From: an uncultured Clostridia bacterium
Lineage (GTDB): Bacteria; Bacillota; Clostridia; Oscillospirales; Acutalibacteraceae
Direction of reading: 5' to 3'
Length of the DNA stretch: 52,483 nt
Assembly: GCA_944380855.1 (NCBI GenBank)
Contig: CALWIW010000011.1
Location: 1-52,483, forward strand
The notes under the pieces are model-generated. The model was given only the letters and a program-made list of their open reading frames with translations, was not told where the DNA came from and searched no databases. Position numbers and translations under genes: made by a program. Below, in pieces: positions 1 through 52,483 of the stretch (the stretch's first letter is position 1; every line of letters starts with the position of its first letter).

Positions 1-141
1 TTTCTGACTGCCGACAGTTCAAGGCAATTCAGAAGCGGCGGTACTTTCCCTTAGCGTACCGCAGGCGTTGTCCGGCTGAAAGCCGTCTATCTCACTCTAA
101 TGTGAAGAATGTTATTCAGTTGTAGTCCTCTTTCAAGAGAG
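1..141 (-). ncRNA. Candidate structured RNA or leader, running off the left edge
   Basis: Downstream of a good minus-strand promoter, the transcript would fold into successive hairpins before leaving the window. Stems that can be read directly include CTCTT/AGAG near the 5' end, TTCAC/GTGAG, CGGCT/AGCCG with a three-base loop, GCGGTAC/GTACCGC (seven perfect pairs), and TTCTGA/TCAGAA enclosing GCC/GGC. Neither strand gives a convincing reading frame. The RNA could be a stand-alone non-coding RNA or the structured 5' leader of a gene outside the window. I could not match it to a named RNA family. Confidence 0.35.
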
Positions 142-146
142 ATTTT

Positions 147-175
147 ATTATATCACAAAATCCGCCGGAAAGCAA
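147..175 (-). promoter_or_regulatory. Minus-strand promoter facing the left edge
   Basis: A TTGCTT -35 (170-175) and a perfect TATAAT -10 (147-152) are separated by 17 bases. Transcription would start near position 140 and run out of the window, away from the end of the Argonaute-like gene. Confidence 0.55.
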
Positions 176-215
176 GAATTTTGCGACGGGTTTTGAATAT
201 TTGGGAGAAATAAGG

Positions 216-2018
216 TTATACTAATCTATTTGCATACTCTCTCAAATACTTAAAGGGAAATGGTAGGATTGTCAACTGTCCGTTATGAACAAATGTGACA
301 TTCATTAGCGGCAATAGTTTCTCAAACATAGGAGTTGAATCTTCAAACGGTTCAATCTTTCTTATAGTTGCTGCCCTATTGATTAACCACCGCATTCCGT
401 TCCCGATAGTGCCAACAAAATAATACTCCGATGCACCATCGCTGAACATTTTAATATCTAAACACGATGAAAGTAGTTCATCACGTTTTTCTTTGCTACG
501 CAATTTAGTGTTGCCGTTAGAGAGTTCAGCTTTGATGCTATCTATTTCAGGAATGGTAAACCATCCCGTATCTTTTATAACATTTATATTGCTTGAAGCA
601 TCTCTGATAATACCGTATACTTTCTCGGAATTTATTCTTGCATTTTCAAAAATCTCGACACATTGATTATATTTGTCGGCTTCAAATAAATTAAGAGTTT
701 GTTCCGAAACATTAAAAGTACCATTAGGATGAATAGTCATAAAAACATATTTTGTGTTTTGTTCATCTGTCAATTCAATACCAAAATCGATATCCTCTTT
801 TAATCCCAATGTACTCCAATTGAAAAGAGATATTTTTTGTTTAACAAGATCATCTTTAATTAGCATTTCGTGTATAACTGTCGAAATTGCAAATTCACTA
901 CATTCAGAAAAATCTTCAAAGGTAATATGCTGTACCGCAACATCATTAAATACTCGATGCGGATCTTCGCTATCTGCATAAAAAGCCGCATTATGTATCA
1001 CTCTGATGTTTAGATGTTCCTTTGCAATCCTTTTACCATAACTTGCTTTTATGCCGTATTTTGAGAAAAGCAAGTCACATATCTCTTTGCAAAAGATTTT
1101 AGAATATTCATCGTCAATACAGTCAACTATTTTTATTGGTTTAATATTCAAAAGATTAGATATTGCCTGTTTGTTTTCATTCGCAACAGAGCGGGTATAA
1201 TCTAATACTTTATAATTTGTAATACTTGCAAATTCAAGGTGAGCAATATCGGAAAATCTATCATTGAAGCTTTTTAAAACAGTTGTAAGAATTCCCATCT
1301 TGCTTTGATTAAAACGGTCTATATTCTGAATGTCTAAGAATGCAATTTCGGTTTTTACATTTTTAGTTTGTCGCATAATGAAACTATATCCCGTATCATC
1401 TTTCAATTTCCTGCGCAATGTGTTATGTGCCGAAAAAACATACTTGGGATATTCCTCAAATTTTTTCTTTTTAAATTCTATTTTATTACGCAACAGTTCT
1501 GAGGTGAATGTATGTACTTCCATATTCAAGCGAAATTCAGGGGATAACCTCAGTTCTAAACACGGAACTTTGAAAATAACATTTGCTTCGCTTTTTCTTC
1601 CTCTGATCAACCAATTTGGATGAAAACAGTATAAATGTCCAGTTAGGTTGTTAAATTTGAGTAACGGACTTTCATAATTCCCTAAGCTGTTAAGCATAAG
1701 TTGAAATACAATATCCTCTTTTAATGTATTTACCGCAGTCTGTGAAATAGTAATGCGGTCAGCGCCATCTTCTTTTAATATTGCATCCTTTAACAATGAT
1801 ATGTTTGAATCGTTGCTTTTCATTAGTACAAAAATCTCTCTTCCGGACTTAAAAAGCACAGAACAAACATTATTGCTCAGAAGCGGTGCATCAATAATAT
1901 ATGCTCCATTCTTAAAATGGTTCTCCGATGTACGAATGCAAAATACATCATAGTTTTTTGAAAACAATGCTTTATCAAACTTATAAGTTAGCTGATTTGT
2001 TTTAATCGGAACATTCAT
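216..2018 (-). CDS. DdmE-like protein, candidate Argonaute-like plasmid-defence subunit
   Basis: This 600-residue protein has no signal peptide or membrane segment. It is recognised by context: it is the second gene after a large helicase-nuclease whose size and architecture match DdmD, the same order as in the known DdmD-DdmE pair, where DdmE is a catalytically inactive prokaryotic Argonaute that uses DNA guides to recognise plasmids. The ATG follows AAGGTG at five to six bases and lies inside the last codons of the helicase gene (17-base overlap), so the two are translationally coupled. Visible segments include IRVIHNAAFY and VQHITFEDF near residues 335-370, and an aromatic C terminus (LPFPFKYLREY) such as Argonautes often have. 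I cannot place the MID and PIWI residues by eye. Alternatives are a pPIWI-RE-type protein or an unrelated helicase partner. Confidence 0.6.
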   Translation of the reverse strand: MNVPIKTNQLTYKFDKALFSKNYDVFCIRTSENHFKNGAYIIDAPLLSNNVCSVLFKSGREIFVLMKSNDSNISLLKDAILKEDGADRITISQTAVNTLKEDIVFQLMLNSLGNYESPLLKFNNLTGHLYCFHPNWLIRGRKSEANVIFKVPCLELRLSPEFRLNMEVHTFTSELLRNKIEFKKKKFEEYPKYVFSAHNTLRRKLKDDTGYSFIMRQTKNVKTEIAFLDIQNIDRFNQSKMGILTTVLKSFNDRFSDIAHLEFASITNYKVLDYTRSVANENKQAISNLLNIKPIKIVDCIDDEYSKIFCKEICDLLFSKYGIKASYGKRIAKEHLNIRVIHNAAFYADSEDPHRVFNDVAVQHITFEDFSECSEFAISTVIHEMLIKDDLVKQKISLFNWSTLGLKEDIDFGIELTDEQNTKYVFMTIHPNGTFNVSEQTLNLFEADKYNQCVEIFENARINSEKVYGIIRDASSNINVIKDTGWFTIPEIDSIKAELSNGNTKLRSKEKRDELLSSCLDIKMFSDGASEYYFVGTIGNGMRWLINRAATIRKIEPFEDSTPMFEKLLPLMNVTFVHNGQLTILPFPFKYLREYANRLV

Positions 2019-5000
2019 TTATACACCTTCTTATCTCGTTCCAAGCCTCTTGGTTATAGTTGAGAGAAGCGTTGCCAGTTAGCAAAGACGGAATTTCAAC
2101 AATCGTCAAATCTTTTCGTTTTATACGATGTATTTTCCATTCGTTCTCCGAAACGATGTTGACTATAATAACACATTTGCAACCGCATTTATTTGCCTTA
2201 TCTTCAATTTTATTTAGCATTTCTTCATCGTTGAAAACGGTAGTTTCGTGCCAGTTTTTAAAATCAATATAAATAGGGTATTCGCTTAATTTATAATCAA
2301 ATAATTCAAATAGTTCGGGATCGCTGATTTCCTGCATATTAAGTTTAAGCACCAACCAGAACAAATATCTGCCAACCACTTCACCCAACGCTCCTTTATA
2401 TATGTTGTTGAACAAAGTCGGAGACATAATATAATCGTTCGTCTCAAAATATGTTGCCCAACCCTTTTTCATAAAAAAGTCTTTGAGTTCAGGAATACTC
2501 ATTAAGATGTTTAGCTTTGCTGCAATATCCGAAACCTCTAAAATCAAATCCTTATTTTTAGTAAAACCGATTTGAATATTATTGTAATCTTCCTCTTGTC
2601 TGTAAAACAGACGATTATTTTTAGTGGGGAGTTTCACATAAAAATTCTTTGCAACAAAATTCTTCGATAATTCATCAGCAGACATCGTAGGTGATGTCAG
2701 CACAAGTTCACGCAACTGCTGCCATTTTTCTATCCGATCATCAGTCCAGTCTTCCCTTAACATATTGTTGATGAATTTATTAGCTCTTACAGATAAAAGG
2801 GCGGCTCTGTTTTCAAAAGAACCTTCGCCTACCTGTGCGCTTGATTCCTCTCTAACTTTATCTAACAAGGCAATAAATTCTTTGTTCAGCAATCGGTGGT
2901 TTAAAATGGAAAGGTCAATACTTTCTGCAATACGATTGTCAGCAAACACATAAATATTCTTTCTTTTTTGGTTAGTACGGCAAATACGTCCAATTGCTTG
3001 AATAATTGTTCTTGTAGAAAGAAGAACAACACTCTTGCTATTATAGACACTTTGAGCATACGGGAGTTGATAAGTGTTTCCGGTGATATAGCAGCGGAAC
3101 GCTCGTTTAATATGTTGAAATGCATCATACATAGAGAGTTCCGATGTTTCTTGTAAAAATTCAGTATGATACAAATATTTTATAAACTCCTCTTCAGAAA
3201 GATTGTTGCCCAAGTTTACCAAAAGATTGGTGGGCTTATCTAAATAAATAGCATCAAAATCTTTTTCGCCACGAGAGGGGCGATCATTGATTGTAATTAG
3301 TTCTTTTTCTAATCCACACGGAATTTCATATTGCAGGTTTTGCCCTGCGCCAATCGTTTGATAAACTGATATAACAAACAGTTTTTGACCTTCAGAAAGT
3401 TTACTGGTTATTTCGTTCTTTTTTATATCATATTCATCGCCGTCTAACTGATAAACAGATGAGTTTACGCTTATACTTGCATTGTTTTCTGCAATGATAT
3501 ACTTGAAAATCTCATCAATAACATCCTTGTTAAGATATTTGTCTCCTTTTCTTGGATGCTTTGTAAGAACGCAAAGAAAAGATTGAATATCATTATGCAT
3601 CACAAATTGCTTGTAAGCTAAAGCGATTCTAATATAGCGTTCTTTATGATAGTTATCTTTATTATCGGGCAACTCTCGTTCAATTTTTTCAAAAATCATT
3701 TCAGAAATTTCATCTGAATCAAATACTGTTTTCCAAGCGGAAGCAGAATAGTTATCTCGTACATCCCCGCCTAATAATTCAACATTTATGGACACATTAT
3801 TATATCCGCAAAGTGAATCTGAAAAATCGGAACAAAGGCGTATTTTATCAGCTTCGCTCGGCAACGAGAATGCAGTTTGTATTTTCGATTTGAGATAATC
3901 CAAATCGTAGTTCCCAATAACAGTCGGTACAGTAGCCGTTGCCGATATGCCGATAACTTTAGCTTTTTCACAAAAACGCAGAAGGATTTTTTCTGGAGTC
4001 GTCTGAAAAGAACACATCATTATTTTAGATTGCATATCGTGAACGGCGTCATCTTCAAACGAATAAAAACGGAAACCATTTTCATAAAAAGAAAGATCAA
4101 AATCGGAATTTTCTATATCGCCTTTCACCTTATGTGAAGCAATCAAAATTTGTGATGTGATATAATCAATATATGTGGAGTTGAGCCTAAACTCTGCTAA
4201 AACAGAGCGTATAGCCGATTCCATAGTAAACTCATCGTCAGCATTTTGTTTGCGTTCAGATTTGCATTGCATATAGTTTATTGCAAGTATATTGATGCCA
4301 ATTTGAAAATACTTAATAAAGCCCCGTAATTTACCGAGCATAACTTGAATATTATTCTTTTCAGCATTCGGCTTATTGGGGGAAAAACGAATAGCGTTTA
4401 TGCGATTTTTCGTGTCACTTATAGTCGTTATGTAAGAGTTATTCCCATCTAAAATTGAATGAAATTGATGATCCTGGAACAAGAAATTCTTAGTATTATC
4501 TGCAACATCTGTTGAGGTTCTATGACTGAACTGCAAGGTGTAATTTTCATATATTGTATCGGCTTTTTCTCTAATTCCGTCTATTACGGACTGTAATGGT
4601 TGATCCTTGTATTTACTTTCTTTTCTTAGCTTTGACGGCGTGGTAAGTATCGTGGGAAATTCGTTAGTATGTAATGCAGAATAAATATCCTTAAACAGCT
4701 CAATATAGTCGATTTTATCTCTTAGTCCATTTTGTATTATGTTTTTTAATAAAGTTTCTTTTGTTGCATCAAACTCGTCAATAAATATAACTGCATTATC
4801 AATAATGTCAGTATTATAGAACATATATGAAGGCTCGACAATCGTAGCGTTTCTTGTTAAAAACTTATCCATACTCATAAAAATGATTTGTTTATCACTA
4901 GTGAATACTGCAGGATATAGTTTTCCGAGCCACTGCCATCTTTTATTCGTTTTAATTGCATAAATACGTTCGTTAACTGTGGAAAATTCCTTTGCCAACA

Positions 5001-5481
5001 TTGTTTGTAGTAATTTTCTGAAATTAGGTTCTGATTTACTACGAAGGTTATCCTTTATGCTTCCGATAAAACCTCGCAGTTCAACTTTGTTTACATTCCT
5101 TTGTTCTTGCAAGAACCTTACATCTTGAACAAAGGATTTATATTCATCAGTCTTTTTGATTTCACTCGGTATTTCATTGATTATTTCACTTGTAAGACCA
5201 TCGATTACGCAATCTGCATTGGCATCTATAAAAAGAAACTTCTCATTGAATTTATCCAATTGACCCGCTTTTTCAAACCAAATTTTAAGTTCTTCCGCAG
5301 GAAGATTTTTCTTCAAAGTTGTTATAAAGAAAAATCGCCTCTTACTATTTGATTCGTCCAAGGAAGCTTCATAGATATATTTGAGGACAGAGTAAGTCTT
5401 ACCGTATCCTGTGGGCATATCAAGCAAAAACAAGCCGTTGTTATTGCCGTTATTACAGTAATTCTTAATTGCAGTATACAT
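2002..5481 (-). CDS. DdmD-like SF2 helicase-nuclease of a plasmid-defence operon
   Basis: This is a 1159-residue ATP-dependent helicase. Motif I is GYGKT (residues 25-29), the DExD box is FIDEFD (about 231), motif III is SATAT (about 510), and motif VI is QAIGRICRTNQ (about 826). The C-terminal region carries a PD-(D/E)XK-like signature: GALGE (E1034) and YIDFK (D1073, K1075). A helicase fused to a C-terminal nuclease, about 1150-1200 residues long and followed by a roughly 600-700 residue partner, fits DdmD. In the characterised Vibrio system DdmD is loaded by DdmE and unwinds and degrades plasmid DNA. The ATG has GGAG eight bases upstream. The coding sequence is AT-rich compared with the PFOR gene next door, consistent with transfer. 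Other defence helicase-nucleases remain possible. Confidence 0.65.
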   Translation of the reverse strand: MYTAIKNYCNNGNNNGLFLLDMPTGYGKTYSVLKYIYEASLDESNSKRRFFFITTLKKNLPAEELKIWFEKAGQLDKFNEKFLFIDANADCVIDGLTSEIINEIPSEIKKTDEYKSFVQDVRFLQEQRNVNKVELRGFIGSIKDNLRSKSEPNFRKLLQTMLAKEFSTVNERIYAIKTNKRWQWLGKLYPAVFTSDKQIIFMSMDKFLTRNATIVEPSYMFYNTDIIDNAVIFIDEFDATKETLLKNIIQNGLRDKIDYIELFKDIYSALHTNEFPTILTTPSKLRKESKYKDQPLQSVIDGIREKADTIYENYTLQFSHRTSTDVADNTKNFLFQDHQFHSILDGNNSYITTISDTKNRINAIRFSPNKPNAEKNNIQVMLGKLRGFIKYFQIGINILAINYMQCKSERKQNADDEFTMESAIRSVLAEFRLNSTYIDYITSQILIASHKVKGDIENSDFDLSFYENGFRFYSFEDDAVHDMQSKIMMCSFQTTPEKILLRFCEKAKVIGISATATVPTVIGNYDLDYLKSKIQTAFSLPSEADKIRLCSDFSDSLCGYNNVSINVELLGGDVRDNYSASAWKTVFDSDEISEMIFEKIERELPDNKDNYHKERYIRIALAYKQFVMHNDIQSFLCVLTKHPRKGDKYLNKDVIDEIFKYIIAENNASISVNSSVYQLDGDEYDIKKNEITSKLSEGQKLFVISVYQTIGAGQNLQYEIPCGLEKELITINDRPSRGEKDFDAIYLDKPTNLLVNLGNNLSEEEFIKYLYHTEFLQETSELSMYDAFQHIKRAFRCYITGNTYQLPYAQSVYNSKSVVLLSTRTIIQAIGRICRTNQKRKNIYVFADNRIAESIDLSILNHRLLNKEFIALLDKVREESSAQVGEGSFENRAALLSVRANKFINNMLREDWTDDRIEKWQQLRELVLTSPTMSADELSKNFVAKNFYVKLPTKNNRLFYRQEEDYNNIQIGFTKNKDLILEVSDIAAKLNILMSIPELKDFFMKKGWATYFETNDYIMSPTLFNNIYKGALGEVVGRYLFWLVLKLNMQEISDPELFELFDYKLSEYPIYIDFKNWHETTVFNDEEMLNKIEDKANKCGCKCVIIVNIVSENEWKIHRIKRKDLTIVEIPSLLTGNASLNYNQEAWNEIRRCINECSD

Positions 5482-5533
5482 CTTTTATACTCCAAAAACA
5501 ATTTATTAGTGACAGATATACTATATCAATAAT

Positions 5534-5539
5534 ATTATA
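5534..5539 (-). promoter_or_regulatory. Probable -10 element of the ddmDE-like operon
   Basis: A perfect TATAAT lies about 52 bases upstream of the helicase start codon. No convincing -35 hexamer is seen at the right distance, so the promoter may be weak or need an activator. Confidence 0.35.
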
Positions 5540-5569
5540 CCATATAATCGTGTTTTTTCTATTACTTTT

Positions 5570-5613
5570 ACGAAATAAAATAGGCGGCAAGGAGAATTTG
5601 ATTTCCCTGCCGC
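5570..5613 (-). terminator. Intrinsic terminator of tnpV
   Basis: GCGGCAGGGA pairs with TCCTTGCCGC (one G-T pair) around a short loop, followed on the minus strand by a T-rich stretch. It separates tnpV from the ddmD-like gene. Confidence 0.6.
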
Positions 5614-5622
5614 AATTTTCAG

Positions 5623-5994
5623 TCAGTTATAAATTATATCGTGGTTTACAATTTCCGTAGCGCTGTTGCGGATGTTGTTCATCTGAGCGATCCATTCCAT
5701 TTGGTTGTTTGCTTTGAGTTTTTCTGTCACGCCCTCACGATCTGCTATCTGTTCCACCAGCCGAAAAAACAATTCTTCTGCTTGCCGATCAATATCTGCA
5801 AGATAGCCATTCAGTGTGCCGCTTGTAAGCAGATTCGTGTAAAACACTTTACGGTGCTGTTTGAGATAGCGCAAATGCCGCTGTCCCCATATCCCTATGG
5901 GCTTATTTTCTTCGGTGGGTAGTACAAGGTCAGGCAAATAGTAATCGCCTTGCAGCGTATAAGTGCCGCCCATCTGTTCAAATAATGATTTCAT
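5623..5994 (-). CDS. tnpV: TnpV family transposon-encoded protein
   Basis: This 123-residue protein starts MKSLFEQMGGTYT and contains YYLPDLVLP and IGIWGQRHLRYLKQHRKVFY, the typical pattern of TnpV proteins carried by Tn4451/CTn-like mobilisable elements of Clostridia. The biochemical role of TnpV is not established. The reading frame stays open upstream to 6069, but the ATG at 5994 is preferred because a GGAGGA ribosome binding site precedes it and family members begin at this point. No recombinase or mobilisation gene is visible nearby, so this is either a remnant or one end of an element whose other parts lie elsewhere. It suggests that the adjacent defence operon arrived on a mobile element. 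Confidence 0.85.
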   Translation of the reverse strand: MKSLFEQMGGTYTLQGDYYLPDLVLPTEENKPIGIWGQRHLRYLKQHRKVFYTNLLTSGTLNGYLADIDRQAEELFFRLVEQIADREGVTEKLKANNQMEWIAQMNNIRNSATEIVNHDIIYN

Positions 5995-6145
5995 TGCAGT
6001 TTCCTCCAAATTCAGTTTTAGATTTTTCTGCAATATACCGTCTCGATTGTCTTTACCACTTGTTTTCAAAACCTTCGTTACGGAACCTCATCATTTGGGA
6101 GAACCGCCCTAATTTATGACTTATATTTATTGTTCAGTACAAATA

Positions 6146-9100
6146 TCAGCCCAAATCAAGCTCTGCAAGCTTTGAAAGATGCTCGTACTTCTTCTCTGCG
6201 TACTCCTCTGCCTTCTCGAAGAGCTTTTCTGCTCTATCCGGGAATGCACGGCTGAGTGCGTTGTAACGAACTTCGCCCATGATGAAGTCACGGTAAGAAG
6301 CTGTCGGAGCCTTGCTGTCCAGCATGAACGGATTCTTGCCTTCGTCTGCAAGTCTTGGGTCATATCTGAAGCAGTTCCAGTAACCTGCATCTACTGCCTT
6401 CTTCTCTTCCTGCTGAGCAATGCTCATGCCGCCCTTAATACCGTGGTTGATACATGGAGCGTAGCAGATGAGGATTGAAGGACCGTCGTAGCTTTCAGCC
6501 TCTGTAAATGCCTTGATGCACTGGTTGTAGTCAGCACCCATTGCTACCTGAGCAACGTATACATAGCCGTAGCTCATAGCAATTGCAGCAAGGTCTTTCT
6601 TCTTTGTAGCCTTACCTGCTGCTGCGAACTGTGCAACAGAACCGATTGGTGTAGCCTTAGAAGCCTGTCCGCCTGTATTTGAGTAAACCTCTGTATCGAA
6701 TACGAGGATATTTACATTCTCACCGGATGCGATAACGTGGTCAAGTCCGCCGAAGCCGATATCGTATGCCCAGCCGTCGCCGCCGAGGATCCACATGGAC
6801 TTCTTAGCAAGGCTGTCTTTGTCGATAAGTGTCTTCTTAGCAAGCTGGCCTGCTTCGCAGTCGCAGTCTTTGATGCTCTCGAGCTTCTCAATAAGAGCGT
6901 CAGCAGCAATTCTGCTTTCACCTGAGTTGCCGAGAGTTGCAAGGTAGTTGCTGCAAGCTTCCTTAACACTTGCGTCCTCTACCAATTCTTCAATCTTAGA
7001 AACATACTCGCAGAGTCTGTTTCTGATAGCCTTCTGGCCGAGAGCCATACCGAGACCGAACTCAGCGTTGTCCTCGAAGAGGCTGTTATGCCATGCAGGG
7101 CCGTGACCCTTCTTGTTTACTGTGTAAGGAGTTGCAGGTGCAGAACCGCCCCAAATTGAAGAACATCCTGTTGCGTTAGCAATGAACATTCTGTCACCGA
7201 AGAGCTGTGTAGCAAGCTTTGCATATGGTGTTTCACCGCAGCCTGCACAAGCACCGGAGAACTCGAGGAGAGGCTGTTTGAACTGGCTGCCCTTAACTGT
7301 GGACTCAGCAAACTTGTCGAGAACCTCTGGCTTTGTATCGAGCTTGAAGCCATAGTCGAAGAGCTTCTGTCCTGCTCTCTGAGTATCGATTGGCTTCATT
7401 GTAAGAGCCTTGTTGCCCTTCTTGCCCGGGCATACCTGAGCACAAGCACCGCAGCCTGTGCAGTCGAGGGTTGATACTGTCATAACGAAGTTGAGACCCT
7501 TCAAACCGATCATAGCGGCTGACTTTGTGTTTTCAGGAGCAGCTGCAAGCTCTTCGTCTGTCATAGGAACAGGACGGATTACAGCGTGCGGACATACAAA
7601 TGAGCAGCGGTTACACTGTACGCAGTTTTCAGGATTCCACTCTGGAACGTCAACTGCAATACCTCTCTTCTCGTAAGCGGAAGAACCCTGTGGGAATGTA
7701 CCGTCTACATAATCCATAAATGCAGATACAGGGAGCTTGTTGCCCTTGTAAGCATTTACAGGGTGAAGAACAGTATTTACATACTTAACAACGTCTGCTC
7801 TGTCGCCCTCTGCACAATATGCAGCAGCGTCGTCAACGCAGTTAGCCCAGTCAGCAGGAACTTCAACCTTCTTAAGATCTGACATACCTCTTTCGATAGC
7901 AGCGTGGTTCATGTCAACGATAGCCTGACCCTTCTTGGAGTAAGACTTTGTTGCAGCGTCCTTCATGTACTGCTTTGCTTCGTCAGCAGGAATAATGTCT
8001 GCAATCTTAAAGAATGCGGACTGAAGAATTGTATTGATACGGCCGCCCAGTCCGATTTCCTTACCGATAGCGATACCGTCGATTGTGTAAAGATTTATCT
8101 TCTTGTCAGCGATGAGCTTCTTCATCTTGCCGGGGAGTCTCTGTGAAAGCTCTTCAACGTCCCAACCGCAGTTGAGAAGGAAGCTGCCGCCCTCTTTGAG
8201 GTCCTCTACCATCTCGTACTTGTCAACGTATGATGGGTTGTGGCAAGCAACGAAGTCAGCCTTGCTGATGTAATATGTTGATTTAATTGGCTGGTTACCG
8301 AATCTCAAGTGAGAAACTGTGATACCGCCGGACTTCTTTGAGTCATATGCAAAATATCCCTGAGCATACATATCTGTATGGTCACCGATAATCTTGATGG
8401 AGTTCTTGTTAGCACCAACAGTACCGTCAGCACCAAGACCCCAGAACTTACAGGAACGTGTACCTGCAGGAGTTGTGTCAGGATTTTCAACAACAGGAAG
8501 TGAGAGATTTGTAACGTCGTCTACGATACCGATTGTAAATCTCTTCTTAGGTGTTGCACTCTGAGCGTTTCTGTAAACAGCAACGATGTCGCCAGGAGTT
8601 GTATCCTTAGAAGCAAGACCGTATCTGCCTGTAAATACCTTTACGTTTGCGAAATCAGAACCGTTGATAGCAGCCAAAACGTCAAGATAGAGAGGCTCGC
8701 CGATTGAACCAGGCTCTTTTGTTCTGTCGAGAACAGAAATTGTCTTAACTGTCTTTGGAAGCTCGCTGAGGAGATAATCAGCAACGAAAGGTCTGTAAAG
8801 TCTAACCTTAAGGAGACCAACCTTCTCGCCTGCTGCGTTGAGGTAATCAACAACTTCTTCTGTAGCATCGCAAACAGAACCCATAGCAACGATAACGTGC
8901 TCTGCGTCCTCTGCACCGTAATAGTTGAACGGCTTGTAATCTGTGCCGAGCTTTGCGTTGATTTTATTCATGTACTCAACAACAACCTCTGGAATTGCGT
9001 CGTAGTACTTGTTGCAAGCCTCACGAGCCTGGAAGAAGATATCGTCGTTCTGAGCTGTACCTCTGATTACAGGGTGCTCAGGGTTAAGGCTGCGGCGACG

Positions 9101-9715
9101 GAATGCTTCAACTGCGTCCCAGTCGAGGAGCTCGCCGAGATCCTCATAATCCCATACAGCAATCTTCTGAATTTCGTGAGAAGTTCTGAAACCGTCGAAG
9201 AAGTGAAGGAATGGAACTCTGCCCTTGATTGCAGAAAGGTGAGCAACTGCTGCAAGGTCCATAATTTCTTGCGGGCTGTTTGAGCAAAGCATTGCATAAC
9301 CTGTCTGACGGCAAGCATAAATATCGGAATGGTCACCGAAAATAGAAAGTGCATGGCTTGTGAGAGCACGAGCTGAAACGTGGATAACGCTTGGGAGCAG
9401 CTCACCTGCCATTTTATACATATTCGGAATCATAAGAAGCAAGCCCTGAGAAGCTGTGTAAGTAGTTGTCAGAGCACCTGCTGTTAAAGAACCGTGAACA
9501 GCACCTGCAGCACCGCCTTCGGACTGCATCTCTGTTACCTGAACCTCTCTGCCGAAAAGATTTTTCTTTCCTGTTGCAGAGAACTTGTCTGTTTCGTCAG
9601 CCATAACGGATGACGGAGTGATAGGATAGATAGCAGCAACGTCTGTGAAGGCATATGATACATATGCGGCAGCATTGTTACCATCCATGGTCTTCATTTT
9701 TCTGGATATTGCCAT
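6146..9715 (-). CDS. nifJ: Pyruvate:ferredoxin (flavodoxin) oxidoreductase
   Basis: This 1189-residue single-chain PFOR oxidises pyruvate and CoA to acetyl-CoA and CO2, reducing ferredoxin in the cytoplasm of anaerobes. Domain order follows the family: the N-terminal transketolase-like pyrimidine domain (YPITPSSVMAD near residue 35), the TKC domain, a ferredoxin domain with CVQCNRCSFVCP (about 700) and CTGCGACAQVCP (about 750), the CAGCGETPY cluster-proximal segment (about 820), and the TPP site GGDGWAYDIGFGG (about 975). Length is typical. The ATG has AAGGAGGAAG upstream. The gene has its own promoter and is transcribed divergently from the CBS-domain gene. No clear terminator is seen between its stop codon and tnpV. 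Confidence 0.97.
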   Translation of the reverse strand: MAISRKMKTMDGNNAAAYVSYAFTDVAAIYPITPSSVMADETDKFSATGKKNLFGREVQVTEMQSEGGAAGAVHGSLTAGALTTTYTASQGLLLMIPNMYKMAGELLPSVIHVSARALTSHALSIFGDHSDIYACRQTGYAMLCSNSPQEIMDLAAVAHLSAIKGRVPFLHFFDGFRTSHEIQKIAVWDYEDLGELLDWDAVEAFRRRSLNPEHPVIRGTAQNDDIFFQAREACNKYYDAIPEVVVEYMNKINAKLGTDYKPFNYYGAEDAEHVIVAMGSVCDATEEVVDYLNAAGEKVGLLKVRLYRPFVADYLLSELPKTVKTISVLDRTKEPGSIGEPLYLDVLAAINGSDFANVKVFTGRYGLASKDTTPGDIVAVYRNAQSATPKKRFTIGIVDDVTNLSLPVVENPDTTPAGTRSCKFWGLGADGTVGANKNSIKIIGDHTDMYAQGYFAYDSKKSGGITVSHLRFGNQPIKSTYYISKADFVACHNPSYVDKYEMVEDLKEGGSFLLNCGWDVEELSQRLPGKMKKLIADKKINLYTIDGIAIGKEIGLGGRINTILQSAFFKIADIIPADEAKQYMKDAATKSYSKKGQAIVDMNHAAIERGMSDLKKVEVPADWANCVDDAAAYCAEGDRADVVKYVNTVLHPVNAYKGNKLPVSAFMDYVDGTFPQGSSAYEKRGIAVDVPEWNPENCVQCNRCSFVCPHAVIRPVPMTDEELAAAPENTKSAAMIGLKGLNFVMTVSTLDCTGCGACAQVCPGKKGNKALTMKPIDTQRAGQKLFDYGFKLDTKPEVLDKFAESTVKGSQFKQPLLEFSGACAGCGETPYAKLATQLFGDRMFIANATGCSSIWGGSAPATPYTVNKKGHGPAWHNSLFEDNAEFGLGMALGQKAIRNRLCEYVSKIEELVEDASVKEACSNYLATLGNSGESRIAADALIEKLESIKDCDCEAGQLAKKTLIDKDSLAKKSMWILGGDGWAYDIGFGGLDHVIASGENVNILVFDTEVYSNTGGQASKATPIGSVAQFAAAGKATKKKDLAAIAMSYGYVYVAQVAMGADYNQCIKAFTEAESYDGPSILICYAPCINHGIKGGMSIAQQEEKKAVDAGYWNCFRYDPRLADEGKNPFMLDSKAPTASYRDFIMGEVRYNALSRAFPDRAEKLFEKAEEYAEKKYEHLSKLAELDLG

Positions 9716-9803
9716 TGGAAACTTCCTCCTTAAAATAATACCTTTTTTCCAACCGGGTTAAGGTACATTTCATGTAAACTCTGATGCCCAGTGTTTCATT
9801 AAG

Positions 9804-9832
9804 ATAATAACACTTTTTTCCCCAATTGTAAA
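9804..9832 (-). promoter_or_regulatory. Promoter of nifJ
   Basis: TTTACA (9827-9832) and TATTAT (9804-9809) are spaced by exactly 17 bases on the minus strand. This gives a leader of about 80 bases before the nifJ start codon. Confidence 0.7.
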
Positions 9833-9852
9833 GTGAAAATAAAAATTATGGT

Positions 9853-9881
9853 TTGACATTTTATCAATTTTTCTGTAAAAT
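9853..9881 (+). promoter_or_regulatory. Promoter of the CBS-domain gene
   Basis: TTGACA (9853-9858) and TAAAAT (9876-9881) with a 17-base spacer face the plus strand, back to back with the nifJ promoter. Confidence 0.7.
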
Positions 9882-10004
9882 CTATTGTTAGAACAGTATA
9901 TTGCACTTAAGAGACTTTTATCTTAAAAAAGCCGGCAATTTCCCGTTCTTTCAAGGGATATTCTCCCAAATACACTTTATAACAAACCGAAAGGATGAAA
10001 GAAA

Positions 10005-10874
10005 ATGCCTGACGAATCGGGAGGCAACAATACACAAATCAAGAAAAACCCGGGCTTCTTTGACAAGTTTTTTAAAAATAAAAATCAGGAAGAAATGCAG
10101 CAGGAAGCCGAGGACGAGATACTTTCCCTTATTGAAGAGGGAAACGAAAAGGGAGTTATCAAAAACTCTACAAAGGACATAATTGAAAATATTTTTGACT
10201 TTGACGATTTGTCGGTGGGAGAAATTATGACTCACCGTACAGACATGGTGGCAATTTCAGACGACGCCTCACTTTCCGACGCAGTCAACACCGCTATATC
10301 AACCGGATATTCACGTATCCCTGTATATCACGAGGACATGGACAAAATAACCGGCGTCCTTTACGTGAAGGATTTGCTCCGTTATGTCTGCGGCGACGTA
10401 CCTAAGGATTTTAAAATATCAAACATAACCCGTGAGGTGCTTTATGTTCCAAAAACCAAAAAATGCTCTCTGCTTTTTGCCGAAATGACAAAGAAAAAGA
10501 TGCAGTTTGCCATAGTTGTGGACGAATACGGCGGCACCGACGGACTTATCACCCTTGAAGATCTTATCGAGGAAATTTTAGGAAATATTCAGGACGAGTT
10601 TGACCAGGAAAAAGAGGAGGTCAAAGAGATTTCCGACAACAAGTTTACCGTAGACGGCTCGCTCCCCTTGGACGAGGTTGAAGAGATTACCGGAGTTTCC
10701 ATTGATGATATTGAAACCGACAGCGAAACAATCGCAGGTCTTATTCTTGATAAAATAGGCAGAATACCGAAAAAGGGCGAACATCCCTCTATAATAGTAA
10801 ATGACCTTATGATAACTGTAGACAAAATCGAGGACAGGAGAATTTCCTCTGTTATCATAGAAAAACGTCAGTAA
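10005..10874 (+). CDS. CBS-domain protein of the CorC/HlyC family, soluble form
   Basis: This 289-residue protein has two CBS domains, roughly residues 65-125 (VGEIMTHRTDMVAI, SRIPVYHEDMDKITGVLYVK) and 130-190 (FAIVVDEYGGTDGLITLEDL), followed by the C-terminal CorC/HlyC domain (VDGSLPLDEVEEITGV). The integral-membrane CNNM/DUF21 domain of longer family members is missing, as in CorC. Such proteins bind adenine nucleotides and are linked to Mg or Co efflux and tolerance; the exact role here is not shown. An AAAGGA site precedes the ATG. It is a single-gene unit with its own promoter and a strong terminator. Confidence 0.85.
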   Translation: MPDESGGNNTQIKKNPGFFDKFFKNKNQEEMQQEAEDEILSLIEEGNEKGVIKNSTKDIIENIFDFDDLSVGEIMTHRTDMVAISDDASLSDAVNTAISTGYSRIPVYHEDMDKITGVLYVKDLLRYVCGDVPKDFKISNITREVLYVPKTKKCSLLFAEMTKKKMQFAIVVDEYGGTDGLITLEDLIEEILGNIQDEFDQEKEEVKEISDNKFTVDGSLPLDEVEEITGVSIDDIETDSETIAGLILDKIGRIPKKGEHPSIIVNDLMITVDKIEDRRISSVIIEKRQ

Positions 10875-10886
10875 TTTATAAAATTT

Positions 10887-10918
10887 CAGCGGCTTCAGTT
10901 TTTAAGCCGCTGTTTTTT
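10887..10918 (+). terminator. Intrinsic terminator after the CBS gene
   Basis: CAGCGGCTT pairs perfectly with AAGCCGCTG around an eight-base loop and is followed by six T residues. Confidence 0.9.
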
Positions 10919-10976
10919 GTTTATTTAACTGTCATAATATAAGCCGAATTTTATTGATATATAAACAAATTCATAA

Positions 10977-12515
10977 TTAAGAACGACGTTTTCTCGGTGA
11001 TGCTTCTGCTTCAGCATTTTTCTTTTTGGAAAAATAATTTATAACAAGCAACGCTGCGACCAAAAGAACCGCACAAACCAACAGGGAAACAATCCAGCTT
11101 TTTGTGATACCGGCAATTACATATCCTATTGCTGAAACAACAGCAACTACCATCGCATATTGAATCTGAGTTGAAACGTGGTTAATGTGGTTACACTGAG
11201 CTCCCGCCGAGGACATAATGGTGGTATCTGAAATAGGTGAAATATGGTCGCCGCAGACAGCTCCTGCCAAAACTGCTGAAACGGAAATAACCATCATAGT
11301 TTGGTCTGTGGAAGCAAACATTCCTATAACTATCGGAACAAGAATTGCAAAGGTTCCCCACGAGGTACCTGTTGAGAAGCCAAGGAAAATAGCTATTGCA
11401 AACATAATTACAGGAATAAACACGCTGGCTGAAGCGTTGTCCCCTACTGTAGTTTTAACAAAGTCGCTTATTGCAAGCTGGTCGCCCATTCCTTTAAGTG
11501 TCCACGCAAAAACAAGGATTGTGATTGCGGGAACCATAAGCTTAAAGCCCTCTACAAGACTTGACATAAAGTTTCCGAAACGGAGAACTCTTCTGGGCAG
11601 ATACAAAAATCCCATAAAAATTACGGTTACAATTCCGCCGAAAATAAGGCTCTTACTGGAATTGCAGTTTGCGAAAGCGTCAATAACATTTGTTGCTCCC
11701 GACAAAAATCCCGTATAAATCATAGCTCCTACCGCGGAAACTATAAGAACCAAGACAGGAAGAACAAGGTCAATAACTCTGCCCTTTGCACTGAGATTTT
11801 GGGGCTTTGATTCGGAAGTTTCAATATCGTCCCTGCCGCTGGTGAAAAGGTCGCCCTTAGCAGCATTTCTCTCATGTATTTTCATTTTGCCGAAATCAAT
11901 TCCGGTAACGGCTAAAAATACAACGGCGAAAATCGTAAGCAGTGCGTATAAATTAAAGGGGATTGTGTTTATAAAAAGCTGAAATCCCGACATTGAGCTG
12001 TCCTCAGGCACGTATGAATTTACAGCCGCCGCCCAGCTTGAAATCGGTGCAATAATGCACACGGGTGCCGCCGTCGAGTCAATTATGTATGCAAGCTTCG
12101 CACGGGAAATTTTGTTTTTATCCGTAACGGGACGCATAACAGAGCCTACCGTAAGGCAGTTAAAATAGTCGTCAACAAAAATAAGACAGCCAAGTCCCGT
12201 TGTGGCAAGCAAAGCTCCTCTTTTTGTTTTTATTCTTTGGCTTGCCCAGTCACCGTAGGCTTTCGAGCCTCCGGATTTTGTCATCAATGCTACAACCATT
12301 CCCAAAAGCACAAGGAAAATAGTTATATTAAGGTCTATACTGTTTGCCATTGTGGTGAACAGCGTATCAAAGGTTTCCCAAGGCTGAAAACCGGCAACAA
12401 ACAAAGCACCCAATAAAACTCCGGCAAAAAGAGAAACGTAAACCTCTTTTGTTATAAGTGCCAGGGTGATAGCAAGAAGAGGCGGCACAATTGACCACCA
12501 GGTTCCGATAAACAT
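10977..12515 (-). CDS. NhaC-family Na+/H+ antiporter
   Basis: This 512-residue polytopic inner-membrane protein has about eleven or twelve hydrophobic segments. The family segment FVDDYFNCLTVGSVMRP (about residues 115-131) and the repeated STAAPVCIIAPISSW and STGTSWGTFAILVP helices match the Na+/H+ antiporter family that contains NhaC. It would exchange sodium for protons; some relatives exchange other ion or organic acid pairs, so substrate is inferred only. The C terminus is short, basic and cytoplasmic (KKKNAEAEASPRKRRS). AGGAG precedes the ATG, and a TTGACT-TACTAT promoter lies upstream. It is not in an operon. Confidence 0.88.
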   Translation of the reverse strand: MFIGTWWSIVPPLLAITLALITKEVYVSLFAGVLLGALFVAGFQPWETFDTLFTTMANSIDLNITIFLVLLGMVVALMTKSGGSKAYGDWASQRIKTKRGALLATTGLGCLIFVDDYFNCLTVGSVMRPVTDKNKISRAKLAYIIDSTAAPVCIIAPISSWAAAVNSYVPEDSSMSGFQLFINTIPFNLYALLTIFAVVFLAVTGIDFGKMKIHERNAAKGDLFTSGRDDIETSESKPQNLSAKGRVIDLVLPVLVLIVSAVGAMIYTGFLSGATNVIDAFANCNSSKSLIFGGIVTVIFMGFLYLPRRVLRFGNFMSSLVEGFKLMVPAITILVFAWTLKGMGDQLAISDFVKTTVGDNASASVFIPVIMFAIAIFLGFSTGTSWGTFAILVPIVIGMFASTDQTMMVISVSAVLAGAVCGDHISPISDTTIMSSAGAQCNHINHVSTQIQYAMVVAVVSAIGYVIAGITKSWIVSLLVCAVLLVAALLVINYFSKKKNAEAEASPRKRRS

Positions 12516-12846
12516 TACTCCAACTCCTAACTTTTTTCAATTAATCATTTTGTTTTACAACAGATAATCATATAGTAAAATAATTTTAGCCAAAAGTCAA
12601 CAATTTTTATGTTTTGAAAATTTATTTTTTGTATTTTTTACATTAAATGTAAAATTTTTAATCATAAAAAATCGGACGTATAAATACCTTAAATAGCATT
12701 AAAACTATATCGATATAAAAAACAACATTTAATAGCTAAAAAAATAACACCAAACCATTAAATTTGCTGTTTATAAAATCTATTAAACACAATACAATTA
12801 TTATATTGACTTTTTATATAACATAGGTAACATAAGGAGTTTGAAA
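12516..12846. other. AT-rich intergenic region with a nhaC promoter and a half-terminator copy
   Basis: This 331-base stretch is very AT-rich. On the minus strand, TTGACT (12595-12600) and TACTAT (12572-12577) with a 17-base spacer form a plausible nhaC promoter. Near 12666 there is a copy of AAAAATCGGACGTATAAA, which is repeated at about 13024 as the left arm of the next terminator; here the matching right arm is missing. No reading frame with a ribosome binding site was found before the small gene at 12847. Confidence 0.5.
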
Positions 12847-12966
12847 ATGAAACGATATAAAAAATATTTCACTATCGGCACAAAAGAATGGAAAACCACC
12901 GTAAAGTACTGTTTAATAGCAGGTTTTGTCTTAGGACTGCTTTGCGGAACGGTTATTCTAAAATAA
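12847..12966 (+). CDS. Small 39-residue single-pass membrane protein
   Basis: This short frame begins MKRYKKYFTIGTKEWKTTVK and ends with one hydrophobic helix (YCLIAGFVLGLLCGTVILK). AAGGAG stands eight bases before the ATG, and a perfect intrinsic terminator follows the stop codon by 13 bases, so it looks like a real monocistronic gene. The basic N terminus followed by a membrane helix predicts a cytoplasmic-N anchor. No family is recognised and no function is proposed. It lies between two sodium-linked transporters on the opposite strand. It could be chance, but the combination of ribosome binding site and terminator argues against that. Confidence 0.6.
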   Translation: MKRYKKYFTIGTKEWKTTVKYCLIAGFVLGLLCGTVILK

Positions 12967-12979
12967 TTTCTAAATAACT

Positions 12980-13020
12980 AACCGCCTCAAACACAATTTG
13001 CTTGAGGCGGTTACCTTTTT
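12980..13020 (+). terminator. Terminator of the 39-residue gene
   Basis: AACCGCCTCAA pairs perfectly over 11 bases with TTGAGGCGGTT and is followed by a T tract. Confidence 0.85.
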
Positions 13021-13022
13021 GC

Positions 13023-13054
13023 AAAAAAATCGGACGTATAAAAATACGCCCGAT
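13023..13054 (-). terminator. Terminator of the NSS symporter gene
   Basis: On the minus strand AATCGGGCGTAT pairs with ATACGTCCGATT (one G-T pair) around a short loop, followed by a run of T. It lies just after the symporter stop codon. Confidence 0.75.
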
Positions 13055-13060
13055 TTAAAC

Positions 13061-14428
13061 TCAGCCTATACCGCCGTATACTATACCCAAAACAAAAACA
13101 AGTATAGTTATAGGAACATAAAAATATTTTCCCAGCCAGCCGAAAATCTTTTTAAGGGGCTTTTTTCTGCCTATATTAAGCTCTTTGACAATTTTATCAA
13201 GACCCAAAATATAGTAAATTGAAAAAGCTCCCAAAACCGCTCCGAACGGAACTACGATAATTGTGATGAAGTCCATCCAAGAACCAAGCTTTGCTTCCTC
13301 CTCTATAAATATGCCGATAGCAAAGGCAATCGCCGCACAGAAAGAAACAGCCACCTTTCTGTTCAGCTTCAGCTTATGCTGCCAGCTCTCCACAACTGCC
13401 TCAAACATATTTACTAGGGAAGTTATTCCCGCAAAAGCTACGGAAAGGAAAAACAACACGGCAAAAAGTCTGCCCATAGGCATTTGGTCAAATATTCCCG
13501 GAATTGTTATAAACATAAGAGGAGGTCCCGACTTAGGTTCAATTCCGAAAGCAAACACCGCCGGCATTATTGCCAATGCTGAAAGCATGGCGGCAACAGT
13601 ATCAAAAAACGCCGTCCTTACAGAGGCTTTTGTAATATCTTCTTTTTTGCTGAGATAAGAACCGTAAACAATCATGCCCGAGCCGGTGATGGAAAGGGAG
13701 AAAAATGCCTGACCCATTGCCATAACCCATGTGTCAACCTGCAAAAGCTTTGACCAGTCGGGAATAAACAAAAATTCATATCCTGAAGACGCTCCCGGAA
13801 GAAAAGCTACTCTCACGGCAATTATTGCAAACAAAACAAAAAATACAGGCATCATTATTTTGTTTACACGCTCTATGTACTTAACCGCTCCCAAAAGCAG
13901 TATAACCATTGTAACAATAATTACCGCAGCGTGCCACGGAACACTGCCGAACTCTCCCGTCGCCTGCGAAAAATATTCCGAGGTTTGTCCGCTTTCAAAA
14001 AGACTGCCTGTTACCGAGCCTGCCAAAAAACGCAGAACCCAGCCGATTATTACCGAATAGCCGATAGCTATTCCCAAAGAACCTAAAAGCGGTATCCAGC
14101 CCAAAACCTTGCCGAATTTTCCCAAATTGAATTTTTTGATATTTCTTTCAGACCAGCATTTCTCATATGAACCCAAAGTTCCGGTTCCTGAAAGTCTGCC
14201 GATTCCGAATTCTGCCGAAAGGCCCACATATCCGAAAAGGGCAATAAACAGGATATAAGGAATCAAAAACGCCGCTCCTCCGTATTGTCCCAAACGGTAG
14301 GGGAACATCCAAATATTTCCCAGTCCTACAGCAGAACCGACGCAGGCTATTATAAATCCTACGGAGCTTGAAAAGCTTCCGTTCTTATGACCAAGGGTAT
14401 GCCCTCCCTTGTTATTTTTCGCTGACAC
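13061..14428 (-). CDS. Sodium-dependent transporter of the NSS (SNF) family
   Basis: This 455-residue, roughly 11-helix membrane protein belongs to the neurotransmitter:sodium symporter family, which imports amino acids or amines with Na+. The N-terminal signature GSAVGLGNIWMFPYRLGQYG (about residues 31-50) contains the unwound helix 1 region that binds substrate and sodium. Further conserved segments are GQAFFSLSITGSGMIVYGSY (helix 6) and FAGITSLVNMFEAVVE (helix 8). The substrate cannot be told from sequence. The start is GTG, supported by GGGGGTG about six bases upstream. It is monocistronic, with a terminator just downstream. Confidence 0.9.
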   Translation of the reverse strand: MSAKNNKGGHTLGHKNGSFSSSVGFIIACVGSAVGLGNIWMFPYRLGQYGGAAFLIPYILFIALFGYVGLSAEFGIGRLSGTGTLGSYEKCWSERNIKKFNLGKFGKVLGWIPLLGSLGIAIGYSVIIGWVLRFLAGSVTGSLFESGQTSEYFSQATGEFGSVPWHAAVIIVTMVILLLGAVKYIERVNKIMMPVFFVLFAIIAVRVAFLPGASSGYEFLFIPDWSKLLQVDTWVMAMGQAFFSLSITGSGMIVYGSYLSKKEDITKASVRTAFFDTVAAMLSALAIMPAVFAFGIEPKSGPPLMFITIPGIFDQMPMGRLFAVLFFLSVAFAGITSLVNMFEAVVESWQHKLKLNRKVAVSFCAAIAFAIGIFIEEEAKLGSWMDFITIIVVPFGAVLGAFSIYYILGLDKIVKELNIGRKKPLKKIFGWLGKYFYVPITILVFVLGIVYGGIG

Positions 14429-14753
14429 AAAAGCACCCCCGTTTTTCTTATTGCAGAGTTTATTTTTTATAAAGCAAAAATCCTACAATATTTTTAACAG
14501 ATATAAAAAACAACCCGATTTAATGCTTCAACGATTTAAATTTTAACAATTTAACCTAACGAAAACCTATTATACTATACTCACCCTATTATTACAACCC
14601 TTTTTTGTATCCTGCCTTTACAGGCGGTGTATAAAAACATATTGCAAAGGCAGAGGGTGTGTGATATACTTTTAATAAGTATGTACATTGAAATAAATAA
14701 TGAAATAAAACCAAATGAGAGCGAGCCAATCCAAAGGAATAAACATAAAGTTT

Positions 14754-14999
14754 CGCCCGACCTGTAGTAATGTTAATTTTTCAAATTATCCTTTTTCAGA
14801 TCGGAACCAAAGGTCTCGCCAGCCTTGAAACGATGTTTATTTTTAAGCCGAAGCTTTGAAAGACGGATTTAAAAGGTTTAACCTGACCTGTGATGATGTT
14901 ATTTTTAAAAATAGCTTTTGTCAGGTCAGAACCAAAGGCTTCGCCCGCCTTGAAACGGTGTTTATTTCTAAACCGAAGCTTTGCAAGGCGGATATAAAA
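14754..14999 (+). repeat. Two tandem copies of a double-hairpin repeat in the asnB leader
   Basis: Two related units of about 120 bases follow each other. The second is best formed: TGACCTG (14884-14890) pairs with CAGGTCA (14922-14928), and CCGCCTTG (14945-14952) pairs with CAAGGCGG (14984-14991). The first is similar but degenerate. The same pattern recurs at 52269-52375, and one arm at 17022-17068. The rest of 14429-14753 is AT-rich and shows nothing else I can support. Confidence 0.7.
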
Positions 15000-15017
15000 A
15001 AGAAGGAGATAGAGTAT

Positions 15018-16856
15018 ATGTGCGGAATTTGCGGATTTACCGGTGAGGTTATTGACCGTGACAAAACCATACACAAAATGACAGAAATTATCACTCACAG
15101 AGGTCCTGACTCTGACGGATTTTATCTTGACGATAAGATTTCAATGGGCTTTCGCAGACTGAGCATTATAGACCTTGAAGCAGGAAGCCAGCCTATTTAC
15201 AACGAGAACAAAAGCCTTGTTCTCACATTTAACGGCGAAATTTACAACTACCGTGACCTTAGAAAAGAGCTTATAGAAGCAGGTCACGAATTTTATACAG
15301 AAACAGACAGCGAAACACTTATTCACGGCTTTGAAGAATGGGGTGTAGACCTTTTGAATAAGCTGAGAGGTATGTTTGGCTTTGCTATTTACAATAAAAA
15401 AGACGGCAGTGTGTTTATCGCAAGGGATTTCTTCGGAATCAAACCGATGCACTATACCTTGATTGACGGGGAACTGGTTTACGGCTCTGAAATTAAAAGT
15501 ATTCTCTGCCACCCTAAATTTGTTAAAAAATTCAATACAAGAGCCTTGGACACATATCTTTCCTTCCAGTATGCGGTTCCTCCGGAAACTTTCTTTGAGG
15601 GCGTTTACTGCCTGCTTCCGGGACACTATATGTGGTATAAGGACGGCAAAGTGGAAACCACAAGATATTTTGAGGCGAGATTTAATCCCGATGAAAGCAT
15701 GACAGAGGAAGAAGCCGTTGATAAAATTGAAAAGGTTTTTGAAAATTCCGTAAACGCCCATAAAATTGCCGATGTTGAGGTTGGCTGTTTTCTTTCAAGC
15801 GGCGTTGACTCAAGCTATGTTTCCACCTATTTTGCAGACCAGAAAACATTTACCGTAGGCTTTGACTTCGGACTTAAATACAATGAAATAAGCTGGGCTG
15901 AAAGACTCAGCGAAAAAATCGGCGTTGAACATCATACAAAAATTATCGGAAGCGAAGAATTTTGGGACGCAGTTCCGATAGTTCAGTACCATATGGACCA
16001 GCCTTTGGCTGACCCGTCATGTATTGCTCTTTACTTTGTTTCAAAGCTTGCTTCCGAATATGTAAAGGTAGTTCTCTCGGGAGAGGGTGCGGACGAGCTG
16101 TTCGGCGGATATACCGTTTATAATGACCCCCGTGTGTTCAAGGTATATCAAACCTTGGTCCCATACTGTGTAAGAAGAGGAATTTATAAGCTTGTTTCAA
16201 AGCTTCCCGACATTAAGGGCCGCGATTACCTTATGAGAGCCACCCACCCGTTAGAGGAAAGATTTATCGGCAACGCTTTTATGTACGACATGAAAGAAAA
16301 GCAAGAAATTTTGAAAGACCCCTCAATCGCTACACGTCCCCAGGATATTACAAAGAAATTTTATGACAGAGTTAAGGACTACGACGACGTTACAAAGATG
16401 CAGTACCTTGACATAAATCTGTGGATGGTGGGAGATATTCTTCTTAAAGCAGACAGAATGAGCATGGCAAACTCTTTGGAGCTTAGAGTTCCTTTCCTTG
16501 ATAAGGAAGTGTTTAAGGTTGCCTCGACACTTCCTACAAAACTCAGAGTAAACAAGCACAACACAAAATATGCCATGAGAAAAGCCGCACAGCGTCATAT
16601 GCCCACGGAAACAGCAGAAAAGGAAAAGCTTGGTTTCCCTGTTCCCACAAGAGTATGGCTTCGTGACGAGAAATACTATAAAGTGGTTAAAGATATGTTC
16701 CAAAGCGATGTTTCAAAGAAATTCTTTAAGCCGGAACAGCTTATAGCATGGCTTGACGAGCATTTCAGCGGCAAAGAAGATAACAGCCGTAAGGTTTGGA
16801 CAATCTATGTTTTCCTTGTATGGTATAAAATTTATTTCGGCGAGGACGAGAATTGA
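15018..16856 (+). CDS. asnB: Asparagine synthase (glutamine-hydrolysing)
   Basis: This 612-residue AsnB makes asparagine from aspartate, ATP and glutamine. The start MCGICGFTG places the glutaminase nucleophile at Cys2, exposed once Met is removed. An N-terminal class II amidotransferase domain (THRGPDSDG, NGEIYNYRDLR) is followed by the synthetase domain with the pyrophosphate loop LSSGVDSSYV and VVLSGEGADELFGGY. Although the frame is open upstream to 14856, the start must be at 15018 because the Cys must follow Met and an AAGGAG site precedes this ATG. The open upstream frame is repeat sequence. Synthetase-domain length is usual. The gene stands alone. Confidence 0.97.
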   Translation: MCGICGFTGEVIDRDKTIHKMTEIITHRGPDSDGFYLDDKISMGFRRLSIIDLEAGSQPIYNENKSLVLTFNGEIYNYRDLRKELIEAGHEFYTETDSETLIHGFEEWGVDLLNKLRGMFGFAIYNKKDGSVFIARDFFGIKPMHYTLIDGELVYGSEIKSILCHPKFVKKFNTRALDTYLSFQYAVPPETFFEGVYCLLPGHYMWYKDGKVETTRYFEARFNPDESMTEEEAVDKIEKVFENSVNAHKIADVEVGCFLSSGVDSSYVSTYFADQKTFTVGFDFGLKYNEISWAERLSEKIGVEHHTKIIGSEEFWDAVPIVQYHMDQPLADPSCIALYFVSKLASEYVKVVLSGEGADELFGGYTVYNDPRVFKVYQTLVPYCVRRGIYKLVSKLPDIKGRDYLMRATHPLEERFIGNAFMYDMKEKQEILKDPSIATRPQDITKKFYDRVKDYDDVTKMQYLDINLWMVGDILLKADRMSMANSLELRVPFLDKEVFKVASTLPTKLRVNKHNTKYAMRKAAQRHMPTETAEKEKLGFPVPTRVWLRDEKYYKVVKDMFQSDVSKKFFKPEQLIAWLDEHFSGKEDNSRKVWTIYVFLVWYKIYFGEDEN

Positions 16857-16899
16857 TTGTTGTAATACACGATTTAAAAAAGTGAAAATTGTTTTGTTA

Positions 16900-17075
16900 T
16901 GCAGTGTTACAGAGCGAATATGCAATCCGCCCCTACGCAGTGTATTGCAAAAAATAAATTGAAAAATAAATGAAGTTTATTTAAAGCAAACCATTCCTAA
17001 GGAATAAGGAGAAGGTTTCGCCCGACGGTAAACGGAAGCTAATTTTCAGATTATCCTATCCCCGTCGGTTATAAA
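16900..17075 (+). repeat. Intergenic repeat remnants before the Nudix gene
   Basis: CCGACGG (17022-17028) pairs with CCGTCGG (17062-17068). The flanks (TTTCGCCC before it, ATTATCCT in the loop) match the first hairpin of the double-hairpin repeats at 14754 and 52253. A palindrome-poor stretch near 16900-16950 (GCAATCCGCCCCTAC) resembles another common intergenic repeat type but is seen once here. Confidence 0.5.
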
Positions 17076-17097
17076 AAATAAAAGGAGGTAATAGAAG

Positions 17098-17643
17098 ATG
17101 GATTTTGAAGAAAAAAGAGTCGGTACAACTGAAATCTATGACGGCAGAATTATTCACGTTTTCGTAGACGATATAGAACTGCCCAACGGCGAACCTGCCA
17201 AAAGAGAGATTGTGGCTCACCCGGGCGGAGTAAGCATTGCCGCTTTGACCGACAAGAACGAACTGCTTTTTGTAAGACAGTTTCGCTATCCCTACAAGGA
17301 AGTGACCTTGGAGCTTCCTGCCGGAAAGCTTGAAAAAGGTCAAAACCCTCTGGAAAACGGAAAGCGTGAGCTTATGGAGGAAACAGGTGCAACAGGATAT
17401 TCCTATATGTCTTTGGGAAAAATTTATCCAACTCCCGGCTACTGTACGGAAATAATACATCTTTATTGCTGCCGAGTGGAGTCCTTCGGAAATCAACATC
17501 TGGACGAGGACGAGTTTTTAAACTTTGAAAAAATTCCTCTTGATAAAGCGGTTGAAATGGTTCTCAATAACGAAATTCCCGACGCCAAAACACAGATTGG
17601 CGTTTTGAAAACCGCACTCCTTTTAAAATCGGGAAAAATTTAA
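17098..17643 (+). CDS. Nudix hydrolase, ADP-ribose pyrophosphatase type
   Basis: This 181-residue protein resembles NudF-type enzymes that split ADP-ribose into AMP and ribose 5-phosphate. The Nudix box runs from G76 to G97 (KLEKG, then Q82, then RELMEETG at 90-97). The catalytic metal ligands in REXXEE are intact, but the first conserved Glu of the GX5E pattern is Gln (Q82). Family segments VFVDDIELPNG and VRQFRYPYKEVTLELPAGK are present. GGAGGT precedes the ATG. ribF follows 24 bases downstream on the same strand, suggesting cotranscription, though the two pathways are only loosely linked. Substrate is inferred from family. Confidence 0.88.
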   Translation: MDFEEKRVGTTEIYDGRIIHVFVDDIELPNGEPAKREIVAHPGGVSIAALTDKNELLFVRQFRYPYKEVTLELPAGKLEKGQNPLENGKRELMEETGATGYSYMSLGKIYPTPGYCTEIIHLYCCRVESFGNQHLDEDEFLNFEKIPLDKAVEMVLNNEIPDAKTQIGVLKTALLLKSGKI

Positions 17644-17667
17644 AAAATACTGAATAAGGTTGATATA

Positions 17668-18630
17668 ATGAAAATAATAAAAAACCTTGAAAACAAAGAG
17701 AAAAATCCCACTGCTGTAGCTTTGGGATTTTTTGATGGAATTCATTTAGGTCATCAAAAGGTAATATCTCAGGCAGTTGACCGGGAAACAGAGGGTCTTG
17801 TTCCAACGGTTTTTACCTTTCTTGATATGCCCTCTGCTAAAATTAAGGGACGCAACCCGGGACTTTTGACAACAAACGAAGAAAAAGCTTTAATAATGGA
17901 AAAGCTGGGAGTAAAACTTTTATATGCGGTGGATTTTAATTCCGTAAAGGATATTTCCGCTTATGATTTTGTGGAAAAAATTCTTTTTGAAAAGCTGAAC
18001 GCAAAAAAGATTTTTTTCGGGGAAAATTACAGATTCGGCAAAAATGCTCAGGGAGATGCTTCTTTCCTTTTGGAAAATTGCCCCAAGTACGGAATTGAAT
18101 GTATCACCGTTCCTGCGGAAAGCTTTGAGGGTAAACCCGTAAGCTCCACAAGAATAAGAAACTGCATACAAAACGGCGATGTTTTTACGGCTTCCAAAAT
18201 GCTGGGAAGATATTTCGGAGTTTCTCAGACAATCGTTGCCGGAAATAAAATCGGCAGACAAATGGGAACGCCAACCATAAATCAGCAGGTGCCGCCGGGA
18301 GGAATTTTGCCAAAATTCGGGGTTTACGCCTCGGCGGTAACGGTCAGGGGCAGAACCTACTGCGGAGTTACAAACGTTGGCGTTAAGCCTACGGTAGGTT
18401 CAAAAATTCCTTTGTATGAAACATGGATAATAAATTTCAGCGGCGATATTTACGGAGAGAAAGCCACCACTCTTTTGCTTGACTTCATAAGACCCGAAAG
18501 AAAATTTGAAAGCCTTGAAGAGCTTAAAGGAGAGATTTTCAAAAACGGCATACAGGCTCAGAAAATTTTTAAAACCTTTTTGAGTTCTGAAAAAAGACAG
18601 TATCATTTAAACACAGAGGAAACAATGTAA
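17668..18630 (+). CDS. ribF: Bifunctional riboflavin kinase / FAD synthetase
   Basis: This 320-residue RibF phosphorylates riboflavin to FMN and adenylates FMN to FAD. The N-terminal FMN adenylyltransferase domain shows the nucleotidyltransferase signature ALGFFDGIHLGHQ (residues 18-30), FFGENYRFGKNAQGD, and SSTRIRNCI. The C-terminal riboflavin kinase domain has GRQMGTPTINQ, in place of the more usual GxPTANI/L, then FGVYAS and GVTNVGVKPTVG. Length is normal. It lies 24 bases after the Nudix gene. A weak AAGG precedes its ATG. No FMN riboswitch is present. Confidence 0.95.
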   Translation: MKIIKNLENKEKNPTAVALGFFDGIHLGHQKVISQAVDRETEGLVPTVFTFLDMPSAKIKGRNPGLLTTNEEKALIMEKLGVKLLYAVDFNSVKDISAYDFVEKILFEKLNAKKIFFGENYRFGKNAQGDASFLLENCPKYGIECITVPAESFEGKPVSSTRIRNCIQNGDVFTASKMLGRYFGVSQTIVAGNKIGRQMGTPTINQQVPPGGILPKFGVYASAVTVRGRTYCGVTNVGVKPTVGSKIPLYETWIINFSGDIYGEKATTLLLDFIRPERKFESLEELKGEIFKNGIQAQKIFKTFLSSEKRQYHLNTEETM

Positions 18631-18680
18631 AGAAATTTGACGTTATATGCAATTTAAGACGGCAAAAAGCAAAAAAATAA

Positions 18681-18709
18681 TTGACATTCCCTTGACCTGC
18701 TGTTAATAT
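18681..18709 (+). promoter_or_regulatory. Promoter of the purine permease
   Basis: TTGACA (18681-18686) and TAATAT (18704-18709) are separated by 17 bases. Transcription would begin near 18716, giving a leader of about 120 bases. Confidence 0.7.
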
Positions 18710-18715
18710 TAAAGT

Positions 18716-18826
18716 GTACGGCTGGTGACGCAATTTAAAAAACAAAGTGAAAACAATCAGTCCTGTGAAAGCAGGGCTGATATTTTGCTTTAAAACGTCA
18801 TCAAACTGAAAATATAACTCGGAGGA
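18716..18826 (+). promoter_or_regulatory. Structured 5' leader of the purine permease
   Basis: The leader can close a long-range stem, GGTGACG with CGTCATC (one G-T pair), enclosing an inner hairpin CAGTCCTG/CAGGGCTG with loop TGAAAG followed by a T-rich patch. The purine riboswitch consensus is not present. This may be an unrecognised riboswitch or simply an attenuator. Confidence 0.4.
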
Positions 18827-18835
18827 ATGTTCAAA

Positions 18836-20203
18836 ATGGAAAAACTTTTCAAGCTTAAAGAACACGGAACCGACGTAAGAACAGAGGTCATTGCAGGTAT
18901 AACCACCTTTCTCTCAATGGCTTATATTCTTGCGGTAAACCCAAGTATGCTTGCAGCAGCAGGCATGGATCAGGGTGCGGTTTTCACAGCTACAGCGGTT
19001 TCCGCCGCATTCGCTACCCTTTTGATGGCATTTTTGGCAAACTATCCGGTGGCTTTGGCTTCCGGTATGGGACTTAACGCCTACTTTGCTTATTCAGTAT
19101 GTCCAATGCTTGCAGAGCAGGGCATCACCGACCCATGGCAGGTAGCTCTTACAGCTATACTTGTAGAGGGTATAATCTTTATTCTGCTTTCACTTTTCAA
19201 GTTCCGTGAAGCTCTCGTAAATGCTATTCCTAAAAATTTAAAATTGGGAATTACAGCCGGTATCGGTCTTTTTATCGCAATTGTCGGACTTAAAGGTGCA
19301 GGAATTGTCGTTGGCGACGCAAGCACTTTGGTTGCCATGGGCAGTTTTTCCACACCTCAGGTTGTACTTGCCCTTGCAGGCTTCCTTATTATTGCTATTT
19401 TGACTCATTACAGAGTTAAAGGTGCAATCCTTATAGGTATTATCGCCACATGGCTTTTGGGAATTTGTGCACAGCTTACAGGCTGGTATACAGTAAACGA
19501 GCTTAACCCTTCACTTATACCTAATTTCAGCTTTCAAAATATAATCCCGCCAAGCCTTGAGCCTACATTCTTTAAATTTAATTTTGAATTTATGACAAAG
19601 AATGTTCTTTCATTCGCCGTTATAGTTTTTGCTTTCCTTTTTGTTGACCTTTTCGACACAGTAGGAACATTGGTTGGCGTTGCTTCAAAGGGTAATCTTT
19701 TGGATAAGGACGGCAAGCTTCCAAAGGCAGGAAGAGCATTGATGAGCGACGCTGTAGGTACAGTAGCCGGTGCGGTTTTGGGTACATCAACAGTTACAAG
19801 CTATGTTGAGTCCACCGCAGGCGTTGCGGAAGGCGGAAGAACAGGTCTTACAGCGGTTGTATCAGCAATCGGATTTATCCTTGCTCTCTTCTTCTCACCT
19901 ATTTTCCTTGCAATACCGGGATTTGCAACAGCTCCTGCTCTTGTTTTCGTTGGACTTCTCATGATGTCCTCTGTAAAGGATATGGATTTGACAAAGGACG
20001 CCGCAGATATGGCAGGCGGATTTTTGGCAATTATCATGATGCCGTTTACATACTCCATTGCAAACGGAATTATGTTCGGTATCCTTGCATGGGTTATTAT
20101 CAGAATTTTCCAGGGTAAAATCAAGGAAATTCACCCTGTTATGTATGTTGCGGGAATTCTTTTCGCTTTGAGAATTGCAATGCTGGTAATGGGACTTAAC
20201 TAA
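18836..20203 (+). CDS. AzgA/PbuG-type guanine-hypoxanthine permease (NCS2)
   Basis: This 455-residue permease imports purine bases with protons. It begins MEKLFKLKEHGTDVRTEVIAG. Family features are TFLSMAYILAVNPSMLA, the substrate-site helix GMGLNAYFAY, LFVDLFDTVGTLVG (about residue 265), and GTSTVTSYVESTAGVAEGGR (about 310), all characteristic of the AzgA subgroup. About 12-14 membrane segments are expected. The ATG at 18836 has GGAGGA at good distance; the in-frame ATG nine bases earlier lies too close to that site. It has its own promoter and structured leader, and a bidirectional terminator follows. Confidence 0.92.
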   Translation: MEKLFKLKEHGTDVRTEVIAGITTFLSMAYILAVNPSMLAAAGMDQGAVFTATAVSAAFATLLMAFLANYPVALASGMGLNAYFAYSVCPMLAEQGITDPWQVALTAILVEGIIFILLSLFKFREALVNAIPKNLKLGITAGIGLFIAIVGLKGAGIVVGDASTLVAMGSFSTPQVVLALAGFLIIAILTHYRVKGAILIGIIATWLLGICAQLTGWYTVNELNPSLIPNFSFQNIIPPSLEPTFFKFNFEFMTKNVLSFAVIVFAFLFVDLFDTVGTLVGVASKGNLLDKDGKLPKAGRALMSDAVGTVAGAVLGTSTVTSYVESTAGVAEGGRTGLTAVVSAIGFILALFFSPIFLAIPGFATAPALVFVGLLMMSSVKDMDLTKDAADMAGGFLAIIMMPFTYSIANGIMFGILAWVIIRIFQGKIKEIHPVMYVAGILFALRIAMLVMGLN

Positions 20204-20232
20204 TTTATATTTAAAAAATTAAACAAATAAAT

Positions 20233-20275
20233 AGGAGCGGTAACGAAAAATTATTTTCGCTGCCGCTCCTTAATT
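20233..20275. terminator. Bidirectional terminator between permease and pflA
   Basis: AGGAGCGG pairs with CCGCTCCT, extended inward by ACGAAAA/TTTTCG. A and T runs flank it, so it can stop transcription from both converging genes. Confidence 0.8.
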
Positions 20276-20287
20276 TTTACACATATC

Positions 20288-21007
20288 TCAAGATGAGATT
20301 TTTTCAAAAATCTCTTTCATTTCTTCTATTCTTTTCGGGGAACATTCATTGTACTTCTCAAAAGGAAACTCAATGTTTAATTCTTTGTACTTGTCAGAAC
20401 AAAGCTTCCTGAATGGCAAAAGTTCAACTTTCTTTATACACTTGTATCCTTTTACAAGATTATAAAGATTAAAAAGATTTTCCTGCGTGTCGTTAAACTG
20501 AGGAACTATAACCTGTCTTATCCATGTGTTTATTTTTTTATCCTCAAGCACCGCAAGAAAAGACATTACCTGTTCAAGGGTTGTTCCCACGTATTTTTTG
20601 TAGTCCTCTGTATTTGTCATCTTTATATCAAGAAGCACCGTATCCGTAAGGTCTAAAAGCTTTTTGACCTTTTCATTTAAAATACAACCGCTTGTATCAA
20701 TACAGGTAGATATATTTTCCTTTTTACAAAACTTGAAAAGTTCTGTGACAAACTCAGCCTGCAAAAGCACCTCTCCGCCGGAAACAGTAACTCCCCCGTC
20801 TTTTCCGAAATAAGCTTTGCACCTTTTAACCTTTGCAAAAACCTCTTCCGCTGTGGCAAAGATTGTGCTTTTTGTTTCATATTCCCATGTATCCGGGTTA
20901 TGGCAATAGGCACATCTCAGAGGACAGCCCTGCATGAATACAACAAATCTCACGCCCGGGCCGTCCACGGTACCCATAGATTGGAAGGAATGGATTTTTC
21001 CTAACAT
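20288..21007 (-). CDS. pflA: Pyruvate formate-lyase activating enzyme
   Basis: This 239-residue radical SAM enzyme generates the glycyl radical on PflB. The [4Fe-4S] motif CPLRCAYC has cysteines at 28, 32 and 35 (CX3CX2C). GSFDxxGPGxR-like SFQSMGTVDGPGVRFVVF precedes it, and GGVTVSGGEVLLQ binds SAM. Later segments DIKMTNTEDYKKYVG and VELLPFRKL fit the family. It begins one base after the pflB stop codon, so both are translated from one message. Confidence 0.96.
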   Translation of the reverse strand: MLGKIHSFQSMGTVDGPGVRFVVFMQGCPLRCAYCHNPDTWEYETKSTIFATAEEVFAKVKRCKAYFGKDGGVTVSGGEVLLQAEFVTELFKFCKKENISTCIDTSGCILNEKVKKLLDLTDTVLLDIKMTNTEDYKKYVGTTLEQVMSFLAVLEDKKINTWIRQVIVPQFNDTQENLFNLYNLVKGYKCIKKVELLPFRKLCSDKYKELNIEFPFEKYNECSPKRIEEMKEIFEKISS

Positions 21008-21008
21008 A

Positions 21009-23249
21009 TTAAACCCTCTCGTGGAAAGTTCTGCTGATAACCTCTCTCTGCTGTTCCCTTGAAAGCTTGTGGAAGTTTACAGCATAGCCGGAAACTCTGA
21101 TTGTAAGGTTAGGATATTTCTCGGGGTTGTTATAAGCGTCAATAAGTGTATCACGGTTCATAACATTTACATTTATATGGTGAGCCATTTGAGCAAAATA
21201 GCCGTCAAGAATTGTCACAAGGTTTTGCGTTCTTGACTCTTTGTCGTTGCCCAAGGCTGTAGGTGTTATGGAGAATGTATTTGAAATACCGTCACGGCAG
21301 TCCTCATAGGAAAGCTTTGCAACGGAATTAAGAGAGGACAAAGCACCGTTATGCTCTCTGTTGTGCATTGGATTTGCACCCGGAGCAAAAGGCTCCCCTG
21401 CTTTTCTTCCGTCGGGAGTTGAGCCGGTCTTTTTGCCGTACATTACGTTTGAAGTAATTGTAAGAACGGAAAGGGTTGTTATTGCGTTTCTGTAGGTCTT
21501 TGTCTTTTTAAGCTCTGTTGATACAGAATGGAGAATATCCTTTGCGATGCTGTCAACTCTGTCGTCGTCGTTGCCGTATTTCGGGAAATCTCCTGTTGTT
21601 TCAAAGTCTACAATATAGCCGTTTTCGTCACGAATTGCCTTTACCTTTGCGTATTTAATGGCACTCAAAGAATCAGCAATTACCGAAAGTCCCGCAACAC
21701 CGCAAGCCATAAAGCGTGTTACGTTTGTATCGTGCAAAGCCATTTGAGTTTTCTCATAGGCGTACTTGTCGTGCATATAATGAATTACATTCAAGGTGTT
21801 GATATAAAGTCTGCAAATCCATTTTTCATAATGGTTGAATCTCTCCATTACCTTATCGTAGTCGAGAATATCCTCATCATAAACGCTCATTTCGGGAGCA
21901 GCCTGTGTTTTTGAATATGTATCATAACCGCCGTTGAGAGCCAAAAGGAGAAGCTTTGCAAGGTTGCATCTTGCACCGAAGAACTGCATCTGCTTGCCCA
22001 CTTTCATAGCGGAAACACAGCAGGCGATTGCGTAATCGTCACCGTAAATAGGACGCATAAGGTCGTCGTTTTCGTACTGGATTGAATCTGTATCTATTGA
22101 AACCTTTGCACAGAAATCCTTGAAAGGCTTCGGAAGCTTTTCAGACCACAAAACGGTGAGGTTTGGCTCCGGAGCAGGTCCCAAATTGTAAAGGGTGTTG
22201 AGGAAACGGAAGGTGTTCTTCGTTACCAAGGTTCTGCCGTCCTCGCCCATGCCGCCGAGGGATTCGGTAATCCACATTGGGTCGCCGCCGAAAAGCTCGT
22301 TATATTCCGGAGTTCTCAGGTGTCTTGCCATTCTCAGCTTCATAACGAAATCGTCAACAAGCTCCTGAGCTGAACTTTCGTCCAAAACTCCGTTTTTAAT
22401 ATCTCTTTCTATATAAATATCGATAAAGCTGCTTACTCTGCCCAAAGACATTGCGGCACCGTTTTGCTCCTTATTTGCTGCAAGGTATGCAAAATATGTC
22501 CACTGGATAGCTTCACGGGCATTCTTTGCCGGCTCGGAAATATCATAGCCGTACATAGCCGCCATTTCTTTCAGTTTTCCAAGGAAGTTTATCTGCTGGA
22601 AAAGTTCTTCGCTTAAACGGATTGAATCAGCGTCAAAGTCGCCCATTGCTATTTCTCTTTTGTCGTTCTGCTTTTCTTCAATAAGCAAATCAATACCGTA
22701 AAGGGCAACACGGCGGTAGTCTCCGATTATTCTGCCTCTTCCGTAAGCGTCGGGAAGTCCTGTCAAAATACCTGCGTGGCGAACCTTTCTCATCTCGTCG
22801 CTGTAAACTCTGAACACGCCGTCGTTATGGGTGGTTCTGTACTGGAACTCGTCCTCGATTTTGTCGGAAAGCTTATAACCGTAAGCTTCGCAGGCTTTTC
22901 TTGCCATTTTAATACCGCCGAACGGGTTTACGCCTCTTTTCAAAGGTCTGTTTGTCTGCAAGCCTACTATAAGTTCGTTTTCTTTGTCAAGATATCCGGG
23001 CTTGTAGGCTGTAAGTGATGATACTGTTGTTGTGTCTATATCAAGCACGCCGTTAAAGTGCTGCTCTATTGTCAAAAGCTGGTTGAGCTTATCCATAAGA
23101 TGCTTTGTTCTCTCTGTAGCAGGCTGCAAAAATTCAGAGCCACCCTCATATGGAGTTACGTTCTGCTGGATAAAATCTCTGAGGTTGATTTCTTTCTGCC
23201 AATCTCCGCCTTTAAAACCGTTCCACTGTTCAAAATTTTTTGTAAACAT
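21009..23249 (-). CDS. pflB: Formate C-acetyltransferase (pyruvate formate-lyase)
   Basis: This 746-residue glycyl radical enzyme converts pyruvate and CoA to acetyl-CoA and formate. The catalytic Cys pair is at 410-411 (IACCVSAM) and the radical glycine at about 721 in [12 protein letters not shown]. Length is typical of PflB. The ATG is preceded by AAAGGA. On the same strand, about 590 bases upstream, lies a ZTP riboswitch with its own promoter and terminator, so expression is probably raised when ZTP accumulates. That makes sense because formate feeds 10-formyl-tetrahydrofolate synthesis. pflA follows immediately. Confidence 0.97.
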
Positions 23250-23360
23250 AGAAAATCAATTCCTTTCACCGCAATAATATTTTCTCAAACCTGTTTTCCC
23301 TTTTTATTTCTCAATTCTATCCTATCCGTTAAATTTTTTCAGTAACTCAGTAACGTTTCC

Positions 23361-23542
23361 TTGAAAGGCTCCGTCTTTCAAACTTCCGCAAAGGGACTTC
23401 TTGAAAGGCTCTGCCTTTCAAACTATCCGCCAAAGGGACCTCTTGAAAGGCTCTGCCTTTCAAACTTTCCGCCAAAGGGACCTCTTGAAAGGCTCTGCCT
23501 TTCAAACTTTCCGCCAAAGGGACAGTGGTCCCTTTGGAATCC
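23361..23542. repeat. Tandem array of palindromic repeats, about 42-base period
   Basis: Four units start at 23361, 23401, 23443 and 23485. Each carries a perfect nine-pair palindrome (TTGAAAGGC, TCT loop, GCCTTTCAA; first unit slightly different), then CCGCCAAAGGGAC. The last unit ends in a second perfect hairpin, CCAAAGGGAC (23514-23523) with GTCCCTTTGG (23528-23537). It is an expanded form of the compound element at 30160, 34325 and 46945. Confidence 0.9.
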
Positions 23543-23632
23543 CTTGTCTTCTCACATAAATCTTTCTTTAAGAAATAAATCCAATATGACGATTATGGGT
23601 AAATCAAATCTTAAAAATAAGTTTTATGAGAA

Positions 23633-23840
23633 AATAGCCATTGTCACTGATGAATAAAACCCCAACCCAACCCATGGCGTGAGTTTTCTGTCGGCTGAAC
23701 TTTTCCAAGTCAGAAATACAATAAATAAAAGTCATATGTGGTAATAGCCATTGTTACTGATAAATAAAACCCCAATCCGCCGCACTGCGTGAGTTTTCTG
23801 CTATCTGAACCTTTCCAAGGCGGACATAAAATAAATAAAA
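23633..23840. repeat. Two direct repeats of about 110 bases
   Basis: Copies begin at 23633 and 23743 with AATAGCCATTG and share ACTGATNAATAAAACCCCAA, GCGTGAGTTTTCTG and a CTTTTCCAAG-like stretch. The second carries CCGCC/GGCGG arms. They lie between the ZTP riboswitch terminator and pflB. Confidence 0.75.
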
Positions 23841-23867
23841 AAGAGCAATCCACGGTTTGAGGATTGC
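23837..23867 (-). terminator. Expression-platform terminator of the ZTP riboswitch
   Basis: On the minus strand GCAATCC pairs with GGATTGC around loop TCAAACCGT, ending in TC and six T. Its left arm shares bases with the GGGCA end of the aptamer, so ligand-bound aptamer and terminator would exclude each other: an ON switch. Confidence 0.85.
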
Positions 23868-23936
23868 CCAGACGGTCGGCTTTTGCCGTTTCTGCTCCAC
23901 TGTGGTCAATCCACTGTTCCGTCAGTCACAGAAACG
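23865..23936 (-). promoter_or_regulatory. ZTP riboswitch (pfl motif)
   Basis: All parts of the ZTP/ZMP aptamer are readable on the minus strand. P1 is CGTTTCT pairing with AGAAACG. It encloses GTGACTGACGG and a GTGG/CCAC hairpin, then GGAGC. A second part has the CGGC-AAAA-GCCG hairpin and the hallmark GCCGACCGTCTGGGCA; GACGG and CCGTC can form the pseudoknot. The RNA family senses ZTP, an alarmone of 10-formyl-tetrahydrofolate shortage, and is known upstream of pfl and purine or folate genes. The next gene in this direction is pflB. Confidence 0.93.
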
Positions 23937-23960
23937 AAGAAACTTTTTATTTCTGAAATC

Positions 23961-23989
23961 AGTATAGTTTATATTTTATGCTTTGTCAA
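23961..23989 (-). promoter_or_regulatory. Promoter of the ZTP riboswitch transcript
   Basis: TTGACA (23984-23989) and TATACT (23961-23966) with a 17-base spacer lie directly upstream of the aptamer. Confidence 0.85.
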
Positions 23990-24108
23990 GCAATTACACA
24001 AAAATCGTAATTTTTATCAAAAACGGGAATAGTTATCATTTATTTCCTGTATTTATTGATAAATATTCATATATGTATTTTTTTACATAACTAATCAATT
24101 TATGCCCG

Positions 24109-25341
24109 TTACACAAAAAGAGATTCTATATATTGCTTTGCACAGCGTGGGGAACGTCCGCCACGCTCAAGAGCAAACCTTTCCGCTCCCTTATAAAGCT
24201 CCTCTTCTTCCGTCTTAACGCCGTTTTGAACTGCCAAGGCACGGACAATTTTAAGGAAGTTATCCTTTGAGGGAGAGCTGAAGCACACTGAAAGTCCGAA
24301 ACGGTCAGAAAGGGACAAGCTTTCCTCCATGTTGTCACGGCGGTTCAAATCGTCTGTGTCACGGTCGGAAACGCTTTCCTTGACAATGTGGCGGCGGTTG
24401 GAAGTGGCATAAATAAGGGCGTTTTTAGGTGTTGCCGCCAAACCGCCCTCCAAAACAGCTTTAAGGGAAGCATAGCTTTCGTCCTGCTTGTTAAAGGAAA
24501 GATCGTCGATAAATATAATAAATTTAAGAGGTACAGCGGCTATTGCGTCCACCAAAAGCGGAAAATCCATAAGCCTTTCCTTTGGAATTTCAACAATACG
24601 CAAGCCTTGCTTTCTCATGGAATTGACAACAGCTTTAACCGTTGAAGATTTGCCTGTACCCTTGTCACCGTAAAGCAGACAGTTATTGCAGGTCTTGCCC
24701 TGTAAAAATGCCTGAGTGTTTTCTATAACAGCGTTTCTCTGAACCTCATAACCCTTGAGATTTTCCAAAGTCACAACATCGGGATACATAACGGGTCTTA
24801 TGCCGCCTGTTCTCCAGATAAAGGCTTTGTATCGGGCAAACATACCGCAGCCGTTTTCTCTGTGAAAACTGATAAGCTCGTCCATAGAATCTTTAATATG
24901 CTCAAGCTCTTTCGGAAAGCTTCCCTGCTCCCATTTTGGCAAGATGGGAATAATATCCTCTATTTCCGCTTTAAATGAACAATCATTTATAATGTCCTCA
25001 TGTGTTAAAGCTGTGCTTTCCATAAGGCTTATGCAGTCACGCTTGGCGGCAAAAATCACGTTTTGAGGGAGATTTTCCGTATTTGAAGCGGTCGCCGCTC
25101 TTGTAAAGCAGTTTTCATCAAACATTATAGCTTCGCCCATAGCCTTTGCAAAATTTTCGCTGTAGCCTCTTTCACTTAAAAGAGCAAAAAACTCGCCGTA
25201 AGCCTGCAAAAAGCTTTCCGCATTTTCTTTTGAGGATTTTAAAAGTCTGTAAAAAGCTTTCGGAACGCTTCTTTCTAAAACACCTTTGTATATTGATAAG
25301 GAAGAAAGACTCATCAAAACCTTTCCTGTGCTGTTGGTCAT
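24109..25341 (-). CDS. DUF815 family AAA ATPase
   Basis: This protein of about 410 residues has an N-terminal helical region of about 200 residues and a C-terminal P-loop domain: LLYGDKGTGKSSTVKAV (Walker A Lys about 231), FIIFIDDLSF (Walker B), and LIYATSNRRHIVKES. This is the DUF815 pattern, soluble ATPases of unknown function common in Clostridia and proteobacteria. The ATG at 25341 is used here; the ATG at 25314, which has AGGAAAGG at better spacing, is an equally good start, and a GTG at 25350 is less likely. No partner gene is nearby and no role is proposed. Confidence 0.85.
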   Translation of the reverse strand: MTNSTGKVLMSLSSLSIYKGVLERSVPKAFYRLLKSSKENAESFLQAYGEFFALLSERGYSENFAKAMGEAIMFDENCFTRAATASNTENLPQNVIFAAKRDCISLMESTALTHEDIINDCSFKAEIEDIIPILPKWEQGSFPKELEHIKDSMDELISFHRENGCGMFARYKAFIWRTGGIRPVMYPDVVTLENLKGYEVQRNAVIENTQAFLQGKTCNNCLLYGDKGTGKSSTVKAVVNSMRKQGLRIVEIPKERLMDFPLLVDAIAAVPLKFIIFIDDLSFNKQDESYASLKAVLEGGLAATPKNALIYATSNRRHIVKESVSDRDTDDLNRRDNMEESLSLSDRFGLSVCFSSPSKDNFLKIVRALAVQNGVKTEEEELYKGAERFALERGGRSPRCAKQYIESLFV

Positions 25342-25467
25342 AATAATCACTACCGTAAATTTTAATTTTTGATTTCACTTATTTTACAACCTTTTGACAT
25401 CTTCGTCAAATAAAAATTAGGTTTTTACATTTATCTGATTTTTATTAAAAAAATTTTCAAAAAACAC

Positions 25468-25496
25468 TTGATTTTTTCTTTTGTATGTGATAATAT
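25468..25496 (+). promoter_or_regulatory. Promoter of the 5S rRNA gene
   Basis: TTGATT (25468-25473) and TAATAT (25491-25496) are 17 bases apart, ending about 20 bases before the 5S gene. Confidence 0.75.
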
Positions 25497-25516
25497 AATG
25501 AAGTCCTCAAAAGACA

Positions 25517-25632
25517 GTTGGTGTTGATGACGCTGAGGGTCCACCCGTTCCCATACCGAACACGGAAGTTAAGCTCAGTGGTGCCGAAGATACTTGGCTG
25601 GTGACGGCCCGGGAAAATAGGGAGATGCCAAC
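25517..25632 (+). rRNA. rrf: 5S ribosomal RNA
   Basis: About 116 bases with the conserved 5S core (CCCATACCGAACACGGAAGTT, shown here only in part: CCGAACACGGAAGTTAAG) and matching ends (GTTGG with CCAAC). It is not attached to 16S or 23S genes in this window: a DUF815 gene lies upstream on the other strand, and its own promoter and terminator flank it. Exact ends are good to a few bases. Confidence 0.93.
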
Positions 25633-25641
25633 ATCAAAGTG

Positions 25642-25667
25642 TCCACCCAATAGGGTGGGCATTTTTT
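25642..25667 (+). terminator. Terminator of the 5S gene
   Basis: CCACCC pairs with GGGTGG around AATA, followed by ATTTTTT. Confidence 0.85.
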
Positions 25668-25704
25668 CGTTTATGAGAAACTTTTTATCAGAAAAAATTG
25701 CAGT

Positions 25705-25741
25705 AAAAAACAGTGACTTGTACAAGAGTCACTGTTTTTTT
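25705..25741. terminator. Bidirectional terminator overlapping the DUF2752 stop codon
   Basis: AAAAAACAGTGACT pairs with AGTCACTGTTTTTT. A and T runs on either side allow use on both strands; its right edge touches the stop codon of the DUF2752 gene. Confidence 0.8.
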
Positions 25742-26123
25742 ACCAATTTATCCATGGTAAATTTCTGACAATTCCGAATATCAAAAACACAACAATCAGA
25801 GCTATATATATTACCGATTCAATTTTTGAGGATTTTAATGAACCCGTGCGAACATAACGAATAATGTATACTGCCAGCAGCACCGCAAACAAAGGTAAAG
25901 TTATAAAAAGCAGTCTGTTAGCCAAAAAAGCACTTTGAAAATCAAGCTTCATAAGGGCTATAAACATACGGGAAACGCCGCAGCCGGGACATTTAAAGCC
26001 GGTCAAAAAGTTAACCGGACAGGGGATTCCAAATCCCAGCCATCCGGTAACAAGTCCGTAGACAACACCGACGGCAATCAATGCCGTCAGTATTATCGCC
26101 GTTTTTTTTAATCGTTTTTTCAT
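25740..26123 (-). CDS. DUF2752 small membrane protein
   Basis: This 127-residue protein has a first hydrophobic helix (residues 8-28), then the family motif CPVNFLTGFKCPGCGVSRM with Cys at 35, 45 and 48, followed by two or three more helices. DUF2752 proteins are membrane proteins of unknown function with this conserved CP-x-CGxxR motif. The start ATG shares a base with the stop codon of the preceding DUF4234 gene (TAATG), so the two are coupled and may act together. Confidence 0.85.
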   Translation of the reverse strand: MKKRLKKTAIILTALIAVGVVYGLVTGWLGFGIPCPVNFLTGFKCPGCGVSRMFIALMKLDFQSAFLANRLLFITLPLFAVLLAVYIIRYVRTGSLKSSKIESVIYIALIVVFLIFGIVRNLPWINW

Positions 26124-26797
26124 TACTCTCTGATAGAAGCGTACTTGTTAAGCTCGTTCTGAGCAAGAGCAAGAGGAACAATAAATGTTACAAAAAGTGA
26201 TAATACAAGATACAAAACTCCGAGATTGGACTCAGCATACTGGTCGCCCATCATTCTTTTAATCTTTGTAATTTTGTTACCTGTCTGGTATGCCCAAATT
26301 ATTCCGTAAATTCCGCAGGTTACGATTGTAAGAAGTATAACCATTCCGCCGGACATATCCTGCTCGTTCAAGGATTTGTTTACATCTTCGTTAACGCAAT
26401 AAAGCCAATAGTATCCGTAAATTCCGCAAGTAACAATTGAAAGAATAACAAACAAAGCAATGTTTCTGTTCTTAATGGGCAATCCGCCGCCGGGCACATT
26501 GGGTGCGTTGTAGCCGTTGTTTGGTTGATTATAGCCATTGTTCGGCTGATTATAACCGTTATTAGGCTGGTTATAATTGTTGTTCGGTTGATTATAACCA
26601 TTGTTTGGCTGATTATAACCATTGTTCGGCTGGTTATAGTTGTTGTACTGCTGATTATAACCATTGTTAGGTTGGTTATAATTGTTGTACTGCTGGTTAT
26701 AACCGTTGTTTGGCTGGTTGTAGCCGTTGTTCTGATTATTTGTGTTTTGCTGATTATTATTAATCGGCTGTCCGTTTGACGGATCAAAATTGTTCAT
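26123..26797 (-). CDS. DUF4234 membrane protein with an Asn/Gln/Tyr-rich repeat N terminus
   Basis: The first roughly 100 of 224 residues are low-complexity repeats of the type NQPNNGY. A short GGGLP linker leads to a hydrophobic DUF4234 domain with three predicted helices: NIALFVILSIVTCGIYGYYWLY, VILLTIVTCGIYGIIWAYQ (an internal duplication of the VTCGIYG motif) and a final VLSLFVTFIVPLALAQNELN. The repetitive part probably lies on the cytoplasmic side and is disordered. Length of the repeat region is likely to vary between strains. AAGGAAGG precedes the ATG. DUF2752 follows by a TAATG overlap. Confidence 0.85.
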   Translation of the reverse strand: MNNFDPSNGQPINNNQQNTNNQNNGYNQPNNGYNQQYNNYNQPNNGYNQQYNNYNQPNNGYNQPNNGYNQPNNNYNQPNNGYNQPNNGYNQPNNGYNAPNVPGGGLPIKNRNIALFVILSIVTCGIYGYYWLYCVNEDVNKSLNEQDMSGGMVILLTIVTCGIYGIIWAYQTGNKITKIKRMMGDQYAESNLGVLYLVLSLFVTFIVPLALAQNELNKYASIRE

Positions 26798-26966
26798 AAA
26801 TGACGCCTTCCTTATTTATTATGTTGATATATTATCACAATTTCCTGTAACAGTCAACAAAATTCCAAACATTGTTACATATTTTTTACTGATTTTTAAT
26901 TAATTCTAAAAAACAAGCTTGTCTGTATAATCATATTAACAAAATATTAAATTAATTCCTTAATTA

Positions 26967-26998
26967 GAAAAAAAACAGACGCCGAAAACGACGTCTGT
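26967..26998 (-). terminator. Terminator of guaB
   Basis: ACAGACG pairs with CGTCTGT, extended by CG/CG around a four-base loop, and followed by a run of eight or nine T on the minus strand. Confidence 0.85.
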
Positions 26999-27019
26999 AA
27001 AATGCTTAAAATATTCTTA

Positions 27020-28525
<1,506 letters not shown>

Positions 28526-28608
28526 CTATTATTTTACCAAACGGAAACGTGAATATCAAGTATTTTCCACACTTTTTAAAAAATTCAGAATTTTTCATAA
28601 AACAAATA

Positions 28609-28647
28609 AAAATGCAATATACCCGTTATGATAAATTGCATTTTTAT
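28609..28647 (-). terminator. Terminator of the CpXC gene
   Basis: AAAAATGCAAT pairs with ATTGCATTTTT just after the stop codon, with T residues following on the minus strand. Confidence 0.75.
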
Positions 28648-28650
28648 CTT

Positions 28651-29331
28651 TTACCCGTTGTTATTTTTTCTGTGTTTATACCTGTATAGGATATTGTCAG
28701 CCCATTCTCTGTCTATTTTTATAAAGCCCTTAAGCTTTTTATCCTTTGCCGCAAACTCCTCTGCGATTTTTATGGACTTTCCGTAAATTTCAAGTCTTAC
28801 GCTTTGAATATAGGGCTCTCTTTCCTCGCCCACAAAGAAGGTATATCCCATGGTATTTGCTTCTCTGTCATACATGGAAAGATATCCCTCTTCCACCTTT
28901 TCCACGTCAAATTTCTTTGCTACCGCATTGCTTATGGCGAGCTTTGTAATTTCAACCGCCATATCGTCAAGACCGTTTTCAAAGATATATATTTTTTCCA
29001 AAAAGCTGTTAAAATCAGGCACAATGCGTTTTCTCACATTGTCCACTCCGCCCTCAAAATCCTTTTCTATATCCTTGTCGGCAATCTGAAACCTGTCAAC
29101 ATCGGGAATAAGATAAACCATAAACTTATTTTTTGTATCGTTATAAAGCACGGGATAAAAAAGCTTTCCCGTGTATCCGCAGGCAGAGCATTTAAAGGAA
29201 AAGAGTCTTCCCGAAAGCAGCTCTCTGCGTATGTTTAAATCCTCGGCGGCATTTATGCTTGTGGACAGCTTAACCTCTGTGGTTTTTCCGCATTTCAGGC
29301 ACACAACCTTTTTAACTTCCGTTTTTGGCAT
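28651..29331 (-). CDS. CpXC-domain zinc-binding protein
   Basis: This 226-residue protein has two Cys pairs near the N terminus, CLKC (11, 14) and CSAC (48, 51), in the arrangement of CpXC proteins, with SINAAEDLNIRRELLSGRLF between them. They probably bind zinc. The remainder is a mixed alpha/beta region of unknown role. The ATG at 29331 is chosen because GGGAG lies eight bases before it; a GTG nine bases earlier would overlap that site. It is a single gene with a terminator, oriented away from the next gene. Confidence 0.8.
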   Translation of the reverse strand: MPKTEVKKVVCLKCGKTTEVKLSTSINAAEDLNIRRELLSGRLFSFKCSACGYTGKLFYPVLYNDTKNKFMVYLIPDVDRFQIADKDIEKDFEGGVDNVRKRIVPDFNSFLEKIYIFENGLDDMAVEITKLAISNAVAKKFDVEKVEEGYLSMYDREANTMGYTFFVGEEREPYIQSVRLEIYGKSIKIAEEFAAKDKKLKGFIKIDREWADNILYRYKHRKNNNG

Positions 29332-29531
29332 TAAAAACACTCCCTTTTACAACATTATACCAACAGAGGTTAAAATCATCAAGCAATTTTTTAAATTATT
29401 ATTGATTTTAACAGAAAATTCTGCCATAATAGTATTATCATTAAAGTACATAATTTCTTGTTTTACTTACTGTTTTTAAAATATAAAAAAATTATGCAAG
29501 AAAGCAATTTTACATACAGGAGGAAACTGCA

Positions 29532-30134
29532 ATGAGTATTATTGACAACGTAATAACAGGCGTATCAAATGCCGTGGATAACCTTTCCTATACGGCTCAG
29601 GCTTTGGTAGAAAAAAACAGGGTGCACGCTCAGAAAAACCGTATTAAAACTGTTATTCAGTGCGAAAACCGTGTTATTGATAAAGCTTTTATTGAACTGG
29701 GAAAATACTACATGAAAAATCTTCGTGACCCGGAAAACGAAAGAAACGAAGAATTGTGTCTTGCTATAGAAGAATCATTGAAGAAAATAAAGCTTTCCAA
29801 GGAACGCTATGATTTTCTTTGTGCCTATGAAGACACAATCTCCGTATGCCCATACTGCGACGAAGACGATGTTCCCGCATACAGAATGTCCGACGATGAT
29901 GATATAGAGGACATTACCCTCGCCTGCTCCAACGAAGACGAGTACGACGTTAAACCCTTTGACGAAGCGGCTGCTGCCCGTGCGGAAAAGCTTAAAAGCG
30001 TTTTAAAAAACGAACAGCAGACAGAGGAGAAAGCCGAAGAGCCTGAAGAAGAACCAAAGGCTGAGGAACCGGCAATAGTCAGAGAGCTTTCTCCCGATGA
30101 GGAAGAAACCGCCGACGATGACCTTTCTTTTTAA
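29532..30134 (+). CDS. Acidic hypothetical protein with a CPYC motif
   Basis: This 200-residue protein is not recognised. Residues 1-30 form an amphipathic helix (IIDNVITGVSNAVDNLSY), followed by a helical region to about residue 100, then VCPYC (Cys 106 and 109), and a very acidic, probably disordered tail rich in Glu and Asp. No signal peptide or membrane segment is present. It could be a phage-shock- or scaffold-like protein, but this is not supported enough to assign. AGGAGGAAA precedes the ATG. It is monocistronic; the compound repeat and a terminator follow. Confidence 0.75.
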   Translation: MSIIDNVITGVSNAVDNLSYTAQALVEKNRVHAQKNRIKTVIQCENRVIDKAFIELGKYYMKNLRDPENERNEELCLAIEESLKKIKLSKERYDFLCAYEDTISVCPYCDEDDVPAYRMSDDDDIEDITLACSNEDEYDVKPFDEAAAARAEKLKSVLKNEQQTEEKAEEPEEEPKAEEPAIVRELSPDEEETADDDLSF

Positions 30135-30159
30135 TTAAAATATTTTTTGAACTTTAACA

Positions 30160-30200
30160 CCTTGGAGGACGCTGTCCTCCAAACCGACTGCCAAATTTTT
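30160..30200 (+). repeat. Compound palindromic repeat, first hairpin only
   Basis: CCTTGGAGGAC, GCT loop, GTCCTCCAA (perfect nine-pair palindrome at 30162-30182), followed by ACCGACTGCCAAA and a T run. The second hairpin seen at 34356 is missing, cut off by the T tract. Confidence 0.8.
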
Positions 30201-30216
30201 TTGACATTTGATATTT

Positions 30217-30260
30217 AAAACCTCACCGAAGATATAAAAAATATCACGGCGAGGTTTTTT
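30217..30260 (+). terminator. Intrinsic terminator before metF
   Basis: AAAACCTC-A-CCG pairs with CGG-C-GAGGTTTT, with an inner GATAT/ATATC stem, followed by T residues. Confidence 0.8.
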
Positions 30261-30386
30261 GTTTAAAAAATTCAACAAAACATCTGTAAACATAAATATT
30301 TTTTTAAAACATTTGTATTTATATGGGTTTTATGATATCATAGTAAGAAATACATTTTAATACATAGGAAACAGCAGGTGAAGAAA

Positions 30387-31244
30387 ATGAAAATTGCAGA
30401 CAAATTTAATAAAGAAAAGACCATTCTTTCCTTTGAGGTTTTCCCTCCGAAAAAAACATCTCCCGTGGAAACAATCTACGAAACACTGGAACAGCTTGTA
30501 AAGTTAAACCCTGATTTTATAAGCGTAACCTACGGTGCGGGAGGAAGCAATGTGGGTCACACTGTGGAAATTGCTTCCAAACTTATCAACGACTACAAAA
30601 TTGACGCTTTGGCTCATCTCACCTGCATAAACAGCGAAAAAACTCACATAGATAGGGTTTTGGAGGAATTCAAGGCAGGGGGAATTGAAAACATTTTGGC
30701 TTTAAGGGGAGATATTGTTCCCGACAGCGAGCCTTGCCACGATTTTAAACACGCCTCAGACCTTTGCAGCTACATAAAAGAAAAAGGCGGCTTTTATCTC
30801 AGCGGTGCCTGCTATCCCGAGGTACATGCCGACGCCGCAGACGAGGTTGAGGACATATTGAACCTTAAAAAGAAAGTTGATTCAGGTGCCGAGCATTTGA
30901 TAACCCAGCTTTTCTTTGACAACACCGCCTACTACCGTTTCCGTGAAAGGGCAAGAATTGCGGGGATAAATGTTCCTGTTTCCGCAGGTATTATGCCCGT
31001 TGTAAACAAAAAACAGATTGAAAAAATGGTTTCCCTGTGCGGAGCCAGCTTCCCTGCAAAATTCTCAAAGATAATGGCAAAGTACGAAAGCAATCCGAAA
31101 GCCTTAAGAGACGCGGGAATCGCCTATGCAGTTGAACAGATTGTAGACCTTATTGCCAGCGGTGCCGAGGGTATTCATATTTACACAATGAACAATCCTT
31201 ATATTGCTCAAAAAATCACCTCTTCTATAAAAAATCTTCTTTAA
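30387..31244 (+). CDS. metF: Methylenetetrahydrofolate reductase
   Basis: This 285-residue MetF reduces 5,10-methylene-THF to 5-methyl-THF with FAD. The TIM-barrel signature SFEVFPPKK near the N terminus, DFISVTYGAGGS, LAHLTCINSEK, NILALRGD and ITQLFFDN match the family. The ATG at 30387 has AGGTG seven bases before it; a GTG at 30378 could add three residues. It supplies the methyl donor used by the metH gene two positions downstream. No SAM riboswitch or T-box is visible in the 117 bases upstream. Confidence 0.96.
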   Translation: MKIADKFNKEKTILSFEVFPPKKTSPVETIYETLEQLVKLNPDFISVTYGAGGSNVGHTVEIASKLINDYKIDALAHLTCINSEKTHIDRVLEEFKAGGIENILALRGDIVPDSEPCHDFKHASDLCSYIKEKGGFYLSGACYPEVHADAADEVEDILNLKKKVDSGAEHLITQLFFDNTAYYRFRERARIAGINVPVSAGIMPVVNKKQIEKMVSLCGASFPAKFSKIMAKYESNPKALRDAGIAYAVEQIVDLIASGAEGIHIYTMNNPYIAQKITSSIKNLL

Positions 31245-31279
31245 CTTCATTTATTGCGGACAGGGGAAAACATAAAATA

Positions 31280-31924
31280 ATGATAAAGCTTGAAAAACTC
31301 AGCAGAGCCGAATGTATAAGGTACCTGGGAGGAAAAAATCTTTCCGTTACGCCTCAAATCGAAAGCCTGCTGAATGAATGTGAACAGAAAATATTTGAAA
31401 CAGCCTCTGTTAAATATCTCTACAGGGAAATACCTCTTGACAGTCAGATACTGCACCACGGAAATGATATAGAGGAGCATTTAAAGGACTGTGAAAAAGC
31501 AGTTATAATGTGTGCAACCTTGGGGGCCGGAATTGACAGGCTTATAAGAACATCTCAGGTAACGGATATGGCAGAAGCTGTTGTAATCGACAGTCTGGCA
31601 AGCGTCGCCATAGAGCAGGTGTGTTCAAAGGTGGATTTAATTATTTCGGATATTTATCCCGGAAAATATCTTACCTTCAGATTTTCCTGCGGTTACGGAG
31701 ATTATCCCATTGACTTGCAGGGGGAGTTTCTTAGAATTCTTGACGCACCGAGAAAAATAGGTCTTTGCACCGGCAAAAGCTCTTTGCTTACTCCCACAAA
31801 GTCGGTGACGGCGGTTATGGGAATTTCAAAAAATCCCATAGAAAAAAGAAAAAGAGGCTGTGCCGTTTGTAACATGAGGGAAAATTGTAAATTCAGAAAG
31901 GCGGGTCTGCACTGTGACATTTAA
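31280..31924 (+). CDS. Separate B12-dependent methionine synthase activation-domain protein
   Basis: This 214-residue protein matches the C-terminal activation (SAM-binding) domain of MetH: TFRFSCGYGDYP (R134, G138, Y139) and LLTPTKSVTAVMGI. In long MetH this domain re-methylates oxidised cobalamin with SAM. Here it is an independent gene, 35 bases after metF and overlapping the metH start by 11 bases. The downstream metH lacks the domain, so it probably acts in trans. The C terminus has four Cys (CAVC, then two more), which may bind a metal. Confidence 0.85.
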   Translation: MIKLEKLSRAECIRYLGGKNLSVTPQIESLLNECEQKIFETASVKYLYREIPLDSQILHHGNDIEEHLKDCEKAVIMCATLGAGIDRLIRTSQVTDMAEAVVIDSLASVAIEQVCSKVDLIISDIYPGKYLTFRFSCGYGDYPIDLQGEFLRILDAPRKIGLCTGKSSLLTPTKSVTAVMGISKNPIEKRKRGCAVCNMRENCKFRKAGLHCDI

Positions 31925-34301
31925 AGAATTGCTCGAAAAAAAGGAATTTATCATACTTGACGGAGCCATGGGAACAATGCTCCAAAAATCCGGTTTAAAA
32001 ACAGGGGAAATCCCTGAGCTTTTGGGCATTTCTCACCCGGAAATCATAACCGGAATACACAAAAGCTATATAGCCGCAGGTGCGGATATTATCTATGCCA
32101 ACACCTTCGGTGCAAACAGCTATAAATTAGAGGGCTGCGGATATTCGGCACAGGAGGTTATAAAAGCCGCCGTTTCAAACGCAAAAAAGGCGGCGGAAAA
32201 CACAGACACCTTAGTGGCTCTGGACATAGGCCCTATAGGTCAGCTTTTGGAACCTGCGGGAGGTCTTTCCTTTGAAGATGCATACGAAATTTTCAAGGAA
32301 CAGATACTTGCGGGAGAAAACAGCGACCTTATTGTTTTTGAAACAATGACCGACCTTTACGAGCTTAAAGCGGCAGTTCTTGCGGCAAAGGAGAACTCTG
32401 ACAAGCCTATAATCTGCACCATGACCTTTGAAAAAGATTTCAGAACATTTACAGGCTGTTCCGTTGAATGTATGGTAATGACTCTTAAAGGTCTCGGCGT
32501 TGACGCTTTGGGACTTAACTGTTCTTTGGGACCCGAGGAAATGTACCCCATAGCACAGCAGCTTTGTAAATTCTCGCCGCTTCCTATAGTTATTAAGCCA
32601 AATGCAGGACTTCCCGACCCCAACAGCAACACATACGACGTTTCTCCAAAGGATTTTGCCGAAAGTATGGCAAAGCTTGTTCCCTTGGGCATGAAAATCT
32701 GCGGAGGCTGCTGCGGTACTACACCGGAATATATAGAAGAACTTAAAAACATTTTAAAGGATAAAAAATATACTAAGAACCAGCCTTTGAAATATCCTGC
32801 CGTTTGCAGTGCTACAAAAGCCGTTGACATAAGCGAGCCGAGAATAATCGGCGAAAGAATAAACCCCACGGGAAAAAAGCTGTTTAAACAAGCTTTGATA
32901 GACGGGGATATGGACTACATTTTAAGTCAGGCGGTGGCTCAGGTAAAGGGCGGAGCCGATATTCTTGACGTAAACGTGGGACTGCCTGAAATTGACGAAA
33001 AAGAAATGATGGTTCGTGCGGTAAAGGAAATTCAATCGGTTGTTGACGTTCCTTTGCAGATTGACACCACAAAAGGCGAGGTTTTGGAGGCAGGACTGAG
33101 AGTTTACAACGGAAAAGCCATAGTAAACTCCGTAAACGGTGAGGACGAGAGCATAGAAACCGTTCTTCCTCTTGTAAAAAAATACGGAGCGGCTGTTGTC
33201 GGTCTTACCCTTGACAAAAACGGTATTCCGAAAACCGCTGAGGGCAGATTTGCCGTTGCGGAAAAAATCGTGAAAGCTGCGGAAAGCTACGGTATTCCCC
33301 GTGAGGACGTATATATTGACTGTCTTACACTTACTGTTTCCGCCGAGCAGGAAGGTGCTGCAGAAACCCTTAAAGCTCTTAAAATGGTAAAGGAAAAGTT
33401 AGGCTGTAAAACAGTTCTGGGCGTTTCCAATATTTCTTTCGGTCTGCCTGAAAGAGAGCTTATAAACAGAACATTTTTAACCATGGCTTTGGAAAACGGT
33501 CTTGACCTGCCAATAATAAACCCAAATGTGGACAGCATGACAGGTGCGGTGCGAGCCTACAAGGTTTTAAAATCCATAGACAAAAACTCCGTAAGCTTTA
33601 TAGAAAGCTACAACAGTGCAAATGCTCAGGAGAAAAAACCTGTAACTCCAAATACTAAAAGAACTCTTGAAGAAGCAATAGAAAACGGCCTTAAATCCGA
33701 ATGCGGAGCAATAACCCGAGAGCTTTTAAACACAATGGAGCCTTTGGAAATTGTAAATCAAAAGCTTATTCCCGCTTTGGACAAGGCAGGAGATTCCTTT
33801 GAAAAGGGAAAAACATTTTTGCCTCAGCTTATACAAAGTGCCAACGCCGCACAGGCTTGCTTTGAGATAATCAAGGAAAAAATAGCCTCTTCCGGCAATT
33901 CCCAGGTAAGCAAGGGCAAAATAATTCTTGCCACCGTAAAGGGCGACATTCACGACATAGGAAAAAATATCGTAAAGGTGCTTTTGGACAACTATGGCTA
34001 TACTGTTGTGGATTTGGGAAGAGATGTTGACCCTCAAAAGGTTGTGGACACCGCCATTGCCCAAAATATCAAGATGATAGGTTTGTCAGCCCTTATGACC
34101 ACAACTCTTAAAAGCATGGAGGACACAATAAAGCTTATAAGAACCACTCCACAGCTTCAAAATCCCGACGGAACCAGCAAATGCGTTGTATTTGTAGGCG
34201 GAGCGGTGCTTACTAAAGACTACGCAATGAAAATCGGTGCCGACTACTACTGCAGGGACGCCAAGGAAAGCGTGGACACTGCCAAGGCTGTTTTGGGATA
34301 A
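31914..34301 (+). CDS. metH: Methionine synthase (cobalamin-dependent), without activation domain
   Basis: This 795-residue MetH transfers the methyl group of 5-methyl-THF to homocysteine through cobalamin. Order of domains: homocysteine methyltransferase (1-290; zinc ligands in LGLNCS and GGCCGTTP), pterin-binding (about 310-570; IIGERINPTGK), helical cap (about 580-660), and B12-binding (about 665-795; GDIHDIGKNI with axial His at about 680). The C-terminal SAM activation domain of the 1200-residue enzyme is absent and encoded by the preceding gene. The start is GTG inside that gene, with a modest AAGG upstream. A repeat and terminator follow. Confidence 0.95.
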   Translation: MTFKELLEKKEFIILDGAMGTMLQKSGLKTGEIPELLGISHPEIITGIHKSYIAAGADIIYANTFGANSYKLEGCGYSAQEVIKAAVSNAKKAAENTDTLVALDIGPIGQLLEPAGGLSFEDAYEIFKEQILAGENSDLIVFETMTDLYELKAAVLAAKENSDKPIICTMTFEKDFRTFTGCSVECMVMTLKGLGVDALGLNCSLGPEEMYPIAQQLCKFSPLPIVIKPNAGLPDPNSNTYDVSPKDFAESMAKLVPLGMKICGGCCGTTPEYIEELKNILKDKKYTKNQPLKYPAVCSATKAVDISEPRIIGERINPTGKKLFKQALIDGDMDYILSQAVAQVKGGADILDVNVGLPEIDEKEMMVRAVKEIQSVVDVPLQIDTTKGEVLEAGLRVYNGKAIVNSVNGEDESIETVLPLVKKYGAAVVGLTLDKNGIPKTAEGRFAVAEKIVKAAESYGIPREDVYIDCLTLTVSAEQEGAAETLKALKMVKEKLGCKTVLGVSNISFGLPERELINRTFLTMALENGLDLPIINPNVDSMTGAVRAYKVLKSIDKNSVSFIESYNSANAQEKKPVTPNTKRTLEEAIENGLKSECGAITRELLNTMEPLEIVNQKLIPALDKAGDSFEKGKTFLPQLIQSANAAQACFEIIKEKIASSGNSQVSKGKIILATVKGDIHDIGKNIVKVLLDNYGYTVVDLGRDVDPQKVVDTAIAQNIKMIGLSALMTTTLKSMEDTIKLIRTTPQLQNPDGTSKCVVFVGGAVLTKDYAMKIGADYYCRDAKESVDTAKAVLG

Positions 34302-34324
34302 ACTGTTTTTTCAGTATTTTAAGA

Positions 34325-34386
34325 CCTTGGAGGACGCTGTCCTCCAAACCGCCTGCCAAAGGGACAGTGGTCCCTTTGGAATCCCA
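34325..34386 (+). repeat. Compound palindromic repeat, complete copy
   Basis: First hairpin TTGGAGGAC (34327-34335), GCT, GTCCTCCAA (34339-34347). Second hairpin CCAAAGGGAC (34356-34365), AGTG, GTCCCTTTGG (34370-34379), then AATCCC. Both are perfect. It lies between metH and its terminator. Confidence 0.9.
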
Positions 34387-34430
34387 AAATTCTCCCCCAA
34401 CCATTGCTATAAAACCTAAACACATAAAGA

Positions 34431-34466
34431 AATGCGTTGACTGCAAACACAGCCAACGCATTTTTT
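34431..34466 (+). terminator. Terminator of the metF-metH operon
   Basis: AATGCGTTG pairs with CAACGCATT, followed by six T. Confidence 0.85.
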
Positions 34467-34477
34467 ATATTTGTTAT

Positions 34478-36268
34478 TTAACGGACAGTCTCTTTTTTCA
34501 GCTTTTCAAGTTCCTTTAAAGTATTTTCATAGTTCTCGTCAATATTTAAATTAAAACGAACCCTGCGTCCCCCGTTGTCAATTGCAGTCAAATCAAGTCT
34601 GCCGGTATTCATATAGTCAAACTCCACATATGGTGCTGACTCAAAGTCCTTTTTCAAAGCTTCAAGGAAAGGTGTGAAATCAGCATCTGATGAAGTTATA
34701 ACCATGCTTGTATCAGCGGAATAATATTCAATGGTTTCCAATCGGACATCCTCACTAAAAAAGTTTCCGGCAAGCTCTTTTTTATAATCGGAAGATGTCA
34801 TAATTTTTTCAAGAACATCCTGAGCAAAAGGCGGTATCTCTCCTCTTTGATATTCTCTTACAAGATGACTTCCGTTTTTAAGGGTATAGTCTATTCGGAA
34901 ACTATAAAACCTTGCGTCTTTATCCTGTGCTTCACCCATTTTTTCCTGCTTATTTAAATTATAGGGAAAACCGTATACGGAATTCAGGTTATCGACTATT
35001 CCTTTGTGAGTGCTTTGGACAGTTTTAATGATATTCTCATCTTCAAAATACACTCCCGCTTCTGTTCCGAATCTATTATCTGTATAATAAGAATATCTTC
35101 CGTGTGTATCTTCCATATGAATTTTAACTCCCTGAATATCCTCAACATCAGGAACACGGCTTACATATCCAAAACCCCCGGTGATAACGGAAAAATATAT
35201 TACACAAACTATAACAAAGGAAACCGCAGCCTGAATAAGGTTTTTCAAAAATCCTTTTGCCCCTCTGAAATAAATAATATGGAGAAAAAAATTACAGGAA
35301 AAGACACCTATTGCCGCACCAAGCACAAACCACAGATAGAAAAGATCCAGCTTAACTCCCATAGAGTTAAAAATCAAGCCAAGACCGATACCGCTTACAA
35401 CTGCGGCAAACACCTTGATTATAAATGACGGTATGCTGAATGCAAAAGCGTTTTGTGCCATCTCCGCACGTCTTTTCCTGATAAGCAGGAACGAACCAAC
35501 CATGCAGAGAACAATAAAAATCAGCCACCATACTATATGTATTGTCTGATACATTGAATAGTCCGAAGAGTCCATATAAGCATAGATTCCCGCAAATTGG
35601 GAGACAAACGGCACAAGAGCGGTAATAAGGGTAACGCTGATATTATTTGAAACATATCCGGGAAGTATCATATCCGGCAGAAAATATATAAGACCCCAAG
35701 CCATTGGATAAATTATCGATATTACGCAGTAGGAAATAATTGCGTCAACGGTTGTGCCGCAGCAAACAGAAAGCAATGCCGCAAAGGAAATATTGCTTAC
35801 GATTGCCAAAACAAGCATCATAAAGCTTGTAAACAACACATAAAAATTCACTTGATAAAGTCTGATTAACGCACCCAATAACGTCATAAAAAGTATGGGA
35901 ACAATGCTCATTACAAGCGATGCCAAATATTTTGAAGCAAACATACTTCTCCTTGACATCGGAAAGGAAAAGTACCAGTCCACGCTTGTTTTTTTCTGCA
36001 TATATGAAAAATTGATAAAAGATATTACCACAGAAAAAATTATTCCGGTAGCTGCAAACAGCGTATTATATAAAGAAAACTCAAAAGTGGTTTTGTCGAA
36101 GGACATCGACATATTGTTCACCGCATAGAAAACACTTACCATAGGAAAAGTAAGGAAAAGAATTATAGAATAAATTATAAGGGTATACTTATATTTTTTA
36201 ATTGTCCACCACATTACGGAAAGAGTTTTTCCTAAAGTGCTGTTGTTATTTAATGTTTTCGATGTCAT
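34478..36268 (-). CDS. ABC transporter permease of a YtrA-linked system
   Basis: This 596-residue protein has several N-terminal membrane segments (about residues 20-330; for example YTLIIYSIILFLTFPMVSVF) and one near 345, then about 210 residues of extracytoplasmic domain starting SRVPDVEDIQG. The ATG at 36268 is preferred over one at 36289, which would include the GGAGGTGG ribosome binding site in the coding sequence. It overlaps the ATPase gene by 23 bases. With the ATPase and GntR regulator it forms a YtrABC-like exporter. Such systems respond to cell-wall-active compounds, but the substrate here is unknown. Confidence 0.8.
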   Translation of the reverse strand: MTSKTLNNNSTLGKTLSVMWWTIKKYKYTLIIYSIILFLTFPMVSVFYAVNNMSMSFDKTTFEFSLYNTLFAATGIIFSVVISFINFSYMQKKTSVDWYFSFPMSRRSMFASKYLASLVMSIVPILFMTLLGALIRLYQVNFYVLFTSFMMLVLAIVSNISFAALLSVCCGTTVDAIISYCVISIIYPMAWGLIYFLPDMILPGYVSNNISVTLITALVPFVSQFAGIYAYMDSSDYSMYQTIHIVWWLIFIVLCMVGSFLLIRKRRAEMAQNAFAFSIPSFIIKVFAAVVSGIGLGLIFNSMGVKLDLFYLWFVLGAAIGVFSCNFFLHIIYFRGAKGFLKNLIQAAVSFVIVCVIYFSVITGGFGYVSRVPDVEDIQGVKIHMEDTHGRYSYYTDNRFGTEAGVYFEDENIIKTVQSTHKGIVDNLNSVYGFPYNLNKQEKMGEAQDKDARFYSFRIDYTLKNGSHLVREYQRGEIPPFAQDVLEKIMTSSDYKKELAGNFFSEDVRLETIEYYSADTSMVITSSDADFTPFLEALKKDFESAPYVEFDYMNTGRLDLTAIDNGGRRVRFNLNIDENYENTLKELEKLKKETVR

Positions 36269-37145
36269 AACCTGCCACCTCCATTTCACACATAAAAATT
36301 TCTTCCAAAGTTAAAGGCAAAGCTTCCATAAAAACAGGGTTTTGTGCCTTTATTCTTCTTTCAATAGTCTCTTTATCTCCCCTTGCTGTAAAGTTTAAAA
36401 GACTTCCGCTTCTCTTTATGCTCAGTATATCAAGACCGTTTATAACATCGTCCTGTATAAAGTCACCGTCAAAGGCGGCTTGGAATTTGTGAACCTGAGA
36501 TTTTATTTCGTCCACGTCGTCCTCTGCCACAAGATTTCCTTTATGAAGAAAAGCTATATGGTCGCATATGTCCTCAAGCTCTCTCATATTGTGAGAAGCA
36601 ATAATAACAGACATTCCCCTGTCGCTTACGTCAGCAATAATAAGCTGTTTTACAAGTCTGCGGATAACAGGGTCAAGACCGTCAAATATTTCATCAAGCA
36701 AAAGATACTGCGGTCTTGAGGAAAGTGCCAGTATCAAAGACGCCTGCCTTTGCATACCCTTTGACATATTTATAAGCTTTGCTCTCCTGTTTATAGGAAA
36801 CAGCGAGCAAAGTTTTAAGTAGGTTTCCTCGCTCCAGTTTGCGTACACCTTGCTGAGCAAGGCTGAAATATTATCAAGTGTAGAATTGTTATAAAAAAAC
36901 GGAACATCAGCCACAAAATAAATTTTGTTTTTAAGTTCAGTATTTTCAAATACATCTTTTCCGTCTATAAGCACCTTTCCTGCCGTAGGCTTATAGACTC
37001 CCGAAACCGTTCTCAAAAGAGTAGATTTTCCGCTTCCGTTTGAACCCACAAGGGCAAAAACCGAGCCTTCCCCAACCTGAAAGTTAAGCTTTTTTAAGGC
37101 GACATTTTTGTCAAAAGCTTTTGACAGATTTTTTATCTCAATCAT
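36246..37145 (-). CDS. ABC transporter ATP-binding protein
   Basis: This 299-residue ATPase has Walker A GSNGSGKST (34-42), an ABC signature of the form NMSKGMQRQ, and Walker B LLLDEIFDGLDP. The signature departs from the usual LSGGQ but is common in YtrB-type proteins. The C-terminal 80 residues form an accessory domain. The start overlaps the regulator's stop codon by four bases (ATGA), and the permease start overlaps its end. It powers the adjacent permease; direction is probably export. Confidence 0.92.
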   Translation of the reverse strand: MIEIKNLSKAFDKNVALKKLNFQVGEGSVFALVGSNGSGKSTLLRTVSGVYKPTAGKVLIDGKDVFENTELKNKIYFVADVPFFYNNSTLDNISALLSKVYANWSEETYLKLCSLFPINRRAKLINMSKGMQRQASLILALSSRPQYLLLDEIFDGLDPVIRRLVKQLIIADVSDRGMSVIIASHNMRELEDICDHIAFLHKGNLVAEDDVDEIKSQVHKFQAAFDGDFIQDDVINGLDILSIKRSGSLLNFTARGDKETIERRIKAQNPVFMEALPLTLEEIFMCEMEVAGYDIENIK

Positions 37146-37516
37146 AATAAACCTCCGTTTCTCAGAGCCTTGTCAAGTATCTCTGTTATTTCTTGTTTGT
37201 CTGCACCGCATAACACAGCCTCATTTATTGATTTTTCCACCTGTCTAAGTGCGTCTTTCTTTTTTTCCTCCATTTTATCCACATTGGGAGAAACAAAGCT
37301 TCCTCGTCCAACGGTTGAATAAATATATCCGTCCTTTTCAAGCATCTGATATGCCTTTGTTACGGTATTGGGATTTATTCCAAGCTCTGAAGCAACTGCC
37401 CTTATAGGAGGAAGTTTTTCATTTGGTGCCAAAACACCGTGGGTTATGAGATTTACCGCACTTAAATACAGCTGTTCATAAAGAGGCTGACGTGCTGTAA
37501 AATCCACAGAAAACAT
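37142..37516 (-). CDS. GntR-family repressor, YtrA subfamily
   Basis: This 124-residue regulator has an N-terminal winged helix-turn-helix (residues 10-75; PIRAVASELGINPNTVTKAYQML, given here as LGINPNTVTKAYQ) and a short C-terminal helical dimerisation segment, the hallmark of YtrA regulators, which lack a large effector domain. It is the first gene of the operon with the ABC transporter. A palindromic operator overlaps its promoter, so it most likely represses itself and the transporter. Confidence 0.92.
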   Translation of the reverse strand: MFSVDFTARQPLYEQLYLSAVNLITHGVLAPNEKLPPIRAVASELGINPNTVTKAYQMLEKDGYIYSTVGRGSFVSPNVDKMEEKKKDALRQVEKSINEAVLCGADKQEITEILDKALRNGGLL

Positions 37517-37544
37517 TTAATCACCGTCCTTTCTAAATCCTCTT

Positions 37545-37581
37545 TGTATAATTGTACTGTATCATCTAATACAATTATACA
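37545..37581. promoter_or_regulatory. Operator of the YtrA-type repressor
   Basis: TGTATAATTGTA (37545-37556) and TACAATTATACA (37570-37581) form a perfect 12-base inverted repeat with a 13-base spacer. It covers the -10 and the start site of the operon, an ideal position for repression. Confidence 0.75.
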
Positions 37582-37602
37582 TATCAATTAAATCAATGTC
37601 AA
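37574..37602 (-). promoter_or_regulatory. Consensus promoter of the ytrA-like operon
   Basis: TTGACA (37597-37602) and TATAAT (37574-37579) are both perfect and lie 17 bases apart on the minus strand. Confidence 0.9.
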
Positions 37603-37610
37603 TAGTTTTA

Positions 37611-37645
37611 AAATAAAAAACGCAGTACCCAAAGGCATCTGCGTT
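37611..37645 (-). terminator. Terminator of the hem operon
   Basis: AACGCAG pairs with CTGCGTT, followed by TTTATTTTA-type T-rich sequence on the minus strand, directly after hemL. Confidence 0.75.
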
Positions 37646-37663
37646 TATATGATAAAATTCTGT

Positions 37664-38941
37664 TTATGAATTAAAAATAAATTTTCCTGCACCTGCGATA
37701 CATTCCGCTGTTTTCTCTATGTCCTCATCTGTATGAGCGTAGGACACAAACATAGCCTCAAACTGAGACGGAGCTATATATATTCCCTTTTCCAGCATAT
37801 AAGAAAAATATTCGGCGTACTTCTCCGTATCGCTTGAAAGAGCATCATCGTAGGTCTGAACCTTTTTGTCCGTAAAGAAAGGACAAAGGAGAGAACCAAC
37901 CCGGTTTACATTAAATCCGCTGTCCTTAAAGGCTTTTTCCAAAATATCGGATTTCCTTTCAATCTCTGAATATATATCTTTATTCTCTTTGAGAATTTTC
38001 AGCGTTTCAATTCCTGCTGTAACGGCAATCGGATTTCCCGACAAAGTTCCCGCCTGATAAACCTTTCCCACGGGAGCTACCTTTTCCATTATATCGCGTC
38101 TGCCGCCGTAAACAGCCAAAGGCATACCGCCTCCTGCGATTTTTCCCAAGGTGGTCAAATCCGGCTTAACCCCGTAGTACTCCTGAGCACCGCCCGGGGA
38201 AAGTCTGAAGCCTGTTATAACCTCGTCAAAAATAAGAAGTATTCCGTTTTCCTCCGTAAGCTTTCTAAGCTCCTTTAAAAAGCCTTTTTTCGGGGGAACA
38301 ACACCCATATTTGCCGCGGCAGGCTCTATAATAACGCAGGCAATCTCGCCCTTATTGCTTTCTATAAGCCTTTCCACAGAAGAAATATCGTTGTATTCCG
38401 CAACAAGCGTATCCCTTGTGCAGTTTTCGGGAACGCCTGATCCCGAGGGAATTGACTGGGTCAAAAGTCCCGAGCCTGCCTTTACCAGCATACAATCGGA
38501 ATGGCCGTGGTAACAGCCGTTAAACTTTATAACCTTGTTTTTTCCGGTAAAGCCTCTTGCTGTTCGGATAACGCTCATTACCGCCTCGGTTCCCGAGTTT
38601 ACCAATCTCAGCATTTCCATTGACGGCATCAAAGATGATATAAGCTTTGCAAGCTCTGTTTCCTTTTCCGTAGGTGCTCCGAAGGTCAATCCGTGCTCAC
38701 AGGCTTTCTGCACCGCCTTAATAACCCGAGGGTGTGCATGACCGAGTATTCCCGGGCCCCATGAACAGACAAAATCCACATAGGAATTGCCGTCAGCGTC
38801 AAAGATATGACCCTCCTTTCCGCTTTTTATAAACAAAGGCTCTCTTTTTACCGCCTGAAAAGCCCTTACGGGACTGTTGACCCCTCCGGGCATATATTTT
38901 TTCGCCTCGTTAAAAAGGCTGTGGGATTTTTCATAAATCAA
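37664..38941 (-). CDS. hemL: Glutamate-1-semialdehyde 2,1-aminomutase
   Basis: This 425-residue PLP enzyme isomerises glutamate-1-semialdehyde to 5-aminolevulinate. PGGVNSPVRAF near the N terminus, NSGTEAVMSVIRTARG, and the PLP lysine in GKIAGGGMPLAVYGG (about 265) identify it. The start is TTG, supported by AGGGTG eight bases upstream and by the family-like N terminus (MIYEKSHSLFNEAKKYM). Last gene of the hem operon, 32 bases after hemB. It works directly after HemA, the first gene product. Confidence 0.96.
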   Translation of the reverse strand: MIYEKSHSLFNEAKKYMPGGVNSPVRAFQAVKREPLFIKSGKEGHIFDADGNSYVDFVCSWGPGILGHAHPRVIKAVQKACEHGLTFGAPTEKETELAKLISSLMPSMEMLRLVNSGTEAVMSVIRTARGFTGKNKVIKFNGCYHGHSDCMLVKAGSGLLTQSIPSGSGVPENCTRDTLVAEYNDISSVERLIESNKGEIACVIIEPAAANMGVVPPKKGFLKELRKLTEENGILLIFDEVITGFRLSPGGAQEYYGVKPDLTTLGKIAGGGMPLAVYGGRRDIMEKVAPVGKVYQAGTLSGNPIAVTAGIETLKILKENKDIYSEIERKSDILEKAFKDSGFNVNRVGSLLCPFFTDKKVQTYDDALSSDTEKYAEYFSYMLEKGIYIAPSQFEAMFVSYAHTDEDIEKTAECIAGAGKFIFNS

Positions 38942-38973
38942 CTTGTTTCACCCTTAATTAAAATAAAAACAAA

Positions 38974-39957
38974 TCAGTCTTTTTGAATTTTTAAAGACTC
39001 TTCAAGCCATTTTGCCGCATCAAGTGCATGGTAGGTTATTATAATGTTTGCTCCAGCACGCTTAATGGCGTAAAGATTTTCAAGTACTATTTTCTTTTCG
39101 TCAATCCAGCCGGCAAGGGACGCCGACTTTACCATGGCGTATTCTCCGCTTACATTGTAGGCGGCAACAGGAACGTCAAATCTTTGTGAAACCTCTTTTA
39201 TCACATCAAGATAAGCCAAAGCAGGCTTTACCATAACAATATCCGCACCCTCTACGATATCCGAGGATATTTCTCTTATTGCCTCTTTAACGTTGGCAAA
39301 ATCCATCTGATATGTTTTTCTGTCGCCGAACTTAGGTGCAGAATGAGCGGCGTCTCTGAAAGGTCCGTAATATGCGGAAGCATATTTGGCACTGTAGGAC
39401 ATAATAGGAGTATCCTTAAAGTTATTGTTGTCAAGAACTTTTCTTATATACTCAACTCTGCCGTCCATCATATCAGAGGGAGCAACCATATCTGCACCTG
39501 CCTGAACACAGGTCAACGCCATTTCAGCAAGGTACGGAAGAGTTTCATCGTTTAAAATTTTATCATCTTTTACAAGACCGCAGTGTCCGTGGCTCGTATA
39601 TGCACAAAGACAGATATCCGCAATAATCACAATTTCAGGATAATTATTCTTTATATATTTAATTCCTTTTTGAGCAATTCCGTCCCAGCGGTAAGCCTCA
39701 CTTCCCTTTGCGTCCTTACGGGCAGGAACACCGAAAATCATAACACCGCCTATTCCCGACTTTACAACCTTATCCATAATTTCGCCTAGTCTGTCCACGG
39801 AATACTGATACACGCCGGGCATAGAGGGGACTTCCTCTTTAATACCTCTTCCCTCTGTTACAAAAATAGGGTAGACAAGCTCTGACGGAAGCACAGTGGT
39901 TTCTCTCACAAGGCTTCTTATTGCACTGTTCTGTCTTAATCTTCTATTTCTGTTCAT
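38974..39957 (-). CDS. hemB: Porphobilinogen synthase (5-aminolevulinate dehydratase)
   Basis: This 327-residue HemB condenses two 5-aminolevulinate molecules. The catalytic lysines are K191 (SAKYASAYYGPF) and K244 (VKPALAYLD). The zinc-type cysteine cluster is intact (ICLCAYTSHGHCG), so this is a zinc-dependent form rather than the Asp-type magnesium form. The ATG overlaps the cobA-hemD stop codon by four bases. Confidence 0.97.
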   Translation of the reverse strand: MNRNRRLRQNSAIRSLVRETTVLPSELVYPIFVTEGRGIKEEVPSMPGVYQYSVDRLGEIMDKVVKSGIGGVMIFGVPARKDAKGSEAYRWDGIAQKGIKYIKNNYPEIVIIADICLCAYTSHGHCGLVKDDKILNDETLPYLAEMALTCVQAGADMVAPSDMMDGRVEYIRKVLDNNNFKDTPIMSYSAKYASAYYGPFRDAAHSAPKFGDRKTYQMDFANVKEAIREISSDIVEGADIVMVKPALAYLDVIKEVSQRFDVPVAAYNVSGEYAMVKSASLAGWIDEKKIVLENLYAIKRAGANIIITYHALDAAKWLEESLKIQKD

Positions 39958-41513
39958 AGCAACTCTCCTTTACAGGCGAAAGCTATCTTAACAGCCTCTG
40001 CCAAACCTTTACAGCTAAACTTTTTTGCTGTTATTATTTCCATATTTCCAACCAAATCTTTGTATTTATCTATTTCCTTTTTTGTTTCCTCGCCTATACA
40101 TATGATTTTTGTATTGTCGGAAAAACACTCCAAAGGATTTTTAAGCTCTTCAAAAAATATTTTTACCGATGAACCGCTTGAAAAGGTAACGCAGTCAAAT
40201 TTTTTATTGTTCTCACTATTCTCAAAAGCTTCTATTGCTTTTTTGTCCGGCTCTACGCTGTAGGTGCATATGTCGTCAAAGTCAAAGCCATTTTCCCTAA
40301 GGATTTCACCCAAAGCCTTTGACCCCTTTGCACTTCTGAACGCCACGGCAATTTTTTTATTTATCCCGCTGTTTTCGGCGTCAGCGACAATTTCCTTTGC
40401 CAGCTCCGAAACGGTAAATTTTTTCGGAACAATATCGGGAAATATACCGTATTTTGCAAGCTTTTCCGCCGTACCCTTACCTACTGCGGCAATTTTTGTT
40501 CCGTATAGCTTTCTTACGTCAACACCGTATCTGTTAAGCAGTTCAAAAAACACCTGAACACCGTTAGGTGATGTAAAAACAGTATAACATTCCTTGAAAA
40601 GTTTTTCAATTCCCTTTGTAAACTCATATTCACAATCGGCAATATTTATTTTTGACAAATTCAAATTTTTTACATTAAGTTTTGTGTTTTTTAGTTCTTT
40701 TGACAGTTTTTCCGTGTGACCGGAAGTTCCTGTTATCAGCAATTTTTTACAGACTTTATTTTCCTTTTTCCCCGAAAAACCGCAGTCCGCCGTTTCACCT
40801 ATAACAATAACCGCCGGAGATTCCATGCGGTTTTCCTCTGCGTCCTTACAGGCGTTTTTCAAAGTGGTTTTAATAACCTTTTGATTTTCCCTGCATCCGT
40901 TGGATATTATCGCCGCCGGCATATTTTCAGAAACTCCGCAGTCAGTAAGTGTTTTTGTGATATAGTCAAGCAGGCTCAGACCCATTAAAACCACCAAGGT
41001 TCCTCCCGACAGAGCAAAACCCTCAAGGACCTTTCTGTCCAAGGGCTCTCCGTTGGATTTTCTTGCGGTAACCACATGAAAGCTTCTGCTTATATCCCTG
41101 TGGGTAACGGGGATTCCGACCCTTTCTGGAACAGCAATACACGAGCTTATACCCGTCACAACCTCATAGGGTATATTTTCCTTTTCCAAAGCTTCGGCTT
41201 CTTCTCCTCCTCTGCCGAAAACAAAGGGATCGCCCCCTTTAAGCCTTACGACAGCTTTTCCCTCCAAGGCTTTTTGGCAAATTATTTTGTTAATGTCATT
41301 TTGCAGGAAAGATGATTTGCCGTACCTTTTGCCAACATAAATTTTTTCGCAGTCAGATGGGGCAAAGCTTAAAATATCCTCCTCCACAAGGCTGTCGTAT
41401 ACAAGAACCTGACAGTTCTTTATACATTCAAGAGCCTTTAATGTCAAAAGCTCACTGCCTCCGCAGCCTGCACCCACAAGATATACAAAACCTTTTTGTA
41501 TTTTACCGCTCAT
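39954..41513 (-). CDS. Fusion of uroporphyrinogen-III C-methyltransferase and uroporphyrinogen-III synthase
   Basis: This 519-residue fusion has a CobA/SUMT domain at residues 5-245 (VGAGCGGSELLTLKA, VRLKGGDPFVFGRGGEE, GTLVVLMGLS) and a HemD domain after about 260 (VFTSPNGVQVFFE, AVGKGTAEKLA, VTFSSGSSVKIFFE). It makes uroporphyrinogen III and methylates it to precorrin-2, the branch to siroheme and cobalamin. The fusion is known in Clostridia and relatives. The ATG at 41513 has AGAGG at good distance; a GTG at 41531 that overlaps the hemC stop (GTGA) is the alternative. hemB follows with a four-base overlap. Confidence 0.94.
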   Translation of the reverse strand: MSGKIQKGFVYLVGAGCGGSELLTLKALECIKNCQVLVYDSLVEEDILSFAPSDCEKIYVGKRYGKSSFLQNDINKIICQKALEGKAVVRLKGGDPFVFGRGGEEAEALEKENIPYEVVTGISSCIAVPERVGIPVTHRDISRSFHVVTARKSNGEPLDRKVLEGFALSGGTLVVLMGLSLLDYITKTLTDCGVSENMPAAIISNGCRENQKVIKTTLKNACKDAEENRMESPAVIVIGETADCGFSGKKENKVCKKLLITGTSGHTEKLSKELKNTKLNVKNLNLSKINIADCEYEFTKGIEKLFKECYTVFTSPNGVQVFFELLNRYGVDVRKLYGTKIAAVGKGTAEKLAKYGIFPDIVPKKFTVSELAKEIVADAENSGINKKIAVAFRSAKGSKALGEILRENGFDFDDICTYSVEPDKKAIEAFENSENNKKFDCVTFSSGSSVKIFFEELKNPLECFSDNTKIICIGEETKKEIDKYKDLVGNMEIITAKKFSCKGLAEAVKIAFACKGELL

Positions 41514-41527
41514 AAAATTATCCTCTG

Positions 41528-42394
41528 TCACAAAATTTCTTCTATATATTTATCCGCTGTAATGCTGAAATTTTCCTCATCTGTTTCAAAATATACTTTT
41601 TTCTCTCCGTACATCAAAGCGGCAATAAGCTTTCCGCCGCTGTATTTTACCGACGCTCCGATGGAAGCGTTGCAGTCTCCTCCCAAAGCTTTCAGAATAT
41701 ATCTTTCTGCCTCAAACTCTTTTCTTGTATCACTGCATTGAATTTCCCTTATAATTTCCGATATTTCCGAATTTTCACGGGCTTCCAAAACAATTATACC
41801 CTGACAGGCGGCGGGAACCATTTCTTCCTCTTTAAATGGACGAAATTCAAATCTTTCATCTTTGTAAAGGTCAAGCCTGTGAAGTCCTGCGGCGGCAAGG
41901 ATAACTGCGTCATATTCTCCGCCGTACAGTTTTTCAAGCCTTGTATTTATGTTTCCTCTTATAAGCTTAAACTCTCCGTCTTTTATAATCTTTGAACACT
42001 GCAAAGCCCTTCTTTTGCTTCCTGTTCCGATTATTTTTCTGCTGTTTTCAAAATTTCTGTTTTTTACCGTAACAAGAAAATCACGGCGGTCGTCACGGCT
42101 TAAAACACCTGAAATTTCCAAGCCGCCGTAAAGCTCCAAGGGCAAATCCTTACCGCTGTGTACGGCAAAGTCAATATCGCCCTCTTTAATCATCTTTTCA
42201 ATCTCGCTGACAAAAAGTCCCTTATCCCCTATTTCACCCAAAGGCTTTGAAAGGTTTCTGTCACCTTTTGTACTTATTCCCACAATCTGAAATTCCAAAT
42301 GGGGGAATCTGCTCTTTATTGCATTTACAGCCATTTCCGTCTGTTTCAAAGCCAAAAGGCTTTTCCTTGTGCCGACTTTTATTATCCTTTTCAT
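41528..42394 (-). CDS. hemC: Hydroxymethylbilane synthase (porphobilinogen deaminase)
   Basis: This 288-residue HemC polymerises four porphobilinogens. VGTRKSLLALKQTE at the N terminus, HSGKDLPLEL (usually HSLKDLP), GTGSKRRALQ and the dipyrromethane-binding Cys241 in GDCNASIGA are present. In GDCNASIGA the loop is less standard than the usual GGCxxPxGA, but Cys is in place. The start overlaps the preceding stop codon by four bases (ATGA). Confidence 0.96.
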   Translation of the reverse strand: MKRIIKVGTRKSLLALKQTEMAVNAIKSRFPHLEFQIVGISTKGDRNLSKPLGEIGDKGLFVSEIEKMIKEGDIDFAVHSGKDLPLELYGGLEISGVLSRDDRRDFLVTVKNRNFENSRKIIGTGSKRRALQCSKIIKDGEFKLIRGNINTRLEKLYGGEYDAVILAAAGLHRLDLYKDERFEFRPFKEEEMVPAACQGIIVLEARENSEISEIIREIQCSDTRKEFEAERYILKALGGDCNASIGASVKYSGGKLIAALMYGEKKVYFETDEENFSITADKYIEEIL

Positions 42395-43029
42395 TTTCCC
42401 CCGCCTATGTATTTTTTCATTATCCTGTTGGCAAGCATTACGGACTCTTTTTGGTCGCCGTCCTCGTATACAAGGGCATTAAAAACCTCTTTTAAAAACT
42501 CCGCTCTTATATCTCCGCTTCGTATAAATCTCTTTGCGTTTTTTCTCTGGTTATACATAATATCTATGATATTATCAAGTTTTTCACCGTCAAGCTCATC
42601 AAACTTTCTGCGAAGATAAGCGGCACATATTGGACTTTTTCCCTCTGTGGTAAAAGCCGCAGTATAGTTTCTTCCCTTTGAAAGAGAGGGAAAAATAAAA
42701 GTGCATTTGTTTATGTCGTCCACCACATTTACGGGAATATTCTTTTCACTGCAAAGGTCGTAAATATGGCTGTTTAAATAATCGTTGTCCGTGGCGGCAA
42801 TTACAAAGGCACAGCTCTCTATATCCGAATCCATAAACTGGTGATATATAAGCTCAACTCTGCTTTTGATTTCTTCCTTATAAAAACCGTCGCAAAACTT
42901 TTTCGAGCATATTTTTATTTTGCAGTCAAAAAGCAGCAGCTTTTCAACCTTTCTCAGGGCAACCTCTCCGCCTCCCACAACAAGACACAGCTTATCCGTT
43001 ACGTTCATAAAAAACGGAAAATAGCTCAT
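42391..43029 (-). CDS. Precorrin-2 dehydrogenase (siroheme synthase N-terminal type)
   Basis: This 212-residue protein matches Met8p/CysG-N/SirC proteins that oxidise precorrin-2 to sirohydrochlorin with NAD+, some also inserting iron. The Rossmann motif is LVVGGGEVALRKVEKLL (about residues 16-32), followed by FVIAATDNDYLN and SKGRNYTAAFTTEGKSPICAAYLRRK. It overlaps hemA and hemC by four bases on each side. Whether it also chelates iron is not visible. Confidence 0.9.
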   Translation of the reverse strand: MSYFPFFMNVTDKLCLVVGGGEVALRKVEKLLLFDCKIKICSKKFCDGFYKEEIKSRVELIYHQFMDSDIESCAFVIAATDNDYLNSHIYDLCSEKNIPVNVVDDINKCTFIFPSLSKGRNYTAAFTTEGKSPICAAYLRRKFDELDGEKLDNIIDIMYNQRKNAKRFIRSGDIRAEFLKEVFNALVYEDGDQKESVMLANRIMKKYIGGGK

Positions 43030-44171
43030 ATACTCACCTCGTCAAATTCTTTCATAATTTTTATCAGCTGTGCAAAGCCTTCGCTGTTCATTTCCTTTTT
43101 CGCTTTATAAAGGAGCTTTGCAAAATTTATTGTCTTTTCTCTGTCCAGACTTTCCGTATTGCCGAACTCCCTGTGAAAAATCAGGTCACGGTAAAGCTCG
43201 TCCTGATATTTTTTGCATATATCCTCTGCCCAGTCCACCGCCTGAAGCTTTATTCTGTTGTTTTCCTTGGCTATCTGCTCAAAATCATCAATGGTTATAA
43301 GCCTTGTGTTTTCAAGCTTTACAATATTTTCGTCAATATCTCTTGGAACCGCTATGTCAATAAACAATCTTTTTTTTGAAGAAACACAGGTCTTTTCTGT
43401 TTCTTTCAGCATTACCGTGTAGTGGGGGCTTGAGGTGGCACTTATTACAGCGTCCGCCCAGTCCATATAATCGTATCTGTCCTCATAAGGCACGCATTTT
43501 ACACGGCTTTCGTCACGGGGAACAAATTTTAATTTTTTTCTTAAAGGACATATTATGTATATGTTGGGCTTTGACAAAAGATTATTGAGTATCGCCTTTC
43601 CCATCTCTCCCGTGGCACCTATCAAAAGCACGTTTTTATCCTGTTTTGAAAAATCCTCTCCGAAAACAGTTCTTGCGGTAAGGGTGGCCGTGGAAACAGG
43701 CGTTTTTGAAAGGGGCGTTTCGGTTTTTATTCTTTTTGAACAGGCAATCGCCTTTTGAAAAACCGAATTTATAACATATCCAGCCCCGCCGTTTTCAAGA
43801 GCAAAACCGTAGGCGTTTTTCACCTGACCCAATATTTCGTCCTCGCCTATTATCATTGAATCTATTCCGCAGGCAACCGCAAAAATATGCTCCACGGATT
43901 TTTTATCCGAGTAAATTCTGAAATAACCCTTTATTTCCTCAAGGGATACCGAGGAAACACGGGAAATAAGCTTTTTAATTTCTTCAAGAGAATTTTTATC
44001 ACCGCAGAAATAAAACTCCGTTCTGTTGCAGGTGCAAAGCACCAAAGCCTCGTCAACAGAAAAAACACTCCGCATTTGTCGGAGCAGGCTTTTTTTCTCT
44101 TCATTATTATAGTTAAATTTTTCTCTTATTTGTGCCGGAGCAGTTTTATGGCTGATGCTTATACAATACAA
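43026..44171 (-). CDS. hemA: Glutamyl-tRNA reductase
   Basis: This HemA reduces glutamyl-tRNA to glutamate-1-semialdehyde with NADPH, the entry to C5-pathway tetrapyrroles. CTCNRTE carries the catalytic Cys, followed by AVACGIDSMIIGEDEILGQVK and an NADPH domain (LLIGATGEMGKAILNNL). I place the start at a TTG (44171): it has GGGTGG about eight bases upstream, gives the family N terminus MYCISISHKTAPAQIREKF, and puts the Cys at 48, its usual place. The ATG at 44201 has no ribosome binding site. First gene of the six-gene operon. Confidence 0.93.
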   Translation of the reverse strand: MYCISISHKTAPAQIREKFNYNNEEKKSLLRQMRSVFSVDEALVLCTCNRTEFYFCGDKNSLEEIKKLISRVSSVSLEEIKGYFRIYSDKKSVEHIFAVACGIDSMIIGEDEILGQVKNAYGFALENGGAGYVINSVFQKAIACSKRIKTETPLSKTPVSTATLTARTVFGEDFSKQDKNVLLIGATGEMGKAILNNLLSKPNIYIICPLRKKLKFVPRDESRVKCVPYEDRYDYMDWADAVISATSSPHYTVMLKETEKTCVSSKKRLFIDIAVPRDIDENIVKLENTRLITIDDFEQIAKENNRIKLQAVDWAEDICKKYQDELYRDLIFHREFGNTESLDREKTINFAKLLYKAKKEMNSEGFAQLIKIMKEFDEVSI

Positions 44172-44245
44172 TAAAATTCCCACCCAAAGCAAATTCTGCA
44201 TAATTTAAACCGTATAAATTTAAAACCGTGTTTGATATTATTCTA

Positions 44246-44267
44246 CATAAAATCATTTTATTTTATG
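44246..44267. promoter_or_regulatory. Palindrome in the hemA-lysR divergent region
   Basis: CATAAAAT (44246-44253) and ATTTTATG (44260-44267) form a perfect eight-base inverted repeat with a six-base spacer, placed between the divergent starts. It is a candidate binding site for the adjacent LysR protein. Confidence 0.45.
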
Positions 44268-44326
44268 ATACCATGAAAAGGGAGCAAAATCAAATAATAT
44301 ATGTTTATTTTTGTATAAATCCATGT

Positions 44327-44332
44327 TATAAT
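44327..44332 (+). promoter_or_regulatory. -10 element of the lysR gene
   Basis: A perfect TATAAT about 44 bases before the start codon; TTTATT 17 bases upstream is a weak -35, suggesting activation or low expression. Confidence 0.5.
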
Positions 44333-44375
44333 ATAGCCGAAATTTACTGTAAAATAAGATAAGGCAGGTGAGGCT

Positions 44376-45263
44376 ATGCTGGATTTCAGAACAGAAACAT
44401 TTCTTGCCGTATGCCGGCATATGAACTATACAAAAGCCGCCGAAGAGCTTAATATAACCCAGCCTGCGGTGTCACAGCATATAAAATATATCGAGGAATA
44501 TTACGGTATAAAGGTTTTCGGATTTAACGGAAAAAAGATGTTTTTGACCGAAGAGGGAAAAATGCTTTTTGAAGCCATAAGCACCATGAAGCACAACGAC
44601 AAATTTCTCCGTGATACGGTTAAAAATCTGAAAAACAAAGGAACTGCCCTTTCTTTCGGTGCAACCCTTACAATCGGCGAATATGTTATACCTGAAAAGC
44701 TTTCGGCATATCTGAAAAAGCACCCCGATTCCAAGGTTCACCTTACCATAGCAAACACAAAACAGCTTTTGGAAATGCTTGACAAGGGAGAAATAGACTT
44801 TGCCGTTGTGGAAGGGTATTTTGAAAAAAATAGATACGACCACATAATATGCTCCCAAGAAAATTACACCGCTCTATGTCACCCCTGCCACCCCTTTGCG
44901 GAAAAACATATGCTCCTTGAAGAGCTTTTCTCTCAGACGCTTATTTTGCGTGAGGAAGGTTCAGGAACAAGGGAGATTTTGAAAAGAAGCCTTGAGGAAA
45001 AAAATTTCGGCATATGGGATTTTAAAAACGTAATAGAGCTTAGCAACATAAACGCCGTAAAAACCCTTGCGGAAAACGGCTGCGGAATTACCTTTTTGTA
45101 TGAGGCCACAGTAAAGCAGGAGCTTCAAAAGGGAACCTTGAAAAAAATATATGCAGACGACCTGATTTCGCAACACGAATTTACTTTTATTTGGCGAAAG
45201 AATAGTATTTTTTCGGATTATTACAAAACTATTTATGAAAATTTAATAAATACAGCTCTTTAA
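44376..45263 (+). CDS. LysR-family transcriptional regulator
   Basis: This 295-residue regulator has an N-terminal winged helix-turn-helix (residues 1-60; YTKAAEELNITQPAVSQHIK) and a two-lobed substrate-binding domain. It is divergent from the hem operon, with a shared 200-base control region containing a palindrome, so it is a good candidate to regulate hemA or itself. The effector cannot be told from sequence. An AGGTGAGG site precedes the ATG. Confidence 0.92.
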   Translation: MLDFRTETFLAVCRHMNYTKAAEELNITQPAVSQHIKYIEEYYGIKVFGFNGKKMFLTEEGKMLFEAISTMKHNDKFLRDTVKNLKNKGTALSFGATLTIGEYVIPEKLSAYLKKHPDSKVHLTIANTKQLLEMLDKGEIDFAVVEGYFEKNRYDHIICSQENYTALCHPCHPFAEKHMLLEELFSQTLILREEGSGTREILKRSLEEKNFGIWDFKNVIELSNINAVKTLAENGCGITFLYEATVKQELQKGTLKKIYADDLISQHEFTFIWRKNSIFSDYYKTIYENLINTAL

Positions 45264-45352
45264 AATATTAAAATTATATGATATAATATCAACTGAATTT
45301 TCATATCGGTTATCATAATAACGGATAAAATTGTATTTTGGAGGTTATCACC

Positions 45353-46867
45353 ATGATATTATCAGAACTGCTTTGCGGGGAAAAATACACGGTTATACAG
45401 GGCAGGCTGGATATAGATATAAGCGACGTTATCTACGATTCAAGAAAAGCTACCCAAGGCTGTGCTTTTGTCTGCCTTAAAGGCTATAATACCGACGGAC
45501 ACACCTATGTGGACTCGGCAGTAAAGATGGGTGCTGCCGCCGTTATCGCCTGCGACAACGTGCAGGTGCCTGAAAACGTGACCCTTGTAATGGTAAAGGA
45601 CACAAGAAAAGCACTGGCACTTATGAGCAGGGAATATTTCGGACACCCTGACGAAGAGCTTAAAACAGTTGCGGTAACGGGAACAAAAGGAAAAACCACC
45701 ACCTCCGCCATGATTCGCTCTATTCTTGAATGCGGAAACATAAAAACAGGCACCATAGGCACTTTGGGAATTGTAATCGGCGACAAAATTTACAAAACAA
45801 ATAATACAACGCCCGAATCCTACGAAGTGTATCAGGCAATGAGAAAAATGGTAGAGTCAGGCTGTAAGGCTCTTGTTATAGAGGCTTCCTCTCTTGGTCT
45901 TAAATGGCACAGAGTAGACGGTATTCTTTTTGATATAGGAGTTTTTACAAACTTTTCCAACGACCATATAGGAGCAAGCGAGCATAAGGACATGGAGGAA
46001 TATTTTTCCTGCAAGGCTCTGCTTTTCAGACAGTGCAGACACGGTATTTTTAACAAGGACGACCCAATGTGGAAAAAGATGACAGAGCATTGCACCTGCA
46101 CCGTGGAAACATTCGGCTTTGACAAAGACGCAGACTTTGTAACCTCTAAGGAAAGCCTTATCGCAAAACCGGGATATATAGGCGTTCATTTTGAAGCAAC
46201 AGGCAAGAAAAATCTTTCCGTTGATGTGGCAATTCCGGGAAAATTCAGCGTTTACAACGCAATTTCAGCTATTGCCGTTTGCAGTCATTTTGATATTGAC
46301 GATAAAGCTATAACAGACGGACTTAATAAAGTCAAGGTTAAAGGCCGTGTGGAGGCTGTTCCCGTGCCGGGCGACTACACACTGCTTATAGATTACGCCC
46401 ACAATGCGGTTTCAATGGAAAACGTTTTGGAAACGCTCAGGGAATATAAGCCCAACAGAATTATAACCATGTTCGGTGCAGGGGGAAACCGTCCTAAGGT
46501 TCGCCGTTATGAAATGGGCGAGGTATCGGGCAGACTTTCCGACCTTTCGGTTATCACCGAGGACAATTCCCGTTTTGAAAACGTTCTTGATATTATTGAC
46601 GATATTAAGACGGGAATAGACAAAACCGACGGAAAGTATGTTGTTATACCCAACAGAGTTGACGCCATAAGATATTGTATGGAAAATGCACAGCCTGGAG
46701 ATATTGTGGTTCTTGCAGGAAAAGGACACGAGGACTATCAGGAAATAAAGGGAGTTAAATATCATATGGACGAAAGAGAAATCGTTGCGGAAATATCCGA
46801 GTCCATGAAAAACTACCAGCACGACGGCAAATGCGAATTCTGCAAAGACGAATCCGAGGAGGAATAA
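45353..46867 (+). CDS. murE: MurE-family UDP-MurNAc-peptide ligase
   Basis: This 504-residue ATP-dependent ligase has the Mur order: N-terminal UMAG domain (DVIYDSRKATQGCAFVCLKG), ATPase domain (VTGTKGKTTTS, P-loop near 108; NFSNDHIGAS, more often NLTxDHLD), and C-terminal domain (AGKGHEDYQ). It should add the third amino acid to UDP-MurNAc-dipeptide. The specificity loop reads DNSR (404-407), close to the DNPR of meso-diaminopimelate enzymes, suggesting that substrate. The C terminus (CEFCKDESEEE) is unusual. No other mur genes are nearby, so it may be a second copy or stand-alone. GGAGG precedes the ATG. Confidence 0.88.
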   Translation: MILSELLCGEKYTVIQGRLDIDISDVIYDSRKATQGCAFVCLKGYNTDGHTYVDSAVKMGAAAVIACDNVQVPENVTLVMVKDTRKALALMSREYFGHPDEELKTVAVTGTKGKTTTSAMIRSILECGNIKTGTIGTLGIVIGDKIYKTNNTTPESYEVYQAMRKMVESGCKALVIEASSLGLKWHRVDGILFDIGVFTNFSNDHIGASEHKDMEEYFSCKALLFRQCRHGIFNKDDPMWKKMTEHCTCTVETFGFDKDADFVTSKESLIAKPGYIGVHFEATGKKNLSVDVAIPGKFSVYNAISAIAVCSHFDIDDKAITDGLNKVKVKGRVEAVPVPGDYTLLIDYAHNAVSMENVLETLREYKPNRIITMFGAGGNRPKVRRYEMGEVSGRLSDLSVITEDNSRFENVLDIIDDIKTGIDKTDGKYVVIPNRVDAIRYCMENAQPGDIVVLAGKGHEDYQEIKGVKYHMDEREIVAEISESMKNYQHDGKCEFCKDESEEE

Positions 46868-46944
46868 TTTTTCCACACCCAAAATTTTGTAAGCCCTATA
46901 AATAAAGATTATTTAGGAATTGTTTTTGAAAACATTCCGGGATT

Positions 46945-47000
46945 ACAAAGGGACATAGTCCCTTTGTCAGGTGGTTTGGAGGACAGCGTCCTCCAAGGTG
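46945..47000 (-). repeat. Compound palindromic repeat, inverted copy
   Basis: In reverse orientation to the copy at 34325: ACAAAGGGAC (46945-46954) with GTCCCTTTGT (46958-46967), then TTGGAGGAC (46976-46984) with GTCCTCCAA (46988-46996). Base changes in the outer arms are compensated, keeping the stem. Between murE and its terminator. Confidence 0.88.
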
Positions 47001-47018
47001 TAAAAGAAGTAAAAAAAC

Positions 47019-47063
47019 GCCACGCCTTATATGGAAATAAATCCGATATAAGGCGTGGCTTTT
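47019..47063. terminator. Terminator after murE
   Basis: GCCACGCCTTATAT pairs perfectly over 14 bases with ATATAAGGCGTGGC; A and T runs on either side make it usable in both directions. Confidence 0.85.
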
Positions 47064-47161
47064 CGTTTCTCTATTTTAACCTTGCAATCCCCTCAGATTT
47101 GCAGTCAGTTAACAAGTATAAAGGTATTCCCGATATTTGCTTACAGGCTAACCCATCTCCA

Positions 47162-47728
47162 TTATTGTGACACCTTTGGGTTATTTTTAACAATCACTTT
47201 CTTTGATGAAAAGTTTTCTATACTATGCAAAATATTATCTGTATCGTTATCATTAATATAAAAATAACACGGACGGTCATTTACTATTTTGTGCATATCG
47301 GGACAATCGGATAACGTACCGTCTTTTTTGTAATCAAACCAAATTACTTCTGCTTTTCCTTTCAATTCAACCCTTTTGTTACAACAATCATACTCGAAAT
47401 TTGTTATATCATGGTAAAAAAACTTTACATACTCCCTGCTAACCGCTTTGCTCATAGAATACTTAATTTCACGGCATATCACAACATAGGTATCGTAAAA
47501 ATTGAGTTCCATAGGCGATACAATACGCTTTTTTCTATTTTCCAAACTGATACACGAAACAAAACTTAAAAGGCATATCCATATATAAGGAGGCTTAGAA
47601 AAAATGAAGCAATTAATAATTACACATAAAATTAATATAATCAAAACAATATCAATGAAAATTTGATTTTCAGGCTTATTTACTGATACTGTTTCATTTG
47701 TCCTATAGGTATATCTCGGAATATCCAC
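47162..47728 (-). CDS. Hypothetical membrane protein with a possible PH-like domain
   Basis: This 188-residue protein is not assigned to a named family. It has two membrane segments (about 25-47 and 50-65; IDIVLIILILCVIINCFIF), then a mostly beta C-terminal domain with YDTYVVICREIKYSM, FYHDITNFEYD and YFYINDND. The order, two helices then a beta domain, recalls the YcxB/bacterial PH-like group. GGAGGT stands five bases before the ATG. It is AT-rich compared with neighbours and may be acquired. No function is proposed. Confidence 0.65.
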   Translation of the reverse strand: MDIPRYTYRTNETVSVNKPENQIFIDIVLIILILCVIINCFIFSKPPYIWICLLSFVSCISLENRKKRIVSPMELNFYDTYVVICREIKYSMSKAVSREYVKFFYHDITNFEYDCCNKRVELKGKAEVIWFDYKKDGTLSDCPDMHKIVNDRPCYFYINDNDTDNILHSIENFSSKKVIVKNNPKVSQ

Positions 47729-47882
47729 ATTCTACCTCCGTTTGTAAAGCTGTTTAAATATTCAATTATTAAACTTTACTCAAATATTATATATTCATAT
47801 ATCTGTATATAAAACAGTATATTTTTTAATGCGGTGTGGTTTTTATTGAAATTTTGCCTTTTTATGCTCTCTGAAACATAAA

Positions 47883-47920
47883 AAACGTCTCACAGTGTCT
47901 TTTATCCCTGTGAGACGTTT
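47883..47920 (-). terminator. Terminator of the nucleotidyltransferase gene
   Basis: AAACGTCTCACAG pairs perfectly over 13 bases with CTGTGAGACGTTT, followed by T residues on the minus strand. Confidence 0.9.
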
Positions 47921-47924
47921 TGAT

Positions 47925-48596
47925 TTAATTTCCGTATTCCATTATTATTTTTTTCGCCCATTCAAATATTCTTTCGGATATTTCCCAAAAGTCACGCTCC
48001 CCCATTAGGGGATTTTCTCTCAGCAGAATAAAATCTTCAATAATTTCTGCGTCCTCAGATTTTACCGCTCTGAAAAGCTCGTCCTTTCTGCGTATATATG
48101 TTCCCGTTTCGGAATAATGTTTTGCCTGTATTACCACCGTTGCAGTCTTGCATATATCAGCAAGGATTTTGCCGTCCTTTTTATGGAGCATATTATGACA
48201 GCACATATGATAGGCATTACAGGCACCTGTCAAAACGCTTCTCTTTATATCCTCTTCCGTCAAAAGCTTTAATATAAAATCTATATTCCCGTAATAAGGG
48301 ACAGTGTCGTTATAAAACTGAAACAGCTCGGATTTTTCCCACTTTAAAAGCTCCTCTTTGCCTGAAACAAAACCGCAGACCTTGTGCCTTTGGGGCATAT
48401 CGGACATAAGCATATCGTAGGTGCTTATATCCTTTACTGAAAGCCTGTCCAAAATAACAACAACATCAATATCGCTTTCCGCCGTTTCCTCGTGTCTGCT
48501 GTAGCTTCCCTGCAAACCGACAAACTCTAGCCTGCTTCCGAAAATTCCTTTCAGCCTTTCTGTAAGCTCTTTCATCCAAAAATCAATGTGGAACAT
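47925..48596 (-). CDS. Nucleotidyltransferase-domain protein
   Basis: This 223-residue protein has an N-terminal MNT-type nucleotidyltransferase core: GSYSRHEETAESDIDVVVI (residues 30-48), with metal-binding Asp at 42 and 44. A helical C-terminal part follows (about 110-220). The family includes aminoglycoside nucleotidyltransferases and toxin-antitoxin antitoxins; no HEPN partner or resistance context is visible, so the substrate is open. AAGGAG precedes the ATG. It is 23 bases downstream of the TetM-like gene on the same strand, probably cotranscribed. Confidence 0.8.
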   Translation of the reverse strand: MFHIDFWMKELTERLKGIFGSRLEFVGLQGSYSRHEETAESDIDVVVILDRLSVKDISTYDMLMSDMPQRHKVCGFVSGKEELLKWEKSELFQFYNDTVPYYGNIDFILKLLTEEDIKRSVLTGACNAYHMCCHNMLHKKDGKILADICKTATVVIQAKHYSETGTYIRRKDELFRAVKSEDAEIIEDFILLRENPLMGERDFWEISERIFEWAKKIIMEYGN

Positions 48597-48619
48597 AATC
48601 TCACTCTCCTTATTACAAA

Positions 48620-50563
48620 TTACTCACTCAATTCACAGTGCATATAGCTGTCGGCCTCGTCCCATTTTACGGTAAATCCCGCTCCGTGGGAACAGAAAAC
48701 TGAGTCAGCCGTATTCTGGGTATCTCTGTCCGCATTATATCCTGTTTTTTCTATAATCTCCTGCCCGTTGTGACATTCCCTGTAACCGCAAAAGCCCAGG
48801 AAAATTAATGCCCGTCCCCCTGTAAAGGAAGCAAGCTCACGGGGATAATTTCTGAATGTTTCAACAGGTGCTTCACCCTTTATTATAATTTCGTTTTCCT
48901 CTGCCTCGGGCGGCTGAAAACTTCCGTACATTCTCTGTATATCGGACATTATTCTGCCTGCAAATTCCCTGCCTGCTTCTATCTTAAAGGTATACCACGG
49001 CTCTAAGATAACGCTTTGTGCCTTTCTCAAACCCTGACGCACCGCTCTGTAAACAGCTTCCCGAAAATCTCCCCCCTCGGTGTGCTTTAAATGACTTCTT
49101 CCCGTAAGTAAAACAAATTCAATATCGGTTATTGGAGAGCCTGTAAGCACTCCCTTGTGAGTTTTTTCAAAAATATGGGTTCTTACAAGATTTTGAAAGC
49201 TGTTTTCCAAAATTTCCGTTGAACATTCCGAAGAAAATGTTATTCCGCTGTCCCTTTCTTTGGGAACAAGCCTTAAATGAACCTCGGCATAATGACGCAA
49301 AGGCTCGAAATGACCTCTTCCAACCACCGCTTCCTTTATGGTTTCCATATAAAAAATTTTACATTCTCCGAAGTTTACTTCTTCATTAAACCTCTGCTTA
49401 ATTATAAATTTCAAAACCTCAAGCTGAATTTCACCCATAACCCTTACGGTTATCTGCTTTGTGTTCTCGTCCCATAACGCCGAAAGCATTGGTTCTTCTT
49501 CCTCAAGAATTTTTAAATATCCCAGCATGGTTTTTTCACTGCATTTTGTCTTGTCAAACTCCACGCCTGCACCAAGCATTGGGTAAAAGTTATATTTGCT
49601 TTTTAGGATTTTTCCTTTTTCTATTTTATCTCCGCAGATAAAATCCGAAAGACCCGTTACCCCGTAAAGTCCCCCTGCGTAACCTTTTGATACGGGAATA
49701 AGCTTTTCTCCGTGACAAATATACATTTCGTTGATTTTTACGCCTGGTATAATCTCATCTTTAACGCCGATACTTCCCGAATTTATTTTCAGATAAGTCA
49801 TTTTTGTACGGCTGCTGTCATATCTTATCTTATAGACAGAAGCGGAAAATTCCTCATTTTCCGAATTATCGGAAACAATATAATTTTCCAAAGCGTAAAT
49901 AACATTATCAAATCCTATGTCCTGCAATGCCGAACCTAAAAAACACGGAAAAAGTTTTCTGCTTTTTATCATTTCACCAATTCGGCTTTCAGCAAGACTT
50001 TTAGTACAGGTATCGGAAAAATAATTTTCAAGCAAAACATCGTCCCTTTGTGCAAGCTCCTCCAAAAGAGAATTATTTTCCAAAACAGAGCCGCAGTTTT
50101 CAAAAAACACCGCATCGTCGGAAAGCTTTTTCTTAATCTGAGAAAAAACCTTTTCAAAATCCGCTCCCGCTCTGTCACTTTTATTTATAAAAATCATTAC
50201 GGGAACTTTGTATTTAGCCAAAAGCTTCCAGAGGGTTTCCGTATGGCTCTGAACGCCCTCAACACAGCTTATGATTAAAACCGCATAGTCAATCACCTGT
50301 ACTCCCCGTTCCGTTTCGGCGGCAAAGTCCGTGTGTCCGGGCGTATCAAGGAGAAAAAATCTTTTTTCCCCTCGCTCAAAATACGCCTCCTTGGAATAAA
50401 CGGTAATTCCTCTTAATCTTTCGATTTCATGGCTGTCAAGGAAAGTATCTCTGTGGTCAACTCTTCCTGCTTTTCTTATGCTTCCGGTGTGAAACAAAAG
50501 CCTTTCACCAAAGGTAGTCTTTCCCGCATCAACATGAGCCAATAATCCTAATGAAACATTCAT
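48620..50563 (-). CDS. TetM/EF-G-like translational GTPase
   Basis: This 647-residue GTPase has AHVDAGKTT (residues 9-17), RGITV, DTPGHTDF and NKSD motifs, then the EF-G-like domains II-V, matching the ribosomal protection family in length. The tip of domain IV reads GRSHLKHTEGG and lacks the TetM-type YSPVSTP segment that contacts the tetracycline site. The C terminus (NTADSVFCSHGAGFTVKWDE) also differs from TetM. It is probably a chromosomal TetM-like paralogue rather than a resistance gene, but this is inference. The ATG at 50563 has AAAGGG at eight bases; a GTG at 50572 is too close to it. Confidence 0.85.
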   Translation of the reverse strand: MNVSLGLLAHVDAGKTTFGERLLFHTGSIRKAGRVDHRDTFLDSHEIERLRGITVYSKEAYFERGEKRFFLLDTPGHTDFAAETERGVQVIDYAVLIISCVEGVQSHTETLWKLLAKYKVPVMIFINKSDRAGADFEKVFSQIKKKLSDDAVFFENCGSVLENNSLLEELAQRDDVLLENYFSDTCTKSLAESRIGEMIKSRKLFPCFLGSALQDIGFDNVIYALENYIVSDNSENEEFSASVYKIRYDSSRTKMTYLKINSGSIGVKDEIIPGVKINEMYICHGEKLIPVSKGYAGGLYGVTGLSDFICGDKIEKGKILKSKYNFYPMLGAGVEFDKTKCSEKTMLGYLKILEEEEPMLSALWDENTKQITVRVMGEIQLEVLKFIIKQRFNEEVNFGECKIFYMETIKEAVVGRGHFEPLRHYAEVHLRLVPKERDSGITFSSECSTEILENSFQNLVRTHIFEKTHKGVLTGSPITDIEFVLLTGRSHLKHTEGGDFREAVYRAVRQGLRKAQSVILEPWYTFKIEAGREFAGRIMSDIQRMYGSFQPPEAEENEIIIKGEAPVETFRNYPRELASFTGGRALIFLGFCGYRECHNGQEIIEKTGYNADRDTQNTADSVFCSHGAGFTVKWDEADSYMHCELSE

Positions 50564-50665
50564 TTTCCGCACCCTTTCTTATGATAAGTATAGAGCACAA
50601 AACAAAAATAATCAAGCTGTGCGGAGCAATGGTTTTGTTATTTTCAGATAGAAATCAGATAGGTT

Positions 50666-50694
50666 TTTATAATAATACATATATTCTTGTCAAA
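50666..50694 (-). promoter_or_regulatory. Promoter of the TetM-like gene
   Basis: TTGACA (50689-50694) and TATAAA (50666-50671) are 17 bases apart. The resulting leader is about 95 bases. Confidence 0.7.
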
Positions 50695-50699
50695 TTACG

Positions 50700-50728
50700 T
50701 TGACATTTTAAAGAATTGGTGCTATACT
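50700..50728 (+). promoter_or_regulatory. Promoter of the small membrane protein gene
   Basis: TTGACA (50700-50705), 17 bases, TATACT (50723-50728), divergent from the TetM-like promoter with only five bases between their -35 boxes. Confidence 0.8.
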
Positions 50729-50789
50729 CAAGTAAAGTAATAAAATCACTTTTAAGCGTGATTAAATTTTTATGTGGAGGGAATTGTAA

Positions 50790-51167
50790 ATGAACAACAA
50801 CAAACTCAATATGTCAGTGTTGGCTCTTGGCTGTGGCGTGCTTTCAATCGCAATCGGTCTTATGGGCGGTTTTTCAGCTTCTTCGTGCTCTCTATTTGTA
50901 ATGGGTAATGCCTGTGTGGGCGGAATCTTCGGTATTCTTCTTCAGCTGCTTGGTATAGCAGCAGGTGCTGCAGGCGTATTTCTGTCATTGTCAGAGCAGA
51001 AAAAAGCTGCTGCAAATGGAATGTCTACAAACCTTGCATTGGCAGCTATGATTGTTAGCATCATCGGTGTTGTAGTTGCATTTATCGGCACAATCTGTGT
51101 TGGTGTTTGCACCTGCAAAATCAATGAGGCTGTAGGCGGTATTACAAGCTTGACAAGATATTTCTAA
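50790..51167 (+). CDS. Small DUF4190-like membrane protein
   Basis: This 125-residue protein has three hydrophobic segments (about 8-30, 42-65, 80-107), with CSLF and a C-terminal CVGVCTCK cysteine cluster. The layout resembles small DUF4190-type membrane proteins, but the match is by shape only and function is unknown. AGGGAATT with GGAGG precedes the ATG. A perfect hairpin then separates it from lgt. Confidence 0.65.
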   Translation: MNNNKLNMSVLALGCGVLSIAIGLMGGFSASSCSLFVMGNACVGGIFGILLQLLGIAAGAAGVFLSLSEQKKAAANGMSTNLALAAMIVSIIGVVVAFIGTICVGVCTCKINEAVGGITSLTRYF

Positions 51168-51199
51168 TTTTAAAACTGAATTTTATAGAAAGATAGTCA

Positions 51200-51238
51200 C
51201 AAGGTACTATACAACAAATGTATAGTACCTTGATTTTT
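51200..51238 (+). terminator. Terminator between the small membrane gene and lgt
   Basis: CAAGGTACTATACA pairs perfectly over 14 bases with TGTATAGTACCTTG around ACAAA, followed by ATTTTT. It ends only ten bases before the lgt start, so it may act as a partial terminator or attenuator for lgt. Confidence 0.8.
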
Positions 51239-51248
51239 AGGAGTTAAT

Positions 51249-52058
51249 ATGTTTCCATCATTTATTTTATTCGGTAAAGAAATTTCAATGTATTCAGTGC
51301 TTGCCGTTTTGGGTCTGTTTATCGCCGGATTTCTCGTATGCAAATTATCAAAGAAAAGAAACATTCTCTATGTTGACATGATAATCTTTATGATTTTTGT
51401 TTTTATAGGCGTCTATTTCGGCGGAGTTATCCTGTACGCAGTCACCCAGTGGCAATACATTGCGGCACTGTTTAAAAACTTTTCAGTTATTGTAAACGAC
51501 GGTATGCTCATACCGTTCCTTGCAACAATTTTTGGAGGCTCGGTATTTTACGGCGGACTAATCGGCGGAATATGTACCGGTATGCTTTATTTAAAGGTCG
51601 CACAGAAAAATGTCGGCGACTATTCTGACCTTGCAGCAATTGCCGCACCATTGTTTCACGCATTCGGAAGAATAGGATGCTTTTTAGGGGGATGCTGTTA
51701 CGGAATAGAATGTGACTTTGGTTTTATTTTTAATAATTCTCTCGTGGAATCGGCAAACGGTGTAAGACGGTTTCCCGTACAGCTTGTGGAATCGGGATTT
51801 GAATTCATTTTATTTGCAGTTATTCTTTTTATGTTCTTCAAAAAAATCCAACAGCACAGGCTCTTTCTCTGGTATCTTTTCATATATTCAATAGGAAGAT
51901 TTATTTTGGAATTTTTTAGAGGGGACGAATACAGAGGTTTTGTAGGAATTTTTTCCACCTCTCAGTTTATCAGTATAATTATTTTTGCCGTTTCGCTCTT
52001 CCTGCTCATAAGGACAAACATTAAGTACAAACACAATATAACTGTTCAGACCGAATGA
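51249..52058 (+). CDS. lgt: Prolipoprotein diacylglyceryl transferase
   Basis: This 269-residue, seven-helix membrane enzyme adds diacylglycerol from phosphatidylglycerol to the lipobox Cys of prelipoproteins. FHAFGRIGCFLGGCCYG (about residues 136-152) holds the catalytic Arg and family signature; FGGSVFYGGLIGGI and FPVQLVESG also match. AGGAG precedes the ATG. No separate promoter is seen between the strong upstream hairpin and the start, so expression may depend on read-through. A terminator follows. Confidence 0.93.
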   Translation: MFPSFILFGKEISMYSVLAVLGLFIAGFLVCKLSKKRNILYVDMIIFMIFVFIGVYFGGVILYAVTQWQYIAALFKNFSVIVNDGMLIPFLATIFGGSVFYGGLIGGICTGMLYLKVAQKNVGDYSDLAAIAAPLFHAFGRIGCFLGGCCYGIECDFGFIFNNSLVESANGVRRFPVQLVESGFEFILFAVILFMFFKKIQQHRLFLWYLFIYSIGRFILEFFRGDEYRGFVGIFSTSQFISIIIFAVSLFLLIRTNIKYKHNITVQTE

Positions 52059-52080
52059 GTCAATCAGCATACTTTAATTA

Positions 52081-52116
52081 AACACCTTGGCAATTTTTAA
52101 GCCAAGGTGTTTTTAT
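52081..52116 (+). terminator. Terminator of lgt
   Basis: AACACCTTGGC pairs perfectly with GCCAAGGTGTT, followed by T residues. Confidence 0.88.
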
Positions 52117-52252
52117 TTAAGTCTTAAAAATATAATCCATATATGCGGCACTGATAAAACTGGACAACTTGTAACAAAATAGTTTCTAACACAAAGCATT
52201 CTTAGGTAAAAATAAAAACAAAGTTGACCGTAGGCGAGTCACTCCATAGGCT

Positions 52253-52380
52253 AATAAAAACGTCTCGCCCGACCTGTGCAGATGTATATATTTAGAATAT
52301 CCTTTACAGGTCGGAACAACAAATTCGCCCGCCTTGAAATGACCTTTATTTCTCAGACAAACCTTTAAAAGGCGGAGATA
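52253..52380 (+). repeat. Double-hairpin repeat near the right edge
   Basis: CCGACCTGT (52269-52277) pairs perfectly with ACAGGTCGG (52306-52314), and CCGCCTT (52329-52335) with AAGGCGG (52369-52375). Same design and flanking words (CTCGCCC, ATATCCT, TCGGAAC) as the copies before asnB. The stretch 52117-52252 holds nothing else that I can support. Confidence 0.75.
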
Positions 52381-52386
52381 AAACAG

Positions 52387-52419
52387 AAAAAGAAGCAGTC
52401 TCGAATGAAACTGCTTCTT
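52387..52419 (-). terminator. Terminator of the tRNA-Asn gene
   Basis: On the minus strand AAGAAGCAGT pairs with ACTGCTTCTT, followed by TTTCTGTTT. Confidence 0.8.
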
Positions 52420-52483
52420 TGGCTCCCCCTGTCGGGCTCGAACCAACGACCCTGCGGTTAACAGCCGCATGCTCTACCGACTG
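52420..52483 (-). tRNA. tRNA-Asn (GTT), 5' part cut off by the window edge
   Basis: Read on the minus strand: D-arm remainder (CAGTCGGTAGAGCA), anticodon arm with loop CTGTTAA giving GTT, T-arm GGTTCGAGCC and an encoded CCA 3' end. The first bases of the acceptor and D-arm lie beyond the window. A terminator follows. Confidence 0.93.

Follow-up and report, generated by a model that had tools for sequence, protein, structure and literature searches.

A DdmDE-like operon with a shortened PIWI domain on a contig of an uncultured Clostridia bacterium

Close to one end of the 52,483-nt stretch of DNA analysed here (the window, which is the entire contig C11 of the 1.89 Mb, 86% complete draft assembly G000), two overlapping genes encode a helicase-nuclease and a smaller partner. 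Their arrangement raises the question whether they form a DdmDE system, which belongs to the small group of known plasmid-removing systems, and what the small size of the second protein would then mean. We conclude, at a probability of about 0.88 for the reading as a whole, that the operon is a DdmDE of a short-PIWI type, probably cargo of a mobilizable element, which would remove plasmids under guide direction and in whose lineage a helical PIWI subdomain of about 70 residues would be dispensable. A conserved natural DdmE of about 600 aa would reveal which part of the PIWI domain can be spared.

Identity of the two genes

The open reading frame list contains both genes as minus-strand frames; they are given with the other features of the region in Table 1.

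Table 1. Features of the operon and its immediate surroundings in the window.
Feature	Position	Strand	Description
Stretch downstream of ddmE	1..215	-	Continues, in locus L018, into genes for a NikA-like protein and a MobA/VirD2 relaxase
ddmE, short-PIWI type	216..2018	-	ATG start, 600 aa; Argonaute fold, without conserved PIWI catalytic acids
Short PIWI stretch	504..551	-	Codons of DdmE residues 490-505; 16 residues versus 83-145 in long-type DdmEs
ddmD	2002..5481	-	ATG start, 1159 aa; SF2 helicase, C-terminal PD-(D/E)XK nuclease (E1034, D1073, K1075)
ddmD/ddmE overlap	2002..2018	-	17 bases
Candidate promoter	5534..5561	-	TAGAAA-N16-TATAAT 5' of ddmD, the second hexamer preceded by TG; a match to the consensus only
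TnpV (transposon-encoded protein)	5623..6069	-	PF14198, 5.3e-49; mobile-element gene adjoining the operon, upstream

The larger protein was compared with PADLOC, where the DdmD family matched residues 226-1118 at 2.3e-42. No other PADLOC family scored above it, the next being DinG and Cas3 types (best 2.6e-5), and a better match to another defence family, which the first-pass annotation had named as the finding to look for against its proposal, is therefore absent there. Among solved structures, the L. casei DdmD (9ix4) was matched across residues 7-1135 at 3.8e-66, so that the homology, which is nearly full-length, is not due to chance; V. cholerae DdmD was matched over residues 288-1121 at about 1e-36. 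The SF2 motifs claimed for this protein are all in place (TGYGKT 24-29, DEFD 235-238, SATAT 513-517, QAIGRICR 828-835), as are the PD-(D/E)XK residues at its C-terminus. When 57 DdmD rows, with the window among them, are aligned, the helicase residues D235-E236-F237-D238, S513, A514, Q828, G831, R832 and R835 and the three nuclease residues are identical in every row. Walker residues T24, G27 and K28 are identical in 56 rows, the remaining row being gapped there, and the other motif positions show some variation.

The smaller protein had been described as having no obvious motif. This held for Pfam, PADLOC and NCBIfam, in each of which it matched no family, but not for the PDB, where the single sequence matched L. 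casei DdmE at 7.3e-16. With a profile of 31 DdmEs, the E-value for the same protein fell to 5.2e-67 and that for V. cholerae DdmE was 6.7e-43, and the four distinct sequences below E=1 in this search were DdmEs without exception. An AlphaFold2 model of the window DdmE (alignments of 31 of the 39 DdmEs introduced below) reached a mean pLDDT of 88.3 and a pTM of 0.85. When it was searched with Foldseek, the top six hits were DdmE chains (4.8e-33 to 3.7e-19; best 9ixm, TM 0.76 by query length), followed by long Argonautes (Marinitoga, human, Piwi, Arabidopsis, Thermus). The MID/PIWI fold, whose absence would have spoken against a DdmE, is thus present and homologous to that of known DdmEs. Within PIWI strands b1 (410-417) and b4 (467-473), placed by predicted strand and not by superposition, none of the columns reaches 70% acidic residues across 35 rows, which is in keeping with a catalytically inactive Argonaute.

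The operon has ddmD first and ddmE second, the order that had been claimed and that is common to L009, L010 and L012. The overlap of the two frames is likewise as described, and it also measures 17 bases in L015, L016, L018 and L022. By eye, GGAG and AAGGTG lie a few bases 5' of the two ATGs, and translation of the two genes is probably coupled through the overlap. As the contig ends only 215 bp past ddmE, there may be a third operon gene. Promoter-consensus matches in the region numbered 28, compared with 24.8 (sd 5.4) in shuffles, and are therefore not above shuffles.

Taken together, the PADLOC match, the DdmE profile and the Foldseek ranking support the proposed relation to DdmDE. The L. 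casei system (PDB 9ix4, 9ixm, 9iw3) resembles the window in its DdmD homology, in DdmE homology and fold, and in coming from Bacillota, and the V. cholerae system (PDB 8u0u, 8u0j, 8u3k, 9ezy, 9bgk) in homology of both proteins and fold. The L. casei DdmDE is reportedly the subject of a 2024 paper by Huang et al. in Cell Res. A Firmicutes relative of DdmDE, as first proposed, is supported, but its novelty is less than was implied: the system itself is not new, since Bacillota structures already exist.

Surroundings, spread and likely target

According to PMC12409362, in the part available, DdmE belongs to the long Argonautes, is inactive and uses DNA guides, and dimeric DdmD is recruited by it. 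The DdmD dimer, autoinhibited and recruited under DNA guidance, travels 5'-3' along single-stranded DNA (same source). If guide use, recruitment, strand translocation and plasmid loss follow the family, the 600-aa DdmE, as a non-cutting Argonaute, would take up a short DNA guide, pair with plasmid DNA and bring in DdmD. The latter would load onto the displaced strand, travel along it, driven by its SF2 motor, and cut it with its PD-(D/E)XK nuclease, and the plasmid would be lost. Directly supported in the window are both homologies, the intact helicase and nuclease residues, the Argonaute fold of a confidently modelled DdmE, the absence of the subdomain, the gene overlap and, from one usable comparison, purifying selection.

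The gene upstream of ddmDE is of WYL type in V. cholerae (PMC12409362, in the part available), whereas a tnpV gene occupies this place in the window. Downstream, the best view is offered by locus L018, which is 99.7% identical over window positions 1-3704 and comes from another assembly, as its record continues into sequence that was not found in G000. The record is labelled uncultured Clostridia, with which the 'clostridial' label given to the window fits. Beyond ddmE it carries the NikA-like and relaxase genes of Table 1. In the window's own draft these mobilization genes were not found, only the first 305 bases of this L018 stretch matching, at the contig end, and the region has no near match among plasmid records. 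Mobile carriage of the window copy is consequently deduced from its relative: the operon probably sits on a mobilizable element, whose left border was not found in its own genome or in G001. Elsewhere, a relaxase and a WYL regulator are near the copy in G072, a type IV coupling protein is found in L034, and a phage-type integrase in L016.

On the other side of the operon, the same-genus genome G001 contains a 95% match to the upstream gene, which we take to be PFOR, and diverges from window position 6156 onward. The G001 stretch that follows this gene has its match (76%) at another place in G000, on C19, which shows that gene order is not the same in the two genomes; an empty insertion site, sought by comparison with G001, was not demonstrated.

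The distribution of the system is patchy. Of 98 related genomes, 2 have a DdmE, the own genome and one from another family; at the level of the order the figure is 3 of 394. DdmD was detected in 3 of 391 genomes of the class and in 3 of 398 genomes of the phylum, and each of these counts includes the own genome. Among 72,556 plasmid records, DdmE occurs in one and DdmD in five; pattern scans of viral contigs revealed no relative of either protein, and no DdmD relative was found in phage records. The GC content of the operon is 33-34%, compared with 41% for window positions 6146-52483. Patchy spread and low operon GC are as expected for acquired cargo.

Carriage near mobilization genes would fit competition among mobile elements. 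A true DdmDE relative could have other mobile elements, such as conjugative elements or phages, as its main target and serve its carrier in this competition, a reading that we consider possible, if unlikely. The mobilization genes beside the L018 operon and the relaxase, coupling protein and integrase near other copies speak for it, but mobile carriage alone names no target. Further, the known activity of the family is directed against plasmids (PMC12409362, in the part available), and the related ApsAB was inactive against 8 phages (PMC11096173, likewise in part).

The shortened PIWI domain

For the 600-residue partner, a reduced Argonaute architecture had been guessed. The guess was right and can be specified as about 70 missing PIWI residues. 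DdmE of L. casei (715 aa) and the V. cholerae DdmE chains (677-690 aa) have a long PIWI segment that the window DdmE lacks, and both solved DdmEs, from two species, follow the long form in the profile alignment. The stretch is found in relatives from the genomes G177 and G072 and from a Nostoc plasmid; the G177 DdmE, 36% identical to that of the window, carries the approximately 70 extra residues. The window protein thus does not have the full PIWI architecture of the solved DdmEs, and we take the absent part as a variant trait rather than a defining feature of DdmDE.

Genome contigs were scanned with the DdmD alignment, which yielded at least 59 loci. From the matches listed, together with the window, L009 and L012, 39 DdmEs were obtained, with cut, broken or shorter (<480 aa) sequences left out (L013, L030, L038, L039, L040, L045, L065, L067, L069, L071) and near-copies retained (window/L018, L051/L056, L053/L060, L061/L062). 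The length of the stretch corresponding to window residues 490-505 is bimodal in this set: 11-17 residues in 16 of the 39 and 83-145 in the other 23, with none between. Hence, the 600-aa DdmE is not an isolated truncation.

In a model of the long DdmE of Carnobacterium, the extra residues, about 70 in number (498-566 of the L054 protein), form a helical subdomain (mean pLDDT 86.7) composed of strand 499-501, helices 502-515 and 519-531, strand 537-539 and helices 540-546 and 550-564. The window model has helix 492-500 and then helix 509-515 at the same place. Should the solved DdmEs use this subdomain to contact DNA or DdmD, the short type may work by a different mechanism. Changed recruitment or gating, with guide, target or DdmD held differently in the absence of the subdomain, appears rather unlikely to us. 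The all-or-none absence of a discrete subdomain would suit such a change, as would the net charge of the segment, which is near neutral in the long type (-5 to +3 in 23 rows) and suggests a protein contact or structural part more than a grip on DNA. On the other hand, no part of DdmD was found to be gained or lost together with the segment, the comparison yielding two single-column differences only. The segment is also weakly conserved (0.33 in 21 long rows; adjoining helix 0.31; other regions 0.42-0.54), which suits a dispensable part too. The short DdmE would offer biochemists a smaller protein and allow a test of whether the missing subdomain contacts DdmD.

The window DdmD falls into a clade of 11 rows (SH-aLRT 99), consisting of ten short-type systems and L017, the contig of which stops 79 bases past ddmD. 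The members are Bacillota (Clostridia, Lachnospiraceae, Ruminococcus and one labelled Erysipelotrichaceae), one Fibrobacteraceae and one Alphaproteobacteria MAG. The short-PIWI loci L014-L016, L019-L022, L024 and L034 share this clade with the window, at DdmD best-segment identities of 48-76% for the Bacillota, 42% for L021 (Fibrobacteraceae) and 38% for L024 (Alphaproteobacteria). By their record titles, some relatives stem from gut samples. Two other short groups, L051/L056/L070 and L052/L058, are located elsewhere in the quick DdmD tree, in which three changes are required for the short group; a minimum of two is imposed by well-supported branches, though the tree carries long-branch warnings. 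In a DdmE tree built without the columns of the trait, two changes are enough; a single short clade appears in 7% of 200 bootstrap trees and is not rejected by the AU test (p-AU 0.311). Since short rows stand among long ones in these midpoint-rooted trees, loss, once or a few times, is the simpler reading.

That the window DdmE is decayed or mis-assembled, with an internal deletion in a dying operon, is very improbable. The residues absent relative to both solved DdmEs and the G177 relative would be accounted for in this way, but the same length state is shared by 16 of the 39 DdmEs, the frame is open up to the conserved C-terminus PFPFKYLRE and the fold is confident. An assembly error is excluded as its source by L018, which belongs to a different assembly, and L014, whose DdmE is 72% identical to that of the window, both being short as well. 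DdmD and DdmE of the window, compared with those of L014, give dN/dS values of 0.24 and 0.28, respectively; this is the single usable comparison, most other pairs having saturated dS and L018 too few changes, and it shows purifying selection on the operon.

ApsAB of Escherichia coli ST38, an anti-plasmid system linked to DdmD-like proteins when it was described, also pairs an Argonaute-like protein with one that has SF2 helicase and PD-(D/E)XK parts, and ApsA and DdmD fall within one broad family (PMC11096173, in the part available). Membership of the window operon in that branch rather than in DdmDE is nevertheless scarcely credible, as ApsA, known by description, is longer than the window DdmD, with box II DELH instead of DEFD and its nuclease at 1420-1435 instead of 1034-1075, as ApsB is reported to lack a PIWI fold and to carry in MID a guide motif, Y-x3-K-xn-QG-xn-K, that was not found in the window DdmE (Y-x3-K, its first half, only at residue 12), and as the partner here is a DdmE by sequence and fold (ApsAB features from the available part of PMC11096173).

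DdmD loci without DdmE

Among the matches listed, 46 of 60 DdmD loci have a DdmE match and 14 have none. In five of the latter (L017, L026, L042, L048, L049) only 0-232 bases of contig remain past DdmD. A further one, L072, encodes a distant DdmD-like protein of 1516 aa followed by a 927-aa partner; it was examined as a candidate ApsAB and not assigned. The remaining eight (L035, L036, L037, L044, L050, L055, L057, L059) continue for 2.5-7 kb after DdmD without a DdmE match. In the draft genomes of these eight loci and of L042, the DdmE profile found nothing, while three of three controls were found. A literature search covering paper listings and the passages available gave no short-PIWI DdmE class and no DdmD without DdmE, which is weak evidence of novelty.

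A more far-reaching interpretation, which we regard as doubtful, is that the short-PIWI DdmE constitutes a separate functional class, recruiting or gating DdmD without the helical subdomain, and represents a stage in a broader modularity that would allow DdmD to work with a full, a reduced or no DdmE. The last state would comprise two DdmD lineages with several members beside methyltransferase genes. Type I, D12 and C5 methyltransferase genes lie directly 3' of DdmD in L035, L037 and L044, and type I restriction genes are located further downstream of DdmD in L059.

Genes upstream of ddmD

At two loci with the short-type DdmE (lacking the PIWI segment of about 70 residues), a 709/714-aa protein and a NUDIX-type protein are encoded directly or closely upstream of ddmD. 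The member at L016 is a Schlafen group 3 helicase, and the L034 copy is similar as judged by eye; both genes are absent upstream of ddmD in the window. For the V. cholerae DdmDE system, PMC12409362 reports a WYL-type gene upstream. The same arrangement exists in genome G072, whose WYL-domain regulator gene is also carried by G621, whereas the window has tnpV in that place.

Features at other loci with DdmD homologues
Locus	Coordinates	Feature	Remark
L016	4467-6982	709/714-aa + NUDIX-type proteins	short-type
L034	3773-6341	709/714-aa + NUDIX-type proteins	short-type
L010	9976-10971	WYL-domain regulator	G072; directly upstream of ddmD
L050	5690-6940	416-aa protein	ends ~25 bases upstream of DdmE-less DdmD
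L057	5693-6943	416-aa protein	ends ~25 bases upstream of DdmE-less DdmD
L072	5471-12922	DdmD-like protein + 927-aa partner	Ignatzschineria

DdmD homologues without DdmE

The DdmD alignment showed conserved catalytic residues in the homologues of eight loci (L035, L036, L037, L044, L050, L055, L057, L059) for which DdmE was detected neither near DdmD nor elsewhere in the respective draft genomes. In several of these, methyltransferase or type I restriction genes lie beside DdmD. The 416-aa protein of L050 and L057, which has no Pfam family and whose L057 copy yielded a weak PDC-S51 hit (2.2e-5) as sole PADLOC match, is a possible other partner of DdmD. The distant L072 protein (1516 aa, DEFD box) is followed by a partner not matched by the DdmE profile; this pair might be ApsAB-like, i.e., resemble the related E. 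coli ST38 system, or represent a third type.

Window regions outside the operon

Positions 6156-9893, containing a gene which we take to be PFOR, are 95% identical to same-genus genome G001, and the next G001 stretch matches the window's own genome elsewhere, at only 76%. This region is unusually conserved or exchanged. Separately, a 603-aa protein (34478-36289; no Pfam family at E<=1e-5) is encoded near tetrapyrrole biosynthesis genes (37664-44201).
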